Shown here piece by piece: positions 1-41,530 of a stretch of DNA of 41,530 nucleotides. The notes beneath the pieces are model-generated. The model had not been told where the DNA came from and made no database searches. It saw nothing but the letters and a program-made list of their open reading frames with translations. The stretch spans positions 1 to 41,530 of IMG/VR virus record IMGVR_UViG_3300021197_001010. One strand, 5' to 3'. Position 1 is the stretch's first letter, and each line of letters starts with the position of its first letter. The DNA is from a virus. The position numbers and the translations under genes are program-made.

Positions 1-1
1 C

Positions 2-115
2 GCATTTGAGATACTTAACAGAATTGAAGAAGAAGAAAACTTGCTTGAGGGTAAAACACCTGAAGAGGCAAAGGAAAAAACTTTTAAAGGATTCGCAGAA
101 AGTAGATCTAAGTAA
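2..115 (+). CDS. C-terminal end of upstream gene (possible small terminase subunit), truncated
   Basis: An open frame runs from the window edge to a TAA at 113-115. It gives 37 residues beginning AFEILNRIEEEENLL and ending GFAESRSK, highly charged and rich in Glu and Lys. The stop overlaps the start of the large terminase gene in a TAATG junction, which suggests translational coupling. A small protein directly upstream of TerL is often the small terminase subunit, but that is position-based inference; the visible tail carries no diagnostic motif. The start lies outside the window. Confidence 0.6.
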   Translation, partial: AFEILNRIEEEENLLEGKTPEEAKEKTFKGFAESRSK

Positions 116-2328
116 TGTACGAGCAAAGTTTAGTTAAGACAGTTGAACCTGTAAAAAAGACTACTATCAGTAGACTTAATAAAGGTAAGAAATGGAAATA
201 CGGCTACGATAAAGAACACGATATTATAGTGTTATCTCACAACGGGCAAATAGGTGAGATAATAGAAATACAAGGACTAGTTATTGCGTTACCAAAAGCT
301 CCTAAAGAAGTATACAAAGATCCGAAGAACAAATGGGTGAAATTCGAGTACCCCAAGGAGTTGCAAAGAATTAAAAATATATTCGATTGGAGAAACTATC
401 CGGAAAGCAGTAAAGAAAAATGGTACGATTATATAGACGAAGAGTTCAGAAGAAGGGAAGAGGGATTCTGGTTCACGAATAATGGTAAACCAACCTGGAT
501 AACAGGTACGCAGTACATGTACTTGCAATGGAGTAAGATTGACGTGGGTGCTCCAGATTTTAGAGAGGCAAACAGATTATTTTATATATTCTGGGAAGCT
601 TGCAAGGCAGACAAAAGATGTTACGGAATGTGCTACCTTAAAAATAGACGTTCTGGATTTTCTTTCATGTCGTCAGCAGAAACAGTTAATTTAGCTACTC
701 TCGCAAGTGATAGTAGATTTGGTATATTATCTAAAACTGGATCAGATGCAAAGAAGATGTTTACAGACAAAGTGGTTCCTATATCGATTAACTATCCATT
801 CTTTTTTAAACCTGTACAAGATGGTATGGATCGCCCTAAGTCCGAGCTTGCTTACCGTGTACCTGCTAGTAAGTTTACACGAAAAAAGATGTCAGCCACA
901 GATGGGTTGGAAGAGATTGAGGGTTTGGATACGACGATTGACTGGAAAAACACTGGAGACAATAGTTATGATGGTGAGAAACTAGCGTTACTAGTTCATG
1001 ATGAGTCTGGTAAATGGGAGAGACCCGATAATATTTTAAATAACTGGAGGGTTACAAAAACATGTTTACGATTAGGTAGTAGAATTATAGGTAAATGTAT
1101 GATGGGCTCGACTTCAAATGCTTTAGATAAGGGTGGAGAAAACTTTAAAAAATTATACAATGCCTCAGATGTCACGAGAAGAAATAGAAATGGTCAGACA
1201 AAGTCTGGCTTATACTCTCTTTTTATCCCAATGGAATGGAACTACGAAGGATTTATTGACGAGTATGGAATTCCAGTCTTTACTACTCCTGACGTCGACA
1301 GACTTACACCAGACGGTGAATTAATAGATGTAGGCGTAATAGATAACTGGCAAAACGAGGTAGATGGTTTAAAAGACGATCAAGATGCCTTAAACGAATT
1401 TTACCGTCAGTTTCCTAGAACAGAAGAACACGCATTTAGAGATGAGACTAAAAATAGTATATTTAACCTTACAAAGATATACGAGCAGATAGATTATAAC
1501 GAAGAGATGTCTAGAACCTTAGGAATTACAACTGGTAATTTTCAGTGGGTAAATGGTATTAAAGATTCTCAAGTAATATTCTACCCAGATCCAAAAGGTA
1601 GATTTAAAGTTAGTTGGGTTCCACCTCAACAACTACAAAACAGAGTGGTACTTAAAAACGGCATTAAATATCCAGGTAACGAACATATGGGAGCGTTTGG
1701 TTGTGATAGTTATGATATATCCGGAACGGTAGATGGAAAAGGATCTAAAGGTGCTTTACACGGTTTAACTAGATTCAGTATGGAAGATGCTCCAGCTAAC
1801 AGTTTCTTTTTAGAATACTTGTCTAGACCACCAACAGCCGAGATGTTCTTTGAGGACATTCTAATGGCTTTAGTATTTTATGGGATGCCAATACTCGCAG
1901 AGAACAATAAACCTCGTCTCTTGTATTATCTGAGACGTAGAGGATATAGAGGGTTTAGTATGAATAGACCAGACAAGATATGGAATAAGTTATCTGTTGC
2001 AGAAAAAGAAGTAGGTGGTATACCTAACTCTTCAGAAGATATTAAACAAGCTCACGCGGCGGCAATTGAAATGTATATACAAGATCACGTTGGAATGAAG
2101 CGAGATGGAACATTTGGTGATTGTTATTTTAACGAACTACTAAATGATTGGGCAAAGTTTGATATAAACAAAAGAACAAAGTTTGATGCGTCGATAAGTT
2201 CTGGTTTAGCTATTATGGCTAACAACAGGCATTTATACGCGCCAAACGTTAAGGTTGAAAAACAACCATTAAATTTAAACATTTCCAGGTATACTAATAC
2301 TGGAACAAATTCACAAATAATCAAATAA
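115..2328 (+). CDS. terL: Phage terminase large subunit (crAss-like type)
   Basis: This is the ATP-driven DNA-packaging motor and nuclease (737 aa). Around residues 110-200 the protein has the crAss-like TerL arrangement: a GFWFTNNGKPTWITG stretch, then FREANRLFYIFWEACKADK, then a P-loop-like YLKNRRSGFS at 174-183, where the usual GKT lysine pattern is replaced by a basic loop. A Walker B/catalytic Glu candidate is LLVHDESG with D296/E297. The RNase H-like nuclease probably begins at GAFGCDSYD, with D531 and D534 as metal-ligand candidates. The start overlaps the preceding stop (TAATG) and the portal gene follows after 5 bp, the usual terminase-portal-capsid order. The length is at the long end for TerL, as in crAss-like phages. 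Confidence 0.92.
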   Translation: MYEQSLVKTVEPVKKTTISRLNKGKKWKYGYDKEHDIIVLSHNGQIGEIIEIQGLVIALPKAPKEVYKDPKNKWVKFEYPKELQRIKNIFDWRNYPESSKEKWYDYIDEEFRRREEGFWFTNNGKPTWITGTQYMYLQWSKIDVGAPDFREANRLFYIFWEACKADKRCYGMCYLKNRRSGFSFMSSAETVNLATLASDSRFGILSKTGSDAKKMFTDKVVPISINYPFFFKPVQDGMDRPKSELAYRVPASKFTRKKMSATDGLEEIEGLDTTIDWKNTGDNSYDGEKLALLVHDESGKWERPDNILNNWRVTKTCLRLGSRIIGKCMMGSTSNALDKGGENFKKLYNASDVTRRNRNGQTKSGLYSLFIPMEWNYEGFIDEYGIPVFTTPDVDRLTPDGELIDVGVIDNWQNEVDGLKDDQDALNEFYRQFPRTEEHAFRDETKNSIFNLTKIYEQIDYNEEMSRTLGITTGNFQWVNGIKDSQVIFYPDPKGRFKVSWVPPQQLQNRVVLKNGIKYPGNEHMGAFGCDSYDISGTVDGKGSKGALHGLTRFSMEDAPANSFFLEYLSRPPTAEMFFEDILMALVFYGMPILAENNKPRLLYYLRRRGYRGFSMNRPDKIWNKLSVAEKEVGGIPNSSEDIKQAHAAAIEMYIQDHVGMKRDGTFGDCYFNELLNDWAKFDINKRTKFDASISSGLAIMANNRHLYAPNVKVEKQPLNLNISRYTNTGTNSQIIK

Positions 2329-2333
2329 TAAAT

Positions 2334-4757
2334 ATGGCAGAGTCTGGCATTAAAAGTTATTTCCCGAGTCAAACAGTTAGTGATGCTGAAAAGCTAAGCT
2401 ACGACTATGGTTTGAAAGTAGGTAAAGCTATAGAGCAAGAATGGTTTAATAACGATAGAGGTTCTAATAGGTATAAAGCTAATAACAATGATTTTCATAA
2501 TCTAAGATTGTACGCGAGAGGCGAACAGTCTATCCAAAAGTATAAGGATGAGTTGTCTATTAACGGTGATTTGTCCTATTTAAATTTAGACTGGAAACCA
2601 GTTCCAATTATATCTAAGTTTGTTGATATAGTTGTAAACGGTATAGCCGAAAGAACATATGACATAAAAGCATTCTCACAAGATCCATTTGGAGTCGCTC
2701 AAAGAACAGAATACATGGAGAATGTACTTAGAGATATGGATGGTAAGGCTTTTGATAATCAATCGGCAATGTACGGTATAGATTCCAGAAGTAGTGAGAT
2801 GGAGCAGAAAGATCTACCAGAAAGTAAGGACGAACTTAATGTTCATATGCAGTTGAGTTATAAGCAATCTATAGAAATAGCAGAAGAACAAGCGTTGAAT
2901 ACACTTTTAAATGGTAATAATTATGAGCTCATTAAAAAGAGATTTTATCACGATCTTACTGTTTTAGGTATTGGCGCTGTTAAAACAAATTTTAACACTT
3001 CAGAGGGGGTTGTTATAGATTATGTTGACCCAGCTAACCTAGTGTATTCTTACACAGACTCTCCTTACTTTGAAGATATATACTATGTTGGAGAAGTGAA
3101 AACAATACCGGTTAATGAGTTGGCAAAGCAATTTCCTCATTTATCTGAAAGTGATCTTGAAGATATAATGAAGAACAAATCCAACAACAGATCTAACTAC
3201 AACTCTAGACATAGTTACGACAAGGAAGATAACAACACTATACAAGTTTTATATTTTAATTATAAAACCTATATGAATGAGGTTTACAAGGTTAAAGAAA
3301 CTGCTACTGGCGCGGACAAGATTATACCAAGAGACGATAAGTACAATCCACCAAACGGTATGGAGGGTGGTTATAGTAGAATGATTAGATCTATAGAATG
3401 TCTTTATGAAGGTGCTATGATTTTAGGTACAGACAAACTACTTAAATGGGAGATGGCTAAGAATATGATGAGACCTAAAAGTGATTTTACTAAGGTTAAA
3501 ATGAATTATAATATTGTTGCTCCTAGAATGTACGAAGGAAGAATTGATTCGTTAGTAAAGCGTATAACAGGTTTTGCTGATATGATTCAATTAACTCATT
3601 TAAAACTCCAACAAGTATTATCAAGGATGGTTCCAGATGGTGTTTATTTAGATGCTGATGGTTTAGCCGAGGTTGACTTAGGTAATGGAACAAACTACAA
3701 TCCACAAGAAGCATTAAACATGTTCTTCCAAACTGGTTCTGTAATTGGTAGATCGTTTACGAGCGAAGGTGACATGAATCCAGGAAAAGTACCTATTCAA
3801 GAAATCACATCGGGTTCTGGTGGAAACAAAATGCAAGCTCTTATTGGTAATTATAACTATTACTTACAAATGATAAGAGATGTGACCGGTCTTAATGAAG
3901 CTAGAGACGGTAGTACTCCAGATAAAAACGCTTTAGTTGGTATTCAAAAAATAGCTGCAGCAAACTCAAACACGGCTACGAGACACATATTACAAGCTGG
4001 TCTATATCTAACAGCTGAGGTTGCTGAGTGTTTATCTTTAAGAATTTCTGATATTATAGAATACTCTCCAACGAAAGACGCGTTTATACAAGCTATTGGA
4101 GCATCTAATGTAGCTACTCTTAAAGAGATGTCAGAGTTACACTTGTATGATTTTGGTATATTTATAGAACTCTTACCTGATGAAGAAGAAAAAGCTATGC
4201 TAGAGAACAACATACAGGTAGCACTTCAAACGCAAAGTATTGATCTAGAAGATGCTATAGATATTAGAGATGTTAGAAATTTAAAACTAGCAAATCAATT
4301 GCTAAAGATTAGAAGAAAGAAAAAACTTGAATTAGATAGAGAGACTCAAAAACAAAATATGGAACAACAGTCTCAAGCCAACCAACAAGCGTCTGCTTCC
4401 GCTGCTCAAGCTGAAATTCAAAAAAACCAAGCTATAGCTCAAACTACGATGCAATTAGAGCAGACTAAGTCTCAATTAAGAATACAGGAGCAACAACAAG
4501 AGGTTGAGCTTAAGAAACAATTAATGAAGATTGAGTTCGATTACAACATGCAATTAAAAACTGCAGAATCACAGAGCGTGGCCGATAGAGAAAATAAAAG
4601 AGAAGATAGAAAAGATAAAAGAACAAAAATACAAGCCACTCAACAAAGTGAGCTTATAGATCAAAGAAATAGTGGTGGAACACCTAAAAACTTTGAGTCT
4701 TCAGGTAATGATATATTAAGTGGAGACTTCAACTTAAATGCGTTCGACCCTAAGTAG
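2334..4757 (+). CDS. Portal protein (crAss-like)
   Basis: This 807-aa protein is predicted to form the dodecameric portal at the head vertex, through which DNA is packaged and ejected. It follows TerL by 5 bp and precedes the scaffold-like and capsid genes. Near residue 80 it has LNLDWKPVPIISKFVDIVVN, which I recognise from portal proteins of crAss-like phages, followed by AERTYDIKAFSQDP. The region from about 655 to 770 is a Gln/Lys/Glu-rich coiled coil, followed by a disordered Ser/Gly/Asn-rich tail. Such an extension is longer than in classical portals and may contact the capsid or cargo (inference). The start is preceded by an AT-only leader with no Shine-Dalgarno sequence. Confidence 0.85.
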   Translation: MAESGIKSYFPSQTVSDAEKLSYDYGLKVGKAIEQEWFNNDRGSNRYKANNNDFHNLRLYARGEQSIQKYKDELSINGDLSYLNLDWKPVPIISKFVDIVVNGIAERTYDIKAFSQDPFGVAQRTEYMENVLRDMDGKAFDNQSAMYGIDSRSSEMEQKDLPESKDELNVHMQLSYKQSIEIAEEQALNTLLNGNNYELIKKRFYHDLTVLGIGAVKTNFNTSEGVVIDYVDPANLVYSYTDSPYFEDIYYVGEVKTIPVNELAKQFPHLSESDLEDIMKNKSNNRSNYNSRHSYDKEDNNTIQVLYFNYKTYMNEVYKVKETATGADKIIPRDDKYNPPNGMEGGYSRMIRSIECLYEGAMILGTDKLLKWEMAKNMMRPKSDFTKVKMNYNIVAPRMYEGRIDSLVKRITGFADMIQLTHLKLQQVLSRMVPDGVYLDADGLAEVDLGNGTNYNPQEALNMFFQTGSVIGRSFTSEGDMNPGKVPIQEITSGSGGNKMQALIGNYNYYLQMIRDVTGLNEARDGSTPDKNALVGIQKIAAANSNTATRHILQAGLYLTAEVAECLSLRISDIIEYSPTKDAFIQAIGASNVATLKEMSELHLYDFGIFIELLPDEEEKAMLENNIQVALQTQSIDLEDAIDIRDVRNLKLANQLLKIRRKKKLELDRETQKQNMEQQSQANQQASASAAQAEIQKNQAIAQTTMQLEQTKSQLRIQEQQQEVELKKQLMKIEFDYNMQLKTAESQSVADRENKREDRKDKRTKIQATQQSELIDQRNSGGTPKNFESSGNDILSGDFNLNAFDPK

Positions 4758-4787
4758 GATTATTATTAATTATTATTATATTATATT

Positions 4788-5969
4788 ATGGAAGAAAAAA
4801 ATGAAAACGTAGTCGAAGAGATTACACAAGATCAAACCGTAGAAACGGTTGGTGAAAGTAAATTTGAATCTGCTGGAGACGATAGTGTTATTAAGGTAGA
4901 TTTAAGTAAACCACTAACACCAGAAGAAAATGAAACTAAAGAAGATAACGCTGACAACAGCGGAGTGGCTGCAGAGTCTGAAAATGCCGAGCCCGCACAA
5001 GAACAAGAAGAGGTACAACCGGAAGCTGAAACACAAGAAACTTCAGTATTAGAAGAGATTACTGAGGAAGAGGTTGAAGAGGTTGAAGAACAGGTTGAAG
5101 AAGCTATAGCAGAAGCCGAGGCTACTGGAAAACCATTACCAGAGAATATCCAAAAGTTAATGGACTTTATGGAAGAGACTGGAGGTGATTTAAGCGATTA
5201 TGTAAAGCTTAATCAAGATTATAGCAAACTAGATGATAATGCTTTGTTAAGAGAATACTACAAACAAACAAAACCTCATTTAGATAACGAAGAAATTAAC
5301 TTCCTTATGGAAGACACGTTCTCTTACGACGAAGATGTAGACGACGATAGAGATATACGTAGAAAGAAATTAGCGCTTAAAGAGCAAGTTGCCAGCGCTA
5401 AAGCCCACTTAGACGGGCAAAAGTCTAAATACTATGAAGAGATCAAGGCTGGAAGCAAACTTACGGGTGAGCAACAAAAGGCAATTGATTTCTTTAATAG
5501 ATACAACAAAGAGTCAGAAGCAACTCAAAAAACAGCTGAAAAACAAAAGTCAACTTTTTTAAGTAAAACTGAAAATGTTTTTAACGACAAGTTCAAAGGT
5601 TTTGAATATAACGTCGGTGATAAAAAGTATAGATTTAATGTAAACAACGCTGAAGAGGTTAAAAATACTCAGGGTGATATTAATAATTTTGTCAAGAAGT
5701 TCTTGAATGAAAATAACGAAATGTCAGATGCCAAGGGTTATCATAAATCTCTATATACAGCAATGAATGCGGATGCTGTTGCGAAACACTTTTACGAACA
5801 AGGAAAAACCGATGCTATGAAAAGTAGTATGGCTAAAGCCAAGAACGTTGATATGAACCCAAGACAAAGTCATGGAAAAATTGAAACAAGCGGTATGACG
5901 GTAAGAGTATTAGGTGACAATGCTGATGATTTTAAGTTTAAAATTAAAAACAACAAATTTAAAAAGTAA
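4788..5969 (+). CDS. Putative capsid scaffold / head assembly protein
   Basis: This 393-aa protein sits between portal and major capsid protein, the usual position of a scaffold. The first 110 residues are extremely acidic and low complexity (Glu, Val, Thr), followed by predicted helical segments and a Lys-rich C-terminus ending KFKIKNNKFKK. Strong charge asymmetry, helical content and position fit an assembly scaffold that is removed from the mature head. No protease motif is visible here. The assignment is by context and composition; I recognise no specific family. Its leader is 30 bp of almost pure A/T. Confidence 0.6.
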   Translation: MEEKNENVVEEITQDQTVETVGESKFESAGDDSVIKVDLSKPLTPEENETKEDNADNSGVAAESENAEPAQEQEEVQPEAETQETSVLEEITEEEVEEVEEQVEEAIAEAEATGKPLPENIQKLMDFMEETGGDLSDYVKLNQDYSKLDDNALLREYYKQTKPHLDNEEINFLMEDTFSYDEDVDDDRDIRRKKLALKEQVASAKAHLDGQKSKYYEEIKAGSKLTGEQQKAIDFFNRYNKESEATQKTAEKQKSTFLSKTENVFNDKFKGFEYNVGDKKYRFNVNNAEEVKNTQGDINNFVKKFLNENNEMSDAKGYHKSLYTAMNADAVAKHFYEQGKTDAMKSSMAKAKNVDMNPRQSHGKIETSGMTVRVLGDNADDFKFKIKNNKFKK

Positions 5970-5989
5970 TAATTTAAAAAAAATTTAAA

Positions 5990-7420
5990 ATGGCAATTAC
6001 AAGAGGAACTCAGAGTAGAGGCGCAGCAGTACAAGCGGTTACTTCTGAGAATTATTTAGACATCCAAAACAATGGATGGGCACAGCAATATCTTCCTGAT
6101 TTGATGGAGAAAGAAGCTGAAGTTTTCGGTAAGAGAACTATATCAGGTTTTTTATCTCAAGTTGGAGCGGAGGAAGCTATGTCAGCTGATCAAGTTATTT
6201 GGTCAGAACAAGGTAGGTTACACTTATCTTATATATGTGATATGTTAGATGTTACAGCGAGTACTATTAATATCTTAACTGATATTGATGGTGTTGCTCA
6301 AACAACTACGCATGGTATTAGAGTTGGTGATATGGTGTTAATTTCTGGTGGTGGGCAAACAGTTACAGCTCGTGTAAGCGTTGCTGCTGCTGGTAATCAA
6401 ACTATCACGGTACAGCCTTATAGCGTTGCACACATGACAAACGCGGGTTTTGTTAATGGTGACAATGCTTGTACTATAATGGTATTTGGTTCTGAGTATG
6501 CTAAAGGTACTGCGTATTTAGGAGCTAGATCTAACGAACCACAATTCACTACATTTACTAACAAGCCAATTATAATGAAAGACATGTACGAGGTTTCAGG
6601 ATCTGATGTTGCTCAAGTAGGTTGGGTTGAAGTATCTGGTGAAGATGGACAAAATGGTTACTACTGGTATTTAAAAGCTGAAGGTGATACTAGAGCTAGG
6701 TTTACAGATTACTGTGAAATGGCTTTAATTGAAGCTGAAACAGTAGCTGCTGCTTCTGCTATAGCCTTACCAACTGATGGTGGTGCTGGTACAGCGGGTA
6801 CTGAAGGTTTATTTTCTGCTATCGAAGCTAGAGGACATCAATCGTCTGGTATTACTGGTGTTAACGCTGCAACTGATTTAGCGGAGTTTGATGCTATCTT
6901 AGCAGAGTTTGATAGAAATGGTGCTATTGAAGAAAACATGTTATTTGTAAATAGAGCAACTGCTTTAGCTATTGACGATATGTTAGCTTCTATGAATTCT
7001 TACGGAGCTGGTGGTACTTCTTACGGAGTATTTGACAACTCAGAAGATATGGCATTAAACTTAGGTTTCTCTGGTTTCAGAAGAGGTTCTTATGACTTCT
7101 ATAAGTCTGACTGGAAATACTTAAATGACTTAGCTACTAGAGGTGGTATTAATCTTACTGCTACTGCTGAGGGTATTAGAGGTGTTGTTATACCAGCTGG
7201 TGTAACTTCTGTTTATGATCAAGCTTTAGGAAAGAATCTTAAAAGACCTTTCCTACATGTTCGTTATAGAGCTTCACAGTTAGAAAGTAGAAAAATGAAG
7301 ACGTGGGTTACTGGTTCTGTTGGAGCTACTACTTCTGATTTAGATGCAATGACTGTAAACTTCTTAACTGAAAGATGTATGGTTACTCAAGGTGCTAATA
7401 ACTTCATGTTATTAAACTAA
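5990..7420 (+). CDS. Major capsid protein
   Basis: At 476 aa this is the predicted shell subunit, probably HK97-fold. Evidence is its position after portal and scaffold, a length matching crAss-like capsid proteins (about 480-510 aa), and an N-terminus (ITRGTQSRGAAVQAVTSENY, then DIQNNGWAQQYLPDLMEKEA) that resembles capsid proteins of Bacteroidota podoviruses. The sequence is rich in Gly, Ala and Thr with few charged low-complexity tracts, as expected for a shell protein. Codon use is very regular (GGT, GCT, TTA), consistent with high expression. It begins after an AATTTAAAA-type leader and is followed by a strong hairpin terminator at 7430-7459, so it may be the end of an abundant transcript. 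Confidence 0.87.
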   Translation: MAITRGTQSRGAAVQAVTSENYLDIQNNGWAQQYLPDLMEKEAEVFGKRTISGFLSQVGAEEAMSADQVIWSEQGRLHLSYICDMLDVTASTINILTDIDGVAQTTTHGIRVGDMVLISGGGQTVTARVSVAAAGNQTITVQPYSVAHMTNAGFVNGDNACTIMVFGSEYAKGTAYLGARSNEPQFTTFTNKPIIMKDMYEVSGSDVAQVGWVEVSGEDGQNGYYWYLKAEGDTRARFTDYCEMALIEAETVAAASAIALPTDGGAGTAGTEGLFSAIEARGHQSSGITGVNAATDLAEFDAILAEFDRNGAIEENMLFVNRATALAIDDMLASMNSYGAGGTSYGVFDNSEDMALNLGFSGFRRGSYDFYKSDWKYLNDLATRGGINLTATAEGIRGVVIPAGVTSVYDQALGKNLKRPFLHVRYRASQLESRKMKTWVTGSVGATTSDLDAMTVNFLTERCMVTQGANNFMLLN

Positions 7421-7429
7421 GCAATTTTT

Positions 7430-7468
7430 AAAAGACCGGGGCTTCGGCCTCGGCCTTTTATTTTTATT
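7430..7468 (+). terminator. Rho-independent terminator with UUCG tetraloop after the capsid gene
   Basis: The stem 7430-7442 pairs with 7447-7459 around loop TTCG (7443-7446). There is one A-C mismatch (7435/7454) and one G-U pair (7439/7450), and the stem is followed by an A/T tract with a T run at 7461-7465. The closing C-G pair around UUCG makes this a very stable loop. It lies 10 bp downstream of the capsid stop codon and would terminate, or stabilise the 3' end of, the capsid mRNA. Confidence 0.85.
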
Positions 7469-7489
7469 AATTTTATTATATATTATATT

Positions 7490-8308
7490 ATGGCAAAGAA
7501 AAAAGAAACAAAAGAAATGGTAGAGGTACCTGTTGTTGAAACACCGGTTGTTGAAACACCAAAACCTAAAAAAATTGAATCTAAAAAACCCGAGTGGGAA
7601 GTTAAAGATAGAACTTATCTTATAAAAAGAGGAACACCACTAAGCAAGTCTATTAAATCAGCAGGTATATATTGGTTTGATAAAAAAGAGGGTTATGAAA
7701 GAGAACTAAAGTATTGTGAAAATCAAACCACTTGCTTTGTAGATGAAATGAAGGGTGATCAAAGGCTATCACACATTATTTTTAGAAATGGCGTTTTACA
7801 AGTGCCAAAAAACAAAGTTGTATTACAAAAGTTATTATCTTTATATCACCCTATGAAAGATAAAACTTATTATGAAAACCAACCGCAAGTTGTAGCAGCT
7901 CACGAGGTTGAAGATATAGAGATGGAGATTGAAGCATTAAACGCGGCTCAAAGTTTAGATATAGATATGGCTGAGGCGGTTATGCGTGTAGAGGTAGGTT
8001 CTAAGGTATCAGAAATGAGCTCTAAGGAACTTAAAAGAGATTTACTATTATATGCTAAGAGAAACCCAGGTTTGTTCTTAGAGTTAGTAAATGATGATAA
8101 TGTTGTACTTAGAAACTTTGGTATCAAAGCAACTGAAATGGGGATATTAAAATTATCTTCTGATCAAAGAACTTTTTCATGGGGTTCAAATGATAGAAAG
8201 TTAATGAACGTTCCATTTGACGAACACCCTTATTCGGCTTTAGCCGCTTGGTTTAAAACTGATGAAGGTATGGAGATTTACTCCAATATTGAAAAAAGAT
8301 TAAATTAA
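7490..8308 (+). CDS. Conserved-looking phage protein of unknown function, head region
   Basis: This 272-aa protein has a Lys-rich N-terminus with a Val/Pro/Glu repeat (two copies of VVETP), then a compact domain containing DRTYLIKRGTPLSKSIKSAG, and a helical C-terminal half with SSKELKRDLLLYAKRNPGLF. I do not recognise a characterised family. Its position between the capsid and connector genes suggests a head decoration, completion or connector role. It is separated from the capsid gene by a terminator and from the next gene by a second GC-rich hairpin, so its level may be set apart from its neighbours. The leader before the start is A/T only and resembles the one before the scaffold-like gene. 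Confidence 0.7.
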   Translation: MAKKKETKEMVEVPVVETPVVETPKPKKIESKKPEWEVKDRTYLIKRGTPLSKSIKSAGIYWFDKKEGYERELKYCENQTTCFVDEMKGDQRLSHIIFRNGVLQVPKNKVVLQKLLSLYHPMKDKTYYENQPQVVAAHEVEDIEMEIEALNAAQSLDIDMAEAVMRVEVGSKVSEMSSKELKRDLLLYAKRNPGLFLELVNDDNVVLRNFGIKATEMGILKLSSDQRTFSWGSNDRKLMNVPFDEHPYSALAAWFKTDEGMEIYSNIEKRLN

Positions 8309-8315
8309 TCTAACT

Positions 8316-8352
8316 GTAGATGCGGTCGCTCTACGGGGCGATCGTAAACTAC
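8316..8352 (+). other. Stable intergenic RNA hairpin with UACG tetraloop
   Basis: Positions 8323-8331 pair with 8336-8344 (nine pairs, two of them G-U) around loop TACG closed by C-G, a UNCG-class tetraloop. The stem extends by G-T and T-A pairs at 8322/8345 and 8321/8346. An outer helix GTAG (8316-8319) with CTAC (8349-8352) follows after a small internal loop. A run of A, not T, comes next, so it is not a standard + strand terminator. It could be a processing or mRNA-stabilising element, or act on - strand transcripts. Confidence 0.65.
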
Positions 8353-8365
8353 AAAAAAAGAAATT

Positions 8366-9139
8366 ATGGCAATAAGTATAGATACGGTATATCAAAAAGT
8401 TTTAGCACTAGCTAATAAAGAACAAAGAGGTTATATAACTCCTCAAGAGTTTAACTTATTTGCTGATCAAGCACAAAAAGAAATATTTGAACAATATTTT
8501 TACGACTTAAATCAATTTAAAAGATTACCAGGCAACGATAGTGAGTATTCTGATGTTATATCAATTATAAAAGATAAAATATCATTTTTTGAATTTTGGG
8601 CTGTACAAGATAACATCACGGTTTTAAACGAATATGGAGATGTGAATTTAGAGAATGATATACCTGATTTATATAGATTAGGAGAAATCTCTGTATCTTA
8701 TCCAGATGTTACTGGAAGTTCTATATGTGAGCAGTTAACTCCAAAAGAATTTGCAACCTCCTCTAAAAGCAAGTTGACAAAGCACACTAAATCTCGACCA
8801 GTTTTTGTTAAGCATAATAACAGTTACAATCGCATAAAGATATACCCATACCCAGTAAATGACGATGGTAGTGATATCACAACTCCAACAATGGTTAATG
8901 TAAGAGCTGATTATATAAGGAAGCCAAAAAAACCAAGTTGGGGTTATTTTGTTATTGGTGATAAAGCACTTTATGATCCTGATCCTAGTAAAACAACAGA
9001 CTTTGAACTACATCCTTCAGAGGAAACAGAGTTAGTTTATAAAATATTAAAATATGCTGGGTTATCCATGCAGAGAAATGATGTCGCACAAGGAGGCCAA
9101 GGCTTAGAGTCACTACAAATCCAACAAGAAAAACAATAA
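8366..9139 (+). CDS. Connector / ring protein, probable head-tail adaptor
   Basis: This 257-aa protein starts with IDTVYQKVLALANKEQRGYI followed by TPQEFNLFADQAQKEIFEQY. I recognise that pattern from structural proteins of Bacteroidota podoviruses and crAss-like phages, encoded between capsid and tail-tube genes. A helical N-terminus of this kind fits an adaptor that docks on the portal. It ends in a Gln-rich tail (LQIQQEKQ) and is followed after 4 bp by the next connector gene. The role as a ring/adaptor protein comes from position and remembered similarity; there is no catalytic motif. Confidence 0.62.
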   Translation: MAISIDTVYQKVLALANKEQRGYITPQEFNLFADQAQKEIFEQYFYDLNQFKRLPGNDSEYSDVISIIKDKISFFEFWAVQDNITVLNEYGDVNLENDIPDLYRLGEISVSYPDVTGSSICEQLTPKEFATSSKSKLTKHTKSRPVFVKHNNSYNRIKIYPYPVNDDGSDITTPTMVNVRADYIRKPKKPSWGYFVIGDKALYDPDPSKTTDFELHPSEETELVYKILKYAGLSMQRNDVAQGGQGLESLQIQQEKQ

Positions 9140-9143
9140 ATAA

Positions 9144-10430
9144 ATGGCGTTACTAAATCAAACACAACAAGAGTATTATTTAGGGAGTAACCACGGTAGT
9201 TATCAATTTGTTTCTTTAGAAGATATAATAAACCAATTTATGATAGTGTATGTTGGTGAAGATAAAATTATACCAAAAGCAAAAAGACTAGACGTTGCTT
9301 TCCACGCACAAAGAGCTTTAGCTGAATTATCTTTTGATACGTTTAAATCTTTTAAAGCACAAGAGATAGCTGTCCCAGCAACTCTTCAAATGACGCTTCC
9401 GCAAGATTATGTTAATTATACTAAAATATCTTGGGTAGATTCCGCTGGTATAAAACACTTGTTACACCCTACGAGTAAAACCTCAAACCCGCCTTCTATA
9501 GTTCAAGACGCTACAAGTGGTATTTATTCTCCTATTATCAGCGGTTTCAATCAAGGGCTTGACACAGATGAAACAAATATTACCTACAGCTCCGGTGTGG
9601 CTAAAGACTCGGTTAACAATCAAGTTGACTTTACATCCACCGCTCAATTTGGAAAATTGAATTGGAGCAATGTAGTTAGTGAGGTTGGTAAATCTTATAC
9701 TTTAACCTACACTATAAGCAATGTTCCTTATATAGACCCATTGTCCTCTGCGGCAATACCAACACTAAGACCAAAAATAATTGATGAGTTTGACAATCAC
9801 GCAGTATTTTCCGATCGATCACAAAACGGAACTTATACAGAAACAATCACACTTAATTTAGGGAGCACAACGTCTCACCCTAGCAGATTTTATTTTGAAG
9901 TTAACTCTTTAACTCCATTTACTGGTAGCGTATCAGATGTAACTTTAGTAGAATCAGGAGACGTGCCATTAAACTCAGAGTCAACAACTTGGTCAAACTA
10001 TAAGTCAGCAACTCCATCTGAAAATCAAGATGATTATCAAGACGATACTTATTGGCCAATGGAAGGGTCTAGATATGGATTAGACCCACAACACGCTCAA
10101 GCCAATGGATCTTTTTATATAGATCAAGTATCTGGAAAAATACATTTTAGCTCTAATATTAGTGGAAAAACTGTGATCTTAGATTATATAAGTGATAGTC
10201 TTGGTACAGACGGAGAAATGCAGGTTCATAAGTTCGCTGAAGAAGCTATGTACAAGTGGATATCACACGCTATATTAGCTGGAAAAGCAAACATTCCAGA
10301 GTACCAGGTTAATAGATTTAAAAAAGAAAGATTTGCAGCTATTAGAACTGCAAAATTAAGATTATCAAATATCAAGCTAGAAGAACTTACTCAAGTTCTA
10401 AGAGGTAAATCGAAACAAATAAAACACTAG
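9144..10430 (+). CDS. Connector / tail tubular-like protein with an inserted beta-rich domain
   Basis: This 428-aa protein has a helical N-terminal part (residues 25-110, with KRLDVAFHAQRALAELSFDT and then PQDYVNYTKISWVD) and a helical C-terminal part (from about 350, FAEEAMYKWISHAILAGKAN). Both resemble ring or tail-tube adaptor proteins of crAss-like phages. Between them, about residues 150-285 form a Thr/Ser/Asn-rich beta-type segment (FTSTAQFGKLNWSNVVSEVG, then TLTYTISNV) that looks like a beta-sandwich, as in carbohydrate-binding or decoration domains. I interpret it as an outward-facing insertion in an otherwise conserved connector. It is followed by the 2064-aa gene after 3 bp. Confidence 0.6.
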   Translation: MALLNQTQQEYYLGSNHGSYQFVSLEDIINQFMIVYVGEDKIIPKAKRLDVAFHAQRALAELSFDTFKSFKAQEIAVPATLQMTLPQDYVNYTKISWVDSAGIKHLLHPTSKTSNPPSIVQDATSGIYSPIISGFNQGLDTDETNITYSSGVAKDSVNNQVDFTSTAQFGKLNWSNVVSEVGKSYTLTYTISNVPYIDPLSSAAIPTLRPKIIDEFDNHAVFSDRSQNGTYTETITLNLGSTTSHPSRFYFEVNSLTPFTGSVSDVTLVESGDVPLNSESTTWSNYKSATPSENQDDYQDDTYWPMEGSRYGLDPQHAQANGSFYIDQVSGKIHFSSNISGKTVILDYISDSLGTDGEMQVHKFAEEAMYKWISHAILAGKANIPEYQVNRFKKERFAAIRTAKLRLSNIKLEELTQVLRGKSKQIKH

Positions 10431-10433
10431 TGC

Positions 10434-13400
10434 ATGCCAGAAATTAAACAGCAGTTTACCGGTGGTAAAATGAACAAGGATGTTGATGAGAGACTTGTTC
10501 CCAACGGAGAATATAGAGACGCGATGAACATACAAGTATCTACTTCGGAGGGGTCAGATGTAGGTACAGCCCAAAATATTCTAGGTAACAAATTAGTAGC
10601 GGATCTCAATTTCTTAAAAGAAGGAGATGTTTGTGTTGGGAGCGTGGCGGACGAAAAAAATGACGCCCTGTATTGGTTTGTTGCTGGAGACTTCACTGTA
10701 GACCAGCAGTCCAACTTAACGGTGCTCGATGGGACAGAAACAGAAGGTATCTCTACCGCAGGGGACTATATATTGGAATATCAAGGTACCGCAACTAATG
10801 TAGTTTTTGCTGATATCTACTACAAAGAAGCCTTTACGTCCAATCCTATCACTCTCCAGATATTTGATAACACTCTTGTTATGCCGTTTAACGATCATGT
10901 TTTTGCCAATGGAGACCTAATCACTTCTATAACTACCACCACCTCTGTTTATTCAGATTTAAAGTTAGAGGTAGTTTCTTTCTCTACGAACAGTGTTGTG
11001 GTATCTCTAGAAAGCCCAGACAGTTTCCCCGCCATCTACACCCAATCAGACATACAGGCGTTTATTGCTGATATAGCTACTGTGTCCACATCAAAAGCGG
11101 TCGCTTTTAGGGAGAAGGCGCTAGGTATTAACAGTAACAAACTAATAACAGGTATTAACATACTAGACGATTTATTATTATGGACTGACGGGGCTACGGA
11201 ACCAAAAAAGATAAACATACCTCGCTGTAAATTAGGGACAAACACTAACCCACTACATGGCACACAACTTATTGTTAATGGTATCGGAAAGGGTATTATG
11301 AAAGAAGAGCATGTGACCGTGATAAGGAAAGGGCCAGCGAAACCACCTGGAATTGGAGACACTTCATCAGGTAGGGGTGGGTTTATTGATGGTAAAACGG
11401 TTTTTGGAGGAAACAACTACGATAATTTTGTAGACCCATTTACTGGGTTGAACAGAGAGGAGGGCACTGACATGTGGATAATAATCGATGAGGACGCCAC
11501 GGGAAACGCTCCAAATCTACTAATAGGGGACGTTCTTAGAATGAATCCTTTTTCTTTAAATGAACCGAACGATTTCACGGCGAGAGTCATTATAAAGCAA
11601 ATAGAGCCAGGTCCTTTTGCTATCCCCTCGTTTGGAACAGCTTCTAGTACCCAAATAGCATATAGAGTTACCATAGCTTCACTATCGAGTGAGGCGGGGA
11701 ATTATATTGAGAAGCATCACTTTAAGTTAGAAGAAGAAGGTAAAGGCTTGTTTAAACGAAAACTACCTAGATTTGCTTGTCGATACAAGTATGAGGATAA
11801 TGAATACTCTCAAGTAGGACCATTCTCTGAGGTTGTGTTTATCCCAGGAGCTTTTGATTATCATCCTAAAAAGGCTTTTAACATAGGTATGACAAATAAC
11901 CTAGAAACACTGACCTTGAGGGATTTTGTAACACCATCACTACCTAAGGACGTGGTGCAGATAGATCTATTATACAAGGAAGAATCTGCCCCTAATATAT
12001 ACGTTATAAAATCTGTAAACAGAGATGATGAGATATGGGAGGCTCCCGGAACTGGATTTGGATTAAAAGGCGCTTACAACGTAACTACCGAGAACATCTA
12101 CCAACAACTTCCATCCAATCAGATTATTCGCCCATGGGACAACGTGCCCAAAAACGCTCTAGCTCAAGATATTGTTGGGAATAGAGTTGTTTATGGAAAT
12201 TATACTCAAGGATACGATATTAGCGACATTACAGGTGAGACGTACTCTCCGTTATTGTCAGCATCTCTAGATGTTAGGGAAAAAAACATAGACAATAAAG
12301 CTCATAAGTCTATAAAGTCATTAAGAGCTTATAACTTCGGGGTGGTATACGGGGATAAATATGGGCGAGAAACACCTGTATTTACTAACAACGATGCGGG
12401 TTTTGAGGTTAGCAAGTCTTCCTCGCCTCAGTCTAGTGCGTTTACAGTATCTCTACAATCACCAGCTCCACCCTGGGCTGATTATTATAAGATATTCGTG
12501 AAGGAGACTTCTAACGAGTATTATAACCTAGCTATGGGGAGAGTTTACGACGCTAGTGACGGTAATGTTTGGATTTCGTTTCCATCGGTAGATAGAAATA
12601 AAGTGGATGAAGATACTTATTTAGTGTTGAAAAAGGGAATCGAAGACAAAGGTGCTGTTCAGGAAGAAGCTAGATATAAAATCGTATCAATAAAAAACGA
12701 AGCCCCCGATTATATAAAAACTGAATACACGTTACTAGCGGAACCTAATTTAGATATAGATGGTTACGCTTTACTCGGAGGCTCATCAACAGGGGCGGTA
12801 GCTACATTCAACTCACCAGCAGAAGCTCCTTACCCTGGGCACACTTCTTTTTCAGTAAAGGTAGATAGATGGGCGGGTCTATACGATCCCACCGCTAACA
12901 ACATGGGTCTTCCTGGGTTAGAAGATTTATGGAATAAACGCGACGGGGATGATATATATGTATCATTCTCTACCCTGGTTAAAGACGCTGGCACTGGAAT
13001 TTGGTATACAAGGGTGTCAGAAAAACGTAAAATTTCTGAGATTAATAAAATAACTACAAGTACCACTGAGGTTTACGTAGTAAGATTCACCGATCCAATC
13101 CGCCCTTCCGAAAGCTGGATTACAGATGGGATAGCTAATAATTTCGCTAACTCTGGACAGTTAAAACCTCACTTCTACAAAAAAGAAGTGTTAAATAAAC
13201 CGGAGTTCGACGGTAGGTTTTTTGTTAAAATTTTAGACGACGATATAATTAGAGCTAATATAGCTAACCCTATACCTTTAGAGCAAGGATACAAAGTGGA
13301 TGCTTCTACCAGTATATTTAAGTTGTCTGACACAAACGCTCCTGGAGTAACAACGGGTACTACAGGGAACTTAACATCCAAACTACCAGAGCATTGGCAA

Positions 13401-16400
13401 TCGCTCCTTAAGTTCGGAGGAAATACTTACGATGGTAAATGGTTTATTGACGAAGCTGCTTTCGCTGGCGTGCAACCTGATAACTCAGACGATATTAGTG
13501 ACTTTATTGCCACAGAAGGGAACACTGAGCTTAGTGATATTTCAAGTTTAAATGACACTTATGAAGACAGTAATGGATTTACTTTCTCCGGGCCTAGTGG
13601 ACGAAGTACAGGTTTAGTGTTTAAGAAGGGTATCCACACAGGGGATTATACAAACTTAACAGACCTAGAGAACGACGGAGGGTATGACTCAACAGGGTCG
13701 AACATGTATTTAAGTTTATCATACTCTACTTTAGCACCCAGCGTAGGAAACACTGGAGCCGGTGGTTACCACGCCAGTCCTAGCTACAGTCATGATGCAA
13801 ATTGGAATGTTGGTAACTCCAATAATTCTTTCACAAGTCACGAAGCTGGTATTGTAAGCAACTTGTCTCCGGGTAAATTATTTAGAATTAAGGGAGATCC
13901 CCAGGTATATAAAATAACTCAGTCAACCAAAAGAAGGTTATACAACTGGAGGGGGGCGAATATCGCACATTCCCTCGTAAACCCAGTAAATGGGAATGCA
14001 GTAAAAACAGATAGGATAGAGTCTCAGGAGACTGGTATGCTAAAGGAATATAACAAAAGACTAAATTATCTCATCAGATATGAGGTGCTTGAGCTCACTC
14101 CGGGGAGCGGTGTACCTGTGGATGCGGTAACAGGGTTCCCTATTGGTAGACTCGAAGACAATACTGCAATTGGTGGGATTAACGCGGTAACAAGTGGTCA
14201 ATTGGAATTTTTAAGTGAATTTAATACTGAGATTGACCCTATAATTAGTGATAACCCCGCTATATTTGAAACCGAGCCGAAAGAAGATGTTGGTTTGGAT
14301 ATATACTACGAAGCAAGTGGACAGCTACCGACTCGACTCACGGTTAACAACTTGGGGGAATTCATATCTATAGGTGCTACTATCACTACGGATGGGGCGT
14401 CTACATTTGCTGATGGAACATTTGTAACCAAAGTTATCGGTAACACTGTTACTCTTTCTAGTAGTATTCTTTATTCGGAATTACAAAGTATAAAACTTAA
14501 ATTTACTAATGACGACGGAACATACTTTTTCGCTGTACCGCTAGAACCGAACAACCCGGGGTCCACAAATAGTATTGAGATTGAGTTAGAACCCGATACG
14601 ATAGGTCTTGGGTGGTTTAACTGTTGGTCATTTAGCAACGGAGTGGAATCTAATCGCATCGGAGATACTTACAACAAGCCGTTTGTTAGAAATGGAGTTA
14701 AAGCTTCTACAATATTATTAGACGCGTACGAAGAGGAAGTGCGTAAATACGGTTTGATTTACTCAGGTATATACAATTCTACATCAGGGGTTAACAACTT
14801 AAACCAATTCGTAGCGGCTGAGAAGATAACAAAAGACATAAACCCAATATACGGTAGTATACAAAAATTACACGCAGGATGGGGACAAGGAGGGGATTTG
14901 ATAGCTCTTTGTGAAGATAGAGTGTTGAAGATATTAGCGAATAAAGACGCTTTGTACAACGCGGACGGAAACACCAACGTAACGTCAACCAACAATGTTT
15001 TGGGACAGGCTATCCCATATTCGGGTGAGTATGGTATATCCAAAAACCCAGAATCTTTTGCTTCTGAAAACTATAGAGCTTATTTTACTGACAAAGTAAG
15101 AAGTACTGTGATGAGACTTTCTGTTGACGGTTTAACGCCTATATCCAACGCTGGTATGCGTGACTGGTTTAGAGATAATCTGCAGTTGAACAACACTTTA
15201 ATAGGTAGCTATGATGATCGACAAGAGGAATACAATTTAACACTACCTGCTTTAAATAAGAGTGTTACTTTTAGAGAGGACACGAGAGGCTGGGTGAGTT
15301 TCAAGTCTTTTGCTCCAGAGAACGCCGTGAGTTGTGCTAGCGAATATTACACTATTAAGAAAGGGAAACTTTGGAAACACCACGTAGAAGATATGCCCCG
15401 AAATACTTTTTACATAGAAGATATCAAAACCCCCTTCGTAGGACCTCACCCTTCCAATGGAAGTGTGGGTAAATATTTTTGGGTGGATAGACAAAACTTT
15501 GTTAATCTAATAAACAACGGGTGGGACGGTTGGAGTGGGTCAACTACTGTTCATTTAAAACAATATAGAAACGGAGAATTAATTTTTGAAGGTGATGTTA
15601 TTGTGTATGGGGTTAGTAGTAGTAATAGTGTCAACAGTATGGTGCATGGAAGAAAAGTAAGTGGTACCGCGGAGGGAGACTTCTTGGTTGGGGATTCTTT
15701 CACAGTAGAATATATGGACAACTTTTACACGAACTCTAAGTTGAGTGTTGTTATGAATAGTAACCCTAGCCATGTCAAGTCGTTTAAGACTATAAACTAC
15801 GAAGGTTCACAATCTAAAATAAACCAAAACTTATTAGATGACCAATACTATAACTTATCAAGTGATAATGGTTGGTATGTTAGTTTGTTAACCACAGATC
15901 AAGAGGAAGGGTCGATTGCGGAGTTTATAAACAAAGAGGGGAAGTGGTACAACTTTATAAAAGGACAATCTATACAGTATGATAACAAAGGAGAAATATC
16001 TACAAACAACAGTGGAGAGATATCGTTCGATCCATCAAGCTTGGCGGTACAGGGGTTAGGAGTTTACGGGGTAGCTCCTGTAGCTGTAACTGGATGCACC
16101 AATCCATTGGCGGATAATTACAATCCACTAGCCACGGTTGATGATGGTAGTTGTATTATACCTCCTCCTCAAACATACCTTTTAGCCGCTATAGACGCTG
16201 GGGCTGTACTGACTCAGGGTGCTGGACTGACTCAATTTTGGACAAAACTACCTGCCGGAAACCTCCCTCCCATAACGTTCCCAGCAGTTCCATCGGTATC
16301 TCATTTGTACGACGCAACAGGAGCGCTGGTCGCTGGTGGGGCAGTTGAGATCCCCGCTGGAAGCTACTCAGGAACACACAAGATACAAGTGCTCAACACC

Positions 16401-16628
16401 GAGGCGGGTAGCACTAGTGAGGTTGAATTCTGGAGCATTGCAGGGTCAACGGAGATTTCACCTAACACTTACTCTGGTGGTGATTTACCCGCGGGAGTAG
16501 AGGTATACATTTATAAAGACGCTCAAGACGTTCCTGGAATCGTTACTTTTGCAGTCAATTTTAATGGGTATATCATGCCCGCTAATGATACCATCTTGGA
16601 TATCAAACTAAATTTCTACTTCGCCTAA
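10434..16628 (+). CDS. Tail stabilisation ('muzzle') protein, 2064 aa, with C-terminal Cys-repeat and adhesin-like end
   Basis: The N-terminus contains KDVDERLVPNGEYRDAMN, the pattern typical of the stabilisation protein of crAss-like phages and distantly like P22 gp10 (packaged-DNA stabilisation). Further typical pieces lie at about residues 1465-1590: LHAGWGQGGDLIALCEDRVL, GEYGISKNPESFA and NAGMRDWFRDN. Large stretches between them are beta-rich (Gly, Thr, Ser, Asn). Near the end, residues C1888-C1907 form one GC..P.A.NYNP.A..DDGSC motif, followed by a Pro-rich linker and a final domain of about 150 aa, probably an exposed adhesin or fibre-docking part. It is predicted to close the tail vertex. 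Its length exceeds what I expect for the family, and the base composition looks richer in G+C than flanking genes. Function is confident at family level; the C-terminal role is inferred. Confidence 0.78.
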   Translation: MPEIKQQFTGGKMNKDVDERLVPNGEYRDAMNIQVSTSEGSDVGTAQNILGNKLVADLNFLKEGDVCVGSVADEKNDALYWFVAGDFTVDQQSNLTVLDGTETEGISTAGDYILEYQGTATNVVFADIYYKEAFTSNPITLQIFDNTLVMPFNDHVFANGDLITSITTTTSVYSDLKLEVVSFSTNSVVVSLESPDSFPAIYTQSDIQAFIADIATVSTSKAVAFREKALGINSNKLITGINILDDLLLWTDGATEPKKINIPRCKLGTNTNPLHGTQLIVNGIGKGIMKEEHVTVIRKGPAKPPGIGDTSSGRGGFIDGKTVFGGNNYDNFVDPFTGLNREEGTDMWIIIDEDATGNAPNLLIGDVLRMNPFSLNEPNDFTARVIIKQIEPGPFAIPSFGTASSTQIAYRVTIASLSSEAGNYIEKHHFKLEEEGKGLFKRKLPRFACRYKYEDNEYSQVGPFSEVVFIPGAFDYHPKKAFNIGMTNNLETLTLRDFVTPSLPKDVVQIDLLYKEESAPNIYVIKSVNRDDEIWEAPGTGFGLKGAYNVTTENIYQQLPSNQIIRPWDNVPKNALAQDIVGNRVVYGNYTQGYDISDITGETYSPLLSASLDVREKNIDNKAHKSIKSLRAYNFGVVYGDKYGRETPVFTNNDAGFEVSKSSSPQSSAFTVSLQSPAPPWADYYKIFVKETSNEYYNLAMGRVYDASDGNVWISFPSVDRNKVDEDTYLVLKKGIEDKGAVQEEARYKIVSIKNEAPDYIKTEYTLLAEPNLDIDGYALLGGSSTGAVATFNSPAEAPYPGHTSFSVKVDRWAGLYDPTANNMGLPGLEDLWNKRDGDDIYVSFSTLVKDAGTGIWYTRVSEKRKISEINKITTSTTEVYVVRFTDPIRPSESWITDGIANNFANSGQLKPHFYKKEVLNKPEFDGRFFVKILDDDIIRANIANPIPLEQGYKVDASTSIFKLSDTNAPGVTTGTTGNLTSKLPEHWQSLLKFGGNTYDGKWFIDEAAFAGVQPDNSDDISDFIATEGNTELSDISSLNDTYEDSNGFTFSGPSGRSTGLVFKKGIHTGDYTNLTDLENDGGYDSTGSNMYLSLSYSTLAPSVGNTGAGGYHASPSYSHDANWNVGNSNNSFTSHEAGIVSNLSPGKLFRIKGDPQVYKITQSTKRRLYNWRGANIAHSLVNPVNGNAVKTDRIESQETGMLKEYNKRLNYLIRYEVLELTPGSGVPVDAVTGFPIGRLEDNTAIGGINAVTSGQLEFLSEFNTEIDPIISDNPAIFETEPKEDVGLDIYYEASGQLPTRLTVNNLGEFISIGATITTDGASTFADGTFVTKVIGNTVTLSSSILYSELQSIKLKFTNDDGTYFFAVPLEPNNPGSTNSIEIELEPDTIGLGWFNCWSFSNGVESNRIGDTYNKPFVRNGVKASTILLDAYEEEVRKYGLIYSGIYNSTSGVNNLNQFVAAEKITKDINPIYGSIQKLHAGWGQGGDLIALCEDRVLKILANKDALYNADGNTNVTSTNNVLGQAIPYSGEYGISKNPESFASENYRAYFTDKVRSTVMRLSVDGLTPISNAGMRDWFRDNLQLNNTLIGSYDDRQEEYNLTLPALNKSVTFREDTRGWVSFKSFAPENAVSCASEYYTIKKGKLWKHHVEDMPRNTFYIEDIKTPFVGPHPSNGSVGKYFWVDRQNFVNLINNGWDGWSGSTTVHLKQYRNGELIFEGDVIVYGVSSSNSVNSMVHGRKVSGTAEGDFLVGDSFTVEYMDNFYTNSKLSVVMNSNPSHVKSFKTINYEGSQSKINQNLLDDQYYNLSSDNGWYVSLLTTDQEEGSIAEFINKEGKWYNFIKGQSIQYDNKGEISTNNSGEISFDPSSLAVQGLGVYGVAPVAVTGCTNPLADNYNPLATVDDGSCIIPPPQTYLLAAIDAGAVLTQGAGLTQFWTKLPAGNLPPITFPAVPSVSHLYDATGALVAGGAVEIPAGSYSGTHKIQVLNTEAGSTSEVEFWSIAGSTEISPNTYSGGDLPAGVEVYIYKDAQDVPGIVTFAVNFNGYIMPANDTILDIKLNFYFA
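16095..16154 (+). repeat. Single copy of the GC...NYNP.A..DDGSC motif inside the stabilisation protein
   Basis: Residues C1888 to C1907 match the consensus of the 19-copy repeat in the secreted protein encoded at 35797-38292: a Cys, then NP, A.NYNP.A, an acidic pair, G and a final Cys. It is a coding motif, not a DNA repeat. Confidence 0.8.
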
Positions 16629-16643
16629 TTAACTAACTACACT

Positions 16644-17003
16644 ATGCCAATAACACAGTTACAGCTTCCTTTTGATAGTATAAACACCTCTGCTCAAGTA
16701 GGGGACATCGTCTATTACTCGTATGCAGGTACTTCAAGTGGGGGTTTTGAAAACACAGCTCTATCTAACACCACTGCACTAGGTCCTATTGTCAGTATTA
16801 ACGAAAGCTCTATAACAGTAGAATTTAACGACACTTTAATTCAGCCGCCACCACCAGGTTCTTTTATTTCGTTTGCCAAAGATAAGAGAGTTAATACAAC
16901 ACACTTAGTAGGATATTATATGCAAGTCGACTTTGAGAACGACTCTAGGGATAAAGCTGAGATATTTTCGGTTGGAGCAGAGGTAACGGAGAGTAGTAAA
17001 TAA
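16644..17003 (+). CDS. Small putative virion protein
   Basis: This 119-aa protein is beta-rich (VGDIVYYSYAG, SSITVEFNDTL) and ends with LVGYYMQVDFENDSRDKAEI and FSVGAEVTESSK. I have the impression of having seen this ending in small structural proteins of marine phages but cannot name a family. It lies 15 bp after the stabilisation protein and 11 bp before a larger appendage-like gene, so a tail-appendage or fibre-adaptor role is plausible. There is no signal peptide or membrane segment. Confidence 0.6.
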   Translation: MPITQLQLPFDSINTSAQVGDIVYYSYAGTSSGGFENTALSNTTALGPIVSINESSITVEFNDTLIQPPPPGSFISFAKDKRVNTTHLVGYYMQVDFENDSRDKAEIFSVGAEVTESSK

Positions 17004-17014
17004 TAAATAATAAA

Positions 17015-18826
17015 ATGACTAGTAAGATAATAAATAGTTTTGATTTAGATTTATCGGATATTCCTGCTGCTGGAGAGAGTAGGGCTTTTTCAATTGTAGG
17101 AGATCCAGGCTCAGAGTTCAAGTTGGTAATTAAAGATAATACCACCGGTTATTATTATAACTTTGTAACCAATCAAATGCAAGTTGCTGCTTCTAGCTTC
17201 GAAAAGAGAATGCTTAGTGACTCGTATACTGGAAACATAACTTTCCCAGCGGTTACCGGTACTGATGACCAGTACGATATCTATCTTTACGCAAAACCAG
17301 GTACTAAGCACGCTGATTATGCTGAGGCTAGGTTTGGAGACGGTTCGTTAGACATTAATAACTCGAGGGGTTCTAGCTCTTTGATGATGCAGAAGGTCGT
17401 GTATCAGTATGCGGCTTTAACGCTAACGCTACAAGGTTACTCGATCGGGGGAGCGGTAACTGGAACCATGGCAACAGACACTGTTTCTATTGATAGGGGG
17501 AAAAGTAAAGATATAACAGCTTTTTCTATGACGTGCACAGCAGGTGCAACCGCTGCTTATAGGATTTTAAAACAACCAGTGGACATGGATATTTTAGCTT
17601 TTATAGAACCAAGGGTTGGGGCAGCGCCGATTGATTTACCGGGGGAAAATATATATCCAGCTATTAGTGGCACTGATACTATAGATGGAGCGGTTACTAG
17701 TGGTGCTAAAGTCGTGATGGATAATAATGTTGCTACCAACTTAGTTGTTGGTGACAAAATAACGACCGCCGTAACAACAGACACGGTTAACGGAGCAGTT
17801 ACCAGTGGAATAAAGGTTGTAATGGACAATACCGCTGCTGCTAAGATGGCTGTTGGAGATCAAATAACTGGAAACGCATATCTTGATGCAAATATAGTAA
17901 CTGTAGTTGCATTAAATCCAGATGGCGATAATGACCTAGAGTTCTCTATGTCTGAGGCCGTTGCTATAGCAGATGGGGTAACACTAACATTTAGCTCTGA
18001 ACTCAATAGAAACCTTACTACGGTTTTAGCATTAAATCCAGATGGCGATAACGTGAAAGAGTTTTCAATGTCTCAAAGTATACAACTACGTGATGGAGCT
18101 ACATTAAGTTTTAGCAACCAAAAAAACTACAGATGGCCATTAGATAATATTAACAAACTAGGAGAAGATATGATTATTGTTGCCGATACAAATGTTACTG
18201 CAAATTCGGTTATATCTAAATATCAAGACACAGTAACATTATTTGCGGATACCGATCAAGAAGAAATAATTATAAAGCATGAAACTCCTATATTAGACAC
18301 TCTTGCACAAAAACCAACAATAGTAAATGGTTTAGTATCGGTCCAAACAGGAGCTGTTACGTTTGACAAGCAACAAGTCTTAGCTCTAGCTGGAGATACC
18401 TTGAAAATTGGTGGTTACGGTGCTAACGAAATACTAAGACTATATGGTTGGGAAATTAGGTTTTTAAATTTAGCTATCACTTTAACCGCTCCTACAACCA
18501 CAACAACAGAAGTATCTGCTGGCGGAAGTTCTGCTGATATAGCAGTATCCGACAGAGAGGGCGTTATTAATAACGTTTCTAGAGTTGGAGGTATAGGTAT
18601 TAACCCATTGCTGCAAAATCCACTTATTACATCTGGTGGAGGTGCTGACGGGGCGGGCGATTGGACTATGGATGCTGTTCAAACTTTAGAAAATGGTATT
18701 ACGTTAACCGTGGAAAATACAGGTAGAGTTGCTACTATAACTGGTAATATCGAAATTATAAAAGCTGGTACCGCAAGTCAAACGTTGAGATTTGATGTTA
18801 ACAAACTTCTTTCTACATCGGCTTAA
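17015..18826 (+). CDS. Putative tail appendage / fibre-like protein with internal duplication
   Basis: This 603-aa protein is dominated by Thr, Ala, Val, Asp and Gly, as in beta-structured phage appendages. Within residues 220-370 a module is duplicated: DGAVTSGAKVVMDN recurs as NGAVTSGIKVVMDN, and ALNPDGDN followed by EFSMS occurs twice, 40 codons apart. At DNA level 23 bases are identical (17909-17931 and 18029-18051). A second Thr/Gly-rich region (about 490-560) precedes a beta C-terminus. Location after the stabilisation protein and before cargo genes suits an appendage. I recognise no enzymatic motif or chaperone domain. Confidence 0.6.
   Translation: MTSKIINSFDLDLSDIPAAGESRAFSIVGDPGSEFKLVIKDNTTGYYYNFVTNQMQVAASSFEKRMLSDSYTGNITFPAVTGTDDQYDIYLYAKPGTKHADYAEARFGDGSLDINNSRGSSSLMMQKVVYQYAALTLTLQGYSIGGAVTGTMATDTVSIDRGKSKDITAFSMTCTAGATAAYRILKQPVDMDILAFIEPRVGAAPIDLPGENIYPAISGTDTIDGAVTSGAKVVMDNNVATNLVVGDKITTAVTTDTVNGAVTSGIKVVMDNTAAAKMAVGDQITGNAYLDANIVTVVALNPDGDNDLEFSMSEAVAIADGVTLTFSSELNRNLTTVLALNPDGDNVKEFSMSQSIQLRDGATLSFSNQKNYRWPLDNINKLGEDMIIVADTNVTANSVISKYQDTVTLFADTDQEEIIIKHETPILDTLAQKPTIVNGLVSVQTGAVTFDKQQVLALAGDTLKIGGYGANEILRLYGWEIRFLNLAITLTAPTTTTTEVSAGGSSADIAVSDREGVINNVSRVGGIGINPLLQNPLITSGGGADGAGDWTMDAVQTLENGITLTVENTGRVATITGNIEIIKAGTASQTLRFDVNKLLSTSA
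17909..18051 (+). repeat. 23-bp exact direct repeat, copies 120 bp apart, within the appendage gene
   Basis: Identical 23-base copies lie at 17909-17931 and 18029-18051, in the same reading frame (120 bp = 40 codons). They encode ALNPDGDN. Flanking codons have diverged while the protein pattern is kept, pointing to an older duplication with later conversion or constraint. Confidence 0.85.
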
Positions 18827-18876
18827 TAGTAAATAAACAGTGAGAACTGTGATAATAAATATACAAAAATAAAATT

Positions 18877-19620
18877 ATGTTAGAATTCATTGAAATATTC
18901 TTTTTTGGATCAAATGATCAAAATGTACATCAAGCTTATTTATCAGCAGGCCTCATGGTCGCGGGTGGACTAGCAAAAGGCCTTATGGGCTATGATTGGG
19001 GTGGAAAAAGAAGAAAAGCTTTGGCAAACGCGAGAGAAGCTTACGAAAAGCAAAAAGATGTGTTTAGAGGCCTAGACACTAGTAACGCATTTGCGGGTAT
19101 AGAAAATAGATATAAAGGAATGGAAAACGCTTTTGAAGACTTAACGGTTAACACCCAGCAAGCGGAATTTGAAAAGCAAATGTTTCAACAATCACAAGCT
19201 AACACACTGCAGAGTTTAAGGGGCGCTGCCGGTGGTAGTGGTGTAGCTGGATTAGCTCAAGCTATGTCAAATCAAGCAATGAACCAGGCTCAAAAAGTAT
19301 CGGCCTCAATTGGCAAGCAAGAAGCTCAAAACAAATTATTAGCAGCGCAGCAAGCAGCTAAAATAGATCAACTTGAAAGAGCTGGAGAAACTACCGTGGA
19401 TCAATTGAAAGCAAAAGGACAATTATCCTCTATGCAAATGGAACAAAGTAAACAAAGTACTTTGTTAGGTATGGACGCTCAGTCGGTTACCGGAGCTCAA
19501 CAAGCTGTTCAAGCTGGAAACCAAATGATGATGAGTGGTTTTAGTGATATCATAGGCGGTGTTGGCGCGGCTTATACCCCAGGAGTAGATGGTGCAAAAG
19601 GTACTTATGAATACTTTTAA
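18877..19620 (+). CDS. Putative internal virion (ejection) protein, Ala/Gln-rich
   Basis: This 247-aa protein has a hydrophobic N-terminus (LEFIEIFFFG, then AGLMVAGGLAKGLMG), followed by long Ala/Gln/Lys helices (QSQANTLQSLRGAAGGSGVA, then KQEAQNKLLAAQQAAKIDQL). Length, composition and position ahead of larger cargo proteins recall the T7 gp14-type internal core protein that enters the host envelope first. This is analogy, not demonstrated homology. A later Met at residue 27 (MVAGGL) could be the true start, but the ATG at 18877 has the better A/T leader. Confidence 0.6.
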   Translation: MLEFIEIFFFGSNDQNVHQAYLSAGLMVAGGLAKGLMGYDWGGKRRKALANAREAYEKQKDVFRGLDTSNAFAGIENRYKGMENAFEDLTVNTQQAEFEKQMFQQSQANTLQSLRGAAGGSGVAGLAQAMSNQAMNQAQKVSASIGKQEAQNKLLAAQQAAKIDQLERAGETTVDQLKAKGQLSSMQMEQSKQSTLLGMDAQSVTGAQQAVQAGNQMMMSGFSDIIGGVGAAYTPGVDGAKGTYEYF

Positions 19621-19635
19621 AATAAATAAATAAAC

Positions 19636-21528
19636 ATGGCACAATTCGGAAAAGCAGACGTAGGGTTAATAAAAGCAACAGCTGGCGCTGAACAAAGTAA
19701 ATTTGTTGATGATGACTTAATGACAGGTATGGCTATTAGTGGCTTTGTTGATTCTTTAAATAAAAAAGCAGCTGTTCAAGCTGGTATTCAAGCTGGTATT
19801 AAGAAGGATATAGACGATAAGTTTGGGACGACTTCAGCTAACTTACCAACTCAGTTTTCGGAAAACTTAGTGGAGTTTGTGCCTGGTATGAAAAATAGCT
19901 ACGCAAGTGTTAGTGGTAACAATATATTAGGCAAACACAAACAATCGCAAATCCTAACAAATCATGATGACTATTTAGTTGAGGTTGAAGCTTTAGTAGG
20001 TGGGATACAGGCTAATGATGAGGATTTAGCTACCACCGGTGTTGGTCATAACGCTAAGAGTAGTCAGTATTTAAATCAAATGAAGGCTGGTGATTATCAA
20101 GTTTTTACAGCTTACGATAAAGACGGTAAACCATCACCAAACGTAGCTGTACCGAAGAAGGTAAAACCTAACTTAAAAGGTTTTGAGTTTGAGTACAATG
20201 GTACCAAAATGACTTTGGCAAATATAGAAGGGGATGGTTACGACGAGGAAGAATGGAAAGCAATTAACAAAGCTTCTGCGAAAGCTAGGGAGCTTTACGC
20301 TATAGCAGAAGAAGGATATAACAAATGGAACTCGCTTGAAGATGAAGTAGACGGAAAACCTAATCCGGAAAAATATCAAATATATAATTCTAAAACACTG
20401 CCTAGTAGAGAATCAAACAAAGAAAACGCCGCTGCTGAGTTGGCTATATACAATAAAAACGTTGGCTTATTAAAAGGTGATAGTGACCACAATAATATCG
20501 CTGATGCTAGTACGTATGGTAGTCAGTGGAAAAACCAGGTTGACGGATATAGTGGTTTAGATTTACAACACACTTTGTTTACAGACGCTAGTGATGACGA
20601 TGTAGATAATTCTTATGGTGATTTATTTGTAAACCAAACAAGTAAAGATCCCAACATGTATAAAGATAATAAGGGCGAGTTTATAACCTTTGCTGTTGTT
20701 GATGATAATAATAACAAAAGAGAAGTACAGTATAATACTGAAAAAGGGAGCGAATGGGATAAGCTAGGTGAGAAAGATCAAAAAAAATTATTAGAAATGC
20801 ACATTAGAGGTGAACGCCCGGATGGTAGTTATAATCCTGACGAGAACTCTGATTTCCACAAAGATGGTTACGCCAACTTTATGGGTAACGTAACTAGAGA
20901 CGCTGCTTTAATAAAACAAAGGAATTATTTCGAAAACAAAGGTATGTACTTTGACAATGGCGATGGCAATCCTGTTAATAGCGCGAGTGTACAAGAAAAT
21001 AGAAAAAGCATCGCATACACTGATCACAAGTTTAATTCTGCTTTTCCAGAACGTCTACTTGGTGGGGATAACTTTAATGAAAACCTAACTGAAGATGGTA
21101 GCATAGGAAAAGCGTTAATTGAGGAATTTCCAGATGCTGATTTTGATTTTGTTGGTAATGGTATAATAGAGATTGATGGTGTTGATTCGCCATTTAATCT
21201 TAATGGTCCTAATAAAAAACAAGAGTTAAAAAGATTAAAAGAGTATCTACAAGCAAATCCTAATTTTACTGACGTTGAAAATAGTTTAGCACAAAACATG
21301 AGTAATAGTGTTAACGATAAAGATTGGAAAAGAATGCGAAGAAAAAGTTACCATGGATTTCCTCCAGCTAAAGATTACTTAAAGTTTGAAGGAAGCACTG
21401 GAAATATCGTGTCAGGAACTTTACAGGTTAACGGTTACAACGAAGAAACTGAAATGTGGGAAGTTACAGATACAAATGGGGTTATCCACGAAGTAGACGA
21501 AGATACTCTTTATCCAAACGGAATATAG
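19636..21528 (+). CDS. Unknown virion-region protein, possible internal/cargo protein
   Basis: This 630-aa hydrophilic protein is rich in Asp, Asn, Lys and Gly, with no signal peptide or membrane segment. The N-terminus (GLIKATAGAEQSKFVDD) is followed by a helical part and a long Asp/Asn-rich middle. The C-terminus contains KRMRRKSY-type basic residues and ends in a beta segment (GTLQVNGYNEETEMWEV). It lies between a gp14-like gene and the GH19-like muralytic gene, so it is probably a cargo or core protein. I recognise no domain. Confidence 0.6.
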   Translation: MAQFGKADVGLIKATAGAEQSKFVDDDLMTGMAISGFVDSLNKKAAVQAGIQAGIKKDIDDKFGTTSANLPTQFSENLVEFVPGMKNSYASVSGNNILGKHKQSQILTNHDDYLVEVEALVGGIQANDEDLATTGVGHNAKSSQYLNQMKAGDYQVFTAYDKDGKPSPNVAVPKKVKPNLKGFEFEYNGTKMTLANIEGDGYDEEEWKAINKASAKARELYAIAEEGYNKWNSLEDEVDGKPNPEKYQIYNSKTLPSRESNKENAAAELAIYNKNVGLLKGDSDHNNIADASTYGSQWKNQVDGYSGLDLQHTLFTDASDDDVDNSYGDLFVNQTSKDPNMYKDNKGEFITFAVVDDNNNKREVQYNTEKGSEWDKLGEKDQKKLLEMHIRGERPDGSYNPDENSDFHKDGYANFMGNVTRDAALIKQRNYFENKGMYFDNGDGNPVNSASVQENRKSIAYTDHKFNSAFPERLLGGDNFNENLTEDGSIGKALIEEFPDADFDFVGNGIIEIDGVDSPFNLNGPNKKQELKRLKEYLQANPNFTDVENSLAQNMSNSVNDKDWKRMRRKSYHGFPPAKDYLKFEGSTGNIVSGTLQVNGYNEETEMWEVTDTNGVIHEVDEDTLYPNGI

Positions 21529-21531
21529 TTT

Positions 21532-23397
21532 ATGGCTGTAGATAAGAGTGCTTTTATAAAGATAATCAAAGAGGAGTTTCCTGGAATAAGCGATGAGGGT
21601 ATAAAAGCTATTATGGGTAACGTATCTTTAGAAACCGCTAAGGGCACTCAGATGCGAGAGATTAACTACTCTATGGCTGGTAATAACGGTATATTCTCAA
21701 CCAAAGGCTCTGGAAGTTCAAAAAAATATAAACACCCTATAAAAACAGCTAGATACCACATGGTCAAAGCAGGTTACGCTAGTGGAGAGCTAGTGGGCCC
21801 AGACTCTAAAGGTAAATACGAGGTAAAAATTGGTACGTTCAAACAAACTGCAAAGCAAAAATCTGATTATAACGCTTTAGATTCTCATGAAAAAAATAGT
21901 TTATTTTACAATGGTAATATAACTGGAGTTGGTGGTGGGTTTGGTCCTCTTCAATTAACGGTTGGTACTGGCGCTGCTGTTGGTGGTTCTAGAAATAAGG
22001 ATATTGAAAAATACATGGAGGCTAATGGTATTGAAGGAACGCTTGAGGACTTTATGAAAAAGCTAGCTGATGATCCTGAATATGGGTTGAAACATACTTT
22101 AGCTTTCTACAAGTACACTGATCCCAATGATTGGAATTCTGAAAACTTAAGCAGTAGTGATACGACAAGTTTGTCAAGAATAATAAATCCTGGTAGACCG
22201 GTTAGTGATATAAAAGTACAGATACAAGAGGGAAACGCTTGGGCTTCAGATTCAATAGCAACATACAATGCTATTGACATAACAATAGAAGAAAATAAAA
22301 AATATGCACCGCAAACACCAAGTGGTCCTGGGGAGTTAACACAAGTAGAGAAAGATCAAATAGCAATTGATATACAACCAACACCCGCTCCACTTCCTGA
22401 AGACGTACCAAATGTTCTTAGTCAAATTGAAGTAGATAAAGAAAACGCTAGAAGAAAGCAGGAAGAAGAAAATAAAAAGAAAGAAGAGGTTTACCAACCA
22501 AAGGAATTAGTACCTTTATCAGACTTAACAGAGGAGGAGATAAACAACTTAACAGACGAAGAAAGAAAAGGGTATGGGTTACAACCCACCGTTGACATTG
22601 TTGGAGACAAGAAAACGGATGATGAGTTAACGCCTGAGCAAATTGCCCAAATAGAAAAGGAAAGATTGTTAGCTGAAAAAGAAAAGCAAGAAGAAGAAAA
22701 GTATTTTCAAGAGCAGTTACAAAAAGAAAAGGAAGAGGAAGAAAAAAAAAGAAAACAAAAAAAAGCCAAAGACAAGGTAATAGATAAAGATGGGGATGGT
22801 ATACCGGATACCATCGATGCGGATGCTGGTGAGCCAGTTCCAGAAAACCAACTCACAGTTTCTACCGAAGAAAAAGTTGTAATTGACGAACAGGAGAAAG
22901 AGGAGACTATAGAGACTGTAGAAACAGAAGAGATGGAGGTTCTTGATGCAAATGGTAATATAAAGAAAATAACTGTACCAACTGTAAGAATACCACCAAC
23001 TCCAACAACTGTAGACACAGAAAGCGTGGCGACTGAAGCGGCGACAACACTTGAGGATGTTATAGAGGAAAAACCAGAATTAGTTAAACCAAAGATTAAA
23101 GACTTTAAGACTTCAGGTGATTATATGAAAGCTAGAATGAAGTACTTTAAAAGTATTGAAGAGCAAGGTGGTGAAAATACAGTAGACTTTGACAATGAGT
23201 TAGACGACGATGAAATAAAAGAAACTGTTGATATGGAACAAAACTCAACGGTTATAGACGCTTCTAAAAGAAATATATTTAAAACCAACGGTAAAAGTAA
23301 TATATTTAACAGCATAATTGGAGACATCGACAATCTAGCTAAAGGTATACAGCAAGAATTAAATAATATAACTAAATCAATAAATAACAAGCAATAA
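21532..23397 (+). CDS. Virion-associated muralytic protein: GH19-like lysozyme domain plus coiled coil and calcium-binding loop
   Basis: The first ~245 of 621 residues resemble GH19/phage lysozyme-like hydrolases. E34 in GNVSLETAKGTQMREINYS is placed like the catalytic Glu in 'HE(S/T)GG...NLNYS' motifs. GGGFGPLQLTVGTG (about 142-155) matches the 'GRGPLQLTG' segment, and SRIINPG matches 'TRRINGG'. Predicted role: local peptidoglycan cleavage during DNA delivery. The middle (about 290-410) is a highly charged Glu/Lys coiled coil. Residues 418-429 (DKDGDGIPDTID) form a thrombospondin type-3/EF-like calcium loop. The remainder is acidic. The stop overlaps the giant-protein start (TAATG), so the two may be made in fixed ratio. 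The hydrolase class is from pattern matching by eye. Confidence 0.62.
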   Translation: MAVDKSAFIKIIKEEFPGISDEGIKAIMGNVSLETAKGTQMREINYSMAGNNGIFSTKGSGSSKKYKHPIKTARYHMVKAGYASGELVGPDSKGKYEVKIGTFKQTAKQKSDYNALDSHEKNSLFYNGNITGVGGGFGPLQLTVGTGAAVGGSRNKDIEKYMEANGIEGTLEDFMKKLADDPEYGLKHTLAFYKYTDPNDWNSENLSSSDTTSLSRIINPGRPVSDIKVQIQEGNAWASDSIATYNAIDITIEENKKYAPQTPSGPGELTQVEKDQIAIDIQPTPAPLPEDVPNVLSQIEVDKENARRKQEEENKKKEEVYQPKELVPLSDLTEEEINNLTDEERKGYGLQPTVDIVGDKKTDDELTPEQIAQIEKERLLAEKEKQEEEKYFQEQLQKEKEEEEKKRKQKKAKDKVIDKDGDGIPDTIDADAGEPVPENQLTVSTEEKVVIDEQEKEETIETVETEEMEVLDANGNIKKITVPTVRIPPTPTTVDTESVATEAATTLEDVIEEKPELVKPKIKDFKTSGDYMKARMKYFKSIEEQGGENTVDFDNELDDDEIKETVDMEQNSTVIDASKRNIFKTNGKSNIFNSIIGDIDNLAKGIQQELNNITKSINNKQ

Positions 23398-26300
23398 TGC
23401 CAGACAACATTACAGAAAACGAAGAGGTTACCACTACTCAAGGCGGCGAGCCGGTAATGATAAATTTTGACGATGACGTTGAGGTTGGTCAAGAAACTGG
23501 TGGTGATTTAAATTCAACCGCTCAAAGCCAATACGACGAGCAGGTTATTGATTTAGATATGTCTTCGCAGTCAGATATAGATCCTACTCTCGAAGAGAGT
23601 TATGAGGCAAAAGCTAAAGTAGAGGAGAAAGAGCTTGAAGAGTTATTAAGCGAGTACGATCAATTAAAAATTGACGAGGCTAATAAACCTGGAAATAAAT
23701 ACGCAGAATATAAATCTATATTTGAAGGGGTAAGCTCTGATATAAACAATAAGACACTTGAGCTTTTAGCCGTTAAACATCCAGATTTTTTAGATGTAAG
23801 TGATGATGGTATTGTTACTAATAATAATGGTGAGGTTGTAGAAACGAAAGAAGATTTTATAGAAGCCACGGGTTTTGGTGCTGGCGATGTTATTTACGAC
23901 AATGCTAGCGAGCAATTTAAGAACGAAGAGTATTATCATTTTAAAAGCACTATAGAACAAGCTAATGATGCTTGGGAATATCTTAAGAGTAGTTACAAAA
24001 CTGAAACTGGTAATTTAGTAAGTTCTCTTTTTTATCAAGGTGAATCTGAAACTTTAGATTTTGGTAAATTTGAAGAGGAAATGAAAATAGCTGTTTTCAA
24101 CTTGGTAGCGGGTGACAAGATGATGTCTCTTGCGGCTGAGGGTGGCGCAGATAAAGATTTTTCATTTGACTGGAAAAAGCTACCATTCCTTGGTGAGACG
24201 ATGAGTCTTCAAGAAAAAGAATTGCTAATAAAAGAAGCAAAAGGATTGGTGCTTCAAAATCAAATGAAAATTCAAACTTCTGCCGCAAACAATTTAAAAG
24301 TACTTGGTGATGATTTTGAGATTAAAAAGAAAAACTTAGAAAACAATTTTAACACTTTTACCGACCTTGCAGAGAGAAACCAACAGGCTATTAACGATCT
24401 TAATAAAAGACATGGAACTTGGGGCTACGACAAGCAGGGTAATATAAGGTTTATTAGCTATGGTAAAAGTTGGTCTGAAGAAGATAAAGCTAGTTTAATA
24501 GAAATAAATGCTAATGCAAAACAACTAAGCACTGATAAGGTAAAATTAGCTATAGAACGTGGTGAGGTTTTATCTTTACAAGAAACATATAACGATAGCG
24601 CTAAGGATTTAAACAATACAACTGAGGATTTATTTAACCGATTCTTATTTAATGGTGTTGATGACTTCGGCCCGGCTTTTAGGCAAACTCGTTTTGCAAA
24701 CGCGTATAATGATGCGCTACGCGCGTCAAACCCGTACATGGGACCTGTTTTAGATGTTGTATCTACTTTTGTTGATGGCTATGCTAGATATAAGGTGGCT
24801 TCAGGCGTGGTTAGAGGTCTCGCAAGCGCTCCAGCTTTGATTGCTGGTACTATCGCTGGGGCTTTGGATTATACCACTGATATTTCTCAGACAGGAAAAA
24901 AATACAACAGAAAGAAACCTAGTGCTTGGTCAGAGGGTGAAAGTGCTCCTTTTATGAGTGATATGTTTAATGGCTTACTAAGTATAGCAGACAAAGGTAT
25001 AACGCCAGTTTCTAGTGACGCAAGTGGTAAGTTAACTAAAGTTGGTTATAAATCAACATCAGAAAGTTGGTTAGGTCAATTTTGGGACGAAACACTTGGT
25101 GAGGGTAGTAATTGGAACTTATACTCTGGCACAAAAACAATTGGAGAGTTACTTCCTTATGTTATGGCTTTAAGACAAGGTATAGGTAATATAGATGTTA
25201 AGCATGTTGGTAGGCAAAGAAAACTTTTAGGTTATACTAAATCTATTGATAATAAATTTGGTAAAACCCTAATGAGCTCTTTGAGTAAGGGTTTTGTTGG
25301 TACTAAAAGGTTTACTGGAGCCGTAGAAATGATAAAGGTCAACCAAAGGATGACGCTACTAGATAACGTTGCTGATGGTAAGGCTAGGGGTATGGAGGAT
25401 TTTGAAGCGTTTGCCTATGGTAACTTTTTATCTTTTGCAACTGGTGTTAGCCAGTCAATCATGCCTGATTACATGTGGTTTAACTCTTCTGGTGGTAGAA
25501 AAATTAAAGACGCTTTAGTCAAAAAATTAACTGGAAAAGCTATAGATAAAATAGCTACTAGAAACGCTGTGAATGCTGCTTCAAGACAATTTGGTATAAA
25601 CTTTTTTAAAGAACAACTTGAGGAACAGGTTGACGTTGGTTTAGGTGACGTTGTTAAAACGATGTTTATAGCAGGTCATTCTCCAGACATCCTTAAAGTA
25701 GGTGTTCAAGCAGAACTAATAAGAGGTACAACATTGTTAGCTGGTGGTTTAGGTAGCGTACAAGCTGCTAGAACACACAAGACTGTTAGGTCAATGACTA
25801 ATAGAGCTTATTACAATCAAGGTTTTGATATAATAATTCAAGCTCAAAACCAAGTAAAAGCATTAGAGGGTAAAATTACTACACTTGGTGAGTCAGCTAA
25901 AGATACAAAGCTTAAAGAACTTCTTGAACAAGACGTAGCTGCTCTTCAGCAGAATATAGTTGACGGTAAAGATAGATTAAGAGCTATAAATGCCGCGCCA
26001 AAACAGGTTACAGACGCACAAATAGATTTGTTAATACAGAAAAACAAATTAATAGATGAGAGAGTTAAGCTTAATAAAAAAGATAAAGCTTTAGTTGCTG
26101 GTGACCTAGAACTTATCAACAATCAGATAGCAGAACTAGATGCCAAGATACAAGAAGCAACGCCTGTAAAGTACTCCGAAAGTGTTTACAAGGCTTTACT
26201 TAAAAACGCCAAGCAATTGGCCAAAGGAATGGGTGTAGACATAGAGCATTTTACTATCCCAGAAGGTGATTATGACAAGGCAATGGAGTTGGAGATTAAA

Positions 26301-29300
26301 AAAAGAACTGACGCCAATAAAAAGATTGACGATGAAATAGATCAGATTGATGGATCAACACCAGAGGGGAAAAAGAAAATAACTCAATTAGAAGCAAGAA
26401 AACTAATAATACCAACGTTTGAGGATCCCGCTTTAATAATGTATGATGACGTAAACGGAAAACATCGTATACTAATAAATGAAACAGCGGCTAAGGATAG
26501 TCATAATGAGGGCGTTGCTTTGCACGAACTCTTTCACGCTGTACTGCGTCAAACCGTTTTAAACTCTCCAGGCAAAGTAAAGGGCTTGTCATACATGATG
26601 AAGCAGGAACTTTTAAATAATCCTGATAAATATAGTTATATATTAGGTAAGTTTGATGAATATAGTTACACGAAGGGTATAGACACAATGTCTTTTGACG
26701 AATTGTTTACTGTGTTTTCAGAAGCTATAGTGCAAGGTGATGTAAGAATTGAATCTACTATAGGATCTAAAATTAGTGATTTTATAAGACGTTCTCTTAG
26801 AGAGGTTGGTATTAACTTTACGGTATCAGGACCTGATGGTATGATAAAGTTTATAAGAGACTACAATAGTGAAGTTATGAGTGGTAGAGAAAACTTCAGT
26901 CGTGGTATGCAGAAGATAATGGATAGCGGTTTAAAGATTAATGTTAGCAAAGAATATATACAGCAAGCTGAGCAATTAGAAAAAATCATGATTCTTGCTG
27001 GAAAGAATAGAGAGTTTGCTAGAGAAATGGGGCTTGAGCGTGAAGACGGTAGTTTACCAACTGTAACTGAAATATTTGGATCAGAAGGAGATTTATTAAA
27101 TACAAGAACCGATAAGGTTAGAGAAAAACAACAACCAAAAGAAAAACAAACAACCCCTGAGTCTAAGCGGGTTGATGCTTTAGAGAAAACCTTGAATAAA
27201 AGCCAAAAAAACGCTTTAGCTTTAATGCGTGAAAAAGGCATGTCAGAAGAGAAAATAAATAAATTTATCAAAAGCAAAGCAAAGGAAAATGGTAAGGGAA
27301 ATAAGTTATCAGAACAGTTTAAAGCAGAAGACATTATAGCTAATCCTGAGGGTCATAGCGAAGCGGTTGTAGTAAACGCTTATAGGCATTTAAAAGGAGT
27401 TGGTGGGGCTATTGATAGCGGTGGAGCTGAATCATCCACTAGTAAACTCTTGAAAGAGATTAAAAAGGATATAGCGGATGGAATAAGTATAAACTCTTCA
27501 TCTTACAAAACGGGTCAAAAAAAAGGTATAAGAGAGGCTTACGAAATGATGTTAGAATCTCAAAAACCAAAAACACAACTAACCTCAAGGTCTATAAAAA
27601 CCAAAGCAACGACTACTAGTGTTTACGATCAAAAGAAATTAGTAAGTGATTTAAAACTAAAAGATAGTACAGCTAAGATTGTTGAAGAAAACGCCAAGAT
27701 AAGAGAACTTATATTAGAAGAAGGTATAAGAGGTAAAAAGGGTAAAATAGTTGCGTCTGAAGATTTACAAGATAGACTTGTTCAAAACAACTTAGCTTTA
27801 GCCGTTTCATTAGGTACGTTCGCCGCTCAAAATCCAAATATACTAGGACTAGAAGCTGGTAAAAGAGTTAATGCTCAACAATTTATATCTGGTTATTACA
27901 TGGAGTTAAGCAAGTTAGCCGGAACTTACGATGCGTCGGTAAATGAATTTGGTCAGTACTTAAACACTATATTACCATTAAGATATGGTGATATATTAGC
28001 CGCTGAAAAAGCTGGTGCAGTTGAAGGTTCTGTAGGTTTAGATGCTGCTAAAGAAATAGAAAGCGATATAGATGAAAACCTAACTCCAGACGAAGTTATA
28101 GTTGGACCAGAAGTAGACACGGCTGAAAGATTTGGTATCAAAGAGGAAACAAAACCTTTTGTTGACAAGCTACTTAAAAAAGTAAGAAAGCTAGAAAGCT
28201 TAAGAGTAAAAATATCAAAGGAGTTTGACGAGAAAACAGCTAAGGAAATTGCCATATTAGAGTCTCAAGGCGTTAATGATCTTGAATTAAGCACTATAAC
28301 TGTTAAGCAAGCGCCTAACTTACTTTATGAATTTACCTCTAAGCTATTTGGTATTGATCAAGATAAGTTAAATCCTAAAAGCACAAAATGGTTAGCAAAC
28401 CTTAGAAAAAATGACAAAAGAGGCACTAACGAAGTAAGGGCAGCGCAGAGAGCTGTTGTTCAAAATGCACAACTTATACTATCTACAATATTTAACGAAG
28501 GCCATACTAAGGCACACAAGTCTTCTGGTATGCCTAATAGTTTGTTAAAGTTTGGTTATAACAAAAGCTCTAAAAGAATAGGTAATAGTTTTCCTCAATA
28601 TAAAAAACCTAACTTATCAGAAAAAGATTTATTAGAGTTTGTTGGTGTATATAGAGTTAAGGGTAAATATGAGTTTAAGGTTGATAGAAACACTGGGACT
28701 AAGTTGCTAGCGATAGCATCTATGGTCGATAGAAACATGAGTCTGCAAGCTATAAATGAAAACTTAAAAGAGAATGGAGACATAACAGCTCAAGTTAGAG
28801 TTGCCCTGGAAGATGGTATGTCTAAATCTAGTAAATCTATATTTTACAGACAAAACCCGGAGTATCAACCACTTATACAGGAGAAGTTACACTCAATAGC
28901 TGCGAAAATAGATGTGGCTGATGTTTCAGATATAGAGGCGATTAATAAAATTATAGCGGATGAGTTTGCGGACACGGAAATGGGTAGAAAGAAAGGTTTA
29001 CAGTTTGCTAAAACGCTAACTAAAAAAGGTGGTATTATTGCTAGGTATGCTGAAAGAGTAGATAGAGCAGGGCCAATGAAAAAAGACCTTGATGTTTTCT
29101 TAAGCGAACAGTTAGAGGAGGTGGCTTTACTTGAAGGGCTTTTAGACGTACTAGATATTAGTGTTGATAAAAACGCAGATCTTTATACGGTAAAGACAAT
29201 GCAAAACGCTAGGTCAAGAGTAGGTCAGTTTGTTACAGACGTGTTATTAGATGAGTATAACAATAGTAAAAAAGATAAAGCTGCTAAAAAAAGATTGTAT

Positions 29301-32300
29301 GAGCAAATCTTTATGTTGATGCAGCAGCATGTTACCGCTGCTAAGGCTGGCGACGGTAGTGTTTGGTTTACCGATGGTACTAACGAAGTTGAAGACGCTT
29401 ATTATCCTGAAGACAAAGTTTACACAAAAGACAAAGGAAAAAACAAAAAGGGGGACAAACACCCTTTAGCTGGTAAAAAAATAGAAAAAGGAGGTACTTT
29501 AAGATACCAGTTATTTGGTTCAAAACAAGGCGCTACTGTAGATTTTGCGAAATTTATGAATACGTTTTTAGAAGGAACTGGTATTAAAATAGGTTTAACA
29601 ACCGCTGAAAATAACAAGATTAAAAAAGATCTTGGTATAAAAGCTTTGGCACCACAAAAATCTAGCAGTGTTATAAAAAATTTGATTAAAGGAGTATTCG
29701 ACTTTAAAGCTAGGTATAATGAAGCTATGTTAGCTAGAGAGTTAACTAAAAAACAAGTTTTGTTTTATGCTGAAAACAAAATGATACCAAAGAACGAGCT
29801 AGCCGTTCACATGATGACGTTTGGTAGTAACATGGGTACGGTTTCAAGAAGAGCAGCTTATGTGTATGGTATACAAGAAGGCTTGTTGAGCAACGGCATA
29901 AGCGGTGATTATGTGTATAGCAAATTAAGTGAGATAGGTAAAAAGCTTGAGTTTGAACACGGTAAACCACATTTAGCCACTATAATGGATTTACTTAAAA
30001 TTGGTCTGAGTAAGAAAAGTGCTGAAAATAAAAACACTGCCATGGACGAGGTTTTTGTTGATTATGAGGTTAATATCATAACAAAGAAAATGGATGGAAC
30101 CTTGACGTCCTCTGGAGTTAAGAGCAGTATGTATCCAGGTTATGTTTTAGGAAAAGCACAGGGCTGGGCGCAAAGACTTTATAACGAGTTAAACTTTGGG
30201 CATCCAGACGTTGGCGCTATACTAAGCTTGTCTGGTGACGGAAAAACTATAGGTGGAGCACATAGTAGAATAACAAAATCTAAGATATTACCTAAATCCG
30301 CAAAGTCTATAAAGTTTGACCAAAAAATTAACAAAGGTATAAAGGCAGCTAGGTCAATTAAATATACTAATAATCCTAAGGGTATTACGGTTTTAGATTT
30401 TGATGATACGTTAGCCACGAGTAAGTCTTTAGTTATATCAACATCACCCGATGGTACGGTTAGAAAGCTAACAGCTGAAGAGTTTGCTCAGGAAGGTGCT
30501 GATTTACTAGATCAAGGTTGGACACATGATTTTTCAGAGTTTAGTAAGGTTGTGGATGGTAAAGTTGCTTCGTTATTTAAGAAAGCAATGAAATTGCAAG
30601 GTAAGTTTGGTCCTGAAAATATGTTTGTATTAACAGCGAGACCTGCTGATTCTGCTCCAGCTATATTTGAATTTTTAAAAGCTAATGGATTAAATATACC
30701 ATTAAAAAATATTACTGGTTTGGCTAACTCTACACCAGAAGCTAAAGCACTTTGGATGGCTGAAAAAGTTGGCGAAGGTTATAACGACTTTTACTTTGCA
30801 GATGACGCTTTACAAAACGTACAAGCTGTACAGAACATGTTAGATCAATTTGATGTTAAGTCTAAGATTCAACAAGCTAAAGCGTCTCGTAGTATTAAAT
30901 ATGATCAGCAGTTTAATGAGATATTAGAGGAAACTACAGGTGTAGAATCTGAAAAAAGATTTTCAAGAGCAAAAGCAAGAATGAGAGGCGAGGACAAGGG
31001 TAAGTATGCAATATTTATCCCACCATCTGCAGATGATTTTGTTGGTTTGCTATATTCGTTTTTAGGTAAAGGTAAAAAAGGTGAGGCAGATTTTAAGTTT
31101 TTTAAAGAGGCTTTGATAGAGCCTTTAAACAAAGCTTATATTGAATTAAACATGGCTAGACAGTCTATAGCCAATGATTACAAAAAACTTACTAAAGCTT
31201 TTCCAGAAATTAGAAAAATGTTGTATAATAAATTACCTGGAACAGAGTTTACTACTGGTGACGCAATGAGGGTTTATCTTTGGGATAAAGCTGGTTATAA
31301 CATACCTGGATTATCAGCATCTGACCAAGAAGCTTTAGTTCAAAAAATAAACGAAGACGCTGATTTAAAAGCGTTTGCAGATACGGTTGGTATTATATCT
31401 AGAGTAGAAGAAGGTTACGTTAGACCTAACGACGATTGGCAGGTTGAAGACATAAGAGTTGATTTAATGAACGCCATGCAAAACGTTCATAGGAAGGTAT
31501 TTTTTCAACAATTTTTAGAAAACGCAAGTATAATATTTTCTAAAGAAAATCTAAATAAAATAGAGGCTATATACGGTTCTAATTTTAGAGAAGCCTTGGA
31601 GGACATGTTATATAGAATCGAAAATGGAACTAATAGAAGTTTTGGTAGTAATAGATTGGTAAATAGATTTATGAACTTTATAAACGGTTCTATAGGTACA
31701 ACAATGTTCTTTAACTCTAGATCATCGGTGCTTCAAACTTTGTCTACTGTAAACTTTATAAATTGGAAAGAAAACAATCCTTTACAAGCGGCAAAGGCTT
31801 TCGCTAATCAAAAGCAGTTTTGGGCTGATTTCTCTATGATATTTAACTCTACTTTCTTAAAACAAAGAAGAGCTGGTTTAAACATAGATATTAACGCTAG
31901 TGAACTTACAGACTTTGTGTCAAACTCCAAGCAACCCGTTAGATCAGCTGTAAACTGGTTATTACAAAAAGGTTTTTTGCCTACACAAATGATGGATAGT
32001 TTTGCTATAGCTATGGGTGGGGCAACTTACTATAGAAACAATGTGAATAGGTTATTAAAAGAGGGCGTGACTTTAAAGGAAGCTGAAGAACGAGCTTTCT
32101 TAGATATGCAGGAGATAGCTGAGGAAACACAGCAATCAGCTAGACCAGATAAAATATCACAACAACAAGCTTCTGTTTTAGGTAGACTTATATTAGCTTT
32201 CCAAAACACACCAATGCAGTATACTAGGTTAATTAAAAAAGCTATGCTAGATTTACAGGCCGGTAGAGGTGATGCTAAAACACATGTATCAAGAATAGTT

Positions 32301-32921
32301 TATTATGGCGCTATACAGAATGCTATATTCTATAGTTTACAAACAGCGTTATTTGCCATGATGTTTGGAGATGATGATGACGAAGAGTTTATTAATAAGA
32401 AAACAGAAAGAGTTGTTAACGGTAGTATAGATAGTGTCCTTAGGGGTATGGGTGTTGGTGGAGCTGTAGTGTCGACAGTTAAAAACATGATCCGAGCTAT
32501 AGTTGAGCAACAAAATAAACCCAGGAATAGAAGAGATGAAAGCGCTGTTTTAATGGAGTTCTTAAATCTATCACCACCTATAGGTATTAAAGCAAGGCAA
32601 ATACAAAGCGCTGGTAAAACTTTAAACTGGAACGAAGATAAAATAAAAAACACGCCTCTATATAATTTAGAAAATCCAGTGTGGGAAGCTGGTTTTAATT
32701 ACACCCAAGCATTTACAAACGTACCTGTGGCTAGATTATATACTAAGGTTAACAATTTGAGAGAAGCAGCAAACAATGATAATCAAGCTTGGCAGAGAAT
32801 AGCTTTATTTTTAGGTTGGTCTAAATGGAACTTGGGTATCAAGGATAGTAAGTCAAAAAGCAAGAGAAAAACTAAGACGAGAAAAAGAGGAGCTTTTGGT
32901 GGTTTAAGAACCGCCGGATAG
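23397..32921 (+). CDS. Giant 3174-aa cargo/ejection protein with zinc-protease and HAD-phosphatase motifs
   Basis: This single gene covers about a quarter of the window. The N-terminal third is acidic then helical, with a hydrophobic stretch (about 471-494). A zincin motif HELFH has ligand candidates H1043 and H1047 and catalytic E1044; SFDELFTVFSEA (1099-1110) offers E1102 or E1109 as third ligand. A complete HAD set follows: LDFDDT with D2334/D2336, VLTARP with T2413, and FYFADD with D2469/D2470. This domain is bounded by RSIKY at 2319-2323 and 2498-2502. The C-terminal ~650 residues are helical (FFNSRSSVLQTLSTVNFINW) with a hydrophobic IVYYGAIQNAIFYSLQTALF and a very basic end. This fits a 'polyvalent' virion protein injected with DNA. 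I found no RNA-polymerase DxDGD motif. Enzymatic activities are inferred from motifs. Confidence 0.8.
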   Translation: MPDNITENEEVTTTQGGEPVMINFDDDVEVGQETGGDLNSTAQSQYDEQVIDLDMSSQSDIDPTLEESYEAKAKVEEKELEELLSEYDQLKIDEANKPGNKYAEYKSIFEGVSSDINNKTLELLAVKHPDFLDVSDDGIVTNNNGEVVETKEDFIEATGFGAGDVIYDNASEQFKNEEYYHFKSTIEQANDAWEYLKSSYKTETGNLVSSLFYQGESETLDFGKFEEEMKIAVFNLVAGDKMMSLAAEGGADKDFSFDWKKLPFLGETMSLQEKELLIKEAKGLVLQNQMKIQTSAANNLKVLGDDFEIKKKNLENNFNTFTDLAERNQQAINDLNKRHGTWGYDKQGNIRFISYGKSWSEEDKASLIEINANAKQLSTDKVKLAIERGEVLSLQETYNDSAKDLNNTTEDLFNRFLFNGVDDFGPAFRQTRFANAYNDALRASNPYMGPVLDVVSTFVDGYARYKVASGVVRGLASAPALIAGTIAGALDYTTDISQTGKKYNRKKPSAWSEGESAPFMSDMFNGLLSIADKGITPVSSDASGKLTKVGYKSTSESWLGQFWDETLGEGSNWNLYSGTKTIGELLPYVMALRQGIGNIDVKHVGRQRKLLGYTKSIDNKFGKTLMSSLSKGFVGTKRFTGAVEMIKVNQRMTLLDNVADGKARGMEDFEAFAYGNFLSFATGVSQSIMPDYMWFNSSGGRKIKDALVKKLTGKAIDKIATRNAVNAASRQFGINFFKEQLEEQVDVGLGDVVKTMFIAGHSPDILKVGVQAELIRGTTLLAGGLGSVQAARTHKTVRSMTNRAYYNQGFDIIIQAQNQVKALEGKITTLGESAKDTKLKELLEQDVAALQQNIVDGKDRLRAINAAPKQVTDAQIDLLIQKNKLIDERVKLNKKDKALVAGDLELINNQIAELDAKIQEATPVKYSESVYKALLKNAKQLAKGMGVDIEHFTIPEGDYDKAMELEIKKRTDANKKIDDEIDQIDGSTPEGKKKITQLEARKLIIPTFEDPALIMYDDVNGKHRILINETAAKDSHNEGVALHELFHAVLRQTVLNSPGKVKGLSYMMKQELLNNPDKYSYILGKFDEYSYTKGIDTMSFDELFTVFSEAIVQGDVRIESTIGSKISDFIRRSLREVGINFTVSGPDGMIKFIRDYNSEVMSGRENFSRGMQKIMDSGLKINVSKEYIQQAEQLEKIMILAGKNREFAREMGLEREDGSLPTVTEIFGSEGDLLNTRTDKVREKQQPKEKQTTPESKRVDALEKTLNKSQKNALALMREKGMSEEKINKFIKSKAKENGKGNKLSEQFKAEDIIANPEGHSEAVVVNAYRHLKGVGGAIDSGGAESSTSKLLKEIKKDIADGISINSSSYKTGQKKGIREAYEMMLESQKPKTQLTSRSIKTKATTTSVYDQKKLVSDLKLKDSTAKIVEENAKIRELILEEGIRGKKGKIVASEDLQDRLVQNNLALAVSLGTFAAQNPNILGLEAGKRVNAQQFISGYYMELSKLAGTYDASVNEFGQYLNTILPLRYGDILAAEKAGAVEGSVGLDAAKEIESDIDENLTPDEVIVGPEVDTAERFGIKEETKPFVDKLLKKVRKLESLRVKISKEFDEKTAKEIAILESQGVNDLELSTITVKQAPNLLYEFTSKLFGIDQDKLNPKSTKWLANLRKNDKRGTNEVRAAQRAVVQNAQLILSTIFNEGHTKAHKSSGMPNSLLKFGYNKSSKRIGNSFPQYKKPNLSEKDLLEFVGVYRVKGKYEFKVDRNTGTKLLAIASMVDRNMSLQAINENLKENGDITAQVRVALEDGMSKSSKSIFYRQNPEYQPLIQEKLHSIAAKIDVADVSDIEAINKIIADEFADTEMGRKKGLQFAKTLTKKGGIIARYAERVDRAGPMKKDLDVFLSEQLEEVALLEGLLDVLDISVDKNADLYTVKTMQNARSRVGQFVTDVLLDEYNNSKKDKAAKKRLYEQIFMLMQQHVTAAKAGDGSVWFTDGTNEVEDAYYPEDKVYTKDKGKNKKGDKHPLAGKKIEKGGTLRYQLFGSKQGATVDFAKFMNTFLEGTGIKIGLTTAENNKIKKDLGIKALAPQKSSSVIKNLIKGVFDFKARYNEAMLARELTKKQVLFYAENKMIPKNELAVHMMTFGSNMGTVSRRAAYVYGIQEGLLSNGISGDYVYSKLSEIGKKLEFEHGKPHLATIMDLLKIGLSKKSAENKNTAMDEVFVDYEVNIITKKMDGTLTSSGVKSSMYPGYVLGKAQGWAQRLYNELNFGHPDVGAILSLSGDGKTIGGAHSRITKSKILPKSAKSIKFDQKINKGIKAARSIKYTNNPKGITVLDFDDTLATSKSLVISTSPDGTVRKLTAEEFAQEGADLLDQGWTHDFSEFSKVVDGKVASLFKKAMKLQGKFGPENMFVLTARPADSAPAIFEFLKANGLNIPLKNITGLANSTPEAKALWMAEKVGEGYNDFYFADDALQNVQAVQNMLDQFDVKSKIQQAKASRSIKYDQQFNEILEETTGVESEKRFSRAKARMRGEDKGKYAIFIPPSADDFVGLLYSFLGKGKKGEADFKFFKEALIEPLNKAYIELNMARQSIANDYKKLTKAFPEIRKMLYNKLPGTEFTTGDAMRVYLWDKAGYNIPGLSASDQEALVQKINEDADLKAFADTVGIISRVEEGYVRPNDDWQVEDIRVDLMNAMQNVHRKVFFQQFLENASIIFSKENLNKIEAIYGSNFREALEDMLYRIENGTNRSFGSNRLVNRFMNFINGSIGTTMFFNSRSSVLQTLSTVNFINWKENNPLQAAKAFANQKQFWADFSMIFNSTFLKQRRAGLNIDINASELTDFVSNSKQPVRSAVNWLLQKGFLPTQMMDSFAIAMGGATYYRNNVNRLLKEGVTLKEAEERAFLDMQEIAEETQQSARPDKISQQQASVLGRLILAFQNTPMQYTRLIKKAMLDLQAGRGDAKTHVSRIVYYGAIQNAIFYSLQTALFAMMFGDDDDEEFINKKTERVVNGSIDSVLRGMGVGGAVVSTVKNMIRAIVEQQNKPRNRRDESAVLMEFLNLSPPIGIKARQIQSAGKTLNWNEDKIKNTPLYNLENPVWEAGFNYTQAFTNVPVARLYTKVNNLREAANNDNQAWQRIALFLGWSKWNLGIKDSKSKSKRKTKTRKRGAFGGLRTAG

Positions 32922-32955
32922 TTAAACAATTTAAAAAATAAGTGATAATAAAAAG

Positions 32956-34035
32956 ATGGTAAGAAAACTAATAATACTGCTACTGCTTGTATCTAATATA
33001 ACAATAGCACAAACATTTGGTAAAGAAGAGATTAAAGGCTTATTGAAGTTCTCTACTTTTTATGCAGCTGTCAACGGTGGAACGTCACTTTCAGATGTTG
33101 ATGTATTCTCTGTGGATAATGGTTTATCTACGCAGACTATATCAACTCCTTATGATTATAATTTTACCATAGGATTACGTAAGATCGCAAGGTTTGGCTA
33201 TGAAAACAAAGCTCAAACATTTTATGACGGAACGGAATCTAATTACAGTGATGCGGCCACTGTCGGTAAGGTTAAAGGAGTTGAATACTTATTTGAGGTT
33301 AATTACAAAAGACAAGAAGGTGTTGACTACATGGATCAACATCACTTTATTAGATTTAGTTCTGATGATGGTTGCCCAGATGAATTATGTATAAACTTTT
33401 TTGCTTTAAAGCTAGAATATTTAGAAGATGGTTTTGCTGATATCAAGTACTTCGAAGCATCAGAGAGATATAGACATCGTAAAGGTAAAAACCTATCATG
33501 GAACGTTGGTCTTGTTCATAGACTTGCTGAGCCATACGGTTACAACGCTTTGGACGAGTGGATGTTAGATAATGGTGACTTACATTACACGTATTTAGCT
33601 TTACAAGAAGGCTATGAGGTGGATGTGTATAGCAACGAATACTATTCTCCTTCTGGAGAACTTGTAGCTACTAGTGCTGAGGTTTGGGAAGCGGTTGTAA
33701 TACCACAAGTGTTATCTGATTACACTGAAAGGAAAAGAAACGAATTAAAGAAAACTATACAACATTCATTTGTTGTTGGTTTTGATTATTATAAGTATTC
33801 TAAACAAACATGGCTACACGCTTGGGGAAGTTTAATGCCTTATCATTATGATGATGGCAGTGAGTTTAGTTATCACAATTATGTTGATGGACAATGGTAC
33901 GATTATTCAGGTGGATTAATATACGGGATAAAAGTAAACAAAAACTTAGGATACTTTATAGAAGGAAAATATAACAAGTACTGGAACAGAGAATGGTACG
34001 ACTTTAAATTAGGATTAAATTATACAATATTTTAA
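32956..34035 (+). CDS. Phage-encoded outer-membrane beta-barrel-like protein with signal peptide
   Basis: This 359-aa protein starts with a classic signal peptide (MVRKLIILLLLVSNITIAQ, probable cleavage after AQ). The mature part shows alternating aromatic/hydrophobic beta strands rich in Tyr, Trp, Asn and Gly (LSWNVGLVHRLAEPYGY, SFVVGFDYYKYSKQTW, GYFIEGKYNKYWNREW). It ends FKLGLNYTIF, a final strand with terminal Phe, the usual BAM-recognition signature of outer-membrane proteins. Two Cys residues (GCPDELC) could form a disulphide. It is the first gene of the envelope-directed cassette, 34 bp after the giant gene. Possible roles are receptor masking/superinfection exclusion, nutrient uptake or lysis support; the sequence does not decide. 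Sure about export, fairly sure about a barrel. Confidence 0.68.
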   Translation: MVRKLIILLLLVSNITIAQTFGKEEIKGLLKFSTFYAAVNGGTSLSDVDVFSVDNGLSTQTISTPYDYNFTIGLRKIARFGYENKAQTFYDGTESNYSDAATVGKVKGVEYLFEVNYKRQEGVDYMDQHHFIRFSSDDGCPDELCINFFALKLEYLEDGFADIKYFEASERYRHRKGKNLSWNVGLVHRLAEPYGYNALDEWMLDNGDLHYTYLALQEGYEVDVYSNEYYSPSGELVATSAEVWEAVVIPQVLSDYTERKRNELKKTIQHSFVVGFDYYKYSKQTWLHAWGSLMPYHYDDGSEFSYHNYVDGQWYDYSGGLIYGIKVNKNLGYFIEGKYNKYWNREWYDFKLGLNYTIF

Positions 34036-34045
34036 AAAAACAATT

Positions 34046-34489
34046 ATGGCATTTAAAATGAAAGGATCACCAATGCAAAGAAACTTTGGCGTATCACCAG
34101 TAAAACAAAAAGACCCGTTTGAAAAACTTTATAAAAAAGTTAACCCAAAAGATCCAAAAGCAATTAAAGGTAAACACTATCCAAGTAGCGAAACTACAAA
34201 AAAACTACAAAAAGGACCGTATGCAAAGGGTGGTCAAAACGCAAACGTAGCTGAATCAAAAAAATATAAATACCCAAAAAACTTTAACTCAACTGGAAGT
34301 AGTAAAGCTGGTAAGTTTGCTAAAGTAGCTAAAAAAGTTATTGGAAAAGCAGCAAAATTTGCTGGTGGTAAAGCTTTAGGTGTAGCTGGTATGTTAACAG
34401 CTACAAGTTCAAAGGCTGATCAACCTAAAAAAGGAAAAGGAAAAAGAGAATATCCAGGTGGAAAAATAGATTTTACTAAACAAAAATAA
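34046..34489 (+). CDS. Small basic protein, function unknown
   Basis: This 147-aa protein is rich in Lys, Gly, Pro and Ser and begins AFKMKGSPMQRNFGVSPVKQ. That opening seems familiar from small proteins in marine flavobacterial phage genomes. Residues ~95-130 form an Ala/Gly/Lys helix with a hydrophobic face (KFAKVAKKVIGKAAKFAGGK). It could bind nucleic acid or be membrane-active through this amphipathic helix; neither is shown. The stop overlaps the next start as TAATG. Confidence 0.6.
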   Translation: MAFKMKGSPMQRNFGVSPVKQKDPFEKLYKKVNPKDPKAIKGKHYPSSETTKKLQKGPYAKGGQNANVAESKKYKYPKNFNSTGSSKAGKFAKVAKKVIGKAAKFAGGKALGVAGMLTATSSKADQPKKGKGKREYPGGKIDFTKQK

Positions 34490-34770
34490 TGGCAAAAGAG
34501 CTAAACGAAGATACTGGTTTTCAAGTTAGTATTAAAACATTAGTAGGTATTGGAGCAGCTATGGCTACTGTTATTAGTATGTGGTTCATGTTGCAGGCTG
34601 ATATTGCGGAGGCAAGAGAATTACCAGAGCCATTACCACCAGATGTTACTCGTATGGAGTTTGACATGAAAGATCAAATGATTAGACAAACAATAATAAC
34701 AACGCAGGAGGACGTAGAGGAGATGAAGAAGACCCTCGAGAGGATTGAAGATAAACTTTATAAAAGATAA
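34489..34770 (+). CDS. Single-pass membrane protein, possible holin or spanin-like lysis accessory
   Basis: This 93-aa protein has one transmembrane segment at about residues 17-37 (SIKTLVGIGAAMATVISMWF), then a Pro-rich hinge (LPEPLPPDV) and a C-terminal helix with heptad character (EEMKKTLERIEDKL). A short N-terminus, one membrane helix and a charged coiled coil fit small phage membrane proteins near lysis genes, so a holin or inner-membrane anchor role is possible. The endolysin candidate lies 5 kb downstream, so the link is weak. Both ends are TAATG overlaps with neighbours. Confidence 0.65.
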   Translation: MAKELNEDTGFQVSIKTLVGIGAAMATVISMWFMLQADIAEARELPEPLPPDVTRMEFDMKDQMIRQTIITTQEDVEEMKKTLERIEDKLYKR

Positions 34771-35132
34771 TGGAAAAACCTAGTGTTACCTGGAAAATAT
34801 TTAGTATATATCTGTTAGTGTTGTTTTTTATATTTGTATCAGGTAAAGCATCTGGTCAAATTTCTATAGCTCAATTTAACGCTGGCTGGAACGAGGCTAA
34901 TACTGTTGGTTGGGTTCAAAACCTTAACGATTGTAAAACTATATCCTATGTTGACATTACTACTAGTCCTGATATTCAGAAGAAACATAAAATAGCGGTT
35001 ATACCGACTATTATAATATTTAAAGATGGAGAAGAAGTTGCTAGGTTTCAAGCTGATCTTAGTTTTAAAATGCTAGCAACTAAAGAAGAAGTACAAGAAG
35101 AAATAGATAACATATTAATGAGTGACTTTTAA
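34770..35132 (+). CDS. Exported thioredoxin-fold protein lacking the CxxC active site
   Basis: This 120-aa protein has a signal peptide or membrane anchor (IFSIYLLVLFFIFVSGKASG). The remaining ~90 residues follow the thioredoxin order: FNAGWNEAN, a strand SYVDITTSPDIQKKHKI, the cis-proline motif VIPTIIIFKDGEEVARF, and a C-terminal helix. The CxxC normally found after the first strand is absent; only one Cys (NDCKT) is present, so redox activity of the usual kind is unlikely. It may act as a periplasmic binding or chaperone module. The start is coupled to the membrane protein upstream (TAATG). The fold call is good; the function is unknown. Confidence 0.72.
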   Translation: MEKPSVTWKIFSIYLLVLFFIFVSGKASGQISIAQFNAGWNEANTVGWVQNLNDCKTISYVDITTSPDIQKKHKIAVIPTIIIFKDGEEVARFQADLSFKMLATKEEVQEEIDNILMSDF

Positions 35133-35142
35133 AAAAATAGAT

Positions 35143-35226
35143 ATGAAAAAAACAGTTTGTAAAATTATAAAGAAAATAACTTTTGGTAAAGTATGTCTTG
35201 GATGGTGTGTTTGTAAGGTAAAGTAA
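35143..35226 (+). CDS. 27-residue Cys/Lys-rich peptide
   Basis: This short ORF starts with ATG after an AAAAAAATAGAT leader, ten bases beyond the thioredoxin-like gene, and stops one base before the next start. It has four Cys (C6, C18, C22, C24), eight Lys, and an amphipathic N-terminal half (TVCKIIKKITFGKVC). The Cys spacing could bind metal or form disulphides, and the composition recalls small membrane-active peptides. The tight fit between two genes with no spare bases argues that it is real. No family is known to me. Confidence 0.5.
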   Translation: MKKTVCKIIKKITFGKVCLGWCVCKVK

Positions 35227-35227
35227 T

Positions 35228-35527
35228 ATGGCTTACAACAACAAAAGTGTAGGACCACTCAAAATAACAAAAGCATCTTACGATAAGCAAAACACCAAGA
35301 TGAGGTCTAAGCATAAGGCTGAGACTGGAAAGACTCTTGGTGACAAGAAAAAGTCTGGAACAAGCCCGCGTAGAGTAAGTTTTGCGTGTAGATTTGGTAG
35401 TATGCAAGGTGACATGAAAGATAAGGATGGAAGCCCAAGTAAATTAGCTAGAGCTCTTAGCGGATGGGGTTTTGGAAGCAAAGAGGCTGCTAGAAACTTT
35501 TGTAGAAAACATAAAAAGAAAAAATAA
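35228..35527 (+). CDS. Small basic protein with SFACRFGSMQG / GWGFGS motif
   Basis: This 99-aa protein is strongly basic (ends RKHKKKK). A conserved-looking core reads RRVSFACRFGSMQGDMKD, then ARALSGWGFGSKEAARNF. I associate this pattern with a small protein family of unknown function in marine phages, but give no accession because I cannot check one. Possible roles are nucleic-acid binding or a packaged basic protein. It is coupled to the following gene by TAATG. Confidence 0.62.
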   Translation: MAYNNKSVGPLKITKASYDKQNTKMRSKHKAETGKTLGDKKKSGTSPRRVSFACRFGSMQGDMKDKDGSPSKLARALSGWGFGSKEAARNFCRKHKKKK

Positions 35528-35796
35528 TGGCAACAAAACACGAAGATTTAAAAAAAGTAGTAAGTGAGTTAGAAGGTGCTGTAAAAGCACATAGTAGACA
35601 AGCTAAAACTATAAAGCAACACATTAAAGATATGAGCGGTCCATTTAAAATGAAATCTCCCTTGAAAGGTAAAAGAGGATTATGGGATAATATACACGCT
35701 AAGAGAAAAAGAATTAAAGCTGGTTCTGGAGAAAAAATGAGAAAACCAGGTGATAAAGGCGCACCTTCAGCTAAAGACTTAAGAGACTCACAATAA
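35527..35796 (+). CDS. Small basic protein with GLWDNIHAKRKRIKAGSGE motif
   Basis: This 89-aa protein has an N-terminal helix with heptads (LKKVVSELEGAVKAHSRQAK) and a basic C-terminal part with KRGLWDNIHAKRKRIKAGSG, then KPGDKGAPSAKD. The 'GLWDNI.AKRKR' element recurs in small proteins of many marine phages in my recollection, with no known role. The next gene starts directly after the stop, without a gap. Confidence 0.6.
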   Translation: MATKHEDLKKVVSELEGAVKAHSRQAKTIKQHIKDMSGPFKMKSPLKGKRGLWDNIHAKRKRIKAGSGEKMRKPGDKGAPSAKDLRDSQ

Positions 35797-38292
35797 ATGA
35801 AAAAACTACTACTATTATTATTACCATTTATAGCTTTAGCACAAGGTCCACCTAACTGTGTACCTACGACTATTATTATAAACCTTGATCAGTATCAAGG
35901 CGAAACATATTGGACTATAGAAGATACTAGCGGTAATATGCTAACCTATGGTACTAACTATGGTTCACAACCTGATTACGCTTCTGTTGTAGAGCAAAGA
36001 TGTTTACCACCAGGCCCATTAACTTTTACGATATATGATGCGTACGGAGATGGGTTAAATGGATCAATGTGGGGTGGTTTAGATGGATCTTATTATGTGG
36101 TACAATGTTATGACACTTTAGTTTCTGGTACAGACCCAGCTTTTGGTAACGACACAGCTCACGCTATTTTAGTAGCTCCATGCCCACCGATATTCGGTTG
36201 TATGGATTCTTCTTATGTAGAATTTAACCCTAGAGCAGACACAAGCGACGGCTCGTGTTCTACGTTAGTAGTATTTGGCTGTATTGATTCTACTATGTAC
36301 AACTATGATTCTACTGCTAACACGATGTCTTTAGTTCCATCTTGTGATTATACTTTAACGCTAACAGATTTAGTTGGAGATGGTTGGGCAGCATCAAATT
36401 TAGAGGTAACTCAAGGGGATAGCGTTTGGAATTTTACATTAGATACAGCTGCTTACTCTCAAGAATATACTATAAACTTAAAAGCACCTCAAGAGGTTTC
36501 ATTTAAGTTCTCGATAACACAACAAGCTTTTCAATCTGCAGCTCACTGTGGATTTAAGCTGACAAACCCATTAGGTATGACTATGATAGAGGTTATACCA
36601 CCGTTTATACAACCTTTACTTAAACGTACTGTACCAACTTATTGTGGTGATTACTGTATTGATAGAATATTTGGCTGTATGGATTCTTTAGCATTAAACT
36701 ATGTGGATACAGCAAATACTGCTTTACCATGTTTTTACGTTCTTGGTTGTACTAACTCTTCTTACTTAGAATATTATACACAAGGTTTTACGGCTGACAC
36801 TAGCGATGGATCTTGTCAGACACAAGCTGTTTGGGGTTGTACTTCTTCAAGCGCTTTTAACTACGATCCACAAGCCAACATAGATAATGGTGGTTGCATA
36901 GCCGTTGTAGTTGGTTGTATGCAGCCTTTAGCGTTTAACTACAACCCTCAAGCGAACACACCAGATACTTGTATTGCTGTTATTTATGGGTGTATGAGCT
37001 CTATAGCTTTTAATTACGACTCATTAGCTAACACAGACGACGGTAGTTGTATAAGCGTGATACAAGGTTGTACTGATAGCACTATGTTCAATTACTCACC
37101 AAGCGCTAACGTAGAGGATAGTTCTTGTGTTTCTTATATATACGGCTGTATGGATCCAACTATGTTTAACTATAGTGCTTTAGCTAATACTGATAACGGT
37201 GCGTGTATAACTTTTGTTTATGGTTGTGTAGATTCCACGATGTGGAATTACGATCCATTAGCTAACACTGATAACAACAATTGTATACCTTATATTTACG
37301 GTTGTACAAATCCTATTGCATTAAATTATGATGTATTAGCTAATACAAATAATTTCAGCTGTATACTACCAATTTATGGCTGTATGGATCCTACGGCGTT
37401 CAACTACAACCCACTGGCTAATGTTGATAACAACGCTTGTATACCTGTTGTTTTAGGTTGTACTGATCCAAGCGCTTTAAATTATAACGCTAACGCTAAT
37501 ACAGATGACTTTAGCTGTATATCACCTATATATGGTTGTATGGATTCAACTGCGTTTAATTACAATAGTTTAGCAAATGTAGATAATGGAGCTTGTATTC
37601 CTGTAATCTTAGGATGTACAGACCCAACGGCTCTTAACTATTGTGATAGCTGTAATACTGATGATTTTAGCTGTATACTACCAATTTATGGTTGTACTGA
37701 CAGTACTATGTTTAATTATAATTCCTTAGCAAATATTGATAATAGCTCTTGCGTTCCTTACATATATGGTTGTACGAACCCTTCTATGCTCAATTACAAT
37801 CCATCGGCAAACACGGAGGATTTTAGTTGTATTGCTTATATTTATGGGTGTATGGATAGTACCGCTCTTAACTTTGATTCACTTGCTAACACGCCTAACA
37901 ACTCGTGCATTAAAATCGTTATGGGTTGCATGGATCCAAACGCGTATAACTATGAATCAACTGCTAACGTTAACGATTCTATATCTTGTTTGTATGACGC
38001 TAATTGTTTTACTGGTCCAGGAAATCCTTATTGGCTAAACAATGAGTGTTACGCTTGGGTTATTTCAGTGGACGATTACTGTTGCGAAAACGAGTGGGAT
38101 ACAATATGTCAGTCAACTTATGATTACTGTGAAGGTAATTGGGTTGGACCGGTGTTAACAAGAATACAACAAACAAAAGAACTAATGATGATTACTGACT
38201 TATTAGGTAGGCCAGCAAAACAAAGTAAAAACAAACTTCTATTTTACCTTTATAATGACGGTACTGTAGAGAAAAAATTAATCAAACAATAA
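35797..38292 (+). CDS. Secreted Cys-rich 19-repeat protein with T9SS-type C-terminal sorting domain
   Basis: This 831-aa protein has a signal peptide (MKKLLLLLLPFIALAQ). Next comes a beta domain with YDAYGDGLNG, common in Bacteroidota secreted proteins. From residue 134, 19 repeats of the form GC.D..A.NYN..AN.D..SC occur, contiguous from 293 to 731, mostly 24-28 residues each with two Cys. A Cys-rich module (YCCENEWDTIC, about 760-775) precedes the tail. The last ~45 residues (MITDLLGRPAKQSKNKLLFY, then LYNDGTVEKKLIKQ) resemble the Bacteroidota 'Por secretion' C-terminal sorting domain. Predicted path: Sec export, then T9SS release or surface attachment. Role unknown: surface coat, receptor mask or matrix binding. 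Repeat count and Cys pattern are seen; T9SS use is inferred. Confidence 0.8.
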   Translation: MKKLLLLLLPFIALAQGPPNCVPTTIIINLDQYQGETYWTIEDTSGNMLTYGTNYGSQPDYASVVEQRCLPPGPLTFTIYDAYGDGLNGSMWGGLDGSYYVVQCYDTLVSGTDPAFGNDTAHAILVAPCPPIFGCMDSSYVEFNPRADTSDGSCSTLVVFGCIDSTMYNYDSTANTMSLVPSCDYTLTLTDLVGDGWAASNLEVTQGDSVWNFTLDTAAYSQEYTINLKAPQEVSFKFSITQQAFQSAAHCGFKLTNPLGMTMIEVIPPFIQPLLKRTVPTYCGDYCIDRIFGCMDSLALNYVDTANTALPCFYVLGCTNSSYLEYYTQGFTADTSDGSCQTQAVWGCTSSSAFNYDPQANIDNGGCIAVVVGCMQPLAFNYNPQANTPDTCIAVIYGCMSSIAFNYDSLANTDDGSCISVIQGCTDSTMFNYSPSANVEDSSCVSYIYGCMDPTMFNYSALANTDNGACITFVYGCVDSTMWNYDPLANTDNNNCIPYIYGCTNPIALNYDVLANTNNFSCILPIYGCMDPTAFNYNPLANVDNNACIPVVLGCTDPSALNYNANANTDDFSCISPIYGCMDSTAFNYNSLANVDNGACIPVILGCTDPTALNYCDSCNTDDFSCILPIYGCTDSTMFNYNSLANIDNSSCVPYIYGCTNPSMLNYNPSANTEDFSCIAYIYGCMDSTALNFDSLANTPNNSCIKIVMGCMDPNAYNYESTANVNDSISCLYDANCFTGPGNPYWLNNECYAWVISVDDYCCENEWDTICQSTYDYCEGNWVGPVLTRIQQTKELMMITDLLGRPAKQSKNKLLFYLYNDGTVEKKLIKQ
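36196..37989 (+). repeat. Array of 19 coding repeats (Cys-flanked NYN motif)
   Basis: Translated units begin with GC(M/T/V/I) and end at a Cys about 20-24 residues later, with a central (F/L)NY(N/D) and AN.D/E.(F/G/N/S)(S/A)C. Units 1 and 2 lie near residues 134-185, and units 3-19 run without interruption from 293 to 731. DNA identity between units is moderate, so this is an old array rather than a recent slippage product. Units alternate between YGCMD-type and LGCTD-type, suggesting two-unit duplications. Confidence 0.85.
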
Positions 38293-38309
38293 TAATTAAA
38301 AAGTAAAAA

Positions 38310-38750
38310 ATGGCAACAACAACAGCAACAATTACGCTTTCTAGTGCAGATTTACTGAGTGACAACTTGTCGTTGTCAGCTACTATGAATTTGTATAAAG
38401 GCGGCACAACAGCAACTGGATTAGATCAAATGAATTACCATAGATTAGTTGTACCAACAGGTACAAACTTTGATCTTATTGAAGAAAGCGCTGCTTTAAC
38501 AGAAGATGCAAACTACGTTTATATCATAAACAAAAACACGGATGTAACTGATTACGTGAAAATATCTATCAATGCAGAAGAAATAGGTAGATTATATGCA
38601 GGTGACTGGTTATTTATGCCTTGGGATTGTGATTTATCAGCAGCGTCAAATGACTCTAGTATAGAAATACAAGCTTACACTCACGAAGCAATTATTGAGT
38701 ATGCTTTATTCCACAATGGAGAAACTTTAGTAACAGCAACTGATTCGTAG
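38310..38750 (+). CDS. Small putative virion protein, paralogue of the next gene
   Basis: This 146-aa beta-rich protein contains KISINAEEIGRLYAGDWLFM and then PWDCD. That matches LLAAVEIGRLYGGDWMFIPW in the following gene, and the two start with the same eight residues (MATTTATI). No signal peptide or membrane segment is present. A minor head-decoration or tail-appendage role is likely from context and the beta pattern. The function is otherwise unknown. Confidence 0.68.
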   Translation: MATTTATITLSSADLLSDNLSLSATMNLYKGGTTATGLDQMNYHRLVVPTGTNFDLIEESAALTEDANYVYIINKNTDVTDYVKISINAEEIGRLYAGDWLFMPWDCDLSAASNDSSIEIQAYTHEAIIEYALFHNGETLVTATDS

Positions 38751-38784
38751 AAAATTAATTAACAATACAAATAAATAAATAAAT

Positions 38785-39210
38785 ATGGCAACAACAACAG
38801 CAACAATAACAATTGCTAGTACTGATATAGCTGATAACGCGTTTTCTGTGTCTAACACATCTACTCTTACAACAGCTGGTACTGATACTGGTATTACAGA
38901 AACTACTGGTTTAGGAAGAAAAAAGTTCGCTTCAAATTCTAACATTGTTTTGTTAGATGGTGGGTTAACTTCAGGTATAGCTGCAGATGTAACAGCAGAT
39001 AAGTCTGCTAAGGTTTACATTAAAAATATGAACGATAGAGGTGATGGTACTAAATATGTAAATATTTTACTAGCAGCTGTAGAGATTGGTAGATTATATG
39101 GTGGAGACTGGATGTTTATTCCTTGGTGCGCAGCATCTGGAAAAGATATTGAGTTTACAGCATCTGACACTACTGAGACTACTCTAGAATACACTTGTTT
39201 CTACGAATAG
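38785..39210 (+). CDS. Small putative virion protein, paralogue of the previous gene
   Basis: This 141-aa protein shares the first 23 DNA bases and the EIGRLY.GDW.F.PW core with the preceding gene, so it arose by tandem duplication. Its N-terminal third (STDIADNAFSVSNTSTLTTA) is Thr/Ser-rich and diverged from its partner. The leader is a run of AAATA units before ATG. It is likely a structural protein displayed on the virion; this is inference. Confidence 0.68.
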   Translation: MATTTATITIASTDIADNAFSVSNTSTLTTAGTDTGITETTGLGRKKFASNSNIVLLDGGLTSGIAADVTADKSAKVYIKNMNDRGDGTKYVNILLAAVEIGRLYGGDWMFIPWCAASGKDIEFTASDTTETTLEYTCFYE

Positions 39211-39213
39211 TAA

Positions 39214-39537
39214 ATGGCTCAATATTTCAATATAACAGGGGCTAGTTCTGCAGCAGCAGAGTTAACTAGAGAATTACTAGCGGTTGGTAGTAATATTAGT
39301 GTATCTAAAATGTTTTTTACAAACATACATACTACTAACCCGTGTACACTTGATTTATATATAGAAAAGAAGCTTACTGGAAAGTTTTACCTCTTAAAAG
39401 GGGTAGAACTTCCTGTAGGTGCAACTTTAGAATATGAAAACCCAGAGTTTAACAATAGCACTGGGGAGTTTGGATTATTTTTAAAACTAAACAAATCAGC
39501 TTCTGAAACACCAAGCGTAGACGTAATATTACAGTAA
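39214..39537 (+). CDS. Small putative virion protein
   Basis: This 107-aa beta-rich protein contains VSKMFFTNIHTTNPCTLDLY, then KFYLLKGVELPVGATLEYEN. The layout recalls small trimer-forming phage surface proteins, but I do not recognise a named family. It starts 3 bp after the paralogous pair and overlaps the next gene by TAATG. Confidence 0.62.
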   Translation: MAQYFNITGASSAAAELTRELLAVGSNISVSKMFFTNIHTTNPCTLDLYIEKKLTGKFYLLKGVELPVGATLEYENPEFNNSTGEFGLFLKLNKSASETPSVDVILQ

Positions 39538-40037
39538 TGACTTATACAGGAAAAGTAAATCAAATAAGACACAAAGCACTTAGGTTAACACCAACTATAA
39601 CAGGTGTTCAGTATGCTAATAACGATATTTTGTTTGACACAACTGAAATGGCTAACGCAGTTGAATCTCCTGGTGGAGCTTCTAAGCTTGTCAACGTATC
39701 TTTGTGGACAAAGTCTAATGATGTTTTTGATATAGAGTTATTGTTTTTTCAGGTAAACCAATCCATGGGTACTGTAAATGCTGGTAGAAATGTATCTGAC
39801 GCAGACTGGGCAACGGCTAAATATTTAGGACACTTAGTTTTAGATGGGTCTGAAGAGGACTACAATTACGGTGGTGGTAGAATATTTACTTTTGCAGAAA
39901 GACCAGCTCTACCAATGGTGTTGCAAGCTGAAGCTGGTTCTACTAGTGTATATTGTGCTGCTTTTTTAAGCGGAACAGATGTTACTCCATCTTTTTCAGT
40001 TGGAGATATTGAATTAATTTTTGGACTTGAATTATAA
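39537..40037 (+). CDS. Putative minor structural protein
   Basis: This 166-aa protein reads as a beta-sandwich (KLVNVSLWTKSNDVFDIELL and FFQVNQSMG), with SDADWATAKYLGHLVLDGSE in the middle and SFSVGDIELIFGLEL at the end. Neighbours and composition suggest a virion surface protein. The start is coupled to the upstream stop (TAATG), and the endolysin candidate starts 4 bp downstream. Confidence 0.62.
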   Translation: MTYTGKVNQIRHKALRLTPTITGVQYANNDILFDTTEMANAVESPGGASKLVNVSLWTKSNDVFDIELLFFQVNQSMGTVNAGRNVSDADWATAKYLGHLVLDGSEEDYNYGGGRIFTFAERPALPMVLQAEAGSTSVYCAAFLSGTDVTPSFSVGDIELIFGLEL

Positions 40038-40041
40038 TAAC

Positions 40042-40497
40042 ATGATAAGTAAACACATAAGCGATAAGGAAGGAGTGTATAGCATAACAGCGACACGTAA
40101 AGGTTTAGACAACACGCCAAACCAATTTGAGTTAGCTAACATGAAGGAAATAGCTGAGCAAGTATTTGAACCATTAAGAGAATGGGTTGGTGGACCTATT
40201 AGGATTAATAGTTTTTATAGGGGTAAAGCTTTAAATAAAGCTATTGGTGGATCAACATCGTCTCAACACTGTAAGGGTCAAGCTATGGATATAGATGATG
40301 GTGGGTGTAAAAAGACTAATGCTGAGATGTACGCTTGGATTAAAGAGAATTTAAACTTTGATCAAATGATCTGGGAGTTTGGTGATGATAAAAATCCAAA
40401 CTGGGTACATGTTAGTTATGTCAATGAAATTGACAATAGAAATCGATGTTTAAAAGCCTATAAAGAAGGTGGTAAAACAAAATACAAAGTAATATAA
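40042..40497 (+). CDS. M15-type zinc peptidase, probable endolysin
   Basis: This 151-aa protein is predicted to cleave peptide bonds in peptidoglycan at lysis. It carries the M15/VanY-like zinc motif SSQHCKGQAMDIDD (His and Asp ligands) and a later WVHVSY supplying the third ligand. RINSFYRGKALNKAIGG before the motif matches the 'SGYRS..LN..VGG' segment of peptidase M15A-type endolysins. No signal peptide is present, so a holin or another route is needed. I chose the ATG at 40042 over an in-frame one at 40021: the later start lies just after the upstream stop and follows the A/T-rich leader TTATAATAAC, while the earlier one would overlap coding sequence. Confidence 0.85.
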   Translation: MISKHISDKEGVYSITATRKGLDNTPNQFELANMKEIAEQVFEPLREWVGGPIRINSFYRGKALNKAIGGSTSSQHCKGQAMDIDDGGCKKTNAEMYAWIKENLNFDQMIWEFGDDKNPNWVHVSYVNEIDNRNRCLKAYKEGGKTKYKVI

Positions 40498-40498
40498 C

Positions 40499-40738
40499 AT
40501 GGCAATACTAGCAACAATAGCTGGCGTACCTTTATTCACAACAATACAAGAAGCTTTAGATTGGGCAGCTGCTAACAATTTAAGTGGGTATCACATTCAT
40601 AATTACCAAGGACAACAAGGTTACATGGGTGGAGCAAGCCATTTAGAAGCAACCGGCATGCCTATTAATAGTAACGCGCCAACAACAAATCAATCAACAT
40701 CTAGTTCTTCCATTGGAAGCGGTGGTGGGGGTTATTAA
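40499..40738 (+). CDS. Small putative structural protein with His/Gly-rich core
   Basis: This 79-aa protein begins ILATIAGVPLFTTIQEALDW and contains YHIHNYQGQQGYMGGASH, then a disordered Ser/Thr/Gly tail. I have the impression that similar short proteins occur near structural genes in other phages, with no known role. Two close His residues (HIH) and a later His could bind metal. It is the last sizeable gene of the + strand module. Confidence 0.6.
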   Translation: MAILATIAGVPLFTTIQEALDWAAANNLSGYHIHNYQGQQGYMGGASHLEATGMPINSNAPTTNQSTSSSSIGSGGGGY

Positions 40739-40753
40739 ATATGTGGTTAGTAA

Positions 40754-40843
40754 GTGATTCATAAGATATTTTTATATTACACAGTGTTTTGTGTGTTAGC
40801 ACTTTTAATAACCTATATAGCTACTAAGAAAAATGATATTTGA
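40754..40843 (+). CDS. Candidate 29-residue membrane peptide (GTG start)
   Basis: The frame runs from GTG at 40754, just after an in-frame TAA, to TGA. It encodes a peptide with one hydrophobic span (IFLYYTVFCVLALLITYIA) and a Lys-rich end (TKKND). A 7-codon ATG frame at 40741 (MWLVSDS) overlaps its start; a +1 shift would join the two into a longer membrane peptide. Either this is a tiny real gene, a decayed one, or chance. Confidence 0.25.
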   Translation: MIHKIFLYYTVFCVLALLITYIATKKNDI

Positions 40844-40860
40844 AATAAAAATTACAGAAG

Positions 40861-40880
40861 AAGATCTTGTTAAAGATCTT
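40861..40880. repeat. Inverted repeat AAGATCTT-GTTA-AAGATCTT
   Basis: Two copies of the self-complementary octamer AAGATCTT lie at 40861-40868 and 40873-40880, separated by four bases, so the DNA can fold as a hairpin. It sits between the last + strand gene and the terminator. It may be part of the termination region or a protein site; it has no T tract of its own. Confidence 0.6.
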
Positions 40881-40892
40881 AATATATAAAAA

Positions 40893-40918
40893 AAAGGGAG
40901 CCGTTAAGCTCCCTTTCT
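40893..40918. terminator. Bidirectional rho-independent terminator between convergent modules
   Basis: AAAGGGAGC (40893-40901) pairs perfectly with GCTCCCTTT (40908-40916) around a six-base loop. An A run precedes it and T-rich sequence follows, so a U-rich tail forms on either strand. It is the only strong hairpin between the + strand structural genes ending at 40738 and the - strand genes ending at 40987, and would stop transcription from both sides. Confidence 0.88.
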
Positions 40919-40986
40919 TCATTTTCATTACTTACGTTTGAACTGCCGCGTATTTCACTGTAGTTCAAATTTATCTAATACCGTTT

Positions 40987-41175
40987 CTAGAACGCAGCAT
41001 TTTTTTGGTCTTGAACTTCAACCCTAATTGTTTGAGCCATAGCCTTAACTCGTTGCATAGCTTTTCTAACCCGTGTTCCTGCTGAGTTATTTCCTTCTAT
41101 AAATTTAGTTACATCAGATTGACAATCGTTAATTACATCTTGTAATTGATCGAACTCGTTATTTAATTTATTCAT
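40987..41175 (-). CDS. Histone H1-like (Hc1-type) small DNA-binding protein
   Basis: This is a 62-aa protein, taking the start at ATG 41175. That start has the leader AAATTAAATAAA and follows the upstream stop by 14 bp; a longer frame from 41226 would overlap the upstream gene. It contains IEGNNSAGTRVRKAMQRVKA, matching the 'GNKAAGTRARK' signature of Bacteroidota histone H1-like proteins, followed by AQTIRVEVQDQKN. Such proteins bind DNA through the basic helix and may compact or organise it. Here it could act on phage or host DNA during infection. It is encoded next to a ribonucleotide reductase gene, not with the virion genes, so an intracellular role is more likely than packaging. Confidence 0.7.
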   Translation of the reverse strand: MNKLNNEFDQLQDVINDCQSDVTKFIEGNNSAGTRVRKAMQRVKAMAQTIRVEVQDQKNAAF

Positions 41176-41189
41176 TTTATTTAATTTGA

Positions 41190-41530
41190 TTATAAGCTTG
41201 TAATTTCGCAGACTCCACCGGCACAAGCTAATTCACCTGACAGATCTGTTTCGTCAGTCATTTCAACAATCATAGATAAATCTACATCGTTTAACAACTT
41301 AACTCTTTTGTTGAACTCTTCTTCGGTTATATCCTCAAATGGAGCTTGAGTATATGTTCCACCATCATAAGGTAGAACTGATAAACCGTTGTAACACTCT
41401 CTGTTATCCCACATCCATTTTCCAGCTTTATCCCATTCATCTTCTTTTAAACTAATTGTTGCAGACACGTTGTGAGTATTAGAGCCTTTCCTATGTCCAG
41501 GCTTAACCCATTCGGTAGCAACTTTTTTAA
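41190..41530 (-). CDS. C-terminus of cobalamin-dependent (class II) ribonucleoside-triphosphate reductase, truncated at window edge
   Basis: The frame stays open to the window end, giving at least 113 residues. It contains EWVKPGHRKGSNTHNVSATI, then KWMWDNRECYNGLSVLPYDG and TYTQAPFEDITEEEFN, which I recognise from the C-terminal region of adenosylcobalamin-dependent reductases. The end, ELACAGGVCEITSL, supplies the C-terminal Cys pair (CAGGVC) that re-reduces the active site. The enzyme converts ribonucleotides to deoxyribonucleotides for phage DNA synthesis. A GTG at 41468 is not the true start because the matching sequence continues upstream. It lies on the opposite strand to the virion genes and ends 14 bp before the histone-like gene. 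Confidence 0.83.
   Translation of the reverse strand, partial: KKVATEWVKPGHRKGSNTHNVSATISLKEDEWDKAGKWMWDNRECYNGLSVLPYDGGTYTQAPFEDITEEEFNKRVKLLNDVDLSMIVEMTDETDLSGELACAGGVCEITSL

Follow-up and report, generated by a model that had tools for sequence, protein, structure and literature searches.

A predicted phage outer-membrane beta-barrel and its conserved gene module in marine Bacteroidota viruses

The locus and its virus

The window (the whole stretch of DNA that was analysed) is a 41.5-kb virus record. Its terminase and portal proteins are related to those of Cellulophaga (Pervagoviridae), Flavobacterium (Elemovirus), Tenacibaculum and Maribacter phages, and the closest relative is the uncultured podovirus MW202828 (TerL 64%, portal 53%). 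The assignment to a Bacteroidota host rests on these TerL and portal relatives together with a type IX secretion system (T9SS) signal on a linked gene product. The following features are considered:

23397..32921, + strand: 3174-aa gene directly upstream of OMP
32956..34035, + strand: OMP, predicted phage-encoded outer-membrane beta-barrel protein, 359 aa (sequence, homologues, predicted fold, dN/dS)
32956..33009, + strand: signal peptide of OMP, residues 1-18 (sequence, by inspection; homologues)
33055..34029, + strand: predicted 12-stranded barrel of OMP, residues 34-358 (AlphaFold2 model)
34489..34770, + strand: TMcc, 93 aa, one N-terminal transmembrane (TM) segment and a predicted periplasmic helical tail (conserved in loci)
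34770..35132, + strand: Trx, exported thioredoxin-fold protein, 120 aa (Pfam Thioredoxin, 7e-6)
35797..38292, + strand: T9SS-type cargo, 831 aa, with signal peptide, repeats, Cys-rich cap and C-terminal sorting tail
38164..38292, + strand: short C-terminal tail of the cargo, ITDLLGRPAKQSKNKLLFYLYNDGTVEKKLIKQ, where homologues have a type A T9SS sorting domain
40021..40497, + strand: endolysin (Peptidase_M15_3; PHROG 894)

The 3174-aa gene is matched by position alone to gp101 of Cellulophaga phage phi40:1, as whose counterpart it is regarded. In phi40:1, gp101 is the last structural gene, its product has been detected by MS, and the annotated virion block ends there. The OMP gene starts 34 bp past the stop of the 3174-aa gene, as the original prediction had it in placing OMP directly after the virion genes. 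By tblastn, the OMP gene was not found in the related phage records named above, including phi40:1.

Near the end of the window, a minus-strand reading frame (41190-41468) is by eye close to the C-terminus of a 617-aa gene in contig L082 (12778-14631, minus strand), which we take to be a ribonucleotide reductase. This suggests that the contig, which is probably incomplete, has been cut and that the genome is longer than 41.5 kb. Contigs L082-L085 and L257 are phage contigs that were binned into cellular MAGs, under the labels Sphingobacteriales, Nitrosopelagicus and Maricaulis. Of these labels, the archaeal and the alphaproteobacterial one clash with the Bacteroidota-type genes and are probably due to mis-binning.

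The OMP gene and its family

The OMP reading frame is complete, from an ATG start to a TAA stop. OMP is under strong purifying selection, and is a real gene in a real family: comparison with 15 close homologues gives a mean dN of 0.06, a dS of 1.0 and a mean dN/dS of 0.06. By segment, dN/dS is relaxed in the leader (0.29) and lies between 0.02 and 0.06 elsewhere, predicted loops included. An arms-race reading with hypervariable loops is not supported, as the predicted extracellular loops are conserved.

Searches of IMG/VR with four OMP queries returned overlapping sets of relatives, namely 450 for the window protein, 546 for L083 (approximately 50% identical to it), 123 for L082 and 276 for L257 (34% identical). 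Phage-borne barrels had been expected to be rare, but this family is widespread in marine phage contigs, with hundreds of IMG/VR relatives. No sequence match to OMP was found in Pfam, PHROG, NCBIfam or the PDB. Among 396 Bacteroidota genomes there was a single match, which lies on a phage contig inside a MAG and is flanked by the same phage genes; a cellular origin of OMP was rejected on this ground, and as far as tested the family appears to be phage-restricted. Annotated phage genomes yielded no match to OMP (three queries), TMcc (two) or Trx, so that there is no cultured phage to anchor the module. OMP is a new family of predicted phage outer-membrane barrels, within a new gene module.

Leader and predicted fold

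The original prediction had recognised a signal peptide, alternating strands and a terminal phenylalanine in OMP, and these observations hold. The N-terminus, MVRKLIILLLLVSNITIAQ|TFGK, is by inspection a classic Sec-type signal peptide, and this type of leader is conserved in homologues, with an invariant Q at position 19 in 40 of them. Of 234 homologues, 63 have a lipobox (lipoprotein) leader instead of the plain signal peptide, and half of the window-like clade belongs to this type; the window protein itself is without a lipobox. Homologues with a lipid anchor would still be located in the outer membrane. The C-terminus reads ...WYDFKLGLNYTIF, also given as ...GYFIEGKYNKYWNREWYDFKLGLNYTIF, and closes with F359, the kind of aromatic end found in outer-membrane barrels; a C-terminal F occurs in 177 of the 234 full-length homologues.

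AlphaFold2, supplied with 128 diverse homologues, predicts 12 antiparallel strands (mean pLDDT 76.8, pTM 0.71), superseding a weak earlier model from 40 close homologues (pLDDT 63). The predicted strands span residues 34-52, 56-76, 108-120, 123-135, 148-158, 163-176, 180-191, 267-281, 285-297, 316-326, 331-342 and 345-356. A 75-residue insertion containing a helix separates strands 7 and 8 (residues 192-266), and two loops are modelled with low confidence. The inward/outward alternation of hydrophobicity in the 12 strands exceeds that of shuffled sequences (72 of 5000 shuffles reach it), although a whole-protein sliding-window scan, in which the predicted strands are not used, exceeds shuffles by only about 1 SD. 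In the PDB, the leading matches by fold are all of the outer-membrane barrel kind (NanC, Tsx, FapF, a COG4313 channel and autotransporter barrels), many of the matches being 12-stranded; a beta-sandwich, which had been named as the alternative, is not among the leading ones. Superposition on known barrels is loose, with an rmsd of approximately 9 A or more for the best PDB matches and a best TM of 0.56 by target length, so the exact fold should be read as approximate. With an even number of antiparallel amphipathic strands and a fold like that of known barrels, the model supports OMP as an outer-membrane beta-barrel, as originally predicted. The closest viral model is A0A516LKJ4 (BFVD), which resembles OMP over the full-length predicted fold (Foldseek E 5e-23, TM 0.70/0.74) at only 21% identity.

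These features bear on two other readings of OMP. Its position directly after the virion gene block would suit a virion protein, such as a tail or adsorption component, rather than a protein of the host membrane. This is very improbable in view of the signal peptide, the lipoprotein leader in about a quarter of homologues, the predicted outer-membrane fold, and the absence of any homologue found in phi40:1, whose annotated virion block ends at the counterpart of the upstream gene. Alternatively, OMP could serve the infected cell as a general porin or uptake channel, in an auxiliary metabolic role, or it could be a porin that alters receptor display in the manner of Lc/NmpC. The 12-stranded predicted barrel and its similarity in fold to the uptake channels NanC and Tsx speak for such a function, but the similarity is generic (approximately 8% identity), the family has no cellular homologue in the 396 Bacteroidota genomes apart from the phage contig, and a porin leaves the strict linkage to TMcc and Trx (below) unexplained. 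A porin role is therefore rather improbable. Membership in the general porins (Lc/NmpC/OmpC), which are 16-stranded trimers, was rejected, as OMP has no Pfam, NCBIfam, PHROG or PDB sequence match and 12 predicted strands.

Lc of the lambdoid phage PA-2 is a phage-borne outer-membrane protein. It, the OMP of Aeromonas phage phiAS5 and the OMP-like domains of cyanophages are phage-encoded outer-membrane barrels, as the window protein is predicted to be; in contrast to them, the window OMP is locked in a multi-gene envelope module, and it has no detectable sequence relation to any of them. The comparison with Lc/NmpC-type receptor-altering porins that the original prediction drew thus holds as an analogy only. 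The PorP/SprF family (PF11751) offers a different likeness, as these proteins are also Bacteroidota outer-membrane barrels linked to T9SS cargo. Membership of OMP in this family was rejected (no Pfam match; hhalign probability 5%, versus 100% for a control in which PorP was compared half versus half).

TMcc, Trx and gene linkage

The strongest clue to function is the conserved gene neighbourhood of OMP, which the original prediction had overlooked. TMcc is found in 221 of 246 OMP loci and Trx in 218, and the two are neighbours in 205 of 217 pairs. TMcc is a predicted coiled-coil inner-membrane protein, whose tail is helical and heptad-like by inspection and contributes only about 57 periplasmic residues. 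With its N-terminal TM segment and periplasmic helical domain, TMcc has the features of an i-spanin, given a topology inferred from the distribution of charges. Apart from the leader of Trx, it is the sole clear small protein with one TM segment in the late region of the window.

Trx carries a leader, and NAGWNEAN replaces its CxxC site. A catalytic thioredoxin was rejected for the core Trx family, since none of the 98 distant members has a CxxC, and among the 218 near ones only 20 have any. This exported, CxxC-less protein is conserved in approximately 300 loci, adjoining TMcc. A Trx protein of the distant clade (below), used as sole query, returned only its own contig.

In the clade of the window, 102 loci have at least 5.5 kb of flank on each side, and every one of the 102 contains OMP, TMcc, Trx and a T9SS-type cargo gene. 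Gene order varies among them, with the cargo downstream in 66 and upstream in 36. In 53 loci the stop of the cargo gene and the start of OMP share 1 or 4 bp. The loci are related, so that these counts are not independent trials; the linkage is nevertheless informative, because the orders are rearranged and OMP diverges down to 51% identity. In L027 there are two OMP paralogues (10001-11098 and 15735-16808), the second of which lies directly after the cargo gene and overlaps its end. No report of marine viruses that combine OMP, TMcc, Trx and cargo came up in a literature query. That a group of abundant marine Bacteroidota viruses keeps these genes side by side suggests a set of viral tools with which the host envelope is remodelled or opened.

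The cargo and type IX secretion

The window cargo contains approximately 16 Cys-rich repeats of the form GC(M/T)D..A.NYDP.AN..C, followed by a conserved Cys-rich cap. A T9SS sorting domain closes most copies of this large linked repeat protein. Of the members with a YPNP-type (type A) tail, 48 were tested and all match the sorting domain PF18962; two divergent members also match TIGR04183. These sorting signals on most cargo homologues are, like the predicted barrel fold, the conservation and the gene linkage, direct outcomes of the computation. PF18962 does not match the short tail of the window cargo or 33 tails like it. Approximately one third of the phage cargo has this short tail (ITDLLGRP..KN.LLFYIY.DGTVE+K), which no Pfam model matches; besides the window, it was noted in L356 (373-1626). 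It is preceded by the same Cys-rich domain as the type A tail (hhalign probability 100) and aligns in register, if weakly, with the last part of that tail (E 0.001, probability 22%). A secreted protein of a Bacteroidota genome, GH16-like by inspection, has the same short tail at its end. On account of the shared upstream domain, the register, and the tail's presence on a secreted cellular protein, the window cargo is likely to be exported via the host T9SS.

The GC(M/T)D..A.NYDP.AN repeats also occur in large proteins without a signal peptide, encoded upstream of the barrel (window 10434-16628; L180 1358-5329; L183 925-5316; L236 1393-6072; others). These are possible virion proteins, so that one module may be common to the secreted cargo and a large protein of structural type. 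The closest annotated phage matches to the cargo are short stretches of repeat in Synechococcus phage S-CAM3 and Marine virus AG-345-P14. Following the cargo, the window encodes two similar small proteins (38310-39210; MATTTATITLSS.., with ends ..EYALFH/EYTCFYE), which are often duplicated beside the cargo in relatives.

One precedent for phage-encoded T9SS cargo was found in Cryophage, where superinfection exclusion was proposed (PMC7468147). The Cryophage cargo has type A sorting domains, as does cargo of the window clade, but it consists of enzymes or PA14-domain proteins, whereas the window-clade cargo consists of Cys-rich repeats and is linked to a phage barrel.

Main rival: possible surface remodelling or superinfection exclusion

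The main rival of the interpretation favoured below, a role in surface remodelling or superinfection exclusion, comes close behind it. OMP may help to display the T9SS-exported Cys-rich repeat protein on the infected cell, or to anchor it there; this would keep other phages or released progeny from the receptors, or make the cells sticky. The presence of the cargo at every full-flank OMP locus, in either order and often with overlapping start and stop codons, argues for this role, as do the type A sorting domain in each tested member of that class, the recurrence of the cargo repeats in certain large proteins of related phages that are not exported, and the Cryophage proposal (PMC7468147). On the other hand, the distant clade retains TMcc and Trx with no cargo found, the predicted extracellular loops of OMP are conserved rather than hypervariable, and OMP is not homologous to the T9SS partner barrels PorP/SprF. 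In addition, the position of OMP suggests that it belongs to the late genes. Exclusion genes are usually early.

Distant clade and lysis genes

The L257 OMP, although only 34% identical to the window protein, aligns with it at an hhalign E of 1e-49 and leads to 81 further loci. In this distant clade, Trx lies near OMP in 79 of the 81 loci and TMcc in 78. An M15 endolysin is encoded approximately 1.8 kb downstream of OMP in 69, and a holin-family protein near OMP in 42 (both named by PHROG). T9SS cargo was found in none of the 81. As the trio is kept where no cargo was found, the core unit is barrel, TMcc and Trx, and the cargo is an addition of the window clade.

The window endolysin lies approximately 6 kb from OMP and is not adjacent to it, and no recognisable spanin or lipoprotein was found in the late region of the window. 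For Bacteroidetes phages, only unimolecular spanins have been reported (PMC12596118), and for the Pervagoviridae isolate Calle an amidase endolysin is listed and no spanin (North Sea flavophages, PMC8776804). The module is reminiscent of the two-component spanins Rz/Rz1 in its pairing of an inner-membrane coiled coil with an outer-membrane protein near an endolysin (in the distant clade), and in the lipobox on some OMPs. It differs in that OMP is a predicted barrel of 340-400 aa, usually without a lipobox, rather than a small lipoprotein; the window OMP was rejected as an o-spanin, having no lipobox and the wrong size.

A proposed trans-envelope module

The reading that we favour, tentatively and at somewhat less than an even chance, is that OMP is the outer-membrane part of a trans-envelope module that acts late, most likely by breaching or linking the outer membrane at lysis. 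TMcc would reside in the inner membrane, the CxxC-less Trx in the periplasm and the OMP barrel in the outer membrane, and the window clade would add a repeat protein that reaches the cell surface by the host T9SS. OMP would probably be expressed together with the late genes, be secreted by the Sec route and enter the outer membrane by way of BAM. Late in infection, the module and the endolysin could then substitute for a spanin by opening or linking the outer membrane. Contact between the parts, their timing and their role in lysis are alike things that we infer.

A lysis role is preferred because there is one core part for each layer of the envelope, because the distant clade places the trio beside a lysis cassette, and because of the missing recognisable spanin in the late region of the window and the spanin reports cited above. 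The predicted 12-strand barrel, the linkage of OMP, TMcc, Trx and cargo and the endolysin and holin neighbours in the distant clade are consistent with it; so are the purifying selection on all segments of OMP, unlike a fast-evolving receptor or antigen, and the apparent restriction of the family to phages (the one match in 396 Bacteroidota genomes being a phage contig). Several points weigh against lysis. The window endolysin is distant from OMP, the periplasmic part of TMcc is short for bridging the periplasm, and a T9SS-secreted surface protein has no obvious fit to lysis. Furthermore, the loci are related rather than independent, the superposition is loose and two loops are of low confidence, and a unimolecular spanin of the kind known from Bacteroidetes phages (PMC12596118) could lie in the unsequenced part of the genome. 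A bolder statement, that Bacteroidota phages possess an undescribed trans-envelope machine which breaches the outer membrane without a classical spanin, and to which one clade has added a T9SS-exported surface protein, is possible but on balance doubtful.

Significance

Little is known of the way in which Bacteroidota phages breach the outer membrane or remodel it, and the spanins reported for them are only unimolecular. A trio of predicted barrel, inner-membrane and periplasmic proteins, present in hundreds of marine phage contigs, provides a concrete and testable candidate. If the linked T9SS cargo is what it appears to be, an abundant group of phages would routinely coat infected cells by way of the host's own secretion system.

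Follow-up and report, generated by a model that had tools for sequence, protein, structure and literature searches.

Phage T5 makes Llp, a small envelope lipoprotein proposed to shield the phage receptor late in infection. Among phages of Bacteroidetes, Cryophage encodes proteins with type A sorting domains of the type IX secretion system (T9SS), for which use of the host system was proposed and superinfection exclusion was raised as a suggestion (Bellas et al., 2020, PMC7468147). ORFs with, or near, T9SS sorting domains have also been reported from gut crAss-like phages, including the crAss-BACON ORF (PMC6949934). Here, we analysed the whole 41,530-base virus record IMGVR_UViG_3300021197_001010 (hereafter, the window), which carries a gene for a Cys-repeat protein with a Sec signal and a putative C-terminal sorting tail. 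In our reading, to which we assign a probability of roughly 0.65, the product is exported by the T9SS to the cell surface, where it remodels the infected cell, the shielding of receptors being its most probable, and still tentative, role.

Phage background and the repeat protein

Judging from its core genes, the window is a crAss-like phage, in the broad sense, of a Bacteroidota host. TerL matches phrog_6681 (3.9e-170), the portal matches phrog_6547 (2.1e-151), and a 2064-aa ORF matches crAss muzzle models (1.9e-11 and 7e-7), which together make up the homologous TerL, portal, and muzzle of crAss-like, Pervagoviridae-type phages. Among named phages, TerL and muzzle matches were found in only 87 records, nearly all of them phages of Flavobacterium, Cellulophaga, Tenacibaculum, and Maribacter (including phi38:1), plus one unclassified spring-water phage. 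Since TerL places Elemovirus and Pervagoviridae phages nearest among the named relatives, formal membership of the Crassvirales is not claimed. Our scan of viral contigs detected relatives of the repeat protein in at least 220 stretches; 80 loci were kept, and 67 full-length viral relatives were compared. The muzzle is present in 41 of 50 relative-bearing contigs, and large contigs, of 231 and 298 kb, are among those without it. Deposited phages yielded no full relative of the repeat protein; Marine virus AG-345-P14 and a virion protein of S-CAM3 matched in the repeats only. The first-pass annotation had regarded phage use of the T9SS as unusual; with relatives in so many stretches, and with phage-borne T9SS cargo already on record (PMC7468147), it is not a one-off.

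The repeat-protein gene (35797-38292) is an intact ORF of 831 aa, running from ATG to stop; this gene, its parts, the neighboring genes of the cassette, the endolysin gene, and the muzzle module described below all lie on the + strand. By hydropathy, its N-terminus (aa 1-16; 35797-35844) is a typical Sec signal, MKKLLLLLLPFIALAQ, and a similar start is kept in 67/67 aligned viral relatives, which bears out the signal peptide claimed earlier and gives the whole family the N-terminal Sec signal of T9SS cargo. A predicted beta-sandwich domain with no Pfam match follows (aa 21-126; 35857-36174; pLDDT ~90). The GC...C / N[YF]N modules then extend over aa 134-735 (36196-38001), the array being interrupted in the AlphaFold model by a second beta domain (aa ~182-285; 36340-36651). 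Next to the array is a small Cys-rich helical domain (Cys-Cys-Trp), DDYCCENEWDTICQSTYDYC, which is marked by invariant alignment columns and predicted helices (aa 737-779; 38005-38133), and the protein ends in the short tail, with three predicted beta strands (aa 785-831; 38149-38289). The YCC domain gave a marginal PDB sequence match to SPRING (E 0.011).

The repeat protein contains 53 Cys in total and 20 'GC' dipeptides, one of which lies within a module, so that there are exactly 19 GC...C modules, with a period of 26 aa in the main block. The count of 19 Cys-flanked NYN repeats in the first-pass annotation is thus exact, but strict NYN/NFN occurs only 6 times and the motif is better given as N[YF][NDSEA]. 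The pattern GC-x(3-8)-N[YF] has 17 matches in the protein, whereas none of 2000 shuffled versions of it had more than 3. DNA identity between repeats is only 60-76%, which rules out recent slippage or an assembly artefact and means that the array is old and maintained at the protein level; the Cys modules are also kept in homologues of the repeat protein. AlphaFold returned two confident beta-sandwiches (aa 22-126 and ~182-279), the small helical Cys domain, and the three strands of the tail, and the structure prediction that had been proposed for the repeat array gave it at low confidence. A PDB sequence search with the whole protein gave no match, and Foldseek with the whole model gave only weak beta-sandwich matches (TM <0.1). 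These weak matches follow from a whole-model pTM of 0.36, and we therefore claim no fold family. An enzymatic role was considered and rejected, as no catalytic domain was recognised.

The module is not confined to this gene. A single copy (GCTNPLADNYNPLATVDDGSC; 16092-16154) lies within the muzzle-like virion protein of the window (10434-16628), and Cys modules are also present in an S-CAM3 protein annotated as virion structural. Several copies of the Cys/NYN module were seen in large ORFs of relatives with no obvious signal peptide (L009, L010, L023, L048, L053, and L069). The module is therefore common to putative virion proteins and to the exported protein. This distribution, and the location of the gene within the half of the genome that carries the structural genes, would suit a virion-associated adhesin, decorating tail or capsid, that leaves the cell by export, joins virions while the cell lyses or afterwards, and then aids attachment. 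We consider this unlikely, as a Sec signal and an export tail, present in all 67 relatives, are needless for a virion part assembled in the cytoplasm, and the partners of the repeat gene in its cassette are envelope proteins, not tail proteins.

A cassette of predicted envelope genes

Three further genes make up the cassette with the repeat gene. One encodes a predicted outer-membrane beta-barrel of 359 aa with a signal peptide and a terminal Phe (32956-34035), one a 93-aa protein that has a single TM segment and whose C-terminus resembles a coiled coil (34489-34770), and one an exported or membrane-anchored thioredoxin fold without CxxC (34770-35132; PF00085, 7.4e-6). The barrel assignment draws on the signal peptide, at least 12 amphipathic strands, a terminal aromatic residue (Phe in 52 of 66 homologues), and a barrel-like model (pLDDT 73) whose structural matches are all outer-membrane barrels, with NanC at the top. 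The BFVD entry A0A516LKJ4 also matched the barrel model (E 1.5e-21, 21% identity). CxxC was found in none of 69 homologues of the thioredoxin-fold gene, and hence the product is not classed as a thioredoxin enzyme; its C-terminus, ...MSDF, is strongly conserved. An 89-aa basic protein (35527-35796) abuts the repeat gene, matches phrog_16028 (unknown function; 2.9e-20), and is conserved in few relatives.

Relatives of the barrel, TM, and thioredoxin-fold genes each adjoin the repeat gene in ~70 of 80 viral loci, the loci having been chosen by similarity so that their co-occurrence is partly shared descent. Viewed from the barrel side, all four genes are present in 55 of 80 loci; one further barrel locus has the repeat gene with TM and thioredoxin-fold genes not detected (a total of 56/80 with the repeat gene), and all 24 barrel loci without the repeat gene end no more than 2.9 kb downstream of the barrel. 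The cassette is also kept in two phages without a muzzle match, of 231 kb (L063) and 82 kb (L060), from which we argue for selection, and its conservation extends to marine crAss-like phages and to larger ones. Apart from one outlier at 25%, almost all barrels in the set share 55-94% identity, above the conservation of the repeat protein, and the barrel has at least 572 relatives in viral contigs. No barrel was found in deposited phage genomes by tblastn, nor any of the cassette genes in the deposited phages searched. We found no description of the cassette in the open literature, outside of which most subscription papers and preprints fall.

Among host-labelled genomes, the barrel occurs in 2 of 17. 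The L082 barrel lies on a phage-like contig, next to genes resembling those for DnaB, RNR, and amidase, and L082 was rejected as a host relative: it is a phage contig (DnaB, RNR, and amidase plus the cassette) binned in the Flavobacteriales MAG G052. Similarly, L081 at first resembled a host relative, and the MAG that holds it has its barrel gene on another contig. The barrel-bearing contig L139 in the Winogradskyella MAG G051 may be another case of a phage contig. On these comparisons, we regard the barrel, TM, and thioredoxin-fold genes as phage-specific and strongly conserved.

Conceivably, the cassette could be a Bacteroidota-adapted module for lysis or outer-membrane disruption, with the repeat protein as its surface part. 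In the window, the cassette is just upstream of, and does not include, the endolysin gene (40021-40497; phrog_894, 2.8e-31), and in L082 it adjoins the amidase; the one-TM coiled-coil protein could function as inner-membrane spanins do, and the barrel might perforate the outer membrane. Nevertheless, we found no match to spanin, holin, or lipobox families, the endolysin is located elsewhere in many loci, and lysis has no need of a surface-exported protein of 19 modules, all of which makes this reading improbable. We give still less credence to a host surface gene that benefits the infected cell (adhesion, aggregation, or nutrient capture) and plays no part in phage competition. All the modules are common to Flavobacteriales surface proteins, as such an origin would have it, but the repeat protein has no recognised enzyme domain and its phage-specific, strongly conserved barrel, TM, and thioredoxin-fold neighbors point to a viral function.

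The C-terminal tail in viral relatives and host genomes

From the letters alone, the C-terminus had been likened to a T9SS sorting domain, and a profile search of residues 785-831 against T9SS models had been named as a check. The search gave no match, the outcome formally set down as refuting, here for one sequence: the tail of the window falls below every model cut-off, TIGR04183 and PF18962 included, and the short tail class as a whole is recognised by no Pfam or NCBIfam model. Proof must therefore rest on the relatives. The 47-aa tail is a real conserved element (alignment A3, 45 sequences), carried by 47 of the 67 full-length relatives, the window protein among them. The other 20 have a T9SS type A tail (TIGR04183/PF18962) at the same place, with best matches of 1.3e-14 for TIGR04183 and 8.5e-15 for PF18962. 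On a tree built without the tails, the tail type switched at least 8 times, and 7 of the switches are forced by strongly supported branches. The exchange can be followed in a single pair, L046 (canonical tail) and L054 (short tail), whose bodies are 88% identical over 634 aa and whose DNA is 92% identical over the 483 bp before the tails, after which the tails differ. Repeated exchange on one passenger is what would be expected of functionally equivalent sorting signals. Like T9SS cargo signals, the tail has an extreme C-terminal position that is independent of the passenger. All 76 tail matches in the viral loci sit on repeat-protein ORFs, i.e., there is one tail-bearing gene per locus, and above-cut-off TIGR04183 matches number one per contig where present (35 phage contigs).

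The phage short and canonical tails, aligned alone by hhalign, gave 3.8%; with host sequences added, the value was 22% (E 9e-4), in register. The joint profile score of the two was 21.1, compared with a maximum of 18.9 in 60 shuffled controls, and the shared register takes in the DLLGR motif and the final strand. A common origin of short and canonical tails is suggested, not proven, by these alignments.

Of 17 marine Bacteroidota genomes, almost all of them labelled Flavobacteriales, 16 matched the phage short-tail profile, with 5-42 copies each, and the same genomes have 34-67 canonical tails. SprA was found in 13 of the 16 short-tail genomes, which are incomplete MAGs or SAGs. When 66 distinct host ORFs were read, the short tail was located 0-2 residues from the C-terminus, and 51 of the 66 had a recognisable Sec signal. 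The passengers, with domains read from ten chosen host proteins, are unrelated (GH18 (chitinase), PHB esterase, CotH, beta-lactamase-like, nuclease, cyclophilin, and carboxylesterase), and in these ten the tail lies outside every Pfam match. Of 63 host tails, 10 gave a TIGR04183 match with NCBIfam that stayed under the cut-off. The host tail consensus reads KKLLKITDLLGRETxxxxNxxLFYIYDDGTVEKKIIIE (G052-G067; L098-L137), on diverse, mostly Sec-exported proteins. Present in many copies per T9SS-positive genome, at the C-terminus of Sec-exported proteins that are otherwise unrelated, it is probably an undescribed T9SS-type sorting tail; no description of it was found in the open literature, a scope that leaves most subscription papers and preprints outside. 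Across Bacteroidia, the short tail is present in only 7 of 149 genomes, which makes it a lineage trait that points to the host of the phage.

The weak profile similarity to type A tails and the lack of a model match would agree with a structural end-piece that carries no sorting signal and leaves the protein periplasmic, which is highly improbable for a tail that many unrelated Sec-exported proteins carry, without exception at their very C-terminus, and that is repeatedly exchanged with true type A tails. The proposed resemblance to a T9SS domain thus holds for the conserved tail and its exchange with true type A tails in relatives, and fails for the window sequence itself against the models. 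The broader proposal, of a Sec- and T9SS-exported, Cys-rich phage protein built of host-type modules, is likewise supported by the family, with the tail of the window itself unmatched.

Proposed role and comparison with known systems

From these sequence features, T9SS export of the repeat protein appears very likely, and its location at the surface likely. The protein would cross the inner membrane via Sec and the outer membrane via the host T9SS, guided by a tail at its C-terminus that mimics the one with which the host lineage sorts its own proteins. Its rigid, disulphide-rich array, capped by beta-sandwiches, would then sit on or near the cell surface and, jointly with the barrel, the one-TM protein, and the inactive thioredoxin-fold protein, reshape the envelope during infection; parts at the inner membrane, in the periplasm, at the outer membrane, and on the surface together suggest a function at the level of the envelope. 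The purpose may be to shield or occupy phage receptors late, which would spare superinfecting or progeny phage from being lost on the same cell or on debris, an effect like that of T5 Llp. Late expression is inferred from the place of the gene among the structural genes. That receptors are shielded late in infection is a tentative proposal, with odds that we place somewhat below even, and we prefer it as a function to a virion adhesin and a lysis aid, in that order. The masking, superinfection block, and decoy listed in the first-pass annotation are all hypothetical effects.

More generally, and at close to even odds, a very common group of marine Bacteroidota phages may encode an envelope-spanning machine of four proteins, the outermost part of which is exported by the T9SS through an undescribed class of short signals, this class being one of the main T9SS tags in streamlined marine Flavobacteriales and so far unannotated. 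If so, widespread ocean phages would place a protein of their own on the infected cell through the export machine of the host, a use so far noted for one cryoconite phage. With the tail unmodelled, annotation of abundant marine bacteria would overlook exported enzymes by the dozen in each genome, the restriction of the tail to a lineage would predict the host of the phage, and the cassette would be a defined gene set for superinfection control in Bacteroidota.

Among described systems, T5 Llp is a phage-made envelope protein, as the repeat protein would be; the two have no sequence relation. Cellulophaga phi38:1 (Pervagoviridae) and the Flavobacterium Elemovirus phages share homologous core genes and their order (TerL, portal, and muzzle-like), and in the regions examined they have no cassette, Cys modules, or sorting tail. 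The crAss-BACON ORF has another passenger domain, and neither Cys modules nor an envelope cassette are described for it (PMC6949934). With the TIGR04183/PF18962 tails, the short tail has in common its position, Sec dependence, a predicted beta-rich fold, a DLLGR-like motif, and a terminal strand in register, whereas the tail of the window is without the YPNP strand and the LDxSxLxxGxY segment. Cryophage is alike in encoding T9SS-type cargo, but its cargo, from a single phage, comprises three variable proteins that are enzymes or PA14 proteins (PMC7468147), whereas each phage considered here has a single repeat protein, conserved and non-enzymatic, in a conserved envelope cassette and in most cases with an unmodelled short tail. 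In essence, phage T9SS cargo has been reported before (PMC7468147), and the present sequences are set apart by the conserved envelope cassette and the short tail.
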